Shown here one piece after another: positions 1-64,000 of a DNA stretch of 64,000 bases. Source of the DNA: Herbaspirillum huttiense. Its GTDB lineage: Bacteria; Pseudomonadota; Gammaproteobacteria; Burkholderiales; Burkholderiaceae_D. The notes beneath the pieces are model-generated. The model had not been told where the DNA came from and searched no databases. It saw only the letters and a program-made list of their open reading frames with translations. The first letter of the stretch is position 1. Each line of letters opens with the position of its first letter. Both the position numbers and the translations under genes were made by a program. The stretch spans positions 4,154,001 through 4,218,000 of the forward strand of contig NZ_CP037993.1 of the NCBI RefSeq assembly GCF_004367745.1, written 5' to 3'.

Positions 1-2519
1 ATCAGCTCCTGCGCCAGATCCTGCCCCTGCAGATCGTAGCGCGCGGAACAACGCTCCTGCTGGCCGTCGCCCCAGCGCACCAGCAGCTCGCCCTGCAGCT
101 GGTCCGTGCGCAGATAAGCCTGGCTGCCCTGCCCGACCATGCCGATCACGCCGCCTTGCGCATCGAGCACATCGGCTCCCATCGGCAAGGGCGAGGCGCC
201 GTCGCGTTGCAGGCGGATCAGCAAGGCGTGGCCGGTGCGCGTCCTGAAACTGAGCTTGAGCGTGGCACCGGCATACGGGATGACGGTGCGCTGGCTTTCC
301 AGCAATTCGGTCTTGTGGCGCTTGCCGCTGGCCGCCAGTTCGACCACGTTGCGATGATAGGGCGAGAGCGAAGGCAGCAAGGCGTAGCCGTGGCTGTCGA
401 TCACCGCTCCCTGGCCGTTGAAGAGGCGCGCACCTTCCGCCCCCTTGGCTTCGATCAGGGCAAAGGTATCGCCCAGATAAGGACCGAGGGTGATACCGCC
501 GGCATGCACGGCGAGCGCACCGCGCACGTTGCCGGCCACCTGCCAGTAGTCGCGCCCGTGCGTGAGATTGAGATTGAGGTTGGCCTTGGGCAGACGCGCG
601 CCGAGGTTGCCGTTGATGCTGTCCTGCTGGCCGCCCGGCACATGGCTGGCCCCCACGCTGTAGCTGAGCTGGCGCTCGCCCGCCAGCATGCCGGACACCT
701 GGGTCTGATAGAGGTCCTGGTCCGTCGCCCGGACCACCGACGTACTGGCGACAGGCCGTTCACCGCCCTCGCGCCCCAGCGGGATCGACAGCGACAGCAT
801 CAACGAGGAGCCCGGTTGCGCGACCGCTGCCAGCCGCCCATCCAGGTCATTGGGGGTCCGCGCCACACTGCTGACCTGCTGCCGCTGGAAGGCGAGGTTC
901 AGGCTCACGCCGTTGCGCCACAAGGTCGAATACCCGAACTGCAATTGCGTGATGCGGCTGCGGTCATGGTGGAAGGTCTGGGTCAGGCCGGAGAGATAGA
1001 GCGAGCCCAGGCTCCCCAGTTGCTGGCTGAGCGAGAGATCGATGCGCGAGTGCTGCTGATAGCTGGTGGAACTGGCCAGCGAAGAGAATCCGGTACGCCG
1101 CACCTGGCGCTCGCTGATCACGTCGGCCAGTTCGCGGTAACCGGACGTGGAGTAGCGATAGCTGGCGATGGAGAACTGCGTGCCGGTGACATCGAAGGCC
1201 CGTGAATAAGACACACCCATCATCCAGCCGCCACGCGCACCGCCACCCGTGTCGGCATGCGAATAGTTCAGCGACAGGCCCAGCGAACCGGCCGGCCCGG
1301 CCAGGGTGGTGCCCAGCACCGCCGACTGGTAGGCCGGCGCCAGGCGCAGTCCGAGGCTGCCGGTCATGCTGTTGCTCAGCCCGCGCTGGTAGAGCGCATC
1401 CACGAACGGCAAGCTGCTGTCGGTATCGCGGGTCCGCCCCAGTGTGACGCTGTAACGCTCACTGCCAGGCCGCATCGATTCCGGCAGCGCCGAGTAAGGC
1501 ACGCTGAAGCGGGATCGGGTGCCATCGGCCTCGATGACGGTGACATCCAGATCGCCGTTGTAGCTGGTCGGATACAGATCGTCGATCACGAAACTGCCCG
1601 GAGCGACGGTGGTGCGGTAGATATCGCGCCCCTTCTGGCTGACGATGACCTGAGCATTGCTGCGCGCAGTGCCACGAATGACCGGTGCATAGCCGCGCTG
1701 CGAATCGGGCAGCATGCGCTCGTCCGAACTCAGTTCCAGTCCCTGGTAGGCCAATCCCGACAGCAGCTTGCCGGAGGTATAGCTCTGGCCCACCGTCAAT
1801 TCGCTGGTCCAGTCGGGCAAGGCGCGGCGGGCATAGGTGCGCACCGGATTCCAGCGCAGTCCGCTGCGGCTGTCATAGCCCAGGCTGCCTTGCTGGCGCA
1901 AACGCCACAGGCCCAGGTTCACGCCGCTGTTGGTAAAACCGTAGACCGAACTGCTGCTGGCCTGGGCGGTATGGGCGTAATACTGGCTGATGCTGTAGTT
2001 GAGGAAGCCCATGCTGTCACCGGCATCGTAGAGCGCGGGATCGATGTAGCCCCGCGCGACATGGTTGCGTTGCGCCTGCGGCAGGCTGACGTCCAGCCGC
2101 AGGCGTGAGAGATCGAACACGGCCTGCGCCCCGGGCGCCAGCTCGTCGATGCGGGCGCACTCGCGCTGGCCCAGCTGCGCGACCAGATCCTGCCGGAGGT
2201 CGAGCAAGACGGCGTCCTCGGCCTTGAAGCAGGCCGCCGCGCCCATCCCTTCGACCAGGTCGAAGCGCAATGCACGGCGGTGGCTGTAGCTGCCATTGAC
2301 AAACACATCCACACTGTAGATACCGGGCTCGACATTGCCCACGCGATTGAAACGTGACAGGCTGCCCTTGTTGATGGGCGAGGCCATCTCCAGCGACTCC
2401 AGGAATCGATAGCTGTTCTCCGCCGGGCCGGCCACGGCCACCGGCCAGGCCAGCAGCCCGGCCCCGAGCGACAGGACGGACCGGGCCACGCGCCGCAGAG
2501 GCGAGGGATGCACACTCAC
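1..2519 (-). CDS. Fimbrial outer-membrane usher (PapC/FimD family), 3' end cut by window edge
   Basis: Outer-membrane usher that takes chaperone-bound fimbrial subunits and threads the growing pilus through its beta-barrel. About 839 codons are visible. After a short hydrophobic signal sequence come the usher N-terminal domain, a long beta-rich pore with the typical plug-region motif SFVIDDLYPT, and a C-terminal domain ending in VRWG...C....Y.L, so only a few residues should lie beyond the edge. The start is a GTG at 2519 with GAGG eight bases upstream; GTG at 2528 and 2513 are alternatives. It follows the chaperone gene with 10 bases between stop and start, so the two are co-transcribed. Family assignment is secure; the adhesive target is unknown. 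Confidence 0.93.
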   Translation of the reverse strand, partial: MSVHPSPLRRVARSVLSLGAGLLAWPVAVAGPAENSYRFLESLEMASPINKGSLSRFNRVGNVEPGIYSVDVFVNGSYSHRRALRFDLVEGMGAAACFKAEDAVLLDLRQDLVAQLGQRECARIDELAPGAQAVFDLSRLRLDVSLPQAQRNHVARGYIDPALYDAGDSMGFLNYSISQYYAHTAQASSSSVYGFTNSGVNLGLWRLRQQGSLGYDSRSGLRWNPVRTYARRALPDWTSELTVGQSYTSGKLLSGLAYQGLELSSDERMLPDSQRGYAPVIRGTARSNAQVIVSQKGRDIYRTTVAPGSFVIDDLYPTSYNGDLDVTVIEADGTRSRFSVPYSALPESMRPGSERYSVTLGRTRDTDSSLPFVDALYQRGLSNSMTGSLGLRLAPAYQSAVLGTTLAGPAGSLGLSLNYSHADTGGGARGGWMMGVSYSRAFDVTGTQFSIASYRYSTSGYRELADVISERQVRRTGFSSLASSTSYQQHSRIDLSLSQQLGSLGSLYLSGLTQTFHHDRSRITQLQFGYSTLWRNGVSLNLAFQRQQVSSVARTPNDLDGRLAAVAQPGSSLMLSLSIPLGREGGERPVASTSVVRATDQDLYQTQVSGMLAGERQLSYSVGASHVPGGQQDSINGNLGARLPKANLNLNLTHGRDYWQVAGNVRGALAVHAGGITLGPYLGDTFALIEAKGAEGARLFNGQGAVIDSHGYALLPSLSPYHRNVVELAASGKRHKTELLESQRTVIPYAGATLKLSFRTRTGHALLIRLQRDGASPLPMGADVLDAQGGVIGMVGQGSQAYLRTDQLQGELLVRWGDGQQERCSARYDLQGQDLAQEL

Positions 2520-2529
2520 CGTGATCACC

Positions 2530-3267
2530 TCACTGCACGGGATAGTCGCGCGGCACTTCCACACCCACATCGTTGAGCAGACGCAGACGCATGCGCATGC
2601 CTGCACGGTCGGCCGGCACATGGTCCAGCGGCCAGCGCAGTTCCTGGAAAGGCTGGATCACCGTGGTCCTGGCCAGCGCTTGCGCCTGGTCACCCAAGAC
2701 CAGATCGGCCTGTTGCACCATCAGGTGATAGCCACTGCCGTTGCGCACCACCATGCTGGCCATCCCATCGCTGCTGTCGATGGCGAAGGAAAGCGCCGCG
2801 GGTGCGCGCGCCGCATCGGCCTCGCTGGCCAGGGCGGGGGGACGATAGAAGACTTTCATGCGGCTGCGCACGGTCAGCACCAGCTGATTGTCGTTGACCG
2901 AATCGGCCTTGAGGGCCGGCACCTGCAGGAAATTCAGAAAGAACAGCGACTCGCGGTCCTGCGGCAGCGCTGCGCCGATGTAGGAGAGCCGCACCACCTG
3001 GCCGCCGTGCGGCTCGATGCGGAACACCGGCGGAATCACCAGGAAGGGCGAGGCCTGCCCATCGGGCCGGCCGGCGTGTCCATCATCCAGCCACAGCTGG
3101 ACCAGATTGGGATGATCGTCAGGGTTGCTGAAGCGCAGCACCTGCTCGCCGGCGTCAGCCGGATAAATGACGCGCGTACCGAGCATGGTCACGCTGGCGC
3201 TGGCGTGCGCACTCAGCAGGAAGACCAGCAACATGAGGAGACCTGCGCGCAAGCTTGTTCTGTTCAT
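2530..3267 (-). CDS. Periplasmic fimbrial chaperone (PapD/FimC family)
   Basis: Periplasmic pilus chaperone of 245 residues that donates a beta-strand to fimbrial subunits and delivers them to the usher. A signal peptide ending near SAHASA is followed by the PapD N-terminal Ig-like domain with TRVIYPADAG, the conserved Arg of the subunit-anchoring cleft, and later MKVFYRP, the conserved Lys region. A second Ig-like domain completes the protein. The start at 3267 (MNRTSLRAG) is preferred over an upstream in-frame start because it gives a compact signal peptide. It lies between the pilin gene (92 bases upstream) and the usher gene on the same strand. Confidence 0.93.
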   Translation of the reverse strand: MNRTSLRAGLLMLLVFLLSAHASASVTMLGTRVIYPADAGEQVLRFSNPDDHPNLVQLWLDDGHAGRPDGQASPFLVIPPVFRIEPHGGQVVRLSYIGAALPQDRESLFFLNFLQVPALKADSVNDNQLVLTVRSRMKVFYRPPALASEADAARAPAALSFAIDSSDGMASMVVRNGSGYHLMVQQADLVLGDQAQALARTTVIQPFQELRWPLDHVPADRAGMRMRLRLLNDVGVEVPRDYPVQ

Positions 3268-3359
3268 GGCAAAAACGGGGATGCGCCGCCGGGAAATATC
3301 CCGGCAGCGACAGGGGTGAGACCAACGGGGAAACGGAAGTCCGCGCCCGGACAGGCGCA

Positions 3360-3887
3360 TCAGAAGTAGTCGAGGGCGTACTGCACCGAGCCAATCACGG
3401 AGCCGGCTTCGGCCGCGCCGCCTTCGGCGACGTAGCGTACGGCAAAGGTATGAGAAGCGCTGGTACTGCCGGCGGCGATCTCCAGCCCCTCGACCGACAC
3501 GCCGCTGCCGCCCACCAGGCTGATCGGATCGCCGCCGACGCTCTTGCGCAATTGCAGCGCCACGTTCTTGGCGCTGCCCAGGTTGGGAATGTTGTTGCCG
3601 CTGGTGGCGGCGCTGGCCAGGAATTGCGTCTTGATCTTCAGTTTATCGGTGGCCGATGCCGTGCAGCCACTGACACTGACCACGAAGGGCGTCTCGCCCG
3701 CCGACGTGCCTGCCGCCGCGAGGTCGCCGGTGGCCACCGTGGGCAGCAGCACCACCGGATTGGCCGCACCGTCGACCATCACCTGGCAGGTCTGGCTGTT
3801 GACCTGGCCACGGAAATTGATGGTACTGCCTGCCGCCAGTACCACCGACGGCGAGACCAGCAACAGAATTGCGAGATGCTTTTTCAT
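3360..3887 (-). CDS. Fimbrial major subunit (type-1 pilin family)
   Basis: Pilin-like subunit of 175 residues with a clear signal peptide (MKKHLAILLLVSPSVVLAAG). The mature part has the two cysteines typical of chaperone-usher pilins (SQTCQV and VSGCTA) and a C-terminal beta-strand ending YALDYF, with the penultimate Tyr used for chaperone recognition. The start at 3887 is preceded by a G-rich ribosome-binding site. First gene of the pilin-chaperone-usher operon; its promoter must lie in the divergent region towards the tip-protein gene, which contains a long inverted repeat. Confidence 0.92.
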   Translation of the reverse strand: MKKHLAILLLVSPSVVLAAGSTINFRGQVNSQTCQVMVDGAANPVVLLPTVATGDLAAAGTSAGETPFVVSVSGCTASATDKLKIKTQFLASAATSGNNIPNLGSAKNVALQLRKSVGGDPISLVGGSGVSVEGLEIAAGSTSASHTFAVRYVAEGGAAEAGSVIGSVQYALDYF

Positions 3888-4032
3888 TTTTACCCCCAAG
3901 GAGAATTCGGTCGATCCACGAAGAATGCCGACACCAACCGATGTGTCCGGCACCAGACGAATCATAGGCAGGCAGGTGGCGCAGCAGAATCGGCGCTCCC
4001 CCAAGCAGCCATTGGCAATCGCTGATTCAGCA

Positions 4033-4083
4033 ATGGGCAAAATCCCAAACGCGGGCATCGCCGCACAATGGGATTTGGCCCAT
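4033..4083. repeat. 15-bp inverted repeat in the divergent fimbrial promoter region
   Basis: The arms ATGGGCAAAATCCCA (4033-4047) and TGGGATTTGGCCCAT (4069-4083) match at 14 of 15 positions as an inverted repeat with a 21-base spacer. It lies between the divergent pilin (start 3887) and tip-protein (start about 4167) genes. It could be paired regulator sites or a stem-loop in one leader. The spacer is too short for a typical invertible fimbrial switch. Confidence 0.7.
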
Positions 4084-4166
4084 GCACATTGCAGAGCCGG
4101 CCCATGTCGCGCACAGGTGCGCTTGCGCGAACATGCAGGGCTTCCCATCCTTGCCGGAGTTTTCCC

Positions 4167-5600
4167 TTGTCTGCTCGCCCGCCCGATCACGCCAGGCCCG
4201 GCGTACCTTCCCGCTGGGCCCTGCCCTGCCCTTTGCACCTGCTGCTTGCCTTGCTGGCGCTATGCCTGCTGTCGGTGCCGGCAGAGGCCATCTGCAAGCG
4301 CAACAATCGCATCGCCTATCCCTTTACGCCCTTGAGCGATGGCGGCTCGGCCCAGTTCTGGTTCGGCCGCATCAATCTCGCCAGTACCGTCCTGCAGCCG
4401 GCCGGCACACTGCTGGGCAGTGCGGTGGCGACGGCCGCCGAGGCCTCCGGCATCAGCGGCGATACGCTGCTGTGGACCTGTGACCTGGCCGATGCCGGAC
4501 AGATCTCCGAAGTGTTTTCCACCAATGGCGATGACCGCGTGGGCGGATTTGCCGAGATCGGCACGCAGGATGGCTTGCCGGGTTTCTACCGCACCTGGTT
4601 TCCCGGTGTGGCGATCCGGCTCACGCATCTGCGCTCAGGGAAGGTGTTTTCGCGCTATTACCAATCGGCCCGTCTTGAGAACTACGACGTCGATGAAGCC
4701 AGCAAGAAGATCCTGATCCGCGCCAGGCATCTCAGTCCGGTCAAGGCCGAGATCGCCCGTGTCTCCGATCTCAGTCCCGGCACCGGCACCAGCAACTGGT
4801 GCGGCGACCGCCCGAACAACCGTTTGCAGACGGCCGTTCCCTACCGCTGTCTGCAGCCCAATGGATACCTGATGTTGCGGGGTCCGGGGTACAACCGCGC
4901 CAGCGGCGACATGGATGATGATGGTGAAGATCACGCGACGCGCTTCCTGTTCTTCGGTGCCGCCAACGGCATCGCCTTCGGCATGCGCCAGGCGGCCACC
5001 CTGAGCGTGCTGCCCTCGTGCGTGGTGCAGAACGTGACGCCGGAAGTGGTTTTTCCGACGATCTCGGAAGAGGAACTCAACCAGGGCGAGACACGGCAAG
5101 TGGAATTCACGCTGGCCTTTCGCTGTGACGAGGGCGTCAATACCCGACCGCCGGCCACAGCCGGGACCGACGACAACCAGACCGCCTTTGGGATCCAGGT
5201 CTCACCGGGCGCACTGGCCGCCGCGCGGCAGCTGGGATATGTGAATCAGGACCAGGGCGTGCGGTATCTGCTCTCGGACTACTACGGCCTGGATCCTTCT
5301 CTGGCCAAGGGTGTGGGCATCAGCCTGAGCGACAGCGACAGCCAGCAGCCGATGCAATTCCTCAGCTCGCCGCTGGCCGGACAAGGATTATCCAGACCGC
5401 TGCCAGCGGGTCGCAATGCCGGATGGTATCGCCTCGACGCCAGCAATGCATCACGCTGCCTGCCGCCGGAACCTGCTGCCCCCGCGTATCAGTTCACGGT
5501 GGAAAAGCGGCTGACCGCTACGCTGCAAAGACTGCCAGGACAAGCCGTGGCAGCAGGCAGGGTGTTTGCGACCGCCTATGTGATCGTCAAGGTGCAGTGA
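4167..5600 (+). CDS. Fimbrial tip adhesin/minor subunit, two-domain
   Basis: Secreted protein of about 477 residues, probably the tip adhesin of the adjacent pilus. A hydrophobic signal core (HLLLALLALCLLSVPAEA) precedes a roughly 300-residue N-terminal region with WTCDL, GGFAEIGTQDGLPGFYRTW and several cysteines, like receptor-binding domains. A pilin-like C-terminal domain follows (CVVQNVTPEVVFPTISEEEL, then a second Cys), ending in hydrophobic beta-strand residues AYVIVKVQ. The preferred start is TTG at 4167, with GGAG seven bases upstream. ATGs at 4068 and 4104 are in frame but lack a ribosome-binding site, would put a very long tail before the signal core, and the first lies in an inverted-repeat arm. 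Read divergently from the pilin operon. Binding target unknown. Confidence 0.8.
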   Translation: MSARPPDHARPGVPSRWALPCPLHLLLALLALCLLSVPAEAICKRNNRIAYPFTPLSDGGSAQFWFGRINLASTVLQPAGTLLGSAVATAAEASGISGDTLLWTCDLADAGQISEVFSTNGDDRVGGFAEIGTQDGLPGFYRTWFPGVAIRLTHLRSGKVFSRYYQSARLENYDVDEASKKILIRARHLSPVKAEIARVSDLSPGTGTSNWCGDRPNNRLQTAVPYRCLQPNGYLMLRGPGYNRASGDMDDDGEDHATRFLFFGAANGIAFGMRQAATLSVLPSCVVQNVTPEVVFPTISEEELNQGETRQVEFTLAFRCDEGVNTRPPATAGTDDNQTAFGIQVSPGALAAARQLGYVNQDQGVRYLLSDYYGLDPSLAKGVGISLSDSDSQQPMQFLSSPLAGQGLSRPLPAGRNAGWYRLDASNASRCLPPEPAAPAYQFTVEKRLTATLQRLPGQAVAAGRVFATAYVIVKVQ

Positions 5601-5641
5601 AGCGCGCGGCCGGTGCGTAACCGGCTGGGGCCGGAGCGCCC

Positions 5642-5660
5642 GCAGGGAAGCTTGCCCTGC
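5642..5660 (+). terminator. Weak hairpin after the tip-protein gene
   Basis: GCAGGG (5642-5647) and CCCTGC (5655-5660) can form a six-pair stem with a seven-base loop 41 bases after the tip-protein stop. There is no T-run, so termination is only a guess. The rest of the gap up to metY (5600-5860) shows an AT-rich patch near 5755-5780 with the small palindrome ATGAGAAATCAT, which may belong to the metY promoter. Confidence 0.3.
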
Positions 5661-5859
5661 ATGCTATCCATCGTGACTGATGCAGTATTGCTGTGGAGTT
5701 CGAACACGGATGGAGATTGGCCTGACATCGATGCGATCTCACCGGCATGGGCGCATATGCTTATGAGAAATCATTTCTTTGCGCGCCCTGCCCGCTCGCG
5801 CTAGCGTCTGGGGTGCGACAGTGTTCCCGCATCCCATTCACGAGAAGAAGAGAGACAAC

Positions 5860-7149
5860 ATGCCAGACAACCCGCAATGGAAATTCGAAACCATCTCCGT
5901 CCACGGCGGCTACGATCCTGACCCGACCACGCGCGCCGTGGCCGTGCCGATCTACCAGACCGTGGCCTTCGCCTTCGACGATACCCAGCACGGTGCCGAC
6001 CTGTTCGACCTGAAGGTCCAGGGCAACATCTATTCGCGCATCATGAACCCGACCCAGGACGTGCTGGAAAAACGCCTGGCCGCACTCGAAGGCGGCATCG
6101 CCGCCCTGGCCCTGGCCTCCGGGCAGGCCGCCGTGACTTACGCGATCCAGACCATTGCCGAAGCGGGCGACAACATCGTCTCGGCCTCCACCCTGTATGG
6201 TGGTACCTACAACCTCTTTGCCCACACGCTGCCGCAGTTCGGCATCCAGACGCGCTTCGCCGATCCGCGCCAGCCGGAGTCCTTTGCCCCGCTGATCGAT
6301 GAGCGCACCAAGGCCATCTTCATCGAATCCATCGGCAACCCGCTGGGCAACGTCACTGACATCGCCGCCGTGGCCGAGATCGCGCATCGCCATGGCGTCC
6401 CGCTGATCGTGGACAACACCGTGGCCACGCCCTATCTGCTGCGTCCCTTCGAGCATGGGGCCGACATCGTGGTGCATTCATTGACCAAGTATCTCGGCGG
6501 CCATGGCACTACGCTGGGCGGAGCCATCGTGGACTCGGGCAAGTTCCCCTGGGCCAGGCACAAGGAACGCTTCAAGCGCCTCAATGAACCCGACGTCAGC
6601 TATCACGGCGTGGTGTATACCGAAGCGCTGGGCGAGGCTGCCTATATCGGCCGTGCGCGCGTGGTCCCGTTGCGCAATACCGGCGCCGCGCTCTCGCCCT
6701 TCAATGCCTTCCAGATCCTGCAGGGCATCGAAACCTTGTCCCTGCGGCTGGATCGCATCACCGCCAATGCGCTGGCCGTGGCGCAATACCTCAAGCGCCA
6801 CCCGAAGGTACGCTGGGTCAACTACGCGGGGCTGGAAGATCATCCCGACCATGCACTGGCGCAGAAGTATTTCAAGGGACGTGCCTCAGGCGTACTGACC
6901 TTCGGCGTGGCCAATGGCCGCGACGGCGGCGCGCGCTTCCAGGATGCACTGCAACTGTTCACGCGGCTGGTCAACATCGGTGATGCAAAGTCACTGGCCA
7001 CGCATCCTGCTTCCACTACGCACCGTCAGTTGTCGCCCGCCGAACTGGAGAAGGCGGGCGTGACGGAAGATACCGTGCGCCTGTCCATCGGCATCGAGCA
7101 TATCGACGATCTGCTGGCCGACCTGGAACAGGCCTTGCAATCGGCCTGA
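5860..7149 (+). CDS. metY: O-acetylhomoserine aminocarboxypropyltransferase (O-acetylhomoserine sulfhydrylase)
   Basis: PLP enzyme of the Cys/Met metabolism family, 429 residues, which makes homocysteine from O-acetylhomoserine and sulfide in the cytosol (direct sulfhydrylation route to methionine). Visible signatures: [10 protein letters not shown] near 88-97, YGGTYNLF near 113-120, the cofactor aspartate in VDNTVATP (Asp185) and the Schiff-base lysine in [11 protein letters not shown] (Lys210). The start at 5860 follows GAGAAGAAGAGAG; an in-frame extension upstream has no family support. The gene stands alone and ends in a strong bidirectional terminator. MetY is favoured over cystathionine gamma-synthase by length and by the insertion after Lys210. 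Confidence 0.93.
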
Positions 7150-7163
7150 CCTGATCTTTCCTC

Positions 7164-7200
7164 AAAAAAAATGGCTCCGCATGCGGAGCCATTTTCGTTT
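7164..7200. terminator. Bidirectional terminator between metY and the convergent DUF4105 region
   Basis: An A-run (7164-7171), the self-complementary ATGGCTCCGC/ATGCGGAGCCAT stem (7171-7192) and a T-rich tail (7191-7200) form an intrinsic terminator usable from both sides. It lies 14 bases after the metY stop and closes the minus-strand unit coming from the right. Confidence 0.9.
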
Positions 7201-7215
7201 CAGGCAGTGGATAAA

Positions 7216-7377
7216 TCAGGCGGCCTGCTTTTGCGCTGCCCGTTGCTGCAGGCGCTGCGCCACCAGCTCACGCGTCCGCGGGATCAGTTCACGGCCATAG
7301 TCGATGGCATCCTCCAACGGGTCGAAGCCTCGGGCAAGACAGGTGGCACGTCCAGGTCGGAGCAAGCCAGCAGTGCC
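7216..7377 (-). pseudogene. Remnant resembling the C-terminus of a luciferase-like (LLM/SsuD-type) flavin monooxygenase
   Basis: A 53-codon frame directly after the stop of the DUF4105 gene, in the same frame, has no start of its own. It contains ARGFDPLEDAIDYGRELIPR, which from memory resembles the end of LLM-class flavin-dependent oxidoreductases of the alkanesulfonate monooxygenase type, and finishes with a basic Gln/Ala tail just before the shared terminator. The N-terminal bulk of such a protein (about 330 residues) is absent. Most likely a leftover 3' end after a deletion; the less likely alternative is stop-codon readthrough of the DUF4105 gene. The family assignment is moderate and unsearched. 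Confidence 0.5.
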
Positions 7378-8415
7378 TCAGCGCAGCTCGCCCATGGACA
7401 CACCCGGAACGCCTTGCCGGATGCGCTTGCTGTAGTCCTGCTCCGGGCCGCTTTGCAGGGCGCGTTCGGTGATGCGCCCGGCCTCGCGCAATTGCACGAA
7501 GCTATATCCCGGTGTCAGCACGCCGTGGTCAAACACGTAATCGGCGAAGTAGCCGGAGAGCAGCAGGCGATAGTCCAGCGGCAGCGAAGGCGAGAGACGG
7601 CGCGCCAGTTCGAAGACGATGGTGGTGCAGTTGCTGGTGAGGGTGTTGTAGAAACGCGGACTCTCCCGCAATTGCGCCGCGCGTTCGAGGTAGCCGAGGA
7701 AGACGCGGCGCAATTGATCCGGGCGCAATTGCAGACGATACAGATACACATCCTCCCCGCGCGCGTTGGTACGGGTACGGATGATGTCGGCTTCGTCGGC
7801 GGCAACGATGACGGTCTCGAACTTGCGGAAGAAGCCGCCCAGGGCCGAGAAGGCTTCATCGCGTTCTCGCCGGATCTCCAGCGAGAACACCAGACGCCGT
7901 CCATCGGCAAAACCGAAGGACACCAGCGTGTGCGCAATCGCCGGGCCCATCCAGTAGGACAGCAGCAAGTCGGCTGAGACCAGTTGCGCGAGATCATATT
8001 GGCGCGATTCCCAACGGAGGTCGACATCGGTCTCGGTGCGCCAGTCGAAGTTGCGCACGTTGTCCAGCGTGACGGTATCGCCTTGCACCTGCGACACCAG
8101 CATGCGCGCCACATCATCGGCCCAGTCGCGCGCGTGGCTGGGGCGGATGCTGCTCCACCAGCCGGCCATGGCGATACCGGCCAGCACCAGGGCCACCGGT
8201 CCCCAGCGGCAGGAGTGCGGCAGGCCGGGCAGGCCCGGCACTCCGGCCACCAGCGCCAGCGTCGCGGCAGCCGGCAAGCTCCACAGCACGATGGCGGCGA
8301 TCCGCAGCCAGGCGGCGCACGGCAGCTGGAACCACAGCGCAAACCCGCCCCACACGGCCAGGCCCACTGCCAGCGGGCCCAGCACCATCATCATCGCAGC
8401 ATGCACAACAGCCAT
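7378..8415 (-). CDS. DUF4105 (Lnb N-terminal periplasmic domain-like) membrane protein
   Basis: Inner-membrane protein of about 345 residues. Three hydrophobic segments fill the first roughly 100 residues, then comes a large presumably periplasmic domain with the DUF4105 signatures NFDWRTETDVDLRWE, LSYWMGPAIAHTLVSFGF and the Cys-containing TSNCTTIV. Members are linked by homology to the N-terminal domain of the lacto-N-biosidase chaperone and are otherwise poorly characterised; the conserved Cys and His suggest a hydrolase-like fold. The start at 8415 is favoured by GAGG nine bases upstream; ATG at 8424 and 8484 are alternatives. Transcribed alone, with a small ORF divergent upstream. Confidence 0.8.
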   Translation of the reverse strand: MAVVHAAMMMVLGPLAVGLAVWGGFALWFQLPCAAWLRIAAIVLWSLPAAATLALVAGVPGLPGLPHSCRWGPVALVLAGIAMAGWWSSIRPSHARDWADDVARMLVSQVQGDTVTLDNVRNFDWRTETDVDLRWESRQYDLAQLVSADLLLSYWMGPAIAHTLVSFGFADGRRLVFSLEIRRERDEAFSALGGFFRKFETVIVAADEADIIRTRTNARGEDVYLYRLQLRPDQLRRVFLGYLERAAQLRESPRFYNTLTSNCTTIVFELARRLSPSLPLDYRLLLSGYFADYVFDHGVLTPGYSFVQLREAGRITERALQSGPEQDYSKRIRQGVPGVSMGELR

Positions 8416-8560
8416 CGGCAACATCCTCAACTTGTCTCGGTTCGGTCCAGCCGCATTGTAGCGGCCTTGTCCGCACAAGTTCATGCAAAATCATTCGTGG
8501 CCGTCACGGCGGGCGCGTTCCACAATCGACGACCCGCTTTGTCTTCTCCGAGGAATCCGC

Positions 8561-8650
8561 ATGTCACAGCCGCCCAAGCCAACGCAGCGACTGCGGCGTC
8601 CGCTGGCGCTGGCAGGCGGGGAGCATGAGCCCGGCGATGTGAAGACATAA
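8561..8650 (+). CDS. Possible 29-residue small basic protein
   Basis: Short ORF, MSQPPKPTQRLRRPLALAGG followed by nine more residues, with a good ribosome-binding site (GAGGAATCCGC before the ATG). It is Pro/Arg-rich at the start with no membrane segment or known motif. It lies between the divergent DUF4105 gene and a terminator that serves the opposite strand. Real translation is plausible because of the Shine-Dalgarno spacing, but nothing else supports it. Confidence 0.35.
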   Translation: MSQPPKPTQRLRRPLALAGGEHEPGDVKT

Positions 8651-8652
8651 AC

Positions 8653-8694
8653 AAAAAAGCCGGACCGCGCTGCTGATTCCGGCGCGGTCCGGCT
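8653..8694 (-). terminator. Intrinsic terminator for the small minus-strand ORF
   Basis: AGCCGGACCGCGC (8658-8670) pairs perfectly with GCGCGGTCCGGCT (8682-8694) in a 13-bp stem. On the minus strand it is followed by six T residues (8658-8653). It begins 12 bases after the stop of the 36-residue ORF at 8707. Confidence 0.85.
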
Positions 8695-8706
8695 CAGGTG
8701 CAGGGG

Positions 8707-8817
8707 TCAGTTCTTGCCGAGTTTGAGCGTGCTGGTGGCTTCCAGTCCGGTGGAGAATTCGTAGTAGCGGATCTTGTAGCCCTTCTGCTGCAGCTGCGGC
8801 TGCAGGGACTTCAACAT
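8707..8817 (-). CDS. 36-residue ORF of unknown function, or 3' remnant of a larger gene
   Basis: MLKSLQPQLQQKGYKIRYYE starts a 36-residue product ending TSTLKLGKN. The sequence looks like genuine soluble protein, but the ribosome-binding site is weak and the product resembles the last part of a larger domain. The frame stays open to 8892 without a better start. A perfect intrinsic terminator sits 12 bases downstream, so transcription in this direction is real. It could be a small gene downstream of the sirtuin gene or the tail of a decayed one. Not recognised. Confidence 0.4.
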   Translation of the reverse strand: MLKSLQPQLQQKGYKIRYYEFSTGLEATSTLKLGKN

Positions 8818-8943
8818 GGCAGGTTCGCTTTCCGGGAGAAGAAGGGTCGCCCGCCAGTGTAGGGATGCGCGGCGCGGAACTGAACGAAGCAATCCGCATG
8901 TCGATAGTTGATCGTTGCTCGCCGAGGCAAGCGCAGGAGTAGC

Positions 8944-9849
8944 TCAGGACCCGTCCGCACCCAGCAGGGTGGCCAGGCGCGGCAGCACCGACTCGGCATC
9001 CTCGCGCAGCTTGAAGGCCAGCAAGTCATCGGCACGGGTCACGCCGCGGTTGATCGCCACCACCGGCTTGCCGGCCGCGGCCACCGTGCGCGGGAAGCGG
9101 AAGCCCGACAACACCATCAGCGAAGAGCCGATCACCAGCATGGCATCACAGGCCTGGGCCGCCGCTTCGGCCTGTGCCGTGCGCGCGGGCGGCACGCCAT
9201 CGCCGAAGAACACCACGTCCGGTTGCAGCATGCCGCCACAGGCCACGCAGGCCGGCACATGGAAGGCGGCATCGGCCTCCGGTTCCAGGCGGGCATCGCC
9301 ATCGGGCAAGGCCTCGGCCTGCAGGTTGACGAAGGAGGGATTGCAGCGAGCCAGCTCCTGCTGGATCTCGGCACGTGGATAGACGGTGTCGCAAGCCAGG
9401 CAGCGCACCGCATGGATGCTGCCATGCAGTTCGATCACGTCGCGGCTGCCCGCCTGCTGGTGCAGGCCATCGACGTTCTGGGTCAGGATGCCGCCGAGAT
9501 GGCCGGCCTGCTGCAATTGCGCCAGCGCGCGGTGCGCCGCATTGGGAACGGCTTGCGACAGCCGTGGCCAGCCCAGCATGCTGCGCGCCCAGTAGCGTTT
9601 GCGAGCCGCTTCCGACTGGCGGAACTCGGTGCCCTGGATGGGCAGGCGGCCACGCCGCACGCCGCTGTCGTCGCGGTAATCGGGAATGCCGGAAGCGGTA
9701 CTGATGCCGGCCCCGGTCAGGACCAGCACCTGACGATGACGCTGCAACAGCTGCGCCAATGCGGGCAGCAGGTCGGTATCGGCATTGCTGCTCACGTCAG
9801 TTGCACCAGGGGAAGCGGTATCACGCGGAACGGACAGACTCGGGCTCAT
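8944..9849 (-). CDS. Sir2-family NAD-dependent protein deacylase
   Basis: Sirtuin of 301 residues that uses NAD+ to remove acyl groups from lysines in cytosolic proteins. Visible motifs in order: GAGISTASGIPDYRD (NAD binding), TQNVDGLHQQAG, the catalytic histidine in VIELHGS, and a four-cysteine zinc site (RCLACD and VPACVACGG). GSSLMV and the late NRG motif complete the cofactor site. The layout resembles SIRT4/class II sirtuins more than E. coli CobB. The start at 9849 (MSPSLS) removes a non-conserved upstream extension. Single gene, divergent from the symporter pair. Confidence 0.9.
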   Translation of the reverse strand: MSPSLSVPRDTASPGATDVSSNADTDLLPALAQLLQRHRQVLVLTGAGISTASGIPDYRDDSGVRRGRLPIQGTEFRQSEAARKRYWARSMLGWPRLSQAVPNAAHRALAQLQQAGHLGGILTQNVDGLHQQAGSRDVIELHGSIHAVRCLACDTVYPRAEIQQELARCNPSFVNLQAEALPDGDARLEPEADAAFHVPACVACGGMLQPDVVFFGDGVPPARTAQAEAAAQACDAMLVIGSSLMVLSGFRFPRTVAAAGKPVVAINRGVTRADDLLAFKLREDAESVLPRLATLLGADGS

Positions 9850-10060
9850 GGCAAGGATTCGCGGGAGGAACACACACGGCAGACTACGCGAATTCGGCCA
9901 AGCCTGCAGCCGCGACGACCGCTCCTGCCGGGCGGCGACGGACGCGATTTGCCGATTCTCCCTATAATTCGCGTGCAACTTTCAAGGCGCACCCGGCCCG
10001 CAAGGCCGGGCCAGCGCCGACATAAAAATTCTTCCGCCAAAAGTTCGAGGAGCATCAATC

Positions 10061-10240
10061 ATGCGGCTATTACTTCTGCTGCCTTTCATCGGCCTGCTCT
10101 GGGTCCCCTTCTACAACGCCGAATTGCCGAGCCTGTTCGGCTTCCCCTTCTTCTACTGGTACCAGTTCGCCTGGGTACCGCTGACCTCGCTCATCATCTG
10201 GCTGGTCTATCGTGATGGCCTGAAGAAGGGAGTCGAATGA
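10061..10240 (+). CDS. DUF3311 small membrane protein, partner of a sodium/solute symporter
   Basis: 59-residue protein with two hydrophobic segments (LLLLLPFIGLLWVPFYN and FAWVPLTSLIIWLVYR), matching DUF3311 in size and pattern. A strong ribosome-binding site (GAGGAGC) precedes the ATG. Its TGA overlaps the ATG of the following symporter gene (ATGA), so the two are translationally coupled. DUF3311 proteins are typically found directly before SSS-family monocarboxylate permeases and may be an accessory subunit. Confidence 0.88.
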   Translation: MRLLLLLPFIGLLWVPFYNAELPSLFGFPFFYWYQFAWVPLTSLIIWLVYRDGLKKGVE

Positions 10241-11733
10241 TGGAGACCTCCAACATCCACTGGACCGCGCTCTGGGTCTTCCTGTTCTTCTTCGTGCTGG
10301 TCACCGTGATGGGCTTCCTGGCCTCCAAATGGATGGCCGGCCCCAGCAACAAGGGCGCCCACCTCGATGAGTGGGGCCTGGGTGGCCGCAACTTCGGCAC
10401 CTGGATCACCTGGTTCCTGGTCGGTGGCGATTTCTATACCGCCTATACCGTCATCGCGGTACCGGCGCTGGTGTATGCGGTCGGGGCCTACGGCTTCTTC
10501 GCCCTGCCCTATACCATCCTGGTCTACCCGATCGTGTTCGTGATCATGCCAAAGTTGTGGCATGCGGCGCACAAGGCCGGCCACGTGACCGCCGCCGATG
10601 TAGTGTGGGGACGCTATCAGTCGCGTCCGCTGGAGTTCGCCATTGCGCTGACCGGCGTGGTCGCCACCATGCCCTACATCGCCCTGCAGCTGATCGGCAT
10701 GGAAGTGGTCATCAAGGCCCTGGGCCTGACCGGTGAACTGCCGCTGCTGGCAGCCTTCGTGATCCTGGCCCTGTACACCTACTCGGCCGGCCTGCGGGCA
10801 CCGGCGCTGATCGCCTTCGTCAAGGACATCATGATCTACATCGTGGTGCTGGTGGCGGTGGTGGTGGTGCCGGCCAAGCTGGGCGGCTATGGTGCCGTGT
10901 TCAACTCGGCGCGCGAGGCGTTCGCAATCAAGGGCGGCGCTACCGGCCTGACCCTGAAACCCACGCAGTTCCTGCCCTTCGCTTCACTGGCACTGGGTTC
11001 GGCACTGGCGGCCTTCATGTATCCGCACACGCTGACCGGCATCTTCGCGGCCAAGGATGCCAATACCATCCGCAAGAACGCCGTGTTCCTGCCGGCCTAT
11101 ACGGTGCTGCTGGGTCTGATTGCGCTGCTGGGCTACATGGCGTATGCGGCGGGCATCAAGGTGCAGGCCAACAACGACGTGGTGCCGGCGCTGTTCAACG
11201 GATTGTTCCCTGGCTGGTTCGCGGGCTTCGCGTTTGCCGCCATTGCCATCGGTGCGCTGGTGCCGGCGGCGGTGATGTCCATCGGGGCCTCCAACCTGTT
11301 CACCCGCAACTTCTGGAAGCCTTACGTCAATCCTGGCATCAGCCATGAAGGCGAAGCCAAGGTGGCCAAGGTGGTGTCGCTGGTGGTCAAGTTCGGTGCG
11401 CTGGTGTTCATCCTGTTCCTGCCGACCAAGTTCGCGCTGGACCTGCAATTGCTGGGCGGCGTGTGGATCCTGCAGACCTTCCCGGCGCTGGTGTTCGGTC
11501 TGTTTGTCGGCTGGTTCGGTGCCCGCGCGCTGCTGTGCGGCTGGGCCGTGGGCATCGTCGGCGGCAGCTGGCTGGCCTTCAGTGACGGCATCAAGCCGGT
11601 CCACAGCTTCCTGATCGGCAGCGAGACCTACACGCTCTATACCGGCCTCATTGCGCTGGCCCTGAACGTGGTGGTGGCCGTCATCGCCAACCTGATCCTG
11701 GGCAAGGGCTCGCAGCCTGCATTGAAGCGTTGA
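10237..11733 (+). CDS. Sodium:solute symporter (SSS family), MctP-like monocarboxylate permease
   Basis: Inner-membrane symporter of 498 residues with about 13 hydrophobic helices. Features: WGLGGRNFGTWITWFLVGGD near the N-terminus, the SSS signature region around GASNLFTRNFWKPY, and a short basic C-terminus. The coupled DUF3311 gene upstream is the usual context of MctP-type transporters for lactate, pyruvate and related monocarboxylates, so uptake of small carboxylates is the best guess. The substrate cannot be read from sequence. The pair ends at a strong terminator shared with the convergent kinase gene. Confidence 0.85.
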   Translation: MMETSNIHWTALWVFLFFFVLVTVMGFLASKWMAGPSNKGAHLDEWGLGGRNFGTWITWFLVGGDFYTAYTVIAVPALVYAVGAYGFFALPYTILVYPIVFVIMPKLWHAAHKAGHVTAADVVWGRYQSRPLEFAIALTGVVATMPYIALQLIGMEVVIKALGLTGELPLLAAFVILALYTYSAGLRAPALIAFVKDIMIYIVVLVAVVVVPAKLGGYGAVFNSAREAFAIKGGATGLTLKPTQFLPFASLALGSALAAFMYPHTLTGIFAAKDANTIRKNAVFLPAYTVLLGLIALLGYMAYAAGIKVQANNDVVPALFNGLFPGWFAGFAFAAIAIGALVPAAVMSIGASNLFTRNFWKPYVNPGISHEGEAKVAKVVSLVVKFGALVFILFLPTKFALDLQLLGGVWILQTFPALVFGLFVGWFGARALLCGWAVGIVGGSWLAFSDGIKPVHSFLIGSETYTLYTGLIALALNVVVAVIANLILGKGSQPALKR

Positions 11734-11841
11734 TGTGATGATGCAAGGATGCATCGGCGTTTGATCAGGCGATGCATCCGCGCATCAGTTCGTCACCGCG
11801 CTGCGCCGGCGTTAACCTGAAAGTTGCAGCGCCCGTGCAAG

Positions 11842-11873
11842 AAAAAATGCTCCTCGATGAGGAGCATTTTTTT
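11842..11873. terminator. Bidirectional terminator between symporter and hybrid kinase
   Basis: A-run, stem TGCTCCTC/GAGGAGCA (11848-11855 with 11859-11866) and a T-run form an intrinsic terminator that works on both strands and separates the convergent genes. Confidence 0.92.
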
Positions 11874-11911
11874 GCCTGGCTCGGTTCGATGAAGCGCGTT
11901 CCGGACCTGGG

Positions 11912-14900
11912 TCAGCTGCCCTGCCCCGCCTCCGCCAGCAGCGCCACCAGCCGCTCCAGCGGTGCCGGTTTGGTCAGGTGGTGATCGAAGCCGGCGGCGG
12001 CCGCTTCCTGGCGATCCGACTCGGCACCGCGGCCGGTGAGCGCGATGAGCTGCATGCGCGCGCCCGCCTCGGTCGCGCGCAACTGCGTGGCCAGTGCATA
12101 GCCCGACATGTCGGGCAGTCCGATGTCGATGAAACCGACATCAGGGCTGACCTCCTGCGCCAGCCGCAAGGCCTCGGCCCCGTTGCCGGCCACATGGGTG
12201 GCATGGCCGCGATAATTGAGCAGCATGGCCAGCATGTCGGCATTGTCGAAGTTGTCGTCCACGATCAGGATGTCCAGGCCCTTGCCGCTCTCCGCCTGGG
12301 GCAGCTCGCCGGTCGCCTCGCTGCGGTCCTGCGCCGTGGTCTGCGGCAGGCGCACCGCGAAGGTGGCTCCCAGACCGGGGCCGGGGCTGGTGACCGAGAC
12401 GCTGCCCTCATGCAGATCCACCAGCCGCTTGACCAGGTGCAGGCCAATGCCCAGGCCGCCCTGGGCACGATCCACCTCGGACTGGATCTGGGTGAACATG
12501 TCGAATACCGTGCCGATATCCTCGGCGGCGAGGCCCACGCCATTGTCACTGATGCTGATGAGGACATCGTCGCCATCCATGCGCGCCATCACGCGGATGA
12601 GACCGCCCGGGGGCGTGTATTTCGCCGCATTGTTGAGGATGTTGCTGACCACCTGCACCACGCGATGAGTATCGGCTTGCAGGAAGAGGTCGCTTTCCGG
12701 GGCTTCCAGTTCCAGCTTGTGGCGATTCTTCTCGATCAGCGGCATGCTGATCTCGACCGCGCTGGCCAGCGCCGACTTGACCGACATGTGCTGCTTCCTC
12801 AACTTGATCTTGCCCTCGGTGATGCGGGAGATGTCGAGCAGGTCTTCGATCAGGTGCGCCAGATGGCGGATCTGGCGATCCATCATCTGGTGGATGTTGT
12901 GCTGGCGCTCGTTGCCGGCCCCCATCAGCTTCATCACTTCCAGCCCGTTGCGGATCGGGGCCAGCGGATTGCGCAACTCGTGCGCCAGCGTCACCAGGAA
13001 TTCGCGCTGGCGGCGGTTGATGGTGGTCAGGTCCTGCGCCAGCAACTCCAGGTTGCGCTTGGCTTGGCGTTCCTCATGCACGTCCACGATGGCACCGACG
13101 AAACCACCGGGCTGGTCGTCCTCTGTCTGCAAGGGCGTACCTGAATCGATCACCCAGCGATAGCCGCCATCGGCATGGCGCAAGCGATAGACGGCGTGGA
13201 AGGCGCTGCGTGTCTGCTGGCAGCGGACGAACTCGGCGAGGGCGGCCTCGCGGTCCTCCGGATGGATGCAGGCGATATGGCCGCCATCGGCGATGGCGCT
13301 GGCCGGCAGGCCGGTGAAGGCGTGCCAGCGACGGCTGAAATAGTTGGTGCGGCCCTCCGGGCTGGTGGTCCAGATGATGGCCGTGGAGGCATCGACCAGC
13401 GAACGGAAATAGCGCTCGCTGGCCTGCAGCGCCTCGCGCGCAGCTTGCCGGCGGCGTGCCGCATCCACCTGGCTCTTGACGCGTATCAACAGCTCGGTGG
13501 CCGCGAAGGGCTTGACCAGGTAATCATCGGCACCGGCGGCGATGCCCTCGATGCGCGCTTCTTCACCGGCACGTGCCGAGAGCAAAATCACCGGCACCTC
13601 GCGCGTACGCGCATCCCGCTTGATGCGGGCCAGCAGGCCGAAGCCATCCAGCACCGGCATCATCACGTCGCTCAGGACCAGGTCCGGTGGCGCGGCGCAT
13701 ACGGCTTCCCAGGCGGCCTCGCCGTCGGAACAGGTTTGCACGTCGGCGTAGTCACCGAGCAGGCGCTGCAGGTAGTCGCGCATGTCGCGGTTGTCGTCGG
13801 CAATGACGATGCGTACCGGATGCGCCGCGTCGCCTGCCGGAGGCAAGGCCGGGGCCGCCGCGGTGACCGGTTCGGCGGCCGTCGTGGAGAGCAGCGCTGA
13901 GGTGGCTGCAGGCAGCCAGGCTTGCGCCTCTTCGACGAAGGCCTGGCCGGGCTGGCGGTCCTGGCTGATCGCCACGGCGTCGGCCCGGATCACGTCATCG
14001 GCCTGCAAGTGTGCGGTGCCGAACGGGATCTCGACGAAGAAGGTCGAGCCCGCGCCCGGCACGCTGTTCACCCCGATCTGGCCGTGATGCAGCTTGACCA
14101 GTTCCTGGATCAGGGCCAGGCCGATGCCGGTGCCTTCATAGGTGCGGCCGTGCGCGTTGTCGATGCGATGGAAACGCTCGAAGACGCGCGCCTGCTGGTC
14201 CAGCGCAATGCCGGAGCCGGTGTCGGTAACCGACAGGCGTACGCTGTGCGCCAGCGGCTCCAGCAGCACCGTGATGCTGCCCTCGAAGGTAAATTTGAAG
14301 GCATTGGAGAGCAGGTTGAAGACGATCTTTTCCCACATGTCGCGATCAACGAAGACCGGCTCGGGCAGCGGCGTGGTCTTGACCTCGTAGTGCAGTCCGG
14401 CCTTTTCCAGGGTCGAGCGGAATACGCTGGCCAGATCTTCCGTGAGGCTGGCAAGATCGGTGGCGACGAAGCTGGCCTTGGCGCGTCCGGCCTCGATGCG
14501 CGAGAAATCCAGCAGCGCATTGACCAGCTTGAGCAGGCGCAGCGAATTGCGGTGCGTGACCTCCAGCCGCTTGCGCTGCGCCGGTCCCAGCGGCTCGGCC
14601 TGATCGGCCAGGGCATCATCAAGCGGGCCGACCATCAGCGTGAGCGGGGTGCGGAATTCGTGCGAGATGTTGGAGAAGAAAGCGGTCTTGGCGCGGTCGA
14701 TCTGGGCCAGCTCCTCGGCCTTGCGCTGTTCATGCAGGTAGACCAGCACGTTGGAGACAGCCGTGCTGAGTGCTCCGCCCAGCAGTGCATAAAAATCCTG
14801 GTACTCCGCGTCCAGCGCACGGCGCGCACTCACGCCCGCCACCACGAAACCGAAGGGCTGCTCCATCCCGGCCACGGTGACCGGCAGGATCACGGCCTGC

Positions 14901-15718
14901 ACCGGGGCTTCTTCATACGGGCCGGCCACAAAGGGGCCGAAGCGCGCGGCCAGATCGTCGACCTGCACCATGCGCTGTTCGGCCAGAGCCTGAGCGAAAG
15001 GCCAGGCTTGCGCATCGTCCAGACGTACGCTGGCCGGGGCCAGCGCACTGTCGGCCGCGATGCCGGCCAAGCCGCGGCGCTGCAGGACATCGCCTTCGAG
15101 CTGGTAGAAGAGCGTGAAAGGCAGGTCCAGTTCCATGGCGGCGTGGCGCTGTTCCAATCCCAGGCACAGGTCATCGATGGAGAGGCATTTGCCGAGTGCG
15201 GTCGCCAGTTCGCGCAAGGCGGCGGTGCGGCGCGCGCCCAGCACCTTGTCGGTGGATTCCGAGATCGGGTGGAACACGCCCCCCACCTCGCCCGACTCGA
15301 CCCGGATCGGCGAGAAGGAGAAGGTCATGAAGGCTTCTTCCAGATAGCCGTAACGATCCAGGAACATGCGCTGGTCGCGGATGTAGGTACCCTCGCCCTG
15401 ATGCGCGCGGTCGAAGGCATCACCCACCACCGGCAAGGCGGTGGCCCAGCAGATGCGGAAATCCTGGCCCATCGACTCGGGATGCTTGGCCCCGCAGATG
15501 GGGCGGTAGGCATCGTTGTAGATCTGGATGTCGTGCGGCCCCCAGGCGATCAGGATGGGGAAGGTGGAAGACAGGCACAGGCTGACCGCCGTGCGCAGGC
15601 TTTGTGGCCAGCTGTCGAGGGGACCCAGCGGGGTGGACGACCAGTCCATCGCGCGGATCAGTTTCCCCATCTCGCCACCACCGGAGAGCCAGCTGAATTC
15701 CGACTGTTGTTCGTCCAC
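11912..15718 (-). CDS. Hybrid sensor histidine kinase, two kinase and two receiver modules
   Basis: Very large two-component protein of 1268 residues. Domains in order: a PAS-like sensor (about 15-160, with DWSSTPLGPLDSWPQSLR), a GAF-like region (about 165-325), HisKA with His353 in SHEFRTPL, HATPase (GTGIGLALI), a receiver with VIADDNRDM and LVLSDVMMP, a second PAS (SERYFRSLVDAS), a second HisKA (LAHELRNPL) with HATPase, and a C-terminal receiver (ILIVDDN, FIDIGLPD). No transmembrane helix is evident, so it is probably cytosolic. The start is GTG at 15718 with AAAGG eight bases upstream. There is no response-regulator gene beside it, so it may signal through a phosphorelay. The signal sensed is unknown. 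Confidence 0.92.
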   Translation of the reverse strand: MDEQQSEFSWLSGGGEMGKLIRAMDWSSTPLGPLDSWPQSLRTAVSLCLSSTFPILIAWGPHDIQIYNDAYRPICGAKHPESMGQDFRICWATALPVVGDAFDRAHQGEGTYIRDQRMFLDRYGYLEEAFMTFSFSPIRVESGEVGGVFHPISESTDKVLGARRTAALRELATALGKCLSIDDLCLGLEQRHAAMELDLPFTLFYQLEGDVLQRRGLAGIAADSALAPASVRLDDAQAWPFAQALAEQRMVQVDDLAARFGPFVAGPYEEAPVQAVILPVTVAGMEQPFGFVVAGVSARRALDAEYQDFYALLGGALSTAVSNVLVYLHEQRKAEELAQIDRAKTAFFSNISHEFRTPLTLMVGPLDDALADQAEPLGPAQRKRLEVTHRNSLRLLKLVNALLDFSRIEAGRAKASFVATDLASLTEDLASVFRSTLEKAGLHYEVKTTPLPEPVFVDRDMWEKIVFNLLSNAFKFTFEGSITVLLEPLAHSVRLSVTDTGSGIALDQQARVFERFHRIDNAHGRTYEGTGIGLALIQELVKLHHGQIGVNSVPGAGSTFFVEIPFGTAHLQADDVIRADAVAISQDRQPGQAFVEEAQAWLPAATSALLSTTAAEPVTAAAPALPPAGDAAHPVRIVIADDNRDMRDYLQRLLGDYADVQTCSDGEAAWEAVCAAPPDLVLSDVMMPVLDGFGLLARIKRDARTREVPVILLSARAGEEARIEGIAAGADDYLVKPFAATELLIRVKSQVDAARRRQAAREALQASERYFRSLVDASTAIIWTTSPEGRTNYFSRRWHAFTGLPASAIADGGHIACIHPEDREAALAEFVRCQQTRSAFHAVYRLRHADGGYRWVIDSGTPLQTEDDQPGGFVGAIVDVHEERQAKRNLELLAQDLTTINRRQREFLVTLAHELRNPLAPIRNGLEVMKLMGAGNERQHNIHQMMDRQIRHLAHLIEDLLDISRITEGKIKLRKQHMSVKSALASAVEISMPLIEKNRHKLELEAPESDLFLQADTHRVVQVVSNILNNAAKYTPPGGLIRVMARMDGDDVLISISDNGVGLAAEDIGTVFDMFTQIQSEVDRAQGGLGIGLHLVKRLVDLHEGSVSVTSPGPGLGATFAVRLPQTTAQDRSEATGELPQAESGKGLDILIVDDNFDNADMLAMLLNYRGHATHVAGNGAEALRLAQEVSPDVGFIDIGLPDMSGYALATQLRATEAGARMQLIALTGRGAESDRQEAAAAGFDHHLTKPAPLERLVALLAEAGQGS

Positions 15719-15809
15719 TTCGCTGACCTTTATGTGCGTGAAACCTTCAATAGGCGGTCATGCTACTCCCGATCGCGACGATTGCCCCGTTTTATTGCTC
15801 CTTGTGTAC

Positions 15810-15846
15810 AAAAACGACGCCCGGGGCCTGGCGTGTGCGCCCGGGC
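15810..15846 (-). terminator. Terminator after the porin gene, end of the SQ operon
   Basis: GCCCGGG (15819-15825) and CCCGGGC (15840-15846) pair, followed on the minus strand by a five-T tract (15814-15810). It lies 28 bases after the porin stop and separates that transcript from the hybrid kinase gene. Confidence 0.75.
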
Positions 15847-15874
15847 CATGAGTAGATCGTCGACAGCAGCGCGG

Positions 15875-17002
15875 TCAGAACGAGGTGCGCAGGCCGGCCG
15901 TGATCGCCCAAGGGCTGAAGCCGGGCGAGACCGTCGCGGAGGCCGAATTCAGCAGCGCAAACCCTTGCGTGGAGCGGCTGTTGTTGCGGATGGTCGTGGC
16001 GTAGGTATAGAGCTGGGTGCGCTTGGAGAGGAAGTACACGTAACCCACGTCATAGGCCATGGCATGGGCATCGCCGTTCTGCAGACGGCGTGCGGCCCCC
16101 AGTTCGACATCGCCTTGCCCAACCGCAATCCTGGCATTGAGCATGACAGCCGAGGAGAACCAGCCGGTGGCATCGGAGCGGGTCGAGTGCAGGTAGTTGG
16201 CCCCCACGACGTTGCTGCCGATCTTGTAGGTAGCGGCCACCACCTGGGTGATCTGCGAGGATGCGACTGCAGGGGAGGCGGCGGCATAGTAGCGATAGCG
16301 GTTGTAGCCATAGCCCAGCGTGTAGCGGTCGCGCGCATATTGCACATTGGCACCGATGTTGCGGCCTGCTTCACTTTGTACGCCGACATTTTCTGCACCG
16401 AAGGAATAGCCGATCTCGCTGGTCAGTCCGCCGAAGAGCACCGGGGTACGGTAGCGCAACGCATTGGGATAGAAGCCGCCAGTCCCGGACGTGCCCAGCG
16501 TGGAAGAATGTTCCAGCGACATGATGGCCGCCGGGTTGGCCAGTCCGTAGGTCGAGACATCCGAACTCAGGAAGACCCAGTAAATCGGCAGGTACAGGAG
16601 GCCGGCATCGATGCTGCCATAGGACCGGCTGGACAAGCCCACCGACGCGCCGCGATTGAACAGGGTCGTGCCTCCGCCAGCGCCGGTATCGGTGGAGAAG
16701 CCGGTTTCAAGCTGGAAGTTGGCACTGTTACCGCCGCCCAGGTCTTCGGCTCCACGAAATCCGAAGCGCGATGCTTGCAGATTGCCGCTGGCCATCGTCG
16801 GCGTGGTCGCAACGTTGCGATCAAACTTGCCCACCTGCAAGGCGGCATCTACGATGCCGTAAAAGGTCACGGAGGATTGGGCATGTGCCGTCGATACGCC
16901 GCTGGCCAGCAGACCGGCACCGGCCATCATGGCCAGCAGGCGGGCACGATGACGCAGGCTGGAACATGCGGTCTGGGCGAGAGGTATTTTTTTGTATTGC
17001 AT
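15875..17002 (-). CDS. Outer-membrane porin (beta-proteobacterial OmpC/DcaP-like family)
   Basis: Trimeric-porin-type protein of 375 residues. The signal peptide ends near STAHA, the mature N-terminus is QSSVTFYGIVDAALQVG, then come alternating beta-strands with SRFGFRGAEDLGGG, and the C-terminal residue is Phe (AGLRTSF), as needed for barrel insertion. It should let small anionic sugars cross the outer membrane. It is the last gene of the minus-strand SQ locus, 90 bases after the SDR stop, and that gap holds a 15/18 copy of the operator found at the main SQ promoter. Uptake of SQ or SQ-glycerol is therefore inferred from regulation and position, not from the protein itself. CAGGAG precedes the ATG. 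Confidence 0.9.
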   Translation of the reverse strand: MQYKKIPLAQTACSSLRHRARLLAMMAGAGLLASGVSTAHAQSSVTFYGIVDAALQVGKFDRNVATTPTMASGNLQASRFGFRGAEDLGGGNSANFQLETGFSTDTGAGGGTTLFNRGASVGLSSRSYGSIDAGLLYLPIYWVFLSSDVSTYGLANPAAIMSLEHSSTLGTSGTGGFYPNALRYRTPVLFGGLTSEIGYSFGAENVGVQSEAGRNIGANVQYARDRYTLGYGYNRYRYYAAASPAVASSQITQVVAATYKIGSNVVGANYLHSTRSDATGWFSSAVMLNARIAVGQGDVELGAARRLQNGDAHAMAYDVGYVYFLSKRTQLYTYATTIRNNSRSTQGFALLNSASATVSPGFSPWAITAGLRTSF

Positions 17003-17045
17003 GAAGTCTCCTGGTGTTGTTATGCGTGGATGAATGCTTGGAGGT

Positions 17046-17063
17046 CTGTGCAGCGCTGCGAAA
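17046..17063. promoter_or_regulatory. Probable LacI-family operator upstream of the porin gene
   Basis: CTGTGCAGCGCTGCGAAA matches the perfect palindrome at 28618-28635 at 15 of 18 positions; the core GCAGCGCTGCGAAA is identical. It sits 44 bases before the porin start, between the SQ dehydrogenase and porin genes. It suggests a second, locally regulated promoter or a roadblock site for the same repressor. Confidence 0.7.
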
Positions 17064-17092
17064 AGATGAATGCTTGCGTGATCCGCACTACC

Positions 17093-17914
17093 TCATCCGA
17101 CTACCGAGACCTGGGCCAGGCCGGCATCGACGATGAGGTTCTGGCCGGTAACGGCGGCGGCCTGGGGGCTGGCCAGGAACAGCACGCTGTCTGCGATGTG
17201 CGTAGGCTCGACGCGGAACTTGAGGCACTGCAGGTCGAGGAACTGGCGGTCCGAGCTGGCGTCGCGCCACAGCGCGGTCTGGCGTTCGGTCACCACGGCG
17301 CCTGGCAGCACCGCGTTGACGCGGATGCCGGCCTCGCCCAGCTCACGCGCTAGGGTACGGGTGATGCCCGAGATGGCGGCCTTGGACGCGGTGTAGCCGA
17401 TCAGGTTGGGACGGCCGCGCAGCCAGGAGATCGAACCGAGATTGATGATCGCGCCACCGCCCGCCTCGCGCATGCCGGGTGCGACGCGCTGGGTCGCGAA
17501 GACGTGATGGCTGAGATTGACCGAGAGCATGTCGTTCCACATCTCTACCGACAGCTCATCGAGACCATGGCGGGTGTCGCGACCGGCATTGTTGACCAGC
17601 ACCCGGATCGCCCCCAGTGCTGCAGCGGCGTGGTCCAGCACGACCTGATAGGCCGGAATGTCGCGTACGTCGCAGACGGCAAACCAGGGCGTGTGGCGCG
17701 CGGGAGCGCTGCCAGGCTGAGCGGCCAGGCGTTGGCACAAGGCCTGGCCGGCGGCCGGGTCGATGTCGCAGAAAGCGACTCGCGCGCCCTGCTCCCAGAA
17801 GGCCTTGACCAGTGCTTCGCCAATGCCGGACGCGCCGCCGGAAATGAAGACTACCTGCCCGGCCAGCCAGGGATAGCTGGCGCGAGGAAGGGGGGTGGAT
17901 GGAGAGGTGTTCAT
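17093..17914 (-). CDS. Sulfoquinovose 1-dehydrogenase (SDR family)
   Basis: Short-chain dehydrogenase of 273 residues. It has the Rossmann motif SGGASGIG (Gly26-Gly32), NNAG (108-111), and the catalytic Ser161, Tyr174 and Lys178 in GSIS...YTASK. The overall pattern (NNAGRDTRHGLDELS, VNLSHHVFATQ, QCLKFRVEP) resembles sugar 1-dehydrogenases such as Caulobacter D-xylose dehydrogenase. In this locus the expected job is NAD+-dependent oxidation of SQ at C1 to its lactone, the first sulfo-ED step. The start overlaps the end of the mutarotase gene by four bases. A pentose or galactose dehydrogenase would look alike; the assignment rests on the complete neighbourhood. Confidence 0.82.
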   Translation of the reverse strand: MNTSPSTPLPRASYPWLAGQVVFISGGASGIGEALVKAFWEQGARVAFCDIDPAAGQALCQRLAAQPGSAPARHTPWFAVCDVRDIPAYQVVLDHAAAALGAIRVLVNNAGRDTRHGLDELSVEMWNDMLSVNLSHHVFATQRVAPGMREAGGGAIINLGSISWLRGRPNLIGYTASKAAISGITRTLARELGEAGIRVNAVLPGAVVTERQTALWRDASSDRQFLDLQCLKFRVEPTHIADSVLFLASPQAAAVTGQNLIVDAGLAQVSVVG

Positions 17915-18810
17915 GCTGCGCTCCTGGGATCAGAAGATGGCACCGCGCTCAGTGACAGGCGCATCTCGCCTGCCAGGCGTTGACCGGGTTCTAGGATGTG
18001 CATGGCGGGGGCGATGCCATGCAGTGCATTGTTGGGATGGCTGACCGGCTCGAAGGCATAGAACGGCTGTCCGGACGGACGGAACAACACGGCGCAGCGC
18101 AACGCCGTACTGGCGGTCAGCGTGATGCGGTGATGCGGGCCGGTCATGATGGCCTGGCCGCTCCAGTCGGTAAAGCAGTTGTCGATCGTCAGCGTGTCGA
18201 GATGTCTGGTGTCCGGGGGTGGGACGCTGCCGCAGGGCAGCTTGTCGGGACCATTGAGCAGCATGGCCTGCCAGTGCGTCTGCAACTGCGTGGGTTGCGC
18301 CGCCGAGATCAGCGGGAAGAAAGGATGCCAGCCCAAGCCGCAGGGAGCCCGGCGCTGGTCGAGGTTCTTCACCTCCAGTTGCAGCACCAGATCATCGCCC
18401 TCCAGCGTGACGACCTGCGTGGCGCGCAAGGCGAAGGGCCACTCGCCTGCTGCGGGTGAGGCATGTTCCAGCTGCATCGTGACCGATTCCGCACTGCTGC
18501 TCCGCACCTGCCATGGTCGTTGGAAGCCCAGGCCATGGATGGCGTGCGGTTCGTTGTCGAAGTTGGCGGTGAGCACATACGCCCGGCCCTCGAAGCTGAA
18601 CGCCGCGTCGGCAATACGATTCGAAAACGGCAGCAAGGGATAGCAGGCGCTGCGCCGCACCAGTCCTTGCTGCAACGCTTCTTCGGCACTGGGCCGCAGC
18701 ACCGGCTGGCCGCGCCAGTTGGCGGAAGCAAGCGCCCCGCCCAATGCAGGCAGCACGCGCACCTGCCAGTCGCCCCGGACCAAATCGACCGCGAGCAACG
18801 GGGCCGGCAT
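17911..18810 (-). CDS. Sulfoquinovose mutarotase (aldose 1-epimerase family)
   Basis: Aldose-1-epimerase family protein of 299 residues, cytosolic. Conserved elements: PFSNRIADAAF (Asn64-Arg65), AIHGLGF (His92), the catalytic-acid histidine in GLGWHPFF (His162) and the base glutamate in YAFEPVSHPNNA (Glu254). It should interconvert alpha- and beta-SQ so that the sugar released by the glycosidase is the anomer the dehydrogenase needs. The one-base overlap with the aldolase stop and the four-base overlap with the dehydrogenase start show tight coupling. From memory, a mutarotase of this kind from Herbaspirillum has been studied biochemically; I could not verify this. Confidence 0.85.
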   Translation of the reverse strand: MPAPLLAVDLVRGDWQVRVLPALGGALASANWRGQPVLRPSAEEALQQGLVRRSACYPLLPFSNRIADAAFSFEGRAYVLTANFDNEPHAIHGLGFQRPWQVRSSSAESVTMQLEHASPAAGEWPFALRATQVVTLEGDDLVLQLEVKNLDQRRAPCGLGWHPFFPLISAAQPTQLQTHWQAMLLNGPDKLPCGSVPPPDTRHLDTLTIDNCFTDWSGQAIMTGPHHRITLTASTALRCAVLFRPSGQPFYAFEPVSHPNNALHGIAPAMHILEPGQRLAGEMRLSLSAVPSSDPRSAA

Positions 18811-19658
18811 CAGTAAGGTCCTCCGGCATTTGCCTGGGGTGCGGTCTGGTCGAACTCGGCGATGAAGGCATTGGCCTGGCGCATCATCATGCCCATGTCG
18901 GAAGCGATGGCGACGTAGTCATACCCCATCGCCACGAACTCGCGCACCATCAGCGGCGTCGGACCGACGATGCCGACCGGCTTGCCCACTGCGTGCGCAC
19001 GGCGGGCTACATCGGCAATGGCCGCGCGCACCTCGGCATCGGCCAGATTGCCGATCTTGCCCATGGCGGCCGACAGATCGCCGGGGCCGAGGAAGAGCGC
19101 ATCCACGCCCGGGACGGCGGCGATCTCTTCAAGGCGCGCAATGGCTTCGGGCGTTTCCAGCTGCACGATGCAGCTCACCGCTTCATCGGCACGGCGACCG
19201 AATTCGCTCCATGTGCCGTAGCGGCTGGCGCGGTGCATGGCGGCAAAGCCACGCGTTCCTTGCGGTGGAAACCGCATGGCCGCTGCAGCGGCACGGGCCT
19301 GCTCGACGGTCTGCACGAAGGGAAACATCAGCGTGGTGGCCCCCATATCGAGCGCGCGCTTGGCCAGCGTGTGATCATTGCTGGCCAGGCGCACGATGGG
19401 CATGGCGCTGCCGCAATCCACCGCGCGCAGCAGATTCTGCACGTCGGTGAATTCCAGCGGGACATGTTCCATGTCGATGAGCAGCCAGTCAAAGCCGGCG
19501 TGCGACAGCCCTTCGGCGCTGGCGCTGCCGCCCGACATCAGCCAGGTTCCCAATGGCGTGCTGCGCGCGGTGCTCTGCCGCGCGCGGGCCAGCATGCCGG
19601 CGAAACGATTGGCAGCCGGATCGCAGCGCTGCGAGGTGAAGGCGGTGGATGTAGTCAT
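18810..19658 (-). CDS. 2-keto-3,6-dideoxy-6-sulfogluconate (KDSG) aldolase, HpcH/HpaI family
   Basis: Class II pyruvate aldolase of 282 residues. Family residues are visible: His65 in IDMEHVPLEF, Arg90 in PIVRLAS, and the metal ligands Glu168 (VQLETPEA) and Asp194 (FLGPGDLSAAMG). The expected reaction in the sulfo-ED route is cleavage of KDSG to pyruvate, which enters central metabolism, and 3-sulfolactaldehyde. Ten bases separate it from the dehydratase stop, and its own stop overlaps the mutarotase start by one base. The same family splits 2-keto-3-deoxy acids in pentose and aromatic pathways, so the substrate comes from context. Confidence 0.83.
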   Translation of the reverse strand: MTTSTAFTSQRCDPAANRFAGMLARARQSTARSTPLGTWLMSGGSASAEGLSHAGFDWLLIDMEHVPLEFTDVQNLLRAVDCGSAMPIVRLASNDHTLAKRALDMGATTLMFPFVQTVEQARAAAAAMRFPPQGTRGFAAMHRASRYGTWSEFGRRADEAVSCIVQLETPEAIARLEEIAAVPGVDALFLGPGDLSAAMGKIGNLADAEVRAAIADVARRAHAVGKPVGIVGPTPLMVREFVAMGYDYVAIASDMGMMMRQANAFIAEFDQTAPQANAGGPY

Positions 19659-19668
19659 ACGGGTCCGA

Positions 19669-21411
19669 TCAGAAGATGGAAGGTTCGACCGGTGTTTCGA
19701 AACCGGTCAGAAAATCGAAGTCGCAGCCCTTGTCGGCCTGCGAGACGTGCTCCACGTAGAGGCGGATATAGCCGCGCTGGCGCGGCAGCGGCGGAGCCTG
19801 CCACTGGCCGCGGCGCTGAGCCAGCTCCTGCTCCGAGAGCAACACGTTGATGCTGCCGGCGGCAACGTCGAGCTCAATGATGTCGCCCGTGCGGATCAGG
19901 GCCAGCGGGCCACCCACGGCAGATTCCGGCGAGACATGCAAGACACAGGTACCGTAGTGGGTGCCGCTCATGCGGGCGTCGGAGATGCGCAGCATGTCGC
20001 GCACACCGGCGGCCAGCAACTTCTTGGGAATGGGAAGGTTGCCCCACTCCGGCATGCCTGGTGCACCGATGGGACCACCGCCACGCAAGACCAGCACGGT
20101 ATCGGCATCGACATCGAGGTCAGGATCGTGGATGCTGGCGTTCATCTCGGCAATCGAATCGAACACCAGCGCCCGCCCGCGATGCTTGAGCAGGTGCGGG
20201 CTGGCGGCGCTGGGCTTGATGACCGCGCCGTTGGGGGCCAGGTTGCCGCGCAGCACGGCCAGCGCAGCGCCCTCGGTCACCGGCTGGTCCAGCGGACGGA
20301 TGGCGGTTTCGTTGGCAGTGCGGGCGCTGGCCGCACAACGCGCCAGATTCTCGCCCAGGCTCAGACCGGTGACGGTGAGACAGTCGAGCGCCAGATGCGG
20401 CTTCAACTGGTCCAGCAGTGCGGGCAGGCCGCCGGCATAGTAGAAGTCTTCCATCAGGCGTGTGCCGGAGGGGAAGATGTCGGCCAGCACCGGGATGCCG
20501 GCCCCGACCTTCACGAAATCGTCCAGGGTCAGCTCCACGCCGCCGCGTCCGGCAATGGCGATGGTGTGGATGGCGGCGTTGGTGGAGCCCCCCAGGGCCA
20601 TGTAGGCGATGATGCCGTTGTCTACCGCAGAGCGGCTGAAGATGCAGCTGGGCTTCAGATCCTCCCACACCATGGCAACGATCCGCTCGCCACTGGCAGC
20701 GCACATGCGCGGATGCGCCGCATCCATGGCCGGGATGCTGGTGGCACCAGGCAGCGTGAAACCCATGGCCTCGACGATGGAGGTCATGGTGCTGGCCGTG
20801 CCCATGGTGTTGCAGGTACCGGGCGCGCGGGTCATGCGCGATTCCAGAGCGATCCACTCTTCCTTGTCGATGTTGCCGGCCACGTACTCATCCCAGAATT
20901 TGCGGGTGTGGGTGCCGGCACCGACCACCTGTCCGTTGTAGCGGTCGCTGAGCATCGGGCCGGCGGGTACGTAGAGGCAAGGCAGATCAGCAGAGAGCGC
21001 TCCCATCATGAGGCCGGGCGTGGTCTTGTCGCAACCGCCCATGAGGATGGCACCGTCGATCGGCAGCGAACGCAGCAGTTCCTCGGTTTCCATGGCCAGC
21101 ATGTTGCGGTAGATCATGGTGGTGGGCTTGACCATCACTTCGCCCAACGACATGGCGGGCAACTCCACCGGCAGGCCGCCGGCCATCAGGATGCCGCGTT
21201 TGACCACCTCGGCGCGTTCGCGCAGGTGGGCGTGGCAGGGCGAGAGATCGCTCCAGGTGTTGATGACCGCGATGACCGGCCGGGTCATGAAATCTTCCCG
21301 GCGCAATCCCATCTGCTGCAGGCGCTGGCGGTGGGCGAAGGAGCGCATGTCGTCCGGAGCGAGCCAGCGTTGACTGCGCAGGTCAGCCAGTTGTTTGCGT
21401 TTTTCTTGCAT
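19669..21411 (-). CDS. 6-deoxy-6-sulfogluconate dehydratase (IlvD/EDD family)
   Basis: IlvD/EDD dehydratase of 580 residues. The three cysteines expected to hold an Fe-S cluster are Cys59 (WSDLSPCHAH), Cys127 (GGCDKTTPG) and Cys200 (GTCNTMGTAST), at the same numbering as in sugar-acid dehydratases of the L-arabinonate type; SDARMSGT near the C-terminus provides the catalytic Ser. It would dehydrate sulfogluconate to KDSG. The start at 21411 is 18 bases after the exporter stop, and the aldolase follows after 10 bases. On sequence alone L-arabinonate dehydratase is equally likely; the sulfoquinovosidase, sulfolactaldehyde dehydrogenase and exporter in the same operon decide for SQ. Confidence 0.83.
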   Translation of the reverse strand: MQEKRKQLADLRSQRWLAPDDMRSFAHRQRLQQMGLRREDFMTRPVIAVINTWSDLSPCHAHLRERAEVVKRGILMAGGLPVELPAMSLGEVMVKPTTMIYRNMLAMETEELLRSLPIDGAILMGGCDKTTPGLMMGALSADLPCLYVPAGPMLSDRYNGQVVGAGTHTRKFWDEYVAGNIDKEEWIALESRMTRAPGTCNTMGTASTMTSIVEAMGFTLPGATSIPAMDAAHPRMCAASGERIVAMVWEDLKPSCIFSRSAVDNGIIAYMALGGSTNAAIHTIAIAGRGGVELTLDDFVKVGAGIPVLADIFPSGTRLMEDFYYAGGLPALLDQLKPHLALDCLTVTGLSLGENLARCAASARTANETAIRPLDQPVTEGAALAVLRGNLAPNGAVIKPSAASPHLLKHRGRALVFDSIAEMNASIHDPDLDVDADTVLVLRGGGPIGAPGMPEWGNLPIPKKLLAAGVRDMLRISDARMSGTHYGTCVLHVSPESAVGGPLALIRTGDIIELDVAAGSINVLLSEQELAQRRGQWQAPPLPRQRGYIRLYVEHVSQADKGCDFDFLTGFETPVEPSIF

Positions 21412-21429
21412 GATGTAGAAGCGTTGAAA

Positions 21430-22191
21430 TCAGGTTGGGGAAAGCGCCGGGGCCACCAGGCTGCCGCCGGCCACCAGCAATAACAGGAACACGATGCGTC
21501 GGACCGTCAGCGGTGACCACTGCGGGGGATGGCGGCGTGCCAGCCAGGTCACGCCCAGCACCACCGGCAGCGCTTCCAGGCTCAGCGCCAGCGATGCATG
21601 GTCGAAGCGGCCCTGAGCCAGCACGATCACCAGCCGCAGTACGGCGTTGACGGCAAAGAGCAGCACCAGCGTGTCGCGCACGACGACGCGGTCCAGCGGT
21701 TGCCGGTACAGGTGGAACACCATCGGCGGACCGGCACTGGCGAAGACGCCGCCCATGATCCCGGAGAGCACGCCGAAAAAGGCGAAGGAAGGCGCAGACG
21801 AGAGCTGCTCGCGCACCTGCGTCCGCAACACCAGCAACAAGCTGCACGCCAGAATGGCCAAGCCCAGCGCCAGCCGCAGCACGCCGATGGCATGATCCGA
21901 CATCCAGGCCAGCAGGCAGGCGCCCAGCCCCACGCCGATCAGGCTGCTGCCGAAGGCCGGCACGATCAGCGCACGCGGCAGGCCCGGTGCGGTGCGCACG
22001 ATCACCGCCGCATTGGCCAGCACCATGACGGTCACGACATTGGCCGCCACCGCCAGCGGGGCCAGGTGCAGCATCGCCACCAGTCCCAGCAGCACCAGCC
22101 CGAAGGCAAACCCGGTGAGGCTCTGCACGAAGGTCGCCAGCGCCACGCAAGCGACGAAGAGCAGATGGCTGCCGATGCCGTTGAGCAGCAT
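21430..22191 (-). CDS. TauE/SafE-family exporter, probably for sulfolactate
   Basis: Membrane protein of 253 residues with about eight hydrophobic helices. It shows the two-fold TauE/SafE pattern: an N-terminal half with FVQSLTGFAFGLVLLGL and a second half with GVLSGIMGGVFASAGPPMVF. Members move sulfonates or sulfite out of the cell. Sulfo-ED bacteria cannot use the C3-sulfonate end product, so export of sulfolactate is the natural role. The ATG at 22191 overlaps the TGA of the sulfoquinovosidase gene by one base, so the reading frame upstream of it is not part of the protein. An uptake role cannot be excluded. Confidence 0.82.
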   Translation of the reverse strand: MLLNGIGSHLLFVACVALATFVQSLTGFAFGLVLLGLVAMLHLAPLAVAANVVTVMVLANAAVIVRTAPGLPRALIVPAFGSSLIGVGLGACLLAWMSDHAIGVLRLALGLAILACSLLLVLRTQVREQLSSAPSFAFFGVLSGIMGGVFASAGPPMVFHLYRQPLDRVVVRDTLVLLFAVNAVLRLVIVLAQGRFDHASLALSLEALPVVLGVTWLARRHPPQWSPLTVRRIVFLLLLVAGGSLVAPALSPT

Positions 22192-24254
22192 CAGAGACTC
22201 CGCGCCAGCGCCAGGAATTGCTCGGCGCGTGCTGCGCCTGCCCGTACGAAGACCGGCGGCTGGCCCAGCGGTGCAGCCACTTGCACACGCTGGCCGCCAG
22301 CGTGGCGCTGAGCGCTCCACAGATGCAGCCAGTCATCGCCCAGGGGCAGGTAGGCACTCCAGCAGTTGGCCTCCGCCGCATGCACGGGCGCGACCAGCAA
22401 GTCGGGACCATAGAGATACTGGTCCTGTATGGCGTAGGTGGCGCGGTCCTGTTCGTAATGCAGGAACAGCGGACGCTGCAGCGGCAGGCCACGGGTGGCG
22501 GCTTGTTCGGCCAGTTCCTCCACGTAGGGCTTCAGGCCGACGAACAGACGCGTCATCCGGGCAAAATGCGCCAGCACAGCCGGGTCCTGCCAGAACTGGA
22601 AGTTCTCGTCGGGACGGTTGCCTTCGTGGGTGCGCATCATGGGGGTGAAGGCCGCCATCTCGGCCCAGCGCTGGAACAGTTCCGGCGTGCGGCGGTTGCC
22701 GAACAGGCTGGTGTAGCCGCCGATATCGCTGTGGTGGTAGGCATTGCCCAGCAGCCCCGATGAGAGCGCGCCGCAGATCACGGTCTGTAAACCGTCATGA
22801 CGGCTGAAGTCGACCGATTGGTCGCCCGCCCACAGCAGCGGGCAGTGCGCCTGTACACCGGTATAGCCGGCGCGCATGAAGAACACCGCGTCGCCGGTAC
22901 GCCCGGCGTCGGCGATGGCGCGGGCGTTGACCTCGGCCCACAGCGTGGGCCAGGCATTGTGCATCAGCATGGCTGACTGGCCATTGGCCAGAGTGACATC
23001 GGTGGGCAGGTATTCGCCGAAGTCGGCCATCCAGCCATCCAGGCCCTGGTCAAGCATCTCGTCGCGGATGACGCGCTGCTCGAACCAGCGCGCGGCTTCC
23101 GGCTGGGTGAAATCGACCACGCCGCAATCGAATTCACCGAAGTCGACCAGATAGTCGCTGCCATCGGCGTGGGTCGCCAGGAATCCTTGGGCGTGTGCTT
23201 CGCCATAAAGCGCGCCATCCACGCACAGATAGGGATTGACGTAGCCGAGGAAGCGCACGCCCTGCTGCTTCAATTGCGCCAGCCAGTCGGCGTGGCCGGG
23301 ATAGCGCTGCGCGTTCCAGCGCCAGTCCCAGAACAGGCGCTTGCCGAACGAGGTCTGACGGATACCGACCCAGTCCTCGCACCACAGGCCGCTGACGGCC
23401 AGGCCTGCGCTGCGGCTCTGCTCAAGGATGGTGGCGGCATGTTCGCGGCCATTCTTCAGGCCGAGAATGGCCCCGTCGAGTACCCACGACGGCAGGCGCG
23501 GCTGGCGGCCGAAGCGCTGCGAGATGCGTTCCACCAGGGTCGGGAAATCATCGGCCAGCAGGAATTCGATGCGCTCGGGGATGGCCCAGAATTGCAGCTC
23601 GTGATACGTCCCGGCGCGAAAATCGAAGTCGGCATAGGCGGTGGTGTCGGCGTGCAGGCAATAGCGCTGCGACGACACGAAGCTCGGTTGCGGATAATTG
23701 GTGTGGTAGTAGTCGCCACCGGCCTTGGCGGTGACGTCGGCCTGCCAGGTCAGGTAGGTACTCTTGTCTCGTCCGACGCCTGGCTCGGAGGTCCACAACG
23801 GAAAATGACGGCCGCGCAGGTCGAAGTAGGACATCTGCTCGCCACACCCCCAGACGTGTTCCTCGGTCTGGGCCGGCACGCGCCACCAGAGGCGGTTGGC
23901 GATGGCGCCAGCGGTGCTGCCCGACCGTGCGCACAGGCTGAACTGCACGCCATGGGCCTGACGGATCGCCATCAGTACCAGCTCGGGCTCGCTGTGGGCA
24001 TCGCGGGCAAAGCTGACCTGCACGCTGCCATCGGCCTGCACCGCGTGCTGTGCGTAGCGCAGGGCAATGCGCTCCTCGACGTAATCGCTGATGTCGAAAT
24101 TGCCGCGATACATGGCCACGCTCTCCCGGCCATAGCCAATGAAGACTGCCGGCGCCTGTGGCGAATGGGCAAGTAGCAGGCGGCCCGCCACGTCCAGTTC
24201 GAGCCGGCCATCCTCATGCTGGGTCCAGCGCATGGTATTTCCTGTGTGTGTCAT
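22191..24254 (-). CDS. yihQ: Sulfoquinovosidase (GH31, YihQ type)
   Basis: Glycoside hydrolase family 31 enzyme of 687 residues that frees SQ from SQ-glycerol or sulfolipid. It follows E. coli YihQ closely along its whole length (GCGEQMSYFDLRGRHFPLWT, WMADFGEYLPTD, HHSDIGGYTSLF, MMRTHEGNRP). The nucleophile is Asp411 (MADFGEY) and the acid/base Asp478 (WAGDQSVD). Sulfonate-pocket residues line up as Lys267 (GLKNGRE), Glu293 (LWCEDW), Arg306 and Trp309 (FGKRLFW) and Tyr514 (GGYTS). This is the Lys-Glu-Arg-Trp-Tyr version known from an Agrobacterium enzyme, where E. coli has Gln-Gln. No signal peptide, so it acts in the cytosol after uptake. The start at 24254 has AAGGA upstream, 22 bases after the importer stop. 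Confidence 0.92.
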   Translation of the reverse strand: MTHTGNTMRWTQHEDGRLELDVAGRLLLAHSPQAPAVFIGYGRESVAMYRGNFDISDYVEERIALRYAQHAVQADGSVQVSFARDAHSEPELVLMAIRQAHGVQFSLCARSGSTAGAIANRLWWRVPAQTEEHVWGCGEQMSYFDLRGRHFPLWTSEPGVGRDKSTYLTWQADVTAKAGGDYYHTNYPQPSFVSSQRYCLHADTTAYADFDFRAGTYHELQFWAIPERIEFLLADDFPTLVERISQRFGRQPRLPSWVLDGAILGLKNGREHAATILEQSRSAGLAVSGLWCEDWVGIRQTSFGKRLFWDWRWNAQRYPGHADWLAQLKQQGVRFLGYVNPYLCVDGALYGEAHAQGFLATHADGSDYLVDFGEFDCGVVDFTQPEAARWFEQRVIRDEMLDQGLDGWMADFGEYLPTDVTLANGQSAMLMHNAWPTLWAEVNARAIADAGRTGDAVFFMRAGYTGVQAHCPLLWAGDQSVDFSRHDGLQTVICGALSSGLLGNAYHHSDIGGYTSLFGNRRTPELFQRWAEMAAFTPMMRTHEGNRPDENFQFWQDPAVLAHFARMTRLFVGLKPYVEELAEQAATRGLPLQRPLFLHYEQDRATYAIQDQYLYGPDLLVAPVHAAEANCWSAYLPLGDDWLHLWSAQRHAGGQRVQVAAPLGQPPVFVRAGAARAEQFLALARSL

Positions 24255-24276
24255 TGCATTCCTTGCTTGGTTCGGT

Positions 24277-26010
24277 TCAGCGGATAGCCGCGGCAGCGCG
24301 GGCGCGGCCAGCATCGGCGGCATGGACGCGACGGCGCAGCACCACCAGCAGCAGCACGGCCACGGCCCAGGTCAGGCCCATCCACAGGTAGTACTGCTGG
24401 GTCACGCCGCCGGCGCGCGCCACGCCCAGCGGCGAGAAGGTCAGGTAGACACTCACCAGCAGGGCCATCAGCAGCACGCTCATGCGACTGGCATAGCGCC
24501 AGGGCGTGAGATCGCCATGCTGACGGATATGCGCCTGGTAGGGCTGCGCGCGGCGGAAGAACTGGCCCAGCACCAGCATGAGCAGCACTTCGGTGACGAA
24601 CAGCATGCCCATGATATGGATGAAATGAATGCCATAAGTGCTGTCGACCTTGAAGACGAAGATCAGCAGGGTGTAGGCGATCACATGCAGCAACAACACG
24701 ATCTTGGCGGGCAGTGTATCGATGCGGCCATTGAAAAAGCCCATCAGCACCACCGCAATGATGGGAATGTTGAAGAAGCCGCTGAAGCGGCGCATGACCG
24801 TGTAGATGCCGTCGGGCGCGAACATCAGCAGCGGGGCGATCAACAGCGAGATCACAGCCACTGCGATGCTGGCCATCTTGCCCACGCGAATCATCTTCTC
24901 GTCGCTGGCATCGGGTTTCCAGACGCGATAGAAGTCGAAGGCGATCAGGGTCGCGGTACTGTTGATGACGGCATTGAAGTGGCTCATCACGGTACCGAAC
25001 AGCACGGCCACGAAGAAGCCCTTGGCCCACCACGGCAGCAGGTCGGCCACCAGTTGGGGATAGGCCAGGTCGGGACGCGCCAGGGGGTTGCCGGCATACA
25101 GGTGATAGGCGATCACGCCGGGCATCAGCATGATGATGGGCACCATCAGTTTGAGCAGCCCCGACAGCAGCACTCCCTTCTGCCCTTCGGCCAGATTCTT
25201 GGCCGCGAAGGTGCGCTGGATGATGGACTGGTTGGTGCACCAGTAGAACAGGTTCGCAAAGATCATGCCGGTGAAGACGGTGCCGAACGGGACTGAATCA
25301 TGCGCCCCGCCAATGGCCGACAACTTCTCCGGCGCTTCGGTGGCGACCACGTGCAGGCCGGCGAAAAAATCGCCCTGGCCCAGCGCCAGCAGCCCGAGCG
25401 CCGGCACCATCAGTCCGGCGATGAGCAGACCCACGCCGTTGATGGTGTCGGATACGGCCACCGCACGCAGGCCGCCGAAGACTGCATAGAGCGCACCGAT
25501 GACACCGGAGATCCACACCAGTGCGGTAATGGTGACCGGATAGGAGGTGCCGAATGCCTGCTGGACGCCGAACACCTGGTTGAAGGTGATGGCCCCCAGG
25601 TACAGGCCTGAGGGATTGACCACCAGCATGTAGCTGATGACAAAGAAGGCACTGACGACGCGGCGGGTGGTGGCGTCAAAACGCTCTTCAAGGAACTGCG
25701 GCAGGGTCGAGAAGCCGCCGCGCAGATAGCGCGGCAGGAAGAACATGGCCAGCGCCACGGTCGCCACCGCAGCGGTGCACTCCCAGGCCATGGCCGAGAG
25801 ATTGTGGGCGTAAGCGTCGCCGTTCAAGCCCACCAGTTGTTCCACCGACAGGTTGGTGAGCATCATGGAGCCGGCGATGAACCAGCCATTGAGTCCGCCG
25901 CTGGCCATGAAGTAGCCGCGCGCGCCGACATCCTTGGCGCGCCGGGTGAACAGGTACGACACATAGGCCACCAGTGCCGTAAAGAGGATGAAGCTGAGTA
26001 GGGTAATGAT
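24277..26010 (-). CDS. Sodium/solute symporter (SSS/SglT-like), probable importer of SQ or SQ-glycoside; non-canonical start
   Basis: Inner-membrane symporter of about 577 residues with some 14 helices. Family features include RRAKDVGARGYFMASGGLNG, the sodium-site region NLSVEQLVGLNG, and NQSIIQRTFAAKNLAEGQ, typical of sugar-type SSS carriers. The first ATG/GTG-type start in frame is GTG at 25971, which would cut off half of helix 1 (TLLSFILFTALVAYVSYLF). A perfect AAGGAG lies at 26022-26017 and is followed by ATC-ATC-ATT, so initiation at ATC 26010 (spacing 6) or ATT 26007 (spacing 9) is more likely. It lies 83 bases after the dehydrogenase stop and directly before the sulfoquinovosidase gene. 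Substrate inferred from context. Confidence 0.82.
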   Translation of the reverse strand: MITLLSFILFTALVAYVSYLFTRRAKDVGARGYFMASGGLNGWFIAGSMMLTNLSVEQLVGLNGDAYAHNLSAMAWECTAAVATVALAMFFLPRYLRGGFSTLPQFLEERFDATTRRVVSAFFVISYMLVVNPSGLYLGAITFNQVFGVQQAFGTSYPVTITALVWISGVIGALYAVFGGLRAVAVSDTINGVGLLIAGLMVPALGLLALGQGDFFAGLHVVATEAPEKLSAIGGAHDSVPFGTVFTGMIFANLFYWCTNQSIIQRTFAAKNLAEGQKGVLLSGLLKLMVPIIMLMPGVIAYHLYAGNPLARPDLAYPQLVADLLPWWAKGFFVAVLFGTVMSHFNAVINSTATLIAFDFYRVWKPDASDEKMIRVGKMASIAVAVISLLIAPLLMFAPDGIYTVMRRFSGFFNIPIIAVVLMGFFNGRIDTLPAKIVLLLHVIAYTLLIFVFKVDSTYGIHFIHIMGMLFVTEVLLMLVLGQFFRRAQPYQAHIRQHGDLTPWRYASRMSVLLMALLVSVYLTFSPLGVARAGGVTQQYYLWMGLTWAVAVLLLVVLRRRVHAADAGRARAAAAIR

Positions 26011-26093
26011 GATCGTCTCCTTGTAGTTTCTTCATTCTTTCTTCGGGCCGTCTCGACGGACTGGCCCTGTCGTCATGCTGCAAGGGCTGGCAT

Positions 26094-27560
26094 TCAGGCC
26101 ACCTGCAGGCAGAGGTATTTCAGTTCCAGATACTCCTCGATTCCGTACTTCGATCCTTCGCGACCCAGGCCCGACTGCTTGACGCCACCGAACGGTGCCT
26201 CCGCCGTGGAGATGAGACCGGTGTTGACGCCCACCATGCCGAACTCCAGCGCCTCGGCGACGCGCCAGACTCGGGCCATGTCGCGGGTGTAGACATAACT
26301 GGCCAGGCCATATTCGGTATCGTTGGCGTGGCCGATGACTTCCTCTTCGCTTTCGAAGCGCAGCACGGGTGCCACCGGTCCGAATATCTCTTCGCGTGCC
26401 ACGCGCATGGACGGCTTCACGCCGGTCAGCACGGTGGGCGCGAAGTAGCGCGCCTGTTCATCGCCGTCCAGTACCACCGGGGTGCCGCCGCAGACGATGC
26501 GCGCGCCCTGGCTGCGCGCGTCCTCCACCAGTTCGCTGATCTTCTCCAGCGCGCGGGCATCGATGAGCGGCCCGATCTGGGTACGCGGTGCGCGGCCATC
26601 GCCCAGCACCAGCTTGCTGGCACGGCTGGCCAGGCGCTCGACGAAGGCATCGTAGAGACCGGACTGCACGTACATGCGATTGCTGCATACACAGGTCTGG
26701 CCGCCATTGCGGTACTTGGAAATCATGGCGCCCTCGATCGCCGCGTCCAGATCGGCGTCGTCGAAAACGATGAAGGGTGCATTGCCGCCCAGCTCCAGCG
26801 ACAGCTTCTGGATGTGACCGGCCCCCTGCGCCATCAAGCGCGCACCGACAGCGGTCGATCCAGTGAAGGACAGCTTGCGCACCACCGGGTTGCCGGTCAG
26901 CTCGGCACCGATGGCTTCGGGATGGCCGGTCACCACATTGAGCACACCCGGCGGAATGCCGGCGCGCTCGGCCAGTGCCACCATGGCAAGCGCCGAATAC
27001 GGTGTCTGGCTGGCCGGCCGGATCACCATGGTGCATCCCGCAGCCAGTGCCGGCGCGGCCTTGCGGGTGATCATCGCTGCCGGGAAATTCCACGGCGTGA
27101 TGGCTGCGCATACGCCAACAGGCTGGCGCAGCGTGAGCAGACGACGGTCATTGGAGGGACTGGCGAGGACATCGCCGTTGATACGGCGCGCCTCTTCGGC
27201 AAACCATTCGATGAAGCTGGCGGCAAAGGCGATCTCGCCACTGGCCTCGGACAGCGGCTTGCCCTGCTCGGCGGTCATCAGCAAAGCCAGGTCTTCCTGG
27301 TTTTCGATCAGCAGCGCATGCCAGCGGCGCAGCAGCGTGGCGCGTTCCTTGGCGGTACGCGCGCGCCAGCCGGGCAAGGCCGCTTCCGCAGCCTGCACGG
27401 CGGCGCGGGTCTCGGCCGTCCCCATGGCCGGCACCGTGCCCAGGATCAGGCCGGTGGCCGGATCCGTGACGGCGATGGTCGTGCCATCCATGGCATCCTG
27501 CCAGTGGCCGCCAATGGGGCATTGCATCCGGAACAGGTCGGGATCGTGGAGCGAAAGCAT
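26094..27560 (-). CDS. 3-Sulfolactaldehyde dehydrogenase (aldehyde dehydrogenase family, GabD-like)
   Basis: Aldehyde dehydrogenase of 488 residues. The nucleophile is Cys290 (GGQTCVC), the general base Glu256 (LSLELGG) and the oxyanion Asn158 (TPWNFP). It resembles succinate-semialdehyde dehydrogenases, matching an anionic short aldehyde such as sulfolactaldehyde, which it would oxidise to sulfolactate. One oddity is IRPASQTP, where most relatives have Lys in KPA..TP; here it is Arg181. The frame stays open upstream into the lactonase gene, but family alignment starts at MLSLHDPDLF (27560). It lies 55 bases after the lactonase stop. Confidence 0.87.
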   Translation of the reverse strand: MLSLHDPDLFRMQCPIGGHWQDAMDGTTIAVTDPATGLILGTVPAMGTAETRAAVQAAEAALPGWRARTAKERATLLRRWHALLIENQEDLALLMTAEQGKPLSEASGEIAFAASFIEWFAEEARRINGDVLASPSNDRRLLTLRQPVGVCAAITPWNFPAAMITRKAAPALAAGCTMVIRPASQTPYSALAMVALAERAGIPPGVLNVVTGHPEAIGAELTGNPVVRKLSFTGSTAVGARLMAQGAGHIQKLSLELGGNAPFIVFDDADLDAAIEGAMISKYRNGGQTCVCSNRMYVQSGLYDAFVERLASRASKLVLGDGRAPRTQIGPLIDARALEKISELVEDARSQGARIVCGGTPVVLDGDEQARYFAPTVLTGVKPSMRVAREEIFGPVAPVLRFESEEEVIGHANDTEYGLASYVYTRDMARVWRVAEALEFGMVGVNTGLISTAEAPFGGVKQSGLGREGSKYGIEEYLELKYLCLQVA

Positions 27561-27615
27561 GTGATGAAGATCCTTGGAGAGTGAAAGTGGTTCGATACTG
27601 GAGGACGTTGCCGGC

Positions 27616-28572
27616 TCACCCGCGCCAGCGCGGCTCGATGCAGCCGGGCACGTCGGTACGCATGGCAAACAAGCCGCCTGCCAGCGGCTGCTGCGCCAAC
27701 TCTTCGCCGGGCCGACCGGCACGGGCGCTGGTGATGAAGAGCGTACGCAGGTCGGCACCGCCAAAGGCGCACATGGTGGGGCACTGCACGGGCAAGGGAT
27801 AGCGCGCCACGACGCTGCCGTCAGGGGCAAATCGCACAAGTCGACCGCCTTCGTAGAAGGCGCTCCAGTAATGTCCTTCGGCATCGACCGCAGCGCCATC
27901 GGGGCGGCCCCGGTCCGTGGCCGTGGGAGTGATGGTGGCCCAGACCTGGCGCGGCCCGCAGTCACCGGTGATCGGATCATAGCTGCGCCGCCAGATGACG
28001 AAATTGGGGGTGTCGGAATGGTACATCCAGCGTCCGTCGGGGCTGAAGGCCAATCCGTTGGAAGTGAGCAGGCCATCGGCCAGGACCTCCAGAGCGCCGG
28101 AGGGGCGCAGGCGATAGAGGTGGGCACGCGCGCCGGACTTCGGTTCGTCGATGGTGCCGGCGAGGAAGCGCCCGGCCGGATCACAGCGACCGTCATTGAA
28201 GCGACTGCCGGTCTGATCTTCAGGATTGACGGCCAGTTGCTGCTGCATCTGCCCTGCTCCGTCCAGTTCCCACAGACCTGAGCGCAGCCCGGCGATGTAG
28301 CCGCCGTGCTCACCCAGCGATACGCAGCCAATCGCTTCCGGCAGAGTGACGTAGCTGTCCTCGCCGGTGGCGGGATCATAGCGGTGCAGTCGCTGCTTCA
28401 GGATATCCACCCAGACCAGATGCTGACGCTGCTCATCCCAGCGCGGGTATTCGCCCAGCACGGCGGCGGCAGGCAGGACGCAGACCGGCTCGAAAGCGGG
28501 CACGCCCTCAAGCAGCACCTGCAGCGGGCGCGGTACAGCGGGGACGGCTGCGGCAGCGAGTGAATTCAACAT
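27616..28572 (-). CDS. Sulfogluconolactonase (SMP-30/gluconolactonase family)
   Basis: Six-bladed beta-propeller lactonase of 318 residues. The divalent-metal ligands expected for the family are visible: Glu41 (GEYPRWDE), the substrate-binding FNDGRCD (Asn126-Asp127), Asn172 (TSNGLAFSPDG) and Asp225 (GRPDGAAVD). It should open the SQ lactone made by the SDR enzyme to sulfogluconate. It is the first gene of the operon. The start at 28572 is 46 bases from the nearest operator edge; an upstream in-frame extension would run across the operator and promoter and is rejected. Lactonases for glucose or pentose lactones look similar, so the substrate follows from the locus. Confidence 0.86.
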   Translation of the reverse strand: MLNSLAAAAVPAVPRPLQVLLEGVPAFEPVCVLPAAAVLGEYPRWDEQRQHLVWVDILKQRLHRYDPATGEDSYVTLPEAIGCVSLGEHGGYIAGLRSGLWELDGAGQMQQQLAVNPEDQTGSRFNDGRCDPAGRFLAGTIDEPKSGARAHLYRLRPSGALEVLADGLLTSNGLAFSPDGRWMYHSDTPNFVIWRRSYDPITGDCGPRQVWATITPTATDRGRPDGAAVDAEGHYWSAFYEGGRLVRFAPDGSVVARYPLPVQCPTMCAFGGADLRTLFITSARAGRPGEELAQQPLAGGLFAMRTDVPGCIEPRWRG

Positions 28573-28617
28573 CCTGTGTCCTGCATGAAAGTGAGGGGAA
28601 TGAGCACAGAAACACGC

Positions 28618-28635
28618 TTTCGCAGCGCTGCGAAA
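28618..28635. promoter_or_regulatory. Perfect 18-bp operator palindrome at the SQ promoter
   Basis: TTTCGCAGCGCTGCGAAA reads the same on both strands. It begins where the -10 box ends and covers the expected start site of the minus-strand operon. The central CG-rich palindrome is typical of LacI/GalR-family operators, and the divergent neighbour encodes such a regulator. Confidence 0.88.
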
Positions 28636-28664
28636 TAATAGCGCTGCGAAATTGTTCTTGTCAA
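28635..28664 (-). promoter_or_regulatory. Sigma-70 promoter of the SQ operon
   Basis: On the minus strand TTGACA (28664-28659) is followed after 18 bases by TATTAT (28640-28635), a near-consensus promoter. The lactonase start lies 63 bases downstream of the -10 box. Confidence 0.85.
28640..28651. promoter_or_regulatory. Operator half-site inside the promoter spacer
   Basis: AGCGCTGCGAAA repeats the right-hand 12 bases of the palindrome exactly, 16 bases centre to centre, and lies between the -35 and -10 boxes. A second dimer could occupy it with lower affinity. Confidence 0.65.
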
Positions 28665-28824
28665 TTGGAATTGGCACCGGCATGCGGGTAGCGGAAATCG
28701 GCCAAGGGAACTCCCCGCCCCCCCCGTGGAGAGTGGCCGGACAAGCAGCGCATGACTGGGGGACCTGCTGCGTCTAAAATGGCCGCTTGATGCACTGTTG
28801 CGGCCCGGCCGCCCTCACCGTCCC

Positions 28825-29907
28825 ATGTCCCAGAACAACAAGACCGCCGCGCGCAGCCGACGCGGCACCAATCGCGTCACGATGGAAGATGTCGCCGCGC
28901 GCGCCAAGGTCTCGGCCAGTTCGGTCTCGCTGTACCTGCGCAATCCCGAGGCTGTCTCGCCGCGCCTGTCGCCGCGCATCAAGCGCGCCATCGACACCCT
29001 GGGCTATGTGCCCAACAAGCTGGCCGGCAGCCTGGCGGCGGCGCGCACGCGGGCGATCGGCGTGATCGTGCCCTCGCTGGGCAACGCCTTCTTCACCGAG
29101 ACGGTGGCGGCCTTGCAAAAGGAATTTGATCGCCACGACTACCAACTGCTGCTGGGTGCGACCGAATACGACCTGGAGCGTGAAACCGAGCTGGTGCGTA
29201 CTTTCCTCTCCTGGTCGCCAACGGCGCTGGTGGTAACCGGATGTCATCACAATGAAGCCACGCGCACCTTGCTGCGCATGGCCGACACCCCCGTGGCGGA
29301 AATGTGGGAGATCGGCGAAGAGCCGTTTCATTTGCAGGTCGGTTTTTCCCACGTGGCGGTGGGCGAAGTGATGGCGGCGCACCTGCATCAGCAGGGTGCC
29401 ACCCGTATCGCCTTCGTGGGGGCGCGCATGGACGCCGACCGGCGCGCCGGTCAACGGCGCGATGGATTTTGCCAGGCACTGGCACGGCATGGCATCAAAC
29501 CGTTGGTGATCGATACCGGCAATGATGTGTCACCTGCTGCCGGCGGCCTCGCGCTACGCCAGGCCCTCAAGCAGCAACCCGGCCTGCAGGCGGTGGCCTG
29601 CGCCAACGATGTATTGGCCCTGGGGGTACTGTTCGAGGCACAGCACCGGGGACTGGCAGTGCCGCGACAACTGGCCGTCACCGGTTTCGGCAACCTGCCG
29701 TATTCGCAGGTTTGCGTCCCCCCGCTGACCACGGTACAACCGCATGCAGCGGAAATCGGTCTGCGCGTGGCGCAAGAACTGCTGGCGCAACTTCAGCGCG
29801 ACGAAGCGCCAGAACAGGAAGAGGATAGTGACGATGGCGCCACCAAGGTGGTCGATGTCGGTTTCGAACTGATCCTGCGCCAGAGTTCGAGCCATCGCTT
29901 CAAATGA
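28825..29907 (+). CDS. LacI-family transcriptional regulator of the SQ locus
   Basis: LacI/GalR regulator of 360 residues. The N-terminal helix-turn-helix and hinge (VTMEDVAARAKVSASSVSLY, then LGYVPNKLAGSLAAARTRAIG) are followed by a periplasmic-binding-protein-like sensor domain (GVIVPSLGNAFFTE, CANDVLALG, TTVQPHAAEIG). It is read divergently from the SQ operon and most likely binds the palindromes at 28618-28635, 28640-28651 and 17046-17063, with SQ, SQ-glycerol or a pathway intermediate as inducer. Start: ATG at 28825; an in-frame TTG at 28798 is possible. A Glu/Asp-rich patch (APEQEEDSDDG) near the C-terminus is unusual for the family. A perfect-stem terminator follows. Confidence 0.9.
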   Translation: MSQNNKTAARSRRGTNRVTMEDVAARAKVSASSVSLYLRNPEAVSPRLSPRIKRAIDTLGYVPNKLAGSLAAARTRAIGVIVPSLGNAFFTETVAALQKEFDRHDYQLLLGATEYDLERETELVRTFLSWSPTALVVTGCHHNEATRTLLRMADTPVAEMWEIGEEPFHLQVGFSHVAVGEVMAAHLHQQGATRIAFVGARMDADRRAGQRRDGFCQALARHGIKPLVIDTGNDVSPAAGGLALRQALKQQPGLQAVACANDVLALGVLFEAQHRGLAVPRQLAVTGFGNLPYSQVCVPPLTTVQPHAAEIGLRVAQELLAQLQRDEAPEQEEDSDDGATKVVDVGFELILRQSSSHRFK

Positions 29908-29934
29908 AACAGGCCGGCAGATGCCGGCCTGTTT
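29907..29934. terminator. Terminator between the LacI gene and the convergent ABC operon
   Basis: AAACAGGCCGGCA and TGCCGGCCTGTTT form a 13-bp stem with a two-base centre, flanked by A and T residues on each side. It overlaps the regulator's stop codon and can serve both convergent units. Confidence 0.85.
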
Positions 29935-29947
29935 CAATCAATGCTCA

Positions 29948-30799
29948 TCAGAGCTTTTCGGTCTCCCCGCTCTTGGGCTGCCATTTCATGAGCCGTTTCT
30001 CGATCACCCCCACGGCCAGGTCCAGCACCAGCGCAAAGATGGTCAGCACGACGATGCCGGCAAAGACGGTGTTGATGTCGAAGCTGCCCTCGGCCTGCAG
30101 GATCAGGTAGCCCACGCCACGCGCCGAGCCCAGGTATTCACCGACCACCGCACCGACGAAGGCCAGGCCGATGGACGTGTGCAGACTGGAAAACACCCAT
30201 GAAGTGGCCGAGGGCAGGTAGACCGTGCGCAGCAGCTGACGTGCATTGGCCCCCAGCATGCGGGCATTGGCCAGTACCACCGGGCTGACTTCCTTGACGC
30301 CCTGGTAGACGTTGAAGAAGACGATGAAGAACACCAGCGTCACCGCCAGCGCCACCTTGGACCAGATGCCCAGGCCGAACCACATCGCGAAGATCGGCGC
30401 CAGGATCACGCGCGGCATGGAGTTGGCGGCCTTCACATAGGGATCGAGGATAGCCGAAGCGGTCGGCGAGAGTGCCAGCCACAGGCCGATGGCCAGGCCG
30501 AAGACGGTGCCGATGATGAAGGCCAGCACGGTTTCGGTCAGCGTGATCAACAGGTGTGAATAGATTTCTGCCGGGAAGCTGAGCGTGAAGAAGGTGGTGT
30601 CGCCCATGCCCACTTCCAGCGAGCCACTGCCGACGGTGAACCATTCCCAGATGCGCTGCGCCACCTTCAGCGGTTCGCCGAAGAAGAAGGCGGTCTGCGG
30701 ATTGCGCGTGGCCACGTGCCAGACCAGCAGCACGATGGCCAACACCATCAACTGCCAGAAACGGATGTTCTTGTGATTCGGTTTAAATAATTTCCACAT
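29948..30799 (-). CDS. ABC transporter permease (SsuC/TauC/ThiX-like)
   Basis: Inner-membrane permease of 283 residues with about six helices and the binding-protein-dependent transport signature (ANSMPRVILAPIFAMWFGLG). It belongs to the nitrate/sulfonate/pyrimidine-precursor importer family. Third gene of the binding protein-ATPase-permease unit; 36 bases separate it from the ATPase stop. Substrate unknown. Its position beside the SQ locus is suggestive only, as the two units are separated by a terminator and are convergent with the regulator gene. Confidence 0.88.
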   Translation of the reverse strand: MWKLFKPNHKNIRFWQLMVLAIVLLVWHVATRNPQTAFFFGEPLKVAQRIWEWFTVGSGSLEVGMGDTTFFTLSFPAEIYSHLLITLTETVLAFIIGTVFGLAIGLWLALSPTASAILDPYVKAANSMPRVILAPIFAMWFGLGIWSKVALAVTLVFFIVFFNVYQGVKEVSPVVLANARMLGANARQLLRTVYLPSATSWVFSSLHTSIGLAFVGAVVGEYLGSARGVGYLILQAEGSFDINTVFAGIVVLTIFALVLDLAVGVIEKRLMKWQPKSGETEKL

Positions 30800-30835
30800 G
30801 ATGCAGATTCTCTTCCCTGATCTTTTCGGTACGGC

Positions 30836-31645
30836 TTACGCTGCGCGCTTCTGTTGTTGATAGCCCTTGAGCACTTCATCGCGCAGCACATCCCAGATCT
30901 GCTGGTGCAGTTCGACGAAACGCGGATGCATGCGGATCTCGGCGACGTCGCGCGGGCGCGGCAGGTCGATCCTGAATTCACCGATGGGATGCGTGCCGGG
31001 GCCGGCCGCCAATACGATCACGCGGTCGGACATGGCGATGGCTTCATCCAGATCGTGGGTGATGAAGAGGACGGCTTTCTTCTTGGCGTTCCACAGGTCC
31101 AGCACTTCGTTTTCCATCAGCTGGCGGGTCTGGATATCGAGCGCGGAGAAGGGTTCGTCCATGAGGATGATGTCCGGGTCCAGGATCAGCGTCTGCGCCA
31201 GCGCCACGCGCTTGCGCATGCCGCCGGAGAGCTGGTGCGGATAGCGGTCGCCGAAGCCTTGCAGGCCCACGCGCGCCAGCCATTGTTCGCCCAGTTCTTG
31301 TGCCGCCTTTTCCTCATGGCCGCGATACTGCAGGCCGGCGATTACGTTCTGCAGCGCGCTGCGCCAGGGCATCAGCGCCTCGGCCTGGAACATGTAGCCG
31401 GCGCGGCGGTTGATGCCCTTGAGTTCCTCACCGAATACCTTGACGCTGCCCGAGGACGGCTGCAGCAATCCGGCCCCGACATTGAGCAAGGTGGACTTGC
31501 CGCAGCCGGTGGGGCCGACCACGGAAACGAATTCACCCGGCGCAATCGAGAGGTCGGTATTGGCCACGGCGGTGTAGCGCTGGGAACGGTCGTCCTTGGA
31601 GACGAAGGTGCAGGTGATGTTGTCGAACTGGAGTGCTGGCGTCAT
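30836..31645 (-). CDS. ABC transporter ATP-binding protein (SsuB/TauB-like)
   Basis: Nucleotide-binding subunit of 269 residues that powers the adjacent permease. Walker A is GPTGCGKSTLLN, the Q-loop lies near MFQAEALMPW, the ABC signature is LSGGMRKRVALAQ, Walker B is ILMDEPFSALD, and the switch His is in ITHDLDEA. The family fits nitrate/sulfonate/taurine importers. It lies 142 bases downstream of the binding-protein stop, and that gap holds a large RNA-type hairpin structure. Confidence 0.92.
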   Translation of the reverse strand: MTPALQFDNITCTFVSKDDRSQRYTAVANTDLSIAPGEFVSVVGPTGCGKSTLLNVGAGLLQPSSGSVKVFGEELKGINRRAGYMFQAEALMPWRSALQNVIAGLQYRGHEEKAAQELGEQWLARVGLQGFGDRYPHQLSGGMRKRVALAQTLILDPDIILMDEPFSALDIQTRQLMENEVLDLWNAKKKAVLFITHDLDEAIAMSDRVIVLAAGPGTHPIGEFRIDLPRPRDVAEIRMHPRFVELHQQIWDVLRDEVLKGYQQQKRAA

Positions 31646-31704
31646 GGTGGTACGGGCGGTTGCGGCCCGGTTGGAGGAGACGAAAGAACTTGAAAGGAAG
31701 CTCA

Positions 31705-31776
31705 GCGCTCCCGGCCCAAGATGCGCAAATGCCCGTTGCCGGGCATTTGCGGTGCGTTCGCACGGGCCGGGAGCGC
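31705..31776. repeat. Large cloverleaf-like inverted-repeat structure between binding-protein and ATPase genes
   Basis: Nested perfect inverted repeats: outer arms of 13 bases (31705-31717 with 31764-31776, GCGCTCCCGGCCC), an inner hairpin of 11-base arms (GCAAATGCCCG, 31725-31735 with 31740-31750, loop TTGC) and a small hairpin GTGCG-TT-CGCAC (31752-31763). In RNA this gives a three-way junction 11 bases after the binding-protein stop, without a T-run. It may protect the upstream message or cause partial termination, so that binding protein exceeds ATPase and permease. Confidence 0.8.
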
Positions 31777-31787
31777 CGGGCCTGTGC

Positions 31788-32825
31788 TTACTTGTACTTG
31801 GCGTTGGCCTTCTGCACGAAGGAATTGGTGAAGGTCTTGGACAGATCGATCTGCTTGTCCGCCAGCGAGGGCTCGAAGGCCTTCAGCGTGCGCAGCGCGG
31901 TATCCGGACCGCCCGGCGGGAAGTAGCCGTCCGGCGAAATGGCCTGGCGCACCTTCATGAAGGCATCGATGTAGAGCGAACGGTCGCCCAGCAGATAGCT
32001 TTCCGGGACGGCCTTGATGATGTCGGAAGGACCGGCCTTCTGGATCCACTTCAGCGCGCGCACCATGGCATTGGTCAGGGCTTGCGTGGTGTTGGGATAC
32101 TTCTGCACGAAGGCCGCTGGCGCATACAGGGTCGCCGCCGGCATCGGGCCGCCGAAGACATCATTGGTATCCTTCAGGGTGCGGGTATCGGCGATGGTCT
32201 TGATCTCGTTGTTCTGCTCCAGCATGGAGATGACCGGATCGAGGTTGGCGATCGCATCGATCTGGCCCGAGCGGATCGCCGAGATGGCACCGGCTGCCGC
32301 CCCCACGCCGATGAAGGAAACGTCGGTGGGCTTCAGGCCCGCCTTGGCCAGCACGTAGCTGGCCATGATGCTGGTCGAGGAGCCCGGTGCGGTCACGCCG
32401 ATCTTCTTGCCCTTGAGGTCGGCCACGGTCTTGTAGTTGGGCATGGTCTTGTTGTTGACCGCCAGCACGATCTGCGGGGCCCGGCCCTGCAGCACGAAGG
32501 CGACGATGGGTTGGTTCTTGGCCTGCATGTTGATGGTGTGTTCAAAAGCGCCCGAGACCACGTCGGCGCTGCCGCCCACCATGGCCTGCAGCGCCTTGGC
32601 ACCGCCGGCGAAGTCGGAGATCTCGACCTGCAGGCCTTCATCCTTGAAATAGCCAAGCTGCTCGGCAATGGTCAGCGGCAGGTAGTAGAACAGGTTCTTG
32701 CCACCCACGGCGATGGAGACCTTGGGTTTTTCCAGCGCCTGCGCGCCGGCGCTGCCGTTGAATGAAAAATAGCCGGCCAGGAACAGGCCAGCGGCGATCA
32801 GCAATTGCTTCCAGCTCAATTTCAT
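31788..32825 (-). CDS. ABC transporter substrate-binding protein (NMT1/SsuA-like)
   Basis: Periplasmic solute-binding protein of 345 residues. A signal peptide (LLIAAGLFLAGYFSFNGSAGAQA) is followed by an NMT1/SsuA-type fold: LGYFKDEGLQVEISDFAGGAKALQAMVGGSADVV, GKKIGVTAPGSSTS and a C-terminal helical part. Ligands of this family include sulfonates, taurine, nitrate and pyrimidine precursors, and none can be chosen from sequence. First gene of the ABC unit. The start at 32825 lies 92 bases after the CoA-transferase stop; GGAGGAGAC is a strong ribosome-binding site. Confidence 0.9.
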   Translation of the reverse strand: MKLSWKQLLIAAGLFLAGYFSFNGSAGAQALEKPKVSIAVGGKNLFYYLPLTIAEQLGYFKDEGLQVEISDFAGGAKALQAMVGGSADVVSGAFEHTINMQAKNQPIVAFVLQGRAPQIVLAVNNKTMPNYKTVADLKGKKIGVTAPGSSTSIMASYVLAKAGLKPTDVSFIGVGAAAGAISAIRSGQIDAIANLDPVISMLEQNNEIKTIADTRTLKDTNDVFGGPMPAATLYAPAAFVQKYPNTTQALTNAMVRALKWIQKAGPSDIIKAVPESYLLGDRSLYIDAFMKVRQAISPDGYFPPGGPDTALRTLKAFEPSLADKQIDLSKTFTNSFVQKANAKYK

Positions 32826-32917
32826 TGTGTCTCCTCCGTGTGTGGATGGGGGGTGCTGCTTGTTGTCCAGCTTGCTGCAGGCGACCCCGTGCCGGTGCCT
32901 GCCTTTGTCATGCTGCT

Positions 32918-34165
32918 TCAGACCACGCCTGCGTCCCGCAGCTTCTTGATGTGGGCCTCATCATACCCCAGCGATTGCAGGATTTCATCGCTGTGGGCAC
33001 CCAGCTCCGGGCCCAGCCATCGGGTCTGGCCGGGCGTCTCCGACAACTTGGGCGTGATGCCCGGCAGCTTGACCGGCGTGCCATCGGCGAACTGGTGCTG
33101 CTCGAACATGTCGCGCGCCAGGAATTGGGCGTCGTTCATCATGTCCTTGACGGAGTAGATCTTGCCGACCGGGACGTCAGCTGCCTGCAACGTGGCCAGG
33201 GCCGAATCGATGGTCTGCGTGCTGCACCAGTGCTGGATCGCGGCATCGATTTCTTCGGTGCGCGGCACGCGGCCATCGTTGCGTGCCAGGCCCGGATCAT
33301 TGGCCATGTCGTCGCGGCCGATGGCACTCATCAGACGTTTGAAGATGGCATCGCCATTGCCGGCGATGACGATGTTCATGCCTTCGCCGGTGGTGTAGGT
33401 GTTGGAGGGGACGATGCCGGGCAGCGCGCCGCCGGTGCGTTCACGCACCACGCCGGCGAAATCGAACTCGGGCACCATCGATTCCATCATGTTGAAGACC
33501 GCTTCGTACAAGGCCACGTCGACCATCTGGCCCTGCCCTGCCACGCAGTCCGCACCGGACTTGCCGTTCCAGCGGCCACCGCTGACATCGCGATGGCGCA
33601 GCGCCATCATGGCCCCGATCACACCGTGCAGCGCGGCGATGGAATCGCCGATGGAAATGCCGATGCGTACCGGCGGCCGGTCCGGATGGCCGGAAACGTA
33701 GCGGATCCCGCCCATCGATTCGCCGATGGCACCGAAGCCCGGCAGGTCGCGCAGCGGGCCGGTCTGGCCGTAGCCGGACAGGCGCACCATGATGGTGGCG
33801 GGATTGAGTTGCTTCAGGTCCTCATAGCCGAGCTTCCATTTCTCGAGCACGCCGGGGCGGTAGTTCTCGATGATGACATCGGCGTCCAGCGCGAGCTGGC
33901 GGGCGATCTCCTGGGCGCGCTCATCCTTCATGTTCAGGGTGATGCTCTTCTTGTTGCGCGCCTGGACCGACCACCACAGCGAAGTGCCGTCCTTGAGCAC
34001 GCGCCAGTGACGCAGGGGGTCGCCATCACCGGGCGCTTCGATCTTGATGACCTCGGCACCGAACTCGGCCAGCATGCGCGAACAGAAAGGACCCGCAATC
34101 AGCGTGCCCAGTTCAAGAACCTTGATGCCGGCCAGCGGGCCGGGCTTGGATGTGGCTGTGCTCAT
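32918..34165 (-). CDS. CaiB/BaiF (class III) CoA-transferase
   Basis: CoA-transferase of 415 residues in the formyl-CoA/carnitine CoA-transferase family. Visible motifs: VLELGTLIAGPFCSRMLAEFGAEVIKIE near the N-terminus, the nucleophilic-Asp region in VDVALYEAVFNMME, and NYRPGVLEKWKLGYE. It moves CoA between carboxylic acids in the cytosol; the acid is unknown. The start at 34165 (MSTATSKPG) is chosen over a long upstream frame of low-complexity sequence. The ABC importer genes follow on the same strand, so the imported compound may be the acid or its precursor. Confidence 0.88.
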   Translation of the reverse strand: MSTATSKPGPLAGIKVLELGTLIAGPFCSRMLAEFGAEVIKIEAPGDGDPLRHWRVLKDGTSLWWSVQARNKKSITLNMKDERAQEIARQLALDADVIIENYRPGVLEKWKLGYEDLKQLNPATIMVRLSGYGQTGPLRDLPGFGAIGESMGGIRYVSGHPDRPPVRIGISIGDSIAALHGVIGAMMALRHRDVSGGRWNGKSGADCVAGQGQMVDVALYEAVFNMMESMVPEFDFAGVVRERTGGALPGIVPSNTYTTGEGMNIVIAGNGDAIFKRLMSAIGRDDMANDPGLARNDGRVPRTEEIDAAIQHWCSTQTIDSALATLQAADVPVGKIYSVKDMMNDAQFLARDMFEQHQFADGTPVKLPGITPKLSETPGQTRWLGPELGAHSDEILQSLGYDEAHIKKLRDAGVV

Positions 34166-34517
34166 CGTGCTTGCACCGGATGCCTGGCAGGCGCGGCCTG
34201 CGCGGGCGCTCCGGTGTTCTCCTCTTGGTCGATGCTGCGGACCGGGCTCTTGTGGGGTATTGGCCAGTGTCCTGGAATGCGATGGATTCGGGTGATGCTG
34301 CGCGGCGGGCGAAGAGCAGTGCGCGGTATGTGGGTAGGTCACCCCCTTGCGGCTCCTGGCCTGACGTCGTACGTGCACGCCGGCAAGCCCACATTCTATT
34401 GCAGCATGCGCGCGATGTCGCGCATTTTGACCTGCATCGGCGACGTCATGCCTGCAAGTTTTTCATCTGAAAACGATCTCGTCCGCGTTTCGTACGGATC
34501 TTGCGGTCGCCTCGGGT
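34166..34517. other. Gap between CoA-transferase and recR
   Basis: No gene, RNA or clear terminator seen. The frame running through it from the CoA-transferase is Pro/His/Arg-rich shadow sequence. It should hold the promoter of the CoA-transferase-ABC unit; no convincing -35/-10 pair was found. Confidence 0.6.
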
Positions 34518-35114
34518 TCAGGTCGAACGGCGATCCAGCATGGCGCGGGCGATGGTGCCGGCGTCCACGTATTCCAGTTCGCCCCCGACCGGTACGCCGC
34601 GCGCCAGGCGGCTCACCTTCAGGCCGCGGGCCTTGAGCGTTTCGCTGATGTAGTGGGCGGTGGCTTCGCCTTCGTTGGTGAAGTTGGTGGCCAGCACCAC
34701 TTCGCTGACTACGCCATCGGTGGCACGGGTGATGAGTTTTTCGAGATGGATGTCGCGCGGGCCGATGCCGTCCAGCGGCGAGAGCCGGCCCATGAGCACG
34801 AAATAGAGGCCTTTGAAGGTCAGGGTCTGCTCGATCATGACCTGGTCCGAGGGCGACTCCACCACGCACAGCTGGGTGTGATCGCGCTGGCTGTCCTGGC
34901 AGGTCTCGCAGACGACCTGCTCGGTGAAGGTATTGCACAGGGCGCAGTGACGGATGGTCTCCAGCGCCTTGGTGAGCGACTGGCTCAGGCCGGCGGCGGC
35001 GTCGCGGTCGTGCTGCAGCAGATGGAAAGCCATGCGCTGCGCGGTCTTGGGGCCGATGCCGGGCAGCCGGCGCAGCGATTCGGTCAGGAGGGTGAGACTG
35101 GAGGGCGTTTTCAA
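34518..35114 (-). CDS. recR: Recombination mediator RecR
   Basis: RecR, 198 residues, which with RecO and RecF loads RecA at single-strand gaps. Helix-hairpin-helix ([19 protein letters not shown]), a four-cysteine zinc finger ([17 protein letters not shown]) and a TOPRIM domain ([27 protein letters not shown]) are all intact. The start is TTG at 35114, overlapping the stop of the preceding YciI-like gene by four bases, so coupling is likely. The dnaX-ybaB-recR order is widely conserved; the inserted YciI-like gene is the local addition. Confidence 0.96.
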
Positions 35115-35413
35115 TTGCGGTCTACGGAATAGCGGAAGGCTTCGAGTGCCTCGGCCGTCATGGAGGGGACGAATTCGATGATCTCGTATTCGGCCACGCC
35201 GCCGATGAAGAAGGGATCGGATTCCATGATGGCTTCGATCTCGGCACGGTCGGCACAGTCGGCAATGATGATGCCGCCGGTACGCGGCACCTTGCGGCCG
35301 GACATCAGGAATACGCCTTCGGCATATTGCTGGTTGAGGAATTTCTTGTGCGCGGTCAGCAAGGAATCGATTTCGCTTGCCGGCTTGGTGTACGTGATCG
35401 AGACGATGAACAT
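35111..35413 (-). CDS. YciI-like (YCII superfamily) protein
   Basis: Ferredoxin-like alpha/beta protein of about 100 residues. It has the typical [11 protein letters not shown] opening, the internal [20 protein letters not shown] segment and the [18 protein letters not shown] ending of the YCII superfamily. Biochemical roles of most members are unknown. The start at 35413 gives the usual family length. It lies between ybaB and recR, overlapping the recR start by four bases. Confidence 0.88.
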
Positions 35414-35465
35414 GGTGCCTCCACTAAGCAATCCTGCTTTCCATCAGAATCAGACTGTCCTGCGC

Positions 35466-35513
35466 GATGCTGCCTGCGCCCGGCGGTCGCAACCACCGGG
35501 CCGGCGCAGCATC
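35466..35513 (-). other. Hairpin between ybaB and the YciI-like gene
   Basis: GATGCTGC (35466-35473) pairs with GCAGCATC (35506-35513), and inside it GCCCGG pairs with CCGGGC, overlapping the ybaB stop codon. No T-run follows on the minus strand, so it looks like an intercistronic structure rather than a full terminator. Confidence 0.45.
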
Positions 35514-35838
35514 AGAACGGCATCTTGAAGCCCGGGGGCAGCGGCATGCCGGCGGTCACGCCGGACATCTTTTCCTGGGCGGTGGCTTCGGCCTTGCGGA
35601 CGGCGTCGTTGAAGGCAGCGGCGACCAGGTCTTCCAGCATGTCCTTGTCGTCCGCCAGCAGCGACGGGTCGATGGAGACGCGCTTGACGTCGTTTTTACA
35701 GGTCATCACCACCTTCACCAGGCCGGCACCGGACTGGCCCTCGACTTCGATGCTGGCCAGCTGTTCCTGGGCCTTCTTCATGTTGTCCTGCATGGCCTGT
35801 GCTTGCTTCATCAGACCTGCCAGTTGACCTTTCATCAT
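35512..35838 (-). CDS. ybaB: Nucleoid-associated protein YbaB/EbfC
   Basis: Small DNA-binding protein of 108 residues that coats the nucleoid. Characteristic sequence: [27 protein letters not shown] at the start and the conserved [23 protein letters not shown] core, with a Met/Pro/Gly-rich tail. AAGGAG eight bases before the ATG at 35838 decides the start over an ATG at 35844. It follows dnaX in the conserved dnaX-ybaB-recR order. Confidence 0.95.
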
Positions 35839-35923
35839 GCTCATTGCTCCTTGTTTCAATTCACGGAATTCTATCGCGTTTGGCTCGGCGGCCGGCAATC
35901 TCGCCAGCAGCGCCGTGCACGTC

Positions 35924-38119
35924 TCACAACGCCTGGATCGACCCCGGCACGATGGTGGCGCCGAACTCGCGCATCATGCTCATCACGAAGGGATCGCTCT
36001 TCATCTTCTGTTCGGCCTTGCGCTGGCGCTCGGCCCGTTCGGCCTCGGCCACCGCGTTGGCGGTATCGGAGACGGCACCGATCTCGGTCTCGACGCGGAT
36101 TTCCTTGCCGAAACGCTCGGACAGGGCGGCGATCAGTTTTTCGATACTGCCCGAGGAGCGCAAGGTTTCCAGCGGGATACGCAGATGGAAGCACACATTG
36201 CCCCCATTGAGCGCTTCACAGCGTACCAGTTCACTCTGGAATGCCATCTGGTGCGCCACGCCGCGCAGCGTGGTGAGGCTGGCAGCCAGCGTCGGCCAGT
36301 GGCCATCCCAGCCCAGTTCGGCGGCGATGCGCGCGGTTTCCTGCTGCTGTGCGGGCGTGGCGGCCGGGCGCTGGGGCGCGGGGGGGTCTGCGGAGGCCGG
36401 TGCCGCAGGAGCTGGGGCAGCGGCGGGAGCAGCCTGCATGCGTTGCTCCGCGAACTCCGACATGGGGGCGGACGGCGGCATGGCGGAGGCACCGGTGTCA
36501 TCTTCCCAGGGCGGGATGGAATCGAACGGCGGCGGTTCCGGCATGTCCGGCGGCATGGCGGAGGCGGCACGGACAGCCTTGGGAGCCGGTGCCGCTGCGG
36601 CAACTGGAGCGGCGGCCGGCGCGCTGGCCATCGGCGCAGCTGCTGCCGGGACCGCTGAGGGTGCCGGGGCTGGCGTAGCCGCTGCAGGTCGGGCAGCGCC
36701 CTTGCCGCCCTTACCACCACGCAAGGCCATCAGTGCAGCTTCACGGGCGGATGTCGGGGCTGCGGGGGCTGCGGGGGCTGCAGGTGCCGCAGGCATCGGT
36801 GCTGCTGGTGCGGGCGCCGCTGCTGCCATCGGGCTTGGGGCAGGCGCTGACGCCGGTGCGGCCGGCGCAGCAGCGGATACAGCGGCCGGTTGCGCGCGGC
36901 TGACCGGCGCACTGGTCACGGCCGCCTGCGGCGCCAGCAACGGGGCAGCCTGGCGCGGCGTGGCCGGACGAGCACCACCCGGCGCGGGCGCTGCCGGTAT
37001 CGGACCGCTCGCGCTGGCACTGACCGGGCGGAAGGCCAGCATGCGCAGGAGCGTCATGCTGAAACCTGCATATTCATCGGGGGCCAGGCCCAGTTCATTG
37101 CGGCCGTGGACAGCGATCTGGTAGAACAACTGCACATGTTCCGGACTGAACTGAGCGGACAGGCGCAGGATATCTTCACGATTGGGCAGGTCATCGGCCA
37201 GCGCCGCCGGCACTGCCTGTGCCAGTGCAATCTGGTGCAGCAGCGTGCCCAGGTCCTGCAGGGCGGCGTTGTACGACAGGCTGCGGGCGGCCATGTCATC
37301 GGCCACACCCAGCAAGGCGGCACCATCCTGCACCGCCAGCGCATCGAGGATGCGAATCAGGTAGGACTGGTCCAGCGCACCCAGCATGCCCTGCACCGCT
37401 TCCAGGGTGACCTTGCCGGCGGCGTAGGCGATGGCCTGGTCGGTCAGCGACAGCGCATCGCGCATGGAACCCGAGGCCCCTTGCGCAAGCAGGCGCAGCG
37501 CGGGCGGATCGAATTCGATGCCTTCCTGGTTCAGGATGTTGTCGAGGTGGCCGATGATGTGGCCGGGCGGCATCTGCTTGAGGTTGAACTGCAGGCAGCG
37601 CGACAGCACGGTCACGGGAATCTTTTGCGGATCGGTGGTGGCCAGGATGAACTTGATGTGCTCCGGCGGCTCTTCCAGCGTCTTCAACATGGCGTTGAAG
37701 GCGTGGTTGGTGAGCATGTGCACTTCGTCGATCATGTAGACCTTGAAGCGTGCATTCGACGGTGCATAGATGGCCTGCTCCAGCAGCTGCGCCATCTCGT
37801 CCACGCCACGGTTGGAGGCCGCATCCATTTCGATGTAGTCGACGAAGCGGCCGGCATCGATCGCCACACAGGCTTCGCACACGCCGCAGGGTGCAGCGGT
37901 GATGCCGCCGGTGCCATCAGGGCCGACGCAGTTGAGCGACTTGGCGAGGATGCGCGAGAGCGTGGTCTTGCCCACGCCGCGGGTCCCGGTGAAGAGATAG
38001 GCGTGGTGCAGCCGCTGCTGTTCGAGCGCGTGCGTCAGCGCGCGCACGACGTGTTCCTGGCCGACCAGGGTGTCGAAGCTGCGGGGACGGTATTTACGGG
38101 CGAGAACTTGATAGGACAT
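35924..38119 (-). CDS. dnaX: DNA polymerase III subunit tau/gamma
   Basis: Clamp-loader ATPase of 731 residues. AAA+ domain with Walker [15 protein letters not shown], a four-Cys zinc site ([16 protein letters not shown]), Walker B-type MIDEVHML and the SRC motif LSRCLQF. A long Ala/Pro-rich linker (about 380-560) leads to a C-terminal tau domain that contacts polymerase and helicase. No A-AAA-AAG slippery site was seen in the linker, so a shorter gamma form by frameshifting is not evident. First gene of the dnaX-ybaB-YciI-recR unit. Confidence 0.96.
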
Positions 38120-38215
38120 GGAGTGGCTGCTGTGGGCTTTTTGGCTCAGGGGGGCATTTTAAGCTATTTCGCCGCCGCCAACGCCTTTGCCTGCATCCAC
38201 TGCGCTGCCGTTCCT

Positions 38216-39193
38216 TCAAGCCGGGGCGCTGCGCGCCTTCTTGCGCTGATACATGGCGTGGTCAGCGCTGCCCATCAGGTCTGACAAATCGGCATGGCTG
38301 GCCGCATCGTACTGGGCGACGCCGACGCAGTAATCCAGCTGGTACTCGCGCCCACCGTTCTGGTTGAAGGCCTGTACGGCCTTCTGCAGATGCGACAGGA
38401 CCACCGGCACATCGGTCTCGGCGGTATTGGTCAGGAACACCGCGAATTCATCCCCGCCCAAACGACCGACGACATCGGACTCGCGCAAGGTCGTCAACAG
38501 CAGGCCGGCAAAATCGGCCAGCGCCAGGTCGCCGGCGGCATGGCCGAAGCGATCGTTGATCTGCTTGAAGTGATTGAGGTCAAATCCCAGCATGCAGGCC
38601 GGGCGGCCGGTGCGCTTGCTGGTGGCCATGGCGTGCCGCGCCAGCGCCTCGAAGCCGCGCCGGTTGGAGACACCGGTCAGGTCGTCGATGGTGGCCAGTT
38701 TCACCGCGGCCAGCTCCTGTTCGACCATGGCAGCCAGATCCTTGAGCAGGGCCTGTTCATCCGCATCGAAGGCGCGCGGCTTGAGATCGACCAGGCACAA
38801 GGTACCCAGAGTGAAGCCACTTTCACTCTTGATGGGACAGCCCGCGTAGAAACGAATGAAGGGTTCGCCGGTGACCTGTGGATTTTCGGCAAAACGCTCA
38901 TCCAGCCGGGCATCGGGCACGATGGTCATGCCTTCATGCAGGATGGCATGAGCGCAGAAAGAAATGTCGCGCGAAGTTTCCGAGGCGTCGCCCATGCCCA
39001 CGCAGGATTTGAACCACTGCCGATTGACGTCGATCATGGTCACCACCGCCATCGGCACGTCGAACAGTCGCCGCGCCAGGCGCGTCAGCCGGTCGAATCG
39101 CTCTTCGCGGGGCGTATCGAGGATGCGCAGCGAATGCAGGGCGTCGATACGGGCGGCTTCATTGGCGGGTAGCTCGGCGATTCTCATGGTCAT
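38216..39193 (-). CDS. GAF-GGDEF diguanylate cyclase
   Basis: Signalling enzyme of 325 residues predicted to make cyclic di-GMP from two GTP. The N-terminal GAF domain (about 20-165: LTRLARRLFDVPMAVVTMID, CVGMGDASETSRDISFCAHAI) senses an unknown ligand. The GGDEF domain has an intact active site (RLGGDEFAVFL). No membrane helix, so cytosolic. An RxxD inhibitory site is not obvious ahead of GGDEF. It stands alone between dnaX and the ComEA-like gene. Confidence 0.92.
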   Translation of the reverse strand: MTMRIAELPANEAARIDALHSLRILDTPREERFDRLTRLARRLFDVPMAVVTMIDVNRQWFKSCVGMGDASETSRDISFCAHAILHEGMTIVPDARLDERFAENPQVTGEPFIRFYAGCPIKSESGFTLGTLCLVDLKPRAFDADEQALLKDLAAMVEQELAAVKLATIDDLTGVSNRRGFEALARHAMATSKRTGRPACMLGFDLNHFKQINDRFGHAAGDLALADFAGLLLTTLRESDVVGRLGGDEFAVFLTNTAETDVPVVLSHLQKAVQAFNQNGGREYQLDYCVGVAQYDAASHADLSDLMGSADHAMYQRKKARSAPA

Positions 39194-39382
39194 CAGCGCA
39201 GAATGGACGTTGTTGCCGACGTTAACGACAGGCTTCGGACGACTTTAACCCCAAATTTTTGCAGAAACAAGAAATAGTTGTTCACAATTGCATATACCAA
39301 TATGAATCGTGAGAACCGACTTTCGTTGACGCTTGCACCGCCGGAAACGACAGGCTCCCCAACTCCCTGGCCTGCCTCTGCA

Positions 39383-39802
39383 TCACTTGCCGCCGGCCTT
39401 GTCCTGGGCCTTGTCAGCGCCCTTCTCTGCCGGCTTGTCGTCGCTCTTGCCGGACTTGGCTGCGCCCTCCTTGCCCTTGTTCTCAGCGCGTGAGGCTTTG
39501 CCTTCCTTGGCGGCCGGCGCAGCGGCTCCCGCCTTGGCCTGGCCGTTGACGGTCAGGCCATTGGCGGACAACTTCACGGCCGCCTTGTCCTTGATGCCCT
39601 TGACGCGCTTCTCCAGATCGGCCCAGTCCTTGAAGGCACCGCCCTTCTGGCGCTCTTCCAGGATGCGTTTGGACATTGCGGGTCCGATGCCGCGCACCCC
39701 ATCCAGGGCGGCCTGGTCGGCCTTGTTGACGTCCACCTCGGCCCAGGCCAGGGCGGTGGCGGCGAAGAAGCTGAGGATGAACAGCAGGGTTTTCTTCAAC
39801 AT
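39383..39802 (-). CDS. ComEA-like helix-hairpin-helix protein with Lys/Ala-rich tail
   Basis: Secreted protein of 139 residues. A signal peptide (MLKKTLLFILSFFAATALAWA) is followed by a ComEA-type helix-hairpin-helix DNA-binding domain (VDVNKADQAALDGVRGIGPAMS, FKDWADLEKRVKGI). The last 50 or so residues are a repetitive, Lys/Ala/Gly-rich charged tail (KSGKSDDKPAEKGADKAQDK) that could bind DNA or cell wall non-specifically. ComEA takes up DNA in transformation, but many proteobacteria carry such small proteins with no proven role. Confidence 0.85.
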   Translation of the reverse strand: MLKKTLLFILSFFAATALAWAEVDVNKADQAALDGVRGIGPAMSKRILEERQKGGAFKDWADLEKRVKGIKDKAAVKLSANGLTVNGQAKAGAAAPAAKEGKASRAENKGKEGAAKSGKSDDKPAEKGADKAQDKAGGK

Positions 39803-39839
39803 GATGTGTCCTTTCGACTTTCAACGTTCGGTTGGAGGA

Positions 39840-39878
39840 AAAAACAAAGGGCAGTCCATCGGAAGATGGACTGCCCTT
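39840..39878 (-). terminator. Terminator after rfaE1
   Basis: AAGGGCAGTCCATC (39847-39860) pairs with GATGGACTGCCCTT (39865-39878), 14 bp with a GGAA loop. It is followed on the minus strand by a T-rich run towards 39836. It ends the lapA-lapB-ugd-rfaE1 unit. Confidence 0.85.
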
Positions 39879-39936
39879 GCTCAACGAAAACCGAACCCGC
39901 CTGTTGACCGAAATTCCGCTAGAAACAGTCGTCAAA

Positions 39937-40872
39937 TCAGACCGCCAGCAACTCCTCGCGCGTGACGGTGGCGGTGCCCAGCTTGCCGACCACGATGCCG
40001 CCGGCCCGGTTGGCCATGGTCACCGCATCGACCAGCGAGGCCCCTGCACCCAGCATCACGGCCAACGTACCGATGACGGTATCGCCGGCACCGGAGACGT
40101 CAAAGACTTCACGCGCCATGGTGGGGAAGTGCGTGACCTCGCCGTCGCGGTAGAGACTCATGCCTTCTTCCGAGCGGGTCAGCAGCAGCGCTTCCAGGTT
40201 GAGTTCGGCACGCAGCTTCTGGGCGCGCGCGGTGAGGTCTTCCTCGTTCTTCCACTGGCCGACGATGCGCACCAGTTCCGACTTGTTGGGCGTGAGCACG
40301 GAGGCCCCGGCATAGCGCGCGAAATCGTCGCCCTTGGGATCGACCAGGATACGCTTGCCGAGCTTGCTGGCCGTCGCGATCATCTCGGCCACGTTGACCA
40401 GGCCGCCCTTGGCGTAATCGGAAAAGATGATCACATCGTAATCAGCCACCAGTGAATTGAATTGCGTGAGCTTGTCGCGCAACACCGTATCGGTAGGCGC
40501 TTCTTCAAAATCGATGCGCACCAGCTGCTGCTGGCGGCCGATCACGCGCAGCTTGACGATGGTGGAAATGCCAGGATCGCGGTTGAGATGGCTGCGAATG
40601 CCCATCTCGCCCAGCATGCTCTCCATCACGCGCGCCGGTTCATCGTCGCCGGTCACGCCCAGCAGCGCCGTCTGCGCACCCAGGCTGGCGGTATTGCGGG
40701 CCACGTTGGCGGCACCGCCCAGGCGCTCTTCCTTGCGCTCCACGCGCACCACCGGTACCGGGGCTTCCGGCGAGATGCGATTGACTTCGCCGAACCAGTA
40801 GCGGTCCAGCATGACGTCGCCCACGATGAGGATGCGGGCGGAATCCCAGGCTGCCGCGATGTTCTTGTCCAC
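39937..40872 (-). CDS. rfaE1: D-glycero-beta-D-manno-heptose-7-phosphate kinase
   Basis: PfkB-family kinase of 311 residues that phosphorylates heptose-7-phosphate at C1 for the LPS inner core. Motifs: GDVMLDRYWFGEVNRISPEAPVPVV at the start, GGAANVARN, and the catalytic GAGDTVIG near the end. The nucleotidyltransferase half found in bifunctional HldE is absent, so a separate rfaE2 must exist elsewhere. It lies 36 bases after ugd in an envelope gene group. Confidence 0.94.
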   Translation of the reverse strand: MDKNIAAAWDSARILIVGDVMLDRYWFGEVNRISPEAPVPVVRVERKEERLGGAANVARNTASLGAQTALLGVTGDDEPARVMESMLGEMGIRSHLNRDPGISTIVKLRVIGRQQQLVRIDFEEAPTDTVLRDKLTQFNSLVADYDVIIFSDYAKGGLVNVAEMIATASKLGKRILVDPKGDDFARYAGASVLTPNKSELVRIVGQWKNEEDLTARAQKLRAELNLEALLLTRSEEGMSLYRDGEVTHFPTMAREVFDVSGAGDTVIGTLAVMLGAGASLVDAVTMANRAGGIVVGKLGTATVTREELLAV

Positions 40873-40908
40873 GATCTTGTCCGTCTTCAGGTTCAGGGGC
40901 GCGGCAGC

Positions 40909-42288
40909 TTACTGCGCGCGGGCTTGCAGGGAACGGCCAATGCCGTAGTACTCGATGCCGCTGTCGGCCATCAGCTGCGGATCGAACAGGTTGCGGCCGT
41001 CGAAGATCACCGGATGGTTCAGCGCCGCCTTGACGCGTTCCAGATCGGGGCTGCGGAAAGCCTTCCATTCGGTAACGATGGCCAGTGCATCCGCACCCTG
41101 CAGGGTATCCATCGGCGAAGCCGCAAAGCGGATCTGCTGCAGACGATCGGACTCGTCGGCGAAGTCCAGTTCCAGCACGCGTGCAGCTTCCTTCATGGCG
41201 ACCGGATCATAGACCGCCACGCTGGCGCCACGGCGCACCAATTCGCCGATCAGCACGCGCGAAGAGGCCTCGCGCATGTCGTCGGTATTGGGCTTGAAGG
41301 CCAGGCCCCAGATGGCGAAATGCTTGCCGGAGAGGTCTTCGCCGAAGCGCGTCACGACCTTCTTGCCCAGCACGTGTTTCTGCAGGTCGTTGACCTGCTC
41401 CACGGCCCGCAGGATCAGCAGCGACTGGTCATAGTCACGCGCGGTGCGTTCCAGCGCCTGCACATCCTTGGGGAAGCAGGAGCCGCCATAGCCGCAGCCG
41501 GCGTACAGGAAGCTGTGGCCGATGCGCGGATCGGAGCCGATGCCGTGGCGCACGGATTCGATGTCGGCACCGACGCGATCGGCCAGATTGGCCAGTTCGT
41601 TCATGAAGGAAATGCGCGTGGCCAGCATGGCATTGGCCGCATACTTGGTGAACTCGGCCGAGCGCACGTCCATCCAGTAGGTGCGTTCGTGATTGCGGTT
41701 GAAGGGTGCGTAGAGCTTCTTCATGAGGGCCTGCGCGCGCAGGCCTTCGGCGGTCTGGTCATGGCCGATGACGATGCGGTCAGGACGCATGAAGTCTTCG
41801 ACGGCCGCGCCTTCCTTCAGGAATTCCGGATTGGAGACCACCGAGAAGCTCAGTTCAGTCTTGCCACGCCCGGCCAGCTCCTCCCTGATTGCTGCCGTGA
41901 CGCGGTCGGCAGTTCCGACCGGCACGGTGGACTTGTCGACCACGACCTTGAAACCTTCCATATGGCGGCCGATGTTGCGGGCCGCCGCCAGCACGTATTG
42001 CAGGTCGGCCGAGCCATCTTCATCCGGCGGCGTACCGACGGCGATGAACTGGATGTCACCATGGGCCACGCTGGCTGCCACATCGGTAGAGAAGTGCAGA
42101 CGACCGGCAGCGCGGTTGCGGGCCACCACTTCTTCCAGGCCGGGTTCGTGGATGGGAATGCCGCCGTTGTTGAGGATGTCGACCTTGCGCTGGTCAACGT
42201 CCAGGCAGAACACGTCGTTACCCAGTTCGGCCAGGCAGGCTCCGGTCACCAGGCCTACGTAGCCGGTGCCGATGATGGTGATTTTCAT
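40909..42288 (-). CDS. ugd: UDP-glucose 6-dehydrogenase
   Basis: NAD-dependent enzyme of 459 residues that oxidises UDP-glucose to UDP-glucuronate for capsule, exopolysaccharide or lipid A modification. Rossmann motif [17 protein letters not shown], catalytic-cysteine motif YGGSCFPKD, and conserved LLGRDRS-like C-terminal substrate residues. The start at 42288 (MKITIIG) fits the family. A GDP-mannose dehydrogenase is less likely from the [12 protein letters not shown] context. It lies between lapB and rfaE1. Confidence 0.93.
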
Positions 42289-42324
42289 GGTAGATCCAGA
42301 GTTCAAGTACGGCCCGCGAGGGCC

Positions 42325-43500
42325 TCAATTCATGACATTCAATTCTTCAGTACGGCGCGGCGGGTAAGTCTCCCACTGGCTGCAGCCCGGGCATTGCCAG
42401 TAGAACTGGCGCGCCTTGAAGCCGCAGTGGCTGCACTGATAGCGCGCCAGCTTCTGCGTATAGCCGTGCACGAGGGTCTTGACCACGGCCAGCTCGGGAC
42501 GCACGGTCTGGGGCGCGCTCATCATGCGCGCTTCCAGGAACTTGTCCAGGCCCAGCAGCGTCGGCGTACGGCGCAGTTCGTCGCTCACCAGCACGTTGGC
42601 GGCATCGATGCCGTCGGCGTCCAGCACGGCCTTGAAGACCACTTCCAGCAGATCGATCGACGGGGCTTCCGCCAGGTAGGCGCGCAGCAGGTTGATGCCC
42701 TCCTGCGGGCGACCGACGGCGATGTAGCCATCCATCAGGCGCTGCGCCACCAGGGCGGTGTGCGGCACACTCTGGTGCTCGACCCGACGCCAGGTTTCCA
42801 GCGCGCCTTCGATGTCGCCGCGCGCGCGCAGCGCATCGCCGATCAGCATGGTGGCGCGTACGCTCTTGCGGTCGGCGGCCAGGGCCTTGTCCAGCAGGGC
42901 CATGGCAGCATCGGTGTTGGTACGCACCAGTTCATCGGCGGCCAGTTCGCAGTAGAACTGGGCAATCTCGCGCTGGCGGCCACCGGCACCCGTGGCTTGC
43001 AGGATTTCGGCGGCGGAGATGGCGCGCTCCCATTCCTTCTCGCGCTGGTAGATCTCCAGCAGGGCGCGGCCGGCCTGGGCGCTGTAGGGGGTGTCGATGA
43101 GCTTGTTGAAGGTTTCTTCAGCGCGGTCCAGCAAGCCCGCCTTCAGGTAATCCTGACCCAGTTCATAGAGCGCATGGCCCTGGTGCTCGGCTGGCAGGTC
43201 GGGACGCGCCAGCAGGTTCTGGTGCACGCGGATGGCGCGCTCGGTCTCGCCGCGGCGGCGGAACAGGTTGCCCAGGGCGAAGTGCAGTTCCACCGTCTCG
43301 GGGTCCAGCTTGACGATCTCGATGAAGGCGTCGATGGCCTTGTCGGGCTGCTCGTTCAGGAGGAAGTTGAGCCCCTTGAAGTAGCCGCGCGGCAGGGTGC
43401 GCGACTCGGACAGCAACTGGTTGATATCCACCCGCGCGGCAATCCACCCCAGGCCGAAGAAGACCGGGATGCCGAGCAACCACCAAAATTCAAATTCCAT
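42325..43500 (-). CDS. lapB: LPS assembly protein LapB (YciM)
   Basis: Inner-membrane-anchored TPR protein of 391 residues that controls LpxC turnover and couples LPS synthesis to transport. An N-terminal helix (FWWLLGIPVFFGLGWIAARV) is followed by about nine TPR units and a C-terminal rubredoxin-like metal site with two CxxC pairs (CSHCGF and CPGCSQW). Sixteen bases from lapA, as in many proteobacteria. Confidence 0.96.
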   Translation of the reverse strand: MEFEFWWLLGIPVFFGLGWIAARVDINQLLSESRTLPRGYFKGLNFLLNEQPDKAIDAFIEIVKLDPETVELHFALGNLFRRRGETERAIRVHQNLLARPDLPAEHQGHALYELGQDYLKAGLLDRAEETFNKLIDTPYSAQAGRALLEIYQREKEWERAISAAEILQATGAGGRQREIAQFYCELAADELVRTNTDAAMALLDKALAADRKSVRATMLIGDALRARGDIEGALETWRRVEHQSVPHTALVAQRLMDGYIAVGRPQEGINLLRAYLAEAPSIDLLEVVFKAVLDADGIDAANVLVSDELRRTPTLLGLDKFLEARMMSAPQTVRPELAVVKTLVHGYTQKLARYQCSHCGFKARQFYWQCPGCSQWETYPPRRTEELNVMN

Positions 43501-43516
43501 AAACAGTGAGGGGCAA

Positions 43517-43843
43517 TTAGAGGATGTGCTGCGCGGTGATCACGCTGTCAGGTTGCGGCGGCTGGGCCTGCACCTGGGCGATCTCTTCCTGCTGCTTCTG
43601 GACTTGCGACAGGGCTTTCCTGTAACGCGAGGCTTCGCGGCGGTGGCGCATCACCAGCGGCACCATGGCCAGCACGCCCAGGATCGCGCCGATCACGAAG
43701 AAGGCCAGCAGTACCAGTACCAGCGGGTCGGTGCGTTCATAACCGAGGAAGAAATGCATGGTCACTTCCTGGGTATTGCGCAGGGCGAAGAAAAAGAAGA
43801 ACACGAACAGGATGGCCGCGATCAATCGGGACAGTATTTTCAT
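43517..43843 (-). CDS. lapA: LapA-domain membrane protein
   Basis: Small inner-membrane protein of 108 residues with two hydrophobic helices (LIAAILFVFFFFFALRN and PLVLVLLAFFVIGAILGVLAMVPLV) and a cytosolic coiled-coil-like tail (SQVQKQQEEIAQVQ). It matches LapA/YciS and pairs with LapB in LPS quality control. First gene of its group. Confidence 0.93.
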   Translation of the reverse strand: MKILSRLIAAILFVFFFFFALRNTQEVTMHFFLGYERTDPLVLVLLAFFVIGAILGVLAMVPLVMRHRREASRYRKALSQVQKQQEEIAQVQAQPPQPDSVITAQHIL

Positions 43844-44208
43844 GGCGTAATCCTTTCTGGCGGGTCGTGGTTAGCCCGGAGGCCCGAAGGCCAAGCTCGC
43901 CGGCAAGCGATGCGCAACACCGTGACAATAAAGGCGATGCGCCAGGGCGGTGCCGGTCCGCGGCATTATTGCGCTGGCCGGAAAAATCGCGTCGATTTCG
44001 CGCGCATTCCCGGTCAATCCAGGGTAAATCGGGATTGTACGTGAAAAAAAACGGCATCCAAAGATGCCGTTCATTTTGTTGATCTGCCTTTACACCCGTT
44101 CACCTCGCGGTGCGCGAGTGTGCAGCTTTCAACCATTGTTACTGCTCGCGGGCGCAGAAAACTTCATCTGCGCACCGCAAGAACTGCCTGGTCACAGGCC
44201 CAGCCGGG
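43844..44208. other. Gap between lapA and ihfB
   Basis: No gene seen. It holds the ihfB terminator (44044-44071) and should hold the lapA promoter. A possible minus-strand pair is TTGGAT and TACAAT (44039-44034), 16 bases apart and overlapping the terminator T-run; this is weak. Confidence 0.5.
44044..44071 (-). terminator. Terminator after ihfB
   Basis: AACGGCATC (44050-44058) and GATGCCGTT (44063-44071) form a nine-bp stem with a four-base loop. It is followed on the minus strand by eight T residues. Confidence 0.85.
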
Positions 44209-44514
44209 TCAATCCTCGCGGATTGGCTGGCCGACCATCGCATCGACGCGTTCGCGCAATTCCTTGCCCGGCTTGAAGTGGGGGACCCGTTTTTCAGGGA
44301 CCATCACCTTGTCGCCGGACTTGGGATTGCGGCCGATACGCGGCGGACGGCGGTTGAGCGCGAAGCTGCCAAAGCCACGGATCTCGATGCGCTGGCCGGT
44401 CGCGAGCGCGTCGACCATGGCATCGAGGATGGTTTTGACCGCGTAATCCGCATCCTTGGCAACAAGTTGCGGATAACGCTCAGCCAGACGGGCGATCAGC
44501 TCCGACTTTGTCAT
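44209..44514 (-). CDS. ihfB: Integration host factor subunit beta
   Basis: DNA-bending protein of 101 residues; it pairs with IhfA to bend DNA in recombination, replication and transcription. Typical sequence: [42 protein letters not shown] with the DNA-intercalating Pro, and a C-terminal helix. It follows rpsA by 13 bases, the standard proteobacterial arrangement. Confidence 0.97.
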
Positions 44515-44527
44515 CGTGACCGGAAGA

Positions 44528-46243
44528 TCAGTTCTTGTTGTCGAGCTTGGCCTTCAGCAGCGCGCCCAGGCTGGTGGTGCCCGAAGCAGCGTTGGAGTCA
44601 GCCGACATCTTCTGCATGGCTTCCTGGGTCTCGGCGTTGTCCTTGGCCTTGATCGACAGCTGGATGCTGCGAGCCTTGCGGTCGATGTTGATGACCAGGG
44701 CTTCGACGGCGTCGCCAACCTTCAGGTGGGTACCGGCATCTTCCACGCGGTCGCGGGAGATTTCGGAAGCGCGCAGGTAGCCTTCGACTTCGTCGGTCAG
44801 CTGGATCACGGCGCCCTTGGGCTCAACCGACTTGACGGTACCGGTCACGATCGCACCCTTGTCGTTCAGGGCGGCGAAGTTGTTGAACGGGTCGCCTTCC
44901 AGTTGCTTCACGCCCAGGGAGACGCGCTCGCGTTCCACGTCGATGGCCAGCACAACGGCTTCCAGCTCGTCGCCCTTCTTGAACTTGCGCACGGCTTCTT
45001 CGCCAGCTTCGGTCCAGGACAGGTCGGACAAGTGCACCAGGCCGTCGATGTTGCCCGGCAGGCCGATGAACACGCCGAAGTCGGTGATCGACTTGATCGA
45101 ACCCTTGACCTTGTCGCCCTTCTTGTGGCTCATGGCGAAGTCGTCCCACGGGTTCGGCTTGCACTGCTTCATGCCCAGGGAGATACGACGACGCTCTTCG
45201 TCGATTTCCAGAACCATGACTTCGACTTCGTCGCCCAGCTGGACAACCTTGTTCGGGGCCACGTTCTTGTTGGTCCAGTCCATTTCGGAGACGTGCACCA
45301 GGCCTTCGATGCCTTGTTCCACTTCCACGAATGCACCGTAGTCGGTCAGGTTGGTGACCTTGCCGAACAGGCGGGTGCCTTGCGGGTAGCGACGCGACAG
45401 GCCGGTCCACGGATCGTCGCCCAGTTGCTTGACGCCCAGGGAGACGCGGTTCTTCTCTTGATCGTACTTGAGGACCTTGGCGGTGATCTCTTGGCCAACC
45501 GACAGCACTTCCGACGGGTGACGCACGCGACGCCATGCCAGGTCGGTGATGTGCAGCAGGCCGTCGATGCCACCCAGGTCAACGAACGCACCGTAGTCGG
45601 TGATGTTCTTGACGATACCGGTGACGACGGTGCCTTCCTTCAGGGTTTCCATCAGCTTGGCGCGCTCTTCGCCCATCGAGGCTTCGATCACGGCACGGCG
45701 CGACAGAACGACGTTGTTGCGCTTGCGGTCCAGCTTGATGACCTTGAATTCCAGGGTCTTGCCTTCGAACGGGGTGGTGTCCTTGACCGGACGGGTGTCG
45801 ACCAGCGAACCCGGCAGGAAGGCACGGATGCCGTTGGTCAGAACGGTCAGGCCGCCCTTGACCTTGCCATTGACGGTACCGGTGACGATCTCGCCGGACT
45901 CCATCGCCTTTTCCAGCGAGAGCCACGATGCCAGACGCTTGGCCTTGTCGCGCGACAGGATGGTGTCGCCGAAACCGTTTTCCAGGGATTCGATCGCAAC
46001 GGAGATGAAGTCGCCGACGTTGACTTCGACTTCGCCGTTGTCGTTCTTGAATTCTTCAACAGGGATGAATGCTTCGGACTTCAGGCCGGCGTTGACGATC
46101 ACGAAGTTGTGATCCAGGCGCACGACTTCTGCCGAGATGACTTCACCCGAACGCATGTCCTGACGCGACAGCGATTCTTCGAACAGAGCAGCAAATTCGC
46201 TGGAGGTATCAACACCTGCAGCGATAACGGTAGTGGTAGACAT
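44528..46243 (-). CDS. rpsA: 30S ribosomal protein S1
   Basis: Six-S1-domain RNA-binding ribosomal protein of 571 residues that helps mRNAs dock on the 30S subunit. Repeated S1 signatures are visible ([60 protein letters not shown]). The start at 46243 ([10 protein letters not shown]) excludes a basic upstream extension. Codon use and GC are a little lower than in neighbours, as usual for a highly expressed gene. A 216-base leader separates it from cmk. Confidence 0.97.
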
Positions 46244-46326
46244 AAAAGAAAGTAAGAAAGATTGGCCGGTATCCGTGTGATGCAATCGGGCTGACTTGCA
46301 CTGCCGTCTTCGTTGCCGCCGACGAC

Positions 46327-46427
46327 ATGGGTACTGGGTTAGGTTTATCAACACCCGTCAGACTTTGCATCTGCCGGGCACCAATGGCACTACGGGTACA
46401 ACAAGGACTTGCCCATGATGGGTACTG
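46327..46427. repeat. Direct repeat ATGGGTACTG in the rpsA leader
   Basis: The 10-mer ATGGGTACTG occurs at 46327-46336 and 46418-46427, both in the cmk-rpsA gap; the second copy also forms CCCATGATGGG. They could be part of an S1 autoregulatory leader or chance. Confidence 0.4.
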
Positions 46428-46459
46428 AACGGGCCGTTTCAAGCGGATTGCAACGGATT

Positions 46460-47128
46460 TCAGTGCCCCAGGGCAGCGTACCAGCTGAGTACCTGCTGCA
46501 CCGCTTCGTCAGCGGTCATGTCGGATGTATCCAGGTGATATGCACCCTCCGCAGCCTTCAAGGGGGCCGACGAGCGATTCATGTCGCGTTCGTCGCGTTC
46601 CTTCAAATCTCTGGAGAGGTCTTCGATATTAGCAGAAAAACCCTTGTCAATCAATTGCTTATAGCGTCTTGTGGCGCGTGCTTCCACACTGGCGGTCAAA
46701 AACACCTTCAGACGGGCACCGGGGAAGATGACGGTGCCCATGTCGCGGCCGTCGGCCACCAGGCCGGGAGGTTTCCTGAATGACAACTGCAGGCCGTACA
46801 AGGCCTGACGCACGGTGATCAGGGCCGCGATCTTGGAGGCGGTATTGCCGACCTCTTCGGCGCGGATGGCCTGGGTCACGTCTTCATTGGCCAGGAAGAT
46901 GTGGCCGCCATCGAAATGACAGTGCAAGTGCTCGGCCGCCTTGGCCAGGGCATGTTCGTCATCCAGGGCCACGCCGCGCCGCAGCACGGACAGCGCCGTC
47001 AGGCGGTACAGCGCGCCCGAATCGAGGTAATGGAAACCCAGTTGCCGCGCCACCTTCTGCGCCACGGTGCCCTTGCCGGAGGCGGTCGGGCCATCGATGG
47101 TGATGACCGGTATCTTTGCTTTTTCCAT
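46460..47128 (-). CDS. cmk: Cytidylate kinase
   Basis: CMP/dCMP kinase of 222 residues. P-loop [22 protein letters not shown]-binding YLDSGALYR and [13 protein letters not shown], and the lid region KQLIDKGF. It recycles CMP and dCMP to diphosphates. Part of the aroA-cmk-rpsA block; 58 bases from aroA. Confidence 0.97.
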
Positions 47129-47186
47129 GGCCTGAACCCTTTATCTGTGAATAATTTAGTGCTTTTACTTTCAGAGACAGGGTGTA

Positions 47187-48518
47187 TCAGATCAAGGTTT
47201 GCTCGGCAATCTTTTTGAAAACGTCAAAATAATCGGGGAAGGTCTTGGCCACGCACTTGGGGTCGTTGATGCGAATACGGTTGCCGCGCCGCAATGCACC
47301 ATCCAGCGCCGCCAGCGAGAAGCACATGGCCATGCGATGGTCGTCATAGGTATCGATGGCGGCCGTACCGATCTCGGCCGGGGGGATCACCGTGAGGTAA
47401 TCAGCGCCCTCTTCCACCTGCGCACCCAGCTTGCGCAACTCGGTCGCCATGGCCGAGAGGCGATCGGTTTCCTTGACGCGCCAGCTGGCGATGTTGCGCA
47501 GGGTGCTGGGGCCGTCGGCGTAGAGCGCCGCCACGGCGATGGTCATCGCTGCATCCGGAATGTGGTTGAAGTCGGCATCGATGGCCTTGAGCGGGCCATT
47601 GGAGGAGGCCTCGATCCAGTTCTCGCCCATGGTGATGGTCGCGCCCATCTGCTCCAGCGCTTCGACGAAGCGCACGTCGCCCTGGATGCTGTCGCGGCCC
47701 ACGCCCTCGACCCGGATCGGGCCACCGGTGATGGCACCGGCGGCCAGGAAGTAGGAGGCCGACGACGCATCGCCCTCGACGTGGATGCTGCCGGGGCTGC
47801 GGTAATGCTGGCCCGGCTTGACGGTGAACTGTTGCCAGCCCTCACGCTCGACCTCGACGCCGAAGCGGCGCATCAGGTTCAAGGTGATCTCGATGTAGGG
47901 CTTGGAGATGAGTTCACCGACCACCTCGATCTGCATGGCCTCCTCACGCGCCATCAGGGGCGCGGCCATCAGCAAGGCTGTCAGGAACTGGCTGGAGACG
48001 TTGCCGCGCACCTTCATGCGCGCCGATGTCAGCTGGCCCCGGCGGATATGCAACGGCGGGTAGCCAGGATTGCCGGTGTACTCGATGCGCATGCCAACCG
48101 CATTCAAGGCATCCACCAGGTCGCCAATCGGCCGCTCATGCATGCGCGGCACGCCATGCAACGTGTAGTCGCCGCCCAGTACGGCCAGGGCCGCCGTCAG
48201 CGGACGGATGGCGGTGCCGGCATTGCCCATGAAGAGATCAGCCTGGTGCACCGGCAGCACGCCGTTGACGCCATGGACGATGTAATCCTGGGTGCCTTCG
48301 ATCTGCTCCCACTTCACGCCCAAGGTTTGCAGGGCCATGAGCATGACCAGCGTATCGTCGGAAGCCAGCAGGTCGAAGATGCGGGTGGTGCCGCCGGAGA
48401 GCGCCGCCAGCAGCAGGATGCGGTTGGAAATGCTCTTGGAGCCCGGCAGCTTGACCGTGCCTTGCACGTGCGGGACCGGGTTCAGGTCGATATGGCGGGG
48501 GTAGGAAGGCTGTTTCAT
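47187..48518 (-). CDS. aroA: 3-Phosphoshikimate 1-carboxyvinyltransferase (EPSP synthase)
   Basis: EPSP synthase of 443 residues, sixth step of the shikimate pathway. N-terminal [20 protein letters not shown] (phosphoenolpyruvate/phosphate binding), [18 protein letters not shown] and the [19 protein letters not shown] motif show an intact class I-type enzyme. Eighty-one bases from tyrA in the aromatic amino acid block. Confidence 0.97.
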
Positions 48519-48599
48519 CTGGCTTGCTTTTCTGTGGATGATGCGGTGGTGGAATCGGGCCGCCCAGGCGGCCTTGACGATGTGACCGGGAAAGAATGT

Positions 48600-49487
48600 T
48601 CAGTTGGCCTTGCGTTCGGCTGCCTCGATGGCAGCCGCCCACTGCTGGCGGGCATGCTGGGCGCTGGCATAGATCTTTTCGAGGCCCGCGCCGTCGCTGT
48701 CGGCAATCATCGCGCGTATGCCCTGCAATTGCACCAGATAGGCATCGACCTCGGTGAGCAAGGCATCACGGTTGGCCAGCGTGATGTCGCGCCACATCTC
48801 GGGCGAGGAGGCAGCAATGCGGGTGAAATCGCGGAAACCGCTGGCGGCATACTGGAACAGGGTCTCGGCATGCGGCTTGGCAGCAATGTCATCCACCAGC
48901 GCAAACGCCAGCACGTGCGGCAGGTGGCTCACCGAAGCGAACACCGCATCATGCTCCTGCGGCGAGAGGCGATGGATGATCGCACCACAAGCGCGCCAGG
49001 CGGCTGCCACGGTCTCGACATCGGCCTCGCTGTTTTCGGGCAAGGCGGTGATGACCACTTTCTTGCTTTCATACAGTTCGGCCAGCGCGGCTTCCGGACC
49101 ATGTTTTTCACGGCCCGCAATCGGATGCGCCGGGACAAACTGCGCAATGCGCTCCCCCATCGCCTTGCGGGCGGCGGCCACTACATCGCTCTTGGTACTG
49201 CCGGCATCGGTGACGATGGCCCGGGCCTCCAGATGCGGCTTGATGGAAGCGAGGATGGCTTCGGTCTGCGCCACGGGCGCGGCCACCAGGATCAGATCGG
49301 CACCGGTAACGGCGGCGGCCGCATCGGTGGCAATGGCATCGATGATGCCCAGCTCGCGCGCACGCTCCAGGCTGGCCAGCGAGCGGCCCACGCCGACGAT
49401 GTGCGCGGCCTGGCCGGCACGGCGCAGCGCCAGGGCGAACGAGCCGCCGATCAGGCCCACACCGAAGATGACGACTTTCTTGAACAC
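48600..49487 (-). CDS. tyrA: Prephenate dehydrogenase
   Basis: NAD(P)-dependent dehydrogenase of 295 residues that turns prephenate into 4-hydroxyphenylpyruvate for tyrosine. Nucleotide motif GVGLIGGSFALALRRAG, catalytic-His region FVPAHPIAGREKHG, and helical dimerisation part. No fused chorismate mutase. The start is GTG at 49487. Thirty-nine bases after pheA; the hisC gene found here in some Burkholderiales is absent. Confidence 0.95.
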   Translation of the reverse strand: MFKKVVIFGVGLIGGSFALALRRAGQAAHIVGVGRSLASLERARELGIIDAIATDAAAAVTGADLILVAAPVAQTEAILASIKPHLEARAIVTDAGSTKSDVVAAARKAMGERIAQFVPAHPIAGREKHGPEAALAELYESKKVVITALPENSEADVETVAAAWRACGAIIHRLSPQEHDAVFASVSHLPHVLAFALVDDIAAKPHAETLFQYAASGFRDFTRIAASSPEMWRDITLANRDALLTEVDAYLVQLQGIRAMIADSDGAGLEKIYASAQHARQQWAAAIEAAERKAN

Positions 49488-49526
49488 GTTGAACTCAGCC
49501 TTGAAGAATGGCGGGACGGCAGGCGC

Positions 49527-50600
49527 TCACAGGCCCAGCGGATAGGAGCCCAGCAGCTTGAAGAAGGCGGCGTTCTGGCGCAGCTCTTCGAGCGCCTTGG
49601 CGACCTTCTCATCCTGCTCGTGGCCTTCGAGGTCGACGTAGAAATAATATTCCCACGCACCCATGCGGGCCGGGCGCGACTCGAAGCGCGTCATCGACAC
49701 GCCATGCCGCGCCAGCGGTGCCAGCAGGTTGTAGACCGCACCGGCCTTGTTGGGCACCGACAGCACGATGGAAGTCTGGTCGCGCCCAGACGGTGCCGTG
49801 CGCAGGCGGCCGATCACGGCAAAGCGGGTGCGATTGTGCGGATCGTCCTGGATGTGGGCATTGACCGTCTGCAGGTTGTACTTCTGGCCCGCGATTTCAC
49901 CGGCAATGGCCGCCACGCTATTATCTTCACCCGCCATGCGCGCGGCCTCGGCGTTGGAGGCCACCGCCTGGCGTTCGATGGCAGGATAGTTCTGGTTGAG
50001 CCACGCATTGCACTGGGCGAGGGCCTGCGAATGCGCGCAGATGCGGGTGATGCCGTCCATGTTGCCGCTGGCGGTCATCAGGCTGTGATGCACGGGGATC
50101 GCCACTTCGCCGCTGATGGTCAGCGTGGTCTGCAGCAGCAGATCGAGGGTGCGGTTGATCACGCCTTCGGAGGAATTCTCGATGGGCACCACACCGAAAT
50201 CGGCGGTACCGGCTTCGGCATCGCGGAACACTTCATCGATGGACACGCAGGGCAAGCCCTCGATGGCATGGCCGAACTGCTGGTACACGGCCTGTTCGCT
50301 GAAGGTGCCTTCCGGGCCCAGGTAGGCCACCACCACACGCTTTTCCAGCGCGCGGCAAGCCGACATCACTTCACGGAAAATGGTCTGGATATCGGTGCCC
50401 AGCAAGGGGCCGGGATTGCGGTCGGCGGCGCGGCGCAGGACCTGCGCTTCGCGCTCGGGACGAAACACCGGGGCATTGGTCTCGGCCTTGACGTGGCCCA
50501 CTTCCTGCGCGACACGGGCGCGCTGGTTCAGCAGGTCGAGGATCTGCGCATCGATGGCATCGATCTTCTGGCGCAGGGGCAGCAACTTGTCGTCACTCAT
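49527..50600 (-). CDS. pheA: Bifunctional chorismate mutase/prephenate dehydratase
   Basis: P-protein of 357 residues for phenylalanine synthesis. The N-terminal AroQ chorismate mutase (LRQKIDAIDAQILDLLNQRA) is followed by prephenate dehydratase (VVAYLGPEGTFSEQA, GVVPIENSSEGVINRTLD) and a C-terminal ACT regulatory domain with ESRPARMGAWEYYFYVDLEG, where phenylalanine binds. Between serC and tyrA. Confidence 0.97.
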   Translation of the reverse strand: MSDDKLLPLRQKIDAIDAQILDLLNQRARVAQEVGHVKAETNAPVFRPEREAQVLRRAADRNPGPLLGTDIQTIFREVMSACRALEKRVVVAYLGPEGTFSEQAVYQQFGHAIEGLPCVSIDEVFRDAEAGTADFGVVPIENSSEGVINRTLDLLLQTTLTISGEVAIPVHHSLMTASGNMDGITRICAHSQALAQCNAWLNQNYPAIERQAVASNAEAARMAGEDNSVAAIAGEIAGQKYNLQTVNAHIQDDPHNRTRFAVIGRLRTAPSGRDQTSIVLSVPNKAGAVYNLLAPLARHGVSMTRFESRPARMGAWEYYFYVDLEGHEQDEKVAKALEELRQNAAFFKLLGSYPLGL

Positions 50601-50731
50601 CTTGCTCTTTCAGGTTCTGCACGGCGCACGGGCGCTATGAGCGGCCGGCGGCACACCGGGCATGGCGTTGGCTTGGCGCACGGCCACGGCCTGCACTGCG
50701 CGGGCGATGATGCGCCCGGCCAGATGCGGCC

Positions 50732-51859
50732 TCAGCCGTGTTGCTGTTCGAAGTCTTTCAGATAATCGACGAGAGCCTGTACGCCCTCGATCGGCATCGC
50801 GTTGTAAATCGATGCACGCATGCCGCCGACCGACTTGTGGCCTTTCAGCTGCAGCAGGCCGCGCTCTTTGGCGCCGGCCAGGAAAGTGTCATTGAGCGCA
50901 TCGTCGCGCAGGAAGAACGGCACGTTCATGCGGGAACGGCAGTCCGCTGCGATCCGGTTGCTGTAGAAATCGGTACTGTCCAGGTAGCCGTAGAGCAGCT
51001 CGGCCTTGGCGATGTTGCGCGCTTCCAGCGCGGCCACGCCACCCTGGCGCTTGATCCACTGGAACACCAGGCCGGCGATGTAGATCGCGTAGGTCGGCGG
51101 GGTGTTGTACATGGAATCGTTGTCGGCCACGATCTTCCAGTCGAAGGCCGAGGGACAGAACGGCAGCGCATGACCCAGCAGGTCTTCGCGCACGATGACG
51201 ATGGTCACGCCGGCCGGGCCGATATTCTTCTGGGCGCCGCCATAGATGACGCCATATTTCGAGACATCCACCTCGCGCGAGAGGATGTGCGAGGACATGT
51301 CGGCCACCAGCGGTGCGCCATCGGTGTCGGCGGCGACCTCGGGCGTATATTGGTATTCGACGCCGTCGATGGTTTCGTTGCTGCAGATGTGCACGTAGGC
51401 GGCATTGCGCGAGAGCTTCCAGTCGGCACGTGCCGGGATGCTGGAAAACTTGTGATCGGCCGAGGAGGCGGCCACGTTCACGCTGCAGTAGCGCCCCGCT
51501 TCCTTGATCGACTTGGTCGACCAGGAACCGGTGTTGATGTAGTCGGCCACGCCGGCTTCATGCTTGCCTGCCGGCGAACGCAGCGCCGCCAGGTTCATCG
51601 GGATGATGGCGTTCTCGGCGATGGCCCCGCCCTGCAGGAACAGCACCTTGTAGTTGGAAGGGATGTTCATCAGCGCGCGCACATCAGCCAGCGCGGCTTC
51701 GATGATGGACATGTATTCCTTGCCGCGATGGCTCATCTCCATGACCGACATACCACTGCCATGCCAGTCCAGCATCTCGTCGGCTGCCTGTTGCAGCACT
51801 TCCTTGGGCAATACCGCCGGACCGGCGGAAAAGTTATAAACCATGTCTGCGTTCGCCAT
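50732..51859 (-). CDS. serC: Phosphoserine aminotransferase
   Basis: PLP enzyme of about 375 residues; makes phosphoserine for serine synthesis and also serves pyridoxine synthesis. Opening [19 protein letters not shown], conserved MSHRGKEY, and [17 protein letters not shown] with the Schiff-base lysine. ATG at 51859 or 51844 could start it; neither has a strong ribosome-binding site. Lies 43 bases after gyrA. Confidence 0.96.
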
Positions 51860-51902
51860 CAAAAAAGACGGCAGGCACGCGGCCCGCCGCCCTGGACTTG
51901 CT

Positions 51903-54548
<2,646 letters not shown>

Positions 54549-55292
54549 TGGAGAGTCGAAAGATGTTTCCCGGCCAGAAAATCGTGCCGGGCGGGCGTGG
54601 CCCTTGGACTGATCAGAACAGCGCATTCTAGCACGCCAGGAGGGTCAAAAGCCCGTCAAACGCCCTGAATGACCCTGCAACGGCATGCTTCGCGAGGACA
54701 CCCGGACCCTTGCAGGCCCGCACCGCATGCGCCGCAAAGCTCCTCCCAGCGCCTGGGAGCGACGAAATGCCAGGTCCGAACGCCTATATATATTAGAGCG
54801 CCCGAATTCAGCGACCGGCATTGCCGCCCGGCATTGAATGTTTCTCCGCCGCAGGTTGCTGTCAAATGACCAATTTGGGGAAAATTTTCCGAAACTCACT
54901 TTCCCGGTGCACACCATCAGGAGAATTCCGAGGGACCGGGAATCGCGATGCTGCGGAGAAAATGGCAACTACTTGCCCGAGTGAAAATGCGCGAACTGTA
55001 TGAAATATAAGGATTTTCTTTAAAAAATCCGGCTTTTTTCAGCCTTAAAGGAACAAAAACGGCCCGAAAATATCGCGTTGCGAAGAAACAACACAGTCCC
55101 AAAAACGTTGTCTGGACCAATTGGCAAGCATCGCTGAAGGTCAATCCGTGTGGCAGAATGGCGGCTAAGTTCATTACTAGCCCCATGGAACAAGGGCCTG
55201 TGACGACCTGAACACATGATATTATTCATTTTTTTGATGTCGTAATCTTGTAGCGCAGTTTATCTGCGGATATCTCACCCGAGAGGAGAAAC
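54549..55292. other. AT-rich divergent region between gyrA and the OmpA-family gene
   Basis: About 740 bases without a convincing gene; from 54780 on it is distinctly richer in A/T than its surroundings. It should carry the gyrA promoter (a minus-strand TATATATA near 54785-54795 is a candidate) and the promoter of the OmpA gene (TATTAT near 55219-55224 with no good -35). The short hairpin CGCAG/CTGCG near 55257-55271 lies in the OmpA leader. Short frames here lack ribosome-binding sites and family features. Confidence 0.6.
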
Positions 55293-55907
55293 ATGAACAA
55301 ATTAGCAAAACTCGTCTTCGCTGCTGCGTCCGCAGCCATCGCACTGTCTGCCACCGCTCAGGAAACCAAGGACATCAAGGTTCGTCCCGGCAGCCTGTAC
55401 CTGCAAGATGGCCGTGACGTCGTGACCCGCAGCGGTTACGGTCTGTGCTGGCAAACCGCTTACGTGAACGGTCCGTGCGAAGAACCGCCCGCACCGGCTC
55501 CGGTTGCTCAAGCTCCTGCTGCCAAGCCTGTTGCTCCTGTCGCTGCCCCGACCTCGGAAAAGGTCACCTACGCTGCTGACGCCTTCTTCGATTTCGACAA
55601 GGCAACCCTGAAGCCGGCTGGCAAGGCCAAGCTGGACGAACTGGTTGGCAACCTGAAGGCCATCAACCTGGAAGTCATCATCGCCGTCGGCCACACCGAC
55701 TCGATCGGCTCCGTCGCCTACAACCAGAAGCTGTCGGTTCGCCGTGCTGAGTCCGTCAAGGCCTACCTGGTCTCGAAGGGCGTTGAAGCCAACCGCGTCT
55801 ACACCGAAGGCAAGGGCAAGTCGCAACCGGTCGCTGACAACAAGACCGCTGCTGGCCGCGCCAAGAACCGTCGCGTGGAAATCGAAGTTGTGGGTACCCG
55901 CAAGTAA
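55293..55907 (+). CDS. OmpA-family outer-membrane/peptidoglycan-anchoring protein
   Basis: Secreted protein of 204 residues. A signal peptide ending SATA, an N-terminal segment with two cysteines (GYGLCWQTAYVNGPCEEPP), an Ala/Pro hinge, and a C-terminal OmpA domain (FFDFDKATLKPAGKAKLDELV, VGHTDSIGSVAYNQKLSVRRAE) that binds peptidoglycan through the conserved Asp and Arg. It lacks the eight-stranded barrel of classical OmpA, as usual for the betaproteobacterial form. GAGAGGAG is a strong ribosome-binding site and codon use suggests high expression. A strong terminator follows. Confidence 0.95.
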   Translation: MNKLAKLVFAAASAAIALSATAQETKDIKVRPGSLYLQDGRDVVTRSGYGLCWQTAYVNGPCEEPPAPAPVAQAPAAKPVAPVAAPTSEKVTYAADAFFDFDKATLKPAGKAKLDELVGNLKAINLEVIIAVGHTDSIGSVAYNQKLSVRRAESVKAYLVSKGVEANRVYTEGKGKSQPVADNKTAAGRAKNRRVEIEVVGTRK

Positions 55908-55933
55908 TCGATTGCCGCTACAAGGCTGTTATG

Positions 55934-55960
55934 AAAACCCCGCTTCGGCGGGGTTTTTTT
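55934..55960 (+). terminator. Terminator after the OmpA-family gene
   Basis: CCCCGC-TTCG-GCGGGG stem with the stable TTCG loop, preceded by four A and followed by seven T residues. Confidence 0.95.
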
Positions 55961-56077
55961 ATTCCTGTTTCATTTGCTGGTCATGCAGGCTTTTGCAAGC
56001 ACTTGCCCCTTCATTGCGGCGCATCTTGACCTGGCGCAGGCTACCCGCTGCGTCGGATTGGGCTATCATTAGGCCCC

Positions 56078-56794
56078 ATGAATACGACCAATGCGACCAT
56101 GAACGCCGATCCCCAAGAGATCCAGAAATTCAGTGAACTGGCCCATCGCTGGTGGGACCCGGGTTCCGAATTCCGTCCCCTGCACGAAATCAACCCGCTG
56201 CGCCTGGAGTGGATCAACGCCCGCGCCCCGCTGGCTGGCAAGAAGGTGATCGACATCGGCTGCGGTGGCGGCATCCTGGCGGAATCGATGGCCAAGAAAG
56301 GGGCCGACGTCACCGGCATCGACCTCTCCGACAAGGCCCTGAAAGTGGCCGACCTGCACAGCATGGAATCCGGCGTGCAGGTGCGCTACGAAAAGATCGC
56401 CGCCGAAGACATGGCCGCGCGTGAAGCCGGCCAGTACGACGTCGTGACCTGCATGGAAATGCTGGAACACGTCCCCGATCCGGCCGCCATCGTGCGCGCC
56501 GCGGCCGACCTGGCCAAGCCGGGCGGCAAGCTGTTCTTCTCCACGCTCAACCGCAACATGAAGTCCTACGTCATGGCCATCATCGGTGCCGAATACGTGC
56601 TGCGGCTGCTGCCCAAGGGCACGCATGACTATGCCAAGTTCATCACCCCGGCCGAACTGGCGCACTACACGCGCGAAGCCGGTTTGCAGATCGATGGTTT
56701 CAAGGGCATGGGCTACAACCCGCTGACCAAGATCTATTCGCTCAACGACGACACCAGCGTGAACTACCTGGTTGCCTGTACCAAACTAGGCTGA
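56078..56794 (+). CDS. ubiG: Ubiquinone biosynthesis O-methyltransferase
   Basis: SAM-dependent methyltransferase of 238 residues that performs both O-methylations of ubiquinone synthesis. Motif [43 protein letters not shown] at the start and the UbiG-typical [15 protein letters not shown]. In the betaproteobacterial ompA-ubiG-gph order. Start at 56078; a second Met at residue 8 is possible. Confidence 0.96.
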
Positions 56795-56878
56795 GCAGCC
56801 TCGCTCGCGCCTCGCCGGTTCGTTCCCCTCGCCGCAGCTGCCCGCTGCGGCGCTTTTCTTCCTGCCATCCTGAAGCCC

Positions 56879-57535
56879 ATGCCACTCCGCCCTCCCCGCG
56901 CGATCCTGTTCGACCTCGACGGCACGCTCGCCGACACTGCTCCCGACCTGGCGGCCGCCGCCAACTACCTGCGCCAGCAAAGGGGCATGGAAAATGCCCC
57001 CTATGAAAGTTTGCGCCCGGTCGCCTCGGCCGGTGCCCGCGGGCTCATCGGTGCAGCGCTGGGCATCCATCCGGGCGACGCGGAATATGAAGACTTGCGC
57101 GTACTTTTCCTGGACCGCTACCAGGCCAACATGACCACCCACAGCGGCCTCTTCGACGGCATCCCGGAACTGCTGGCGCAACTGGAAACGCGCGGCATCG
57201 CCTGGGGCATCGTCACCAACAAGGCGGCACGCTTCACCGACGTGCTGGCCCCGCAGATCGGCCTGGGCCATGCCGGCTGCATCGTCTCCGGCGACACCAC
57301 CCCGCATCCCAAGCCGCATCCCGCGCCGCTGCTGGAAGCCGCCAAGCGCCTGGGACTGCCTCCCGAGGATTGCTGGTACGTCGGCGACGACCTGCGCGAC
57401 ATCCAGGCCGGACGCGCCGCCAACATGCCGACCATTGCCGCCGCCTGGGGCTATTGCGGCCACACCGAACCAGCCGCGTGGCAGGCCGATGCGCTGCTGC
57501 ATGCACCGCTGGACATCCTGACCCTGCTGGACTGA
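56879..57535 (+). CDS. gph: Phosphoglycolate phosphatase
   Basis: HAD hydrolase of 218 residues that dephosphorylates 2-phosphoglycolate made during DNA repair and other reactions. Motif I FDLDGTLADTAPDL, motif II TNKAA, motif III Lys in HPKPHPAPL, and motif IV YVGDDLRDIQAG. Follows ubiG after 84 bases; other HAD substrates are possible. Confidence 0.9.
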   Translation: MPLRPPRAILFDLDGTLADTAPDLAAAANYLRQQRGMENAPYESLRPVASAGARGLIGAALGIHPGDAEYEDLRVLFLDRYQANMTTHSGLFDGIPELLAQLETRGIAWGIVTNKAARFTDVLAPQIGLGHAGCIVSGDTTPHPKPHPAPLLEAAKRLGLPPEDCWYVGDDLRDIQAGRAANMPTIAAAWGYCGHTEPAAWQADALLHAPLDILTLLD

Positions 57536-57730
57536 TCCGCTCCCCCGCCTTTACTGGCGCGCGCAAGGAAACTTGGGCGCGCCATTTCCCTCCTAGCAGT
57601 GCCATGTCGCCTCGCATTAGAATGGCGACAACCCGGCGCACGCCGCAGCACCACACACCATCACAACCAGAACCGGCCACCTGCGCAGGCATCGCCCCAG
57701 GACGGACCGGCACCGACAAGGGAAACCGTC

Positions 57731-60700
57731 ATGAGCAAGCCGGACCGCGCCTCTCTCACCCAGCACATCGCCTGGCAACGAATGAGACGCCCGCTGCGCT
57801 GGGCCGGCTGGACGCTGGCCGTCCTGCTGGTTCTGGCCGCGTTGAGCTGGGCCGCCTTGCCCGCGCTGGTGCGCAAGATCGCCGTCGACCAGACGCAGGC
57901 CCAGATCGGCCGCAAGCTGGAGATCGGCAAGATCGCCTTCAACCCTTTCAAGCTGGCCCTGCGCGCCTCCGACATTACGCTGTATGAAGCCGATGGCACG
58001 CAGCCCTTCTTCAGCGCCAAGGGCTTGCTGGCCGACCTCTCGGCCGCCTCGCTGCTGCGCCTGGCACCAGTACTGGACGAGATCAGGGTGAGTACGCCGC
58101 AATTGCACGTGGTGCGGGTAGATGCCGAGGGCAGCGGCCATTACAACTTCTCCGACATCCTGGATCGCCTGGCCGCGCAGCCCAAGAGCGAAGGCCAGGC
58201 GCGCTTCTCGCTGGCCAACGTGCAACTGCAGGATGGACAGATCCGCTTCGAGGACAAGGTCAGCGGCAAGAACATCGACATCGCCGCGCTGCAGGTTGGC
58301 CTGCCCTTCATCTCCAACCTGCCCGGCAACATCGACAGCTTCGTGCAGCCGCAACTGTCGGCCACCATCAACGGTACACCGCTGCACCTGAAGGGCCGCA
58401 GCAAACCCTTCGCCTCGACGCAGGAATCGGCCTTCGCCATCGATATCGACCAGCTCGACCTGGTGGGCTACCTGCCCTTCGTCCCTGCCGAATTACCGGT
58501 CATCATCCAGAGTGCCAAGCTGAGCACCAAGCTGGATCTGGGTTTTACCCGCAAGGACGACAAGCCGACCGTCACCCTGGCAGGCGATGTGCGCCTGGAT
58601 GACGTCGCTCTGCAGGACAAGGCCCGCGCACCGCTGCTCAAAGCCAAGTCGGTAGCGCTGCAGGTGAAGCAATTTGACGTGTTGGCCGCCAGCGGCGAAT
58701 TGAACCAGCTCACGCTGGAGCAGCCGCAAGTCTGGGCCGGCATGAATGCACGCGGCGAGATCAACTGGCAGCGCGCGCTGACCGGTGGCAGTACTGCGGG
58801 AGGCAAGACCAACGCCCGTACCGCAAAGAAAGAAGCACCTGCTCCTGCGGCCAGCACACCCCAGCCGACAGCCCCCATCGTGCTGCAACAACTGACCGTG
58901 CGCGGCGGCGAAGTGAACTGGCGCGACGAAGCCAATGCGGCGCCTGCCCAATCGATCAAGCTGAGCAAGATCGACATCAACGCCACCCAGCTCTCTACCG
59001 CCGCTGATGCCAAGCCCGCGCACCTGACCCTGTCGGCGGTGGAAAACGGCCATGGCAAGCTGGCCTTCGACGGCCAGCTGCAGCCGCTCAAACCCGGGGT
59101 GGCAGGCAAGATCACGCTGGAGAACATCGACCTCGCCGGCTACCAGAATTACCTGTCACGCGCCCCCATCAGCGGCGTAGCCGGCAAACTCTCGGGGCAG
59201 ACCACACTGCAGCTGCGTGACGGCCATCTCAAGCTCGACGACAGCAAGGTACAACTGGCCGACCTGCGCTTGACGCCCCCGGGCAAGGGCGCACAGCCAC
59301 TGGCGCTGGAATCGCTCTCGCTGCAGGCACCCACGCTCACCGATACGCTGGACCAGGCCATTCCCTTCAAGCTGCAGGCGCGCTTCGACAAGAACGGCAG
59401 CGCCGATCTGGCCGGACAGGCTGCAGCGCACTTCAGGAGTGTGGCGCTGGATCTGGAGGTGAAGGATTTGCCCATCACGCCCTTCCAGCACTATTTCACC
59501 GATGTACTCAATGTCACCATCAGCAGCGGCCTGGCCAGCGCCAAGGGCAAGCTGGAGCTGACGCCCCCGCTGGACGATCGCAAGCTGGCCCTGGATTACA
59601 AGGGCAGCGCCGCCATCACCAACCTGCGCATGCAGGACAAGCAGACCTCCACCGACTTCCTGCGCTGGCGTACGCTGGAACTGGCCGGCATCCAGGCCAA
59701 GCTGGGCGGACGTCCGCAAGTGGCGCTGGAGAAAGTGACGCTGTCCAACTTCTACGCCCGCGCCATCCTCTCCGACAAGGGCCGCCTGAACTTGCAGGAC
59801 ATCGTGGTGGCTGATGCGCAGGAACAGGGCTCGATCACGGACGACAGCAAGAAAACCGACAAGCCTGCCAACACGGGAAGCTCGCGCAAGACCGTGTCCG
59901 CCACCCCGGTCACGCCCGCGACCGCGCCCGCCGATGCGCCCATCGTGCGAGTCGGCCAGGTGGTGCTGGCAGGCGGCAACATCAACTACACCGACAACTT
60001 CGTCAAACCCAACTACACCGCCAACATGACGGGACTGTCCGGCAGCATCGGCCAGATCTCTTCGGAGAAACCGCAACCGGCCCCGGTCAACATCAGCGGC
60101 AAGATCGACAACGATGCTCCTCTGCAGATCTCGGGCTCGCTCAATCCGCTCTTCAAGCCCATGTACCTGGATCTCAAGGCCAGCGCCAACGGTGTTCAGC
60201 TGCCGCGCCTGACGCCCTACTCGGCCAAGTACGCCGGCTATCCGATCACCAAGGGCAAGCTCTCGATGGATGTGCAATACAAGATCGAGAACGACAAGCT
60301 GGTGGCCCAGAACGATCTGCGCATTGAACAGCTGAGCTTCGGCGAACGCGTGGACAGCCCGGATGCCACCAACCTGCCGGTGATGCTGGCGGTGTCGCTG
60401 CTGAAGGACCGCGATGGCAACATCAACCTGAACCTGCCGATCTCCGGCTCGCTGTCGGATCCGGAGTTTTCGGTCGGCGGCATCATCGTGCGGGTATTCG
60501 TGAACCTGATCGTCAAGGCCGTCACCTCGCCCTTCGCGCTGATCGGGTCGATGTTCCGGGCGGACGAGCATATTGGCGAGCTGCGCTACATCGAGTTCTC
60601 GCCGGGCTCCTCGGAAGTCACCGACGAGGTGCGCAAGAAACTGGATGCGCTGGGTTACGCGCTGCATGAGCGTCCGGGCATCAAGCTCGACATCACCGGC

Positions 60701-61135
60701 CGCGTCGATCCCCAGGTCGATGACCAGGGCCTGCGCCGCGAAGCGCTGGAACGTGCCATGCGCAGCCTCAAGCGTGCCGACCTGATCGCCAAGGAAGGCC
60801 AGCCGGCCGGGCCGGTGCGCGTAAGCGCGGCCGAGCGCGCCAAGTACCTGGAGCGCGTCTACAAGGATGCCAAGTTCGACAAGCCGCGCAACATGATCGG
60901 CCTGAGCAAGAGCCTGCCCGAAGCCGAGATGGAAAAGCTGATCCTCGAGCACACCGAGGTGACCAAGGATGACTTGCGCAACCTGGCCCAGCGCCGGGCC
61001 GACCAGGTGCGAAATTATTTGCAGGAACAGAGCGTGATCGATCCGGCGCGCATCTTCCTGATCGCGCCCAAGCTGGATGGTGCGGGCATTCCTGAAAAGG
61101 AACCGAAGGCACGGGTCGAGCTGACCATCCAGTGA
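57731..61135 (+). CDS. Giant AsmA-like/DUF748 envelope protein
   Basis: Inner-membrane-anchored periplasmic protein of 1134 residues. One helix (WTLAVLLVLAALSWAALPALV) is followed by IGRKLEIGKIAFNPFKLALR, a hallmark of AsmA/TamB-like DUF748 proteins, and long beta-rich repeats that in relatives bridge the envelope and may carry phospholipids. The C-terminal 180 or so residues contain an OmpA-like stretch (IEFSPGSSEVTDEVRKKLD, LDITGRVD). Start at 57731 (MSKPDRAS); a longer frame upstream is not conserved. Stands alone before ssrA. Confidence 0.88.
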   Translation: MSKPDRASLTQHIAWQRMRRPLRWAGWTLAVLLVLAALSWAALPALVRKIAVDQTQAQIGRKLEIGKIAFNPFKLALRASDITLYEADGTQPFFSAKGLLADLSAASLLRLAPVLDEIRVSTPQLHVVRVDAEGSGHYNFSDILDRLAAQPKSEGQARFSLANVQLQDGQIRFEDKVSGKNIDIAALQVGLPFISNLPGNIDSFVQPQLSATINGTPLHLKGRSKPFASTQESAFAIDIDQLDLVGYLPFVPAELPVIIQSAKLSTKLDLGFTRKDDKPTVTLAGDVRLDDVALQDKARAPLLKAKSVALQVKQFDVLAASGELNQLTLEQPQVWAGMNARGEINWQRALTGGSTAGGKTNARTAKKEAPAPAASTPQPTAPIVLQQLTVRGGEVNWRDEANAAPAQSIKLSKIDINATQLSTAADAKPAHLTLSAVENGHGKLAFDGQLQPLKPGVAGKITLENIDLAGYQNYLSRAPISGVAGKLSGQTTLQLRDGHLKLDDSKVQLADLRLTPPGKGAQPLALESLSLQAPTLTDTLDQAIPFKLQARFDKNGSADLAGQAAAHFRSVALDLEVKDLPITPFQHYFTDVLNVTISSGLASAKGKLELTPPLDDRKLALDYKGSAAITNLRMQDKQTSTDFLRWRTLELAGIQAKLGGRPQVALEKVTLSNFYARAILSDKGRLNLQDIVVADAQEQGSITDDSKKTDKPANTGSSRKTVSATPVTPATAPADAPIVRVGQVVLAGGNINYTDNFVKPNYTANMTGLSGSIGQISSEKPQPAPVNISGKIDNDAPLQISGSLNPLFKPMYLDLKASANGVQLPRLTPYSAKYAGYPITKGKLSMDVQYKIENDKLVAQNDLRIEQLSFGERVDSPDATNLPVMLAVSLLKDRDGNINLNLPISGSLSDPEFSVGGIIVRVFVNLIVKAVTSPFALIGSMFRADEHIGELRYIEFSPGSSEVTDEVRKKLDALGYALHERPGIKLDITGRVDPQVDDQGLRREALERAMRSLKRADLIAKEGQPAGPVRVSAAERAKYLERVYKDAKFDKPRNMIGLSKSLPEAEMEKLILEHTEVTKDDLRNLAQRRADQVRNYLQEQSVIDPARIFLIAPKLDGAGIPEKEPKARVELTIQ

Positions 61136-61205
61136 GCAGGCGATGCGCCAGCGGGCGGCGCGGCTCTTGAAAAGCCATGCGCTGCCCATACAGTAGGGAG
61201 TAGGT

Positions 61206-61211
61206 TATAAT
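61206..61211 (+). promoter_or_regulatory. Candidate -10 box of ssrA
   Basis: A perfect TATAAT about 110 bases before the mature tmRNA. The -35 position (61183-61188) is poor, so it may be an extended or activated promoter. A precursor leader of about 100 bases would be removed by RNases. Confidence 0.45.
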
Positions 61212-61317
61212 TCACCTCCCGCCGAACAAGCGGGCGCCTCTTGAAGAGACTCGGAGAGAGGCAAGCGTAATACGCAAGTTCACGCGCCCAGCGGGATTTG
61301 CGAAGCTTCAACACCAC

Positions 61318-61698
61318 GGGGCCGACTTGGTTTCGACAGGGGTTGCAAAGCGGAACAGGGCATGCCGAGGACTGGTTACCTCGTTAATCCATCCGGAACT
61401 GCTTAAATGCAAACGACGAATCTTACGCTCTCGCAGCGTAAATCGCACCTAGAAACCTAAGAAACTTCTAGCTCTACAGCACTTCTTCCCTGGGGTGTGC
61501 TGGCAACAGCGGTAGAGTCATTTACAGGGAATCGTGGCGTATGGGGTTACTTCATACGTCATTAAATCCAAGGTAACTCGTCCTGTCGAAGCGTGTGCGT
61601 CCGCGTCGCCAAGATCAAAACCAATTGACTGCACTACGCATGTAGAACTGTCTGTAGAGTGCTTCTGGACGCGGGTTCAATTCCCGCCGGCTCCACCA
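61318..61698 (+). ncRNA. ssrA: Transfer-messenger RNA (tmRNA)
   Basis: tmRNA of 381 bases. The 5' end GGGGCCGACTTGGTTTCGAC and 3' end CGGCTCCACCA pair in an alanine-type acceptor stem with the G3-U wobble. The T arm is GCGGGTTCAATTCCCGC. The tag frame begins at GCA 61409 and codes ANDESYALAA before TAA (61439-61441). With SmpB it rescues stalled ribosomes and marks the product for proteolysis. CCA is encoded. Confidence 0.97.
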
Positions 61699-62213
61699 AC
61701 ATCACAACCATCAGCAATCGGCACCACGCCGGTTCCTGGTGGTTTTGTCTTTCTGTCCTCAGCGATTGCATTGACTTGCCGTCTTGACGATGCCGAATCC
61801 CGGACGGGTACACCCCTCCTGATCTTGCTGAATGAACAATCTCTTGAACTGTAGCGGCCCAATTTGGATCGGGTATGTCAAAAATTGTTAGAGAATCAGG
61901 CACAAAATTCAGCACAGTTTTACCCTGCAGGACGACAGAGCGCGTACCCAAACGACAACGTCCACTCAGTGCATAAGCCCTTGGGCCATGGCTCTCCGCG
62001 ATTCTTCGTGAAAATTTCGTGTTATTTCAATGAGGTTTTGTCGTACCATTACCCGGTCTTACAAATTGTAACGTTTCAAGACACCGGATAAACGCTGTAA
62101 ATCAACAAGAAAACAGCGTGTTGACCGCGGGCCGCACCGATGAATGGGGTCCGAACTGGTAGGGGGATCCGGTAAATAACACCGCCAAGCAGAAGCCTAG
62201 TGCTTTTCAAGAT
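61699..62213. other. Gap between ssrA and the aryl-polyene-type genes
   Basis: About 515 bases with lower GC than the surroundings (61850-62220) and no gene I can support. A minus-strand frame here begins at a TTG and runs through the tmRNA 3' end, so it is an artefact, though its first 45 codons look protein-like. tmRNA 3' ends are common integration sites, so decayed island DNA is possible; no second copy of the tmRNA end was found in the window. Confidence 0.55.
61723..61746 (+). terminator. Possible terminator after ssrA
   Basis: ACCAC (61723-61727) and GTGGT (61739-61743) can pair, followed by a short T-run. A weak stem, but at the right place. Confidence 0.4.
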
Positions 62214-63023
62214 ATGTATTCAGGGGATGTCAGTTTTTCAATCGCGTCGCACGCGCAGTGGGTTCCGGGTATCGAATCCCATGCCGATTGGCAACGCTGG
62301 ATCAGCGATGATCGCCAGGCCGCTGGTTCGGGGGAACCAGCAGTCAAGTCCATGCCGCCCATGCTGCGTCGACGGACCAGCCCAGTGGGCAAGCTGGCGC
62401 TCGAGGCGGCCTATGGCGCACTGAGTGCGGCCTCGCCTGCCATTGCATCCAGCCCCGCCGACGACGCCAGCAAGGACGCGCAAGACATCCCGGTCGTGTT
62501 TGCCTCGCGCCACGGCGAATGCGCCCGTTCGGTGGAATTGCAAATGGCCCTGGCCGCTGCTGCGCCCATGTCGCCCACCGCCTTCAGTCTCTCGGTACAC
62601 AACGCCAACGCCGGCCTGTTCTCCATCGCCCGTGGCAGCCAGGCCAATACGGTGGCCATTGCAGCCGGCCAGAGTACGGTCGAACATGCCGTCATCGAAG
62701 CCTGCGGCCTGCTGGCCGATGGCGCGCGGCAGGTCCTGCTGGTGGTCGCCGATGCACCGCTCCCGACGCTCTTTTCCGATTTCGCCGATGAACACGAAGA
62801 GCCCTGCGGCTGGTCCTGGCTGATGCAGGCCGCCGACGAACACGGCGCGCTTCCGACCGTGTCTCTGCAATGGCAACAGATTCAGCCGAGCCACGGCACC
62901 CTCCCCTCTGAGAATGCCACCGCTGGCGCGGCCGCGGTGCTGCGCTTCTTCCTCGACGCGTCCACGTCCACCCTGCACCGCCAGGCCGATGGCCGCCGCT
63001 GGCACTGGATGCGGCATGCTTGA
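62214..63023 (+). CDS. Beta-ketoacyl synthase chain-length-factor-like protein (aryl polyene type)
   Basis: Protein of 269 residues with a truncated thiolase/ketosynthase-like N-terminal fold (VSFSIASHAQWVPGIESHADW, LRRRTSPVGKLALEAAYGAL, VVFASRHGECARSVELQMALA). It lacks a catalytic Cys-His-His set, as in the chain-length-factor-like first gene of aryl polyene and flexirubin clusters. The following acyltransferase and ACP genes overlap or lie four bases on, so it starts an operon. ATG at 62214 has only a weak ribosome-binding site. Confidence 0.82.
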   Translation: MYSGDVSFSIASHAQWVPGIESHADWQRWISDDRQAAGSGEPAVKSMPPMLRRRTSPVGKLALEAAYGALSAASPAIASSPADDASKDAQDIPVVFASRHGECARSVELQMALAAAAPMSPTAFSLSVHNANAGLFSIARGSQANTVAIAAGQSTVEHAVIEACGLLADGARQVLLVVADAPLPTLFSDFADEHEEPCGWSWLMQAADEHGALPTVSLQWQQIQPSHGTLPSENATAGAAAVLRFFLDASTSTLHRQADGRRWHWMRHA

Positions 63024-63804
63024 ACGGGCCCTGGCATTGATCGACCGTGGCTGGCGCATCGTGGCCACGGGGATGTGCTTTGCGCTCTTCGGCCTGGGCG
63101 GGCTGATGTTGCGGCTGGTGGTTTTCCCCATTCTGCAGTGCCTGGTCCGCGATCCGCAGCAGCGCGTCAAGCGGGCACGCCACATCATCCGCCTGGCATT
63201 TCGCGCCTTCGTCGAGGTCATGCACATGAGCGGCGTGATCCGCTATGAAATTACCGGACTCGAACGTCTGGATCGCAATGGTCTCCTGATCCTGGCCAAC
63301 CACCCCACGCTCATCGATACCGTGCTGCTGATGGCCTTCGTGCGCCATGCCGACTGCATCGTCAAGGGTGCACTGTGGCGCAATCCCTTTACGCGCGGCC
63401 CGGTCCGTGCGGCGGGTTACATCAGCAATGCCCAGGGACCTGACCTGATCGAGGACTGCATCCGCTCCCTGCGCAGCGGCGGCAACCTGATCATTTTCCC
63501 GGAGGGCACCCGCACGCCCAGCGATGGCCGGATCAGCCTCAAGCGCGGCGCAGCCAATGTGGCCGTACGCGGCGGATGGGCCATCACCCCGGTGCGCATC
63601 CGCTGCACGCCCGGCACCCTCGCCAAGGGCGAGAAATGGTGGAAGGTACCTGCTACGCGCGCACATTTCCGGCTGCATATCGGCGAAGACCTCCATCTCG
63701 ACCACATCATCGCCAGCGAGCAAGCAGCCGGCGCCGACCAACCTACCCTGGCGGCGCGCCAGTTGACGACTTACCTGCAACAGTACTTCACGAAAGAGAA
63801 CTAG
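63016..63804 (+). CDS. 1-Acyl-sn-glycerol-3-phosphate acyltransferase-like protein
   Basis: Membrane-associated acyltransferase of 262 residues. An N-terminal hydrophobic stretch (GMCFALFGLGGLMLRLVVFPIL) is followed by the HX4D motif (NHPTLIDT) and the FPEGTRTPSDG phosphate-binding motif of PlsC-like enzymes. In aryl polyene clusters this enzyme is thought to place the chain on a lipid anchor. It overlaps the preceding gene by eight bases and ends three bases before the ACP start. Confidence 0.9.
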   Translation: MLERALALIDRGWRIVATGMCFALFGLGGLMLRLVVFPILQCLVRDPQQRVKRARHIIRLAFRAFVEVMHMSGVIRYEITGLERLDRNGLLILANHPTLIDTVLLMAFVRHADCIVKGALWRNPFTRGPVRAAGYISNAQGPDLIEDCIRSLRSGGNLIIFPEGTRTPSDGRISLKRGAANVAVRGGWAITPVRIRCTPGTLAKGEKWWKVPATRAHFRLHIGEDLHLDHIIASEQAAGADQPTLAARQLTTYLQQYFTKEN

Positions 63805-63807
63805 GCG

Positions 63808-64000
63808 ATGCACGATCTGGAACAAGACATCAAGCAACTCATCATCGAGGCCCTCGACCTGGAGGACCTCACTCCCGGCGATATCGACAGCGCCGCGCCC
63901 TTGTTCGGCGATGGCCTGGGACTGGATTCGATCGACGCGCTGGAACTGGGCATGAGCCTGCAGAAACGCTACGGCATCAAGCTCTCGGCCAACTCCGAAG
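63808..64000 (+). CDS. Acyl carrier protein, 5' part, cut by window edge
   Basis: The first 64 codons of an acyl carrier protein. The phosphopantetheine-attachment serine is in GLGLDSIDALEL, followed by the helix SLQKRYGIKLSANSE. It should carry the growing aryl polyene chain. Translationally close to the acyltransferase gene (three bases). Confidence 0.9.
   Translation, partial: MHDLEQDIKQLIIEALDLEDLTPGDIDSAAPLFGDGLGLDSIDALELGMSLQKRYGIKLSANSE

Follow-up and report, generated by a model that had tools for sequence, protein, structure and literature searches.

A predicted LacI-regulated sulfoglycolytic Entner-Doudoroff operon for sulfoquinovose in Herbaspirillum

Described sulfosugar clusters and the Herbaspirillum locus

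Sulfoquinovose (SQ) is the sugar of plant sulfolipids and ranks among the most abundant organosulfur compounds; it therefore matters for the sulfur cycle which plant-associated bacteria turn SQ into pyruvate and sulfolactate. Two clusters of this kind have been described under the genus name Herbaspirillum. The passages cited from PMC5902678 (2018) present a sulfo-Entner-Doudoroff (sulfo-ED) operon of Herbaspirillum seropedicae AU14040, whose mutarotase was assayed and which is called "lacking in synteny" with Pseudomonas putida. Those cited from PMC6336799 (2019) assign "Cluster 6" of Herbaspirillum huttiense IAM 15032 to SQ by assignment ("appear to be responsible"), without SQ biochemistry in these passages. 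A further relative, the sulfofucolytic ED pathway of Paracoccus wurundjeri Merri, shares the logic of oxidation, lactone opening, dehydration and retro-aldol cleavage, as well as the dehydrogenase and aldolase families, as far as the part of PMC12421959 used here goes.

The window (the whole 64,000-nucleotide stretch of DNA analysed) comes from a genome classified as Herbaspirillum in the GTDB sense. Within it, very probably, lies a LacI-regulated sulfo-ED operon for SQ and SQ glycerides. The earlier note had claimed a complete sulfo-ED gene set in a single minus-strand run, and this was borne out: the Pfam scan found every family named, all on the minus strand at 15875..28572, and their order recurs in relatives. 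The following features were distinguished:

15875..17002, minus strand: outer-membrane porin (Porin_4; Pfam E = 4.7e-40)
17046..17063, no strand assigned: operator-like site before the porin gene (3 mismatches against the palindrome at 28618)
17093..17914, minus strand: putative SQ 1-dehydrogenase, SDR (adh_short_C2, PF13561; Pfam; best PDB match PpSQDH)
17911..18810, minus strand: putative SQ mutarotase, aldose 1-epimerase family (Aldose_epim; Pfam)
18810..19658, minus strand: putative KDSG aldolase (HpcH/HpaI; Pfam PF03328, E = 3.5e-36; family-level assignment)
19669..21411, minus strand: putative sulfogluconate dehydratase (IlvD/EDD; Pfam PF00920/PF24877)
21430..22194, minus strand: TauE/SafE-type transporter (Pfam TauE, E = 1.5e-17; start inferred, ORF 21430-22320)
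22191..24254, minus strand: putative GH31 sulfoquinovosidase (Pfam; best PDB matches 5ohy/5ohs; start inferred, ORF open to 24323)
24277..26013, minus strand: SSS (SGLT-like) sodium symporter (Pfam SSF, E = 8.2e-48)
26094..27560, minus strand: putative sulfolactaldehyde dehydrogenase (GabD-like ALDH; Pfam Aldedh, E = 2e-174; ORF 26094-28379)
27616..28572, minus strand: putative sulfogluconolactonase (SMP-30/SGL; Pfam SGL, E = 6.5e-82; family-level assignment)
28618..28664, minus strand: predicted operon promoter with two LacI-type operator sites (from the sequence)
about 28825..29907, plus strand: divergent LacI/GntR-type repressor (Pfam LacI and Peripla_BP_3; start inferred, ORF from 28798)

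The lactonase start at 28572, proposed earlier, holds as the likely start within ORF 27616-28683. Five of the ten neighbouring ORFs gave no match in the Pfam scan and are probably wrong frames.

Set alongside by description, the AU14040 operon (PMC5902678, passages cited) has the same genus name, the same pathway and the same mutarotase residue numbers, and IAM 15032, with "Cluster 6" (PMC6336799, passages cited), resembles our genome in genus name and in carrying an SQ cluster beside separate pentose clusters. With P. putida SQ1 the operon shares the enzyme families, and the P. putida SDR is the nearest solved relative, its SQ-contact residues being kept; for the AU14040 operon, the gene order is reported to differ from that of P. 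putida (PMC5902678). The operon exists and was read correctly, but it is not new for the genus, because the cited parts of PMC5902678 and PMC6336799 describe SQ clusters in Herbaspirillum. A betaproteobacterial form with a gene order of its own, as proposed earlier, is not new. The main value of the operon is to confirm a pathway already published, in a genus for which it was already described, and the practical gains are (i) a residue test separating SQ dehydrogenases from the examined paralogues despite misleading automatic names, (ii) an operator predicted to serve the regulator, and (iii) a candidate importer that would couple SQ uptake to sodium and whose likely start codon is unusual. 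Small additions are the near-consensus promoter with its two nested LacI-type sites, the apparent conserved AUC start of the SSS gene and the absence of the ALDH gene from its place in 4 of 10 loci. The comparison also draws on parts of PMC10599462, PMC13372026, PMC12890257, PMC11378808, PMC9594981 and PMC4940961.

Conserved gene order and diagnostic residues

The gene order is shared by 10 of the 23 SDR-containing loci fetched (L005-L014, from Burkholderia, Paraburkholderia and Herbaspirillum; gene-order maps drawn after removal of matches that scored below 60 bits or overlapped a stronger match), and this recurrence means that the arrangement is not due to chance. The remaining 13 loci carry a partial set, a broken-up set (L016) or merely a distant SDR. 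At all ten conserved loci the porin gene adjoins the SDR gene and the TauE-type gene is retained. An ALDH gene lies between the lactonase and SSS genes in six of them and was not detected at that place in the other four.

The best PDB match of the SDR protein is the P. putida SQ dehydrogenase PpSQDH (9gwu, E = 3.3e-75), and all nine checked catalytic and SQ-contact residues are kept, i.e., D99, R101, Q198, R152 and R154 together with the catalytic tetrad, R152 and R154 (R166 and R168 in the window protein) forming the sulfonate-side arginine pair (residue roles according to the cited part of PMC12133307). Among the 36 SDR rows above 100 bits (rows of 100 bits or less were excluded before counting, and the window's own genome was included), the full residue set was found in 29, one of which is the window's own gene and three of which come from one genome; another row (L024) has a partial set with the arginine pair kept, and the pair is absent in six. 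In same-genus SDR paralogues these two positions are occupied by Gln-Gly or Leu-Leu in all five examined, of 48 matches listed.

For the GH31 protein, the best PDB matches are 5ohy and 5ohs, deposited as YihQ (E about 1e-281), the former presumably from Agrobacterium. The residues K290, E316, R329, W332 and Y537 align with identical residues in 5ohy, so that the whole K, E, R, W, Y set, which we take to be the named sulfonate-recognition motif of GH31 sulfoquinovosidases, is present. A literature search for this motif by name matched no paper. The nucleophile D434 and the acid D501 are likewise identical to those of 5ohy (the D434 column covering the window protein only). In the mutarotase, His92, His162 and Glu254 have numbering identical to that of the published, assayed Herbaspirillum HsSQM; in the sister cluster L010 the His92 column is occupied by Gln.

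The ALDH retains the catalytic Cys, Glu and Asn and both proposed sulfonate arginines of RlGabD. These residues are not diagnostic, since three of the five other ALDHs checked in the genome (rows of 150 bits or less excluded) also keep them. The nearest solved relative of the aldolase is a 2-dehydro-3-deoxygalactarate aldolase.

Predicted pathway and competing readings

The genes present, their conserved order, the diagnostic residues and the promoter and operator-like sequences were observed directly; from them we infer what the enzymes do in this strain, which substrates are transported, what acts as inducer and what the end product is. SQ or SQ-glycerol would enter through the porin, a probable entry pore for SQ or SQ glycerides, and then through the SSS symporter. 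The GH31 sulfoquinovosidase would release SQ, whose anomers the mutarotase would balance. The SDR would oxidize SQ to sulfogluconolactone, the SMP-30 lactonase would open the ring, the IlvD/EDD protein would dehydrate sulfogluconate to KDSG, and the HpcH/HpaI aldolase would split KDSG into pyruvate and sulfolactaldehyde. Oxidation of sulfolactaldehyde by the ALDH would then yield sulfolactate, leaving the cell probably via the TauE-type protein, the presumed sulfolactate exporter.

It is quite unlikely that sulfolactate is instead broken down in the cell to sulfite, with the TauE-type protein exporting the latter, even though the TauE/SafE family is named for sulfite export and a member is so assigned in a sulfofucose degrader (in the part of that description used). 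One protein of PF02615 (Ldh_2), the family to which ComC presumably belongs, is encoded in the genome. The cluster itself has no gene for such a breakdown, and all six genomic matches to the xsc model fall under the cut-off (676 bits; best match 299). Of the two PF04295 proteins, which resemble galactarate dehydratase, one scores over the cut-off of that model (948 vs 731 bits) and the other under it (392 bits). Sulfolactate release fits this partial search (xsc and PF04295), which found no xsc above the cut-off and no PF04295 protein resembling sulfolactate sulfo-lyase.

Automatic names point to another pathway, the non-phosphorylative degradation of pentoses (L-arabinose or D-xylose) by SDR, lactonase, IlvD dehydratase and aldolase, pathways that do exist in Herbaspirillum (PMC6336799, passages cited). 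NCBIfam names the IlvD/EDD protein an L-arabinonate dehydratase, and the best model for the SDR is D-xylose 1-dehydrogenase, under its cut-off (288 vs 400 bits). The dehydratase label is itself borderline (890 vs 882 bits) and is not reached by its orthologues in the two sister clusters scanned (881 and 877 bits); the family assignment is clear, that of the substrate putative. The SDR has Arg-Arg at the sulfonate side, whereas the SDR of a separate pentose-type IlvD and SDR pair elsewhere in the same genome (L044) has Gln-Gly; lack of the pair as the mark of a pentose-type SDR was drawn from the examined paralogues and is not a published definition. The operon also contains a TauE-type transporter and a GH31 enzyme of the YihQ type. 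The pentose reading is highly improbable, and in the form that the NCBIfam names imply it was rejected because the arginine pair and the sister-cluster dehydratase scores speak against it. The earlier note was mistaken in treating the glycosidase as the sole argument against it, because the arginine pair is independent evidence. A sulfofucolytic ED cluster for sulfofucose (a galactose-type sulfosugar) has next to no probability and was rejected for its different dehydratase family: the known pathway also has a PF13561 dehydrogenase, a lactonase and a PF03328 aldolase, with an aldose 1-epimerase in some clusters, but in the part of PMC12421959 used its dehydratase SfcF belongs to PF13378/PF02746 (no match at E 0.001 among the ten cluster proteins scanned), in contrast to PF00920 here, and the described clusters, that of P. 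wurundjeri Merri included, have ABC importers, as against the SSS symporter here, where a YihQ-type GH31 enzyme is also present. The sulfo-ED reading put forward earlier is supported at the residue level and is a better fit than either the sulfofucose or the pentose rival.

Predicted import and regulation

The nearest solved relative of the SSS protein, the presumed importer of SQ and SQ-glycerol, is the sodium/glucose cotransporter 2xq2. Its frame (24277-25971) extends upstream, where a candidate AUC start at 26013 aligns with the ATG of relatives, and translation probably begins at this conserved codon.

The LacI gene falls outside the 15875..28572 interval and is divergent at four of the ten loci L005-L014, those reaching that far; the remaining six stop within the lactonase gene. 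Its product, whose nearest NCBIfam model is GntR (under cut-off), is presumed to be SQ-responsive and would keep the lactonase promoter repressed until it has bound SQ or an intermediate. LacI control, as claimed previously, is supported by the near-consensus promoter (-35 TTGACA from 28664, an 18-nt spacer and -10 TATTAT ending at 28635), in which two predicted operators are nested: a perfect 18-bp palindrome (28618-28635) and an imperfect second site (28635-28653). We tentatively propose, as a possibility a little short of probable, that SQ and SQ-glycerol are imported by a sodium-coupled SGLT-like symporter whose conserved AUC start acts as an expression brake, within the regulon of a LacI-type SQ repressor with a paired operator inside the promoter. 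In the SQ literature surveyed, including the part of PMC10755693 used, neither an AUC start, nor the operator, nor an SSS-class SQ importer was met.

The SsuABC-like ABC genes at 29948-32825 were rejected as members of the system: they were undetected in about 8 kb past the LacI gene in a Herbaspirillum relative (L048), and their matches to the best ABC models fall under cut-off. Two operator-like sites also occur in the gap corresponding to the promoter region at L005, L006, L009 and L010.

Organization of the probable sulfoquinovose cluster

Judged from its sequence, the locus is very probably a sulfoglycolytic Entner-Doudoroff (sulfo-ED) operon for sulfoquinovose (SQ), regulated by a LacI-type protein. 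The earlier note had placed all the listed sulfo-ED gene types in a single minus-strand run, which was borne out by Pfam assignment of the ORFs. The following features were distinguished:

28572 to 15875, minus strand: operon, in transcription order SMP-30 lactonase, GabD-type aldehyde dehydrogenase (ALDH), SSS symporter, GH31 glycosidase, TauE-type transporter, IlvD/EDD dehydratase, HpcH/HpaI aldolase, aldose 1-epimerase (mutarotase), SDR and porin
about 28825-29907, plus strand: LacI-family gene, divergent from the operon and beyond the region 15875..28572 covered by the earlier note
29948-32825, minus strand: SsuABC-like ABC transporter genes, adjoining the LacI gene

Some adjacent ORFs (SDR, mutarotase, aldolase) overlap by a few bases, an arrangement as in an operon. 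The SsuABC-like genes were not detected beside the cluster of a Herbaspirillum relative (L009, strain LeCh32-8) and are probably unrelated to the system. The genome (5.69 Mb, one contig) belongs to Herbaspirillum in the GTDB sense: a 5-kb segment (L002) of another genome of its genus (G010) recurs, as the exact reverse complement, in Herbaspirillum sp. LeCh32-8 (L009).

Sulfo-ED clusters are already known from Herbaspirillum and from proteobacteria more widely. Published accounts describe a predicted sulfo-ED operon, analogous to the P. putida one, in H. seropedicae AU14040 (PMC5902678) and sulfo-ED clusters in alpha-, beta- and gammaproteobacteria (PMC9594981, PMC12890257). For H. huttiense IAM 15032, a "cluster 6" apparently serving SQ use is listed alongside pentose clusters (PMC6336799). 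A scan of genome contigs with the window SDR returned 23 loci, ten of which (L005-L014; Paraburkholderia, Burkholderia and Herbaspirillum), referred to here as sister loci, have the gene order of the window.

Assignment of the enzymes

The best solved-structure match of the SDR is the P. putida SQ dehydrogenase (9gwu, E=3.3e-75), with 7wwx and 4lvu ranking lower. According to PMC12133307, the catalytic tetrad of this enzyme is N119, S147, Y160 and K164, the sugar contacts are D99, R101 and Q198, and the sulfonate is salt-bridged by R152 and reached through water by R154. All nine residues are present in the window SDR (N133, S161, Y174, K178, D113, R115, Q212, R166 and R168, respectively). They are kept in 29 of 36 SDR rows scoring above 100 bits, a count that includes the window's own gene and three rows (L009, L039, L047) from one genome; another, partial row (L024) retains the Arg pair. 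The pair is absent from the remaining six, with Leu-Leu in L040 and L042, Gln-Gly in L041, L043 and L044, and Ser-Asn in L025. L040-L044 are same-genus paralogues, the five examined among 48 such matches listed, and none carries the pair. L044, the paralogue of the window genome itself, adjoins an IlvD protein and scores 338 bits with a D-xylose dehydrogenase model, against 288 and 289 for two SQ-cluster SDRs scanned, all below the 400-bit cut-off.

The GH31 protein has six top solved matches (5ohy, 5ohs, 8r56, 6pnr, 5aed and 5aee), each of at least 739 bits, with the next GH31 enzyme at 165. YihQ is the deposited name of 5ohy, 5ohs, 5aed and 5aee (5aed also being named sulfoquinovosidase), and 8r56 and 6pnr bear general names. 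At K290, E316, R329, W332 and Y537 the aligned 5ohy sequence has the same amino acids; we take these to be the sulfonate-recognition motif "KERWY", a name for which the literature search found no paper.

The catalytic residues of HsSQM, the assayed H. seropedicae mutarotase (His92, His162 and Glu254; PMC5902678), recur in the window mutarotase at identical numbers. Among the sister loci, L010 has Gln in the His92 column. The residues proposed for RlGabD of Rhizobium, namely Cys, Glu, Asn and two Arg (PMC10599462), are all kept in the ALDH; three of five other ALDHs found in the genome keep them as well, so they do not identify its substrate. The dehydratase scores 890 bits with the NCBIfam model "L-arabinonate dehydratase" (cut-off 882), and orthologues of two sister loci score 881 and 877 and the L044-linked paralogue 841; the name is thus no reliable guide. 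For the aldolase and the lactonase, the assignment goes no further than the family.

Fate of sulfolactate, import and regulation

The TauE-type protein would be the sulfolactate exporter. That sulfolactate is degraded further within the cell, not excreted, is improbable from the models searched (xsc, PF04295 and Ldh_2). In the window genome no protein exceeds the cut-off of the xsc model (best 299 versus 676 bits). The galactarate dehydratase model fits the two PF04295 proteins, both longer than 500 aa, of which one scores above its cut-off and the other below. SuyB is presumably shorter than these two. The genome also encodes one Ldh_2 protein. The xsc and PF04295 results agree with sulfolactate release, without proving it.

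Around its expected start (25971-26031, minus strand), the SSS frame lacks a start codon of the ATG, GTG or TTG type. The aligned start codon is ATC in the window (26013), L005, L006, L009 and L010, and ATG in L007, L008 and L011-L014, directly preceded in either case by a GGAG motif; the first GTG of the window frame is GTC in the sister loci. The gene seems to start at a conserved non-standard AUC (26013). An SSS-type SQ importer may be undescribed, as judged from a literature search reaching few subscription papers, whose one match was a tobacco-leaf metagenome study.

The lactonase promoter (TTGACA, 18-nt spacer, TATTAT; 28664 to 28635) matches 11 of 12 consensus positions, and the 401-base stretch contains two promoter-like sites versus 0.1 expected from shuffles. 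Just after the -10 box lies a perfect 18-bp palindrome, TTTCGCAGCGCTGCGAAA (28618-28635), a candidate operator, and a second, imperfect copy spans the spacer and -10 box (28635-28653). The genome contains a single exact copy of the 18-mer. If up to three mismatches are allowed, it is found at six places versus four for the reversed control, so that a match this loose is weak when taken alone; the six include a site preceding the porin gene (17046-17063). A four-mismatch match at 19619, inside the aldolase gene, may be due to chance. The expectation for a shuffled 64-kb window is 0.25 matches with up to four mismatches (20 mononucleotide shuffles). The LacI-lactonase gap has two core copies in L005, L006, L009 and L010, the four sister loci with a readable gap; in L009 both are imperfect and escape the four-mismatch search. 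The gap of L016 (Candidatus Burkholderia humilis) has one match with four mismatches, and that of L015 (Pandoraea) none with up to four. An additional operator-like site, absent from the window, precedes the SSS gene in nine of the ten sister loci (the exception being L009). The regulator, which comes closest to the model of the gluconate repressor GntR (below cut-off), would bind the candidate operators and sense SQ or an intermediate.

Distribution and variation of the cluster

The SQ trait is patchy in distribution. Counting the window's own genome throughout, a full-length sulfoquinovosidase was found in 2 of 25 genus genomes (among 41 searched; two weak 28% matches were other GH31 proteins), 12 of 294 family genomes (2 of 44 genera) and 2 of 369 class genomes, the other class genome (G342) having Q, Q, R, W and Y at the motif positions. 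An SDR of no less than 79% identity was found in 2 of 34 genomes of the genus, after which the best match drops to 49%.

An ALDH gene lies between the lactonase and SSS genes in six sister loci (L007, L008, L011-L014). It was not detected there in L005, L006, L009 and L010, where the last step would therefore use another gene or the pathway would end differently; in the Herbaspirillum relative (L009) the nearest ALDH (63%) is on another contig. At L016, matches to SMP30, ALDH, SSS, GH31 and IlvD lie in separate pieces, which suggests a decayed copy. L015 and L017-L021 (Rhodoferax, Polaromonas and uncultured betaproteobacteria) have parts of the set and an SDR with the SQ residues; the YihQ-type GH31 is absent from the stretches examined (some contigs being short), and a different sulfoquinovosidase may be used. 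L022-L024 have still fewer genes, and L025-L027 only a distant SDR (27-35%), generic matches aside.

In a second genus of the family (g292; L067-L073, seven of ten matching genomes examined) the sulfoquinovosidase, SDR, lactonase, ALDH, mutarotase and TauE genes are present, and IlvD dehydratase and HpcH aldolase homologues were undetected within the 19 kb examined. The one g292 locus scanned (L067) includes a gene for an ABC substrate-binding protein. Alongside are genes for an FGGY-family kinase and for a DAO-family protein whose C-terminal domain is that of glycerophosphate oxidase.
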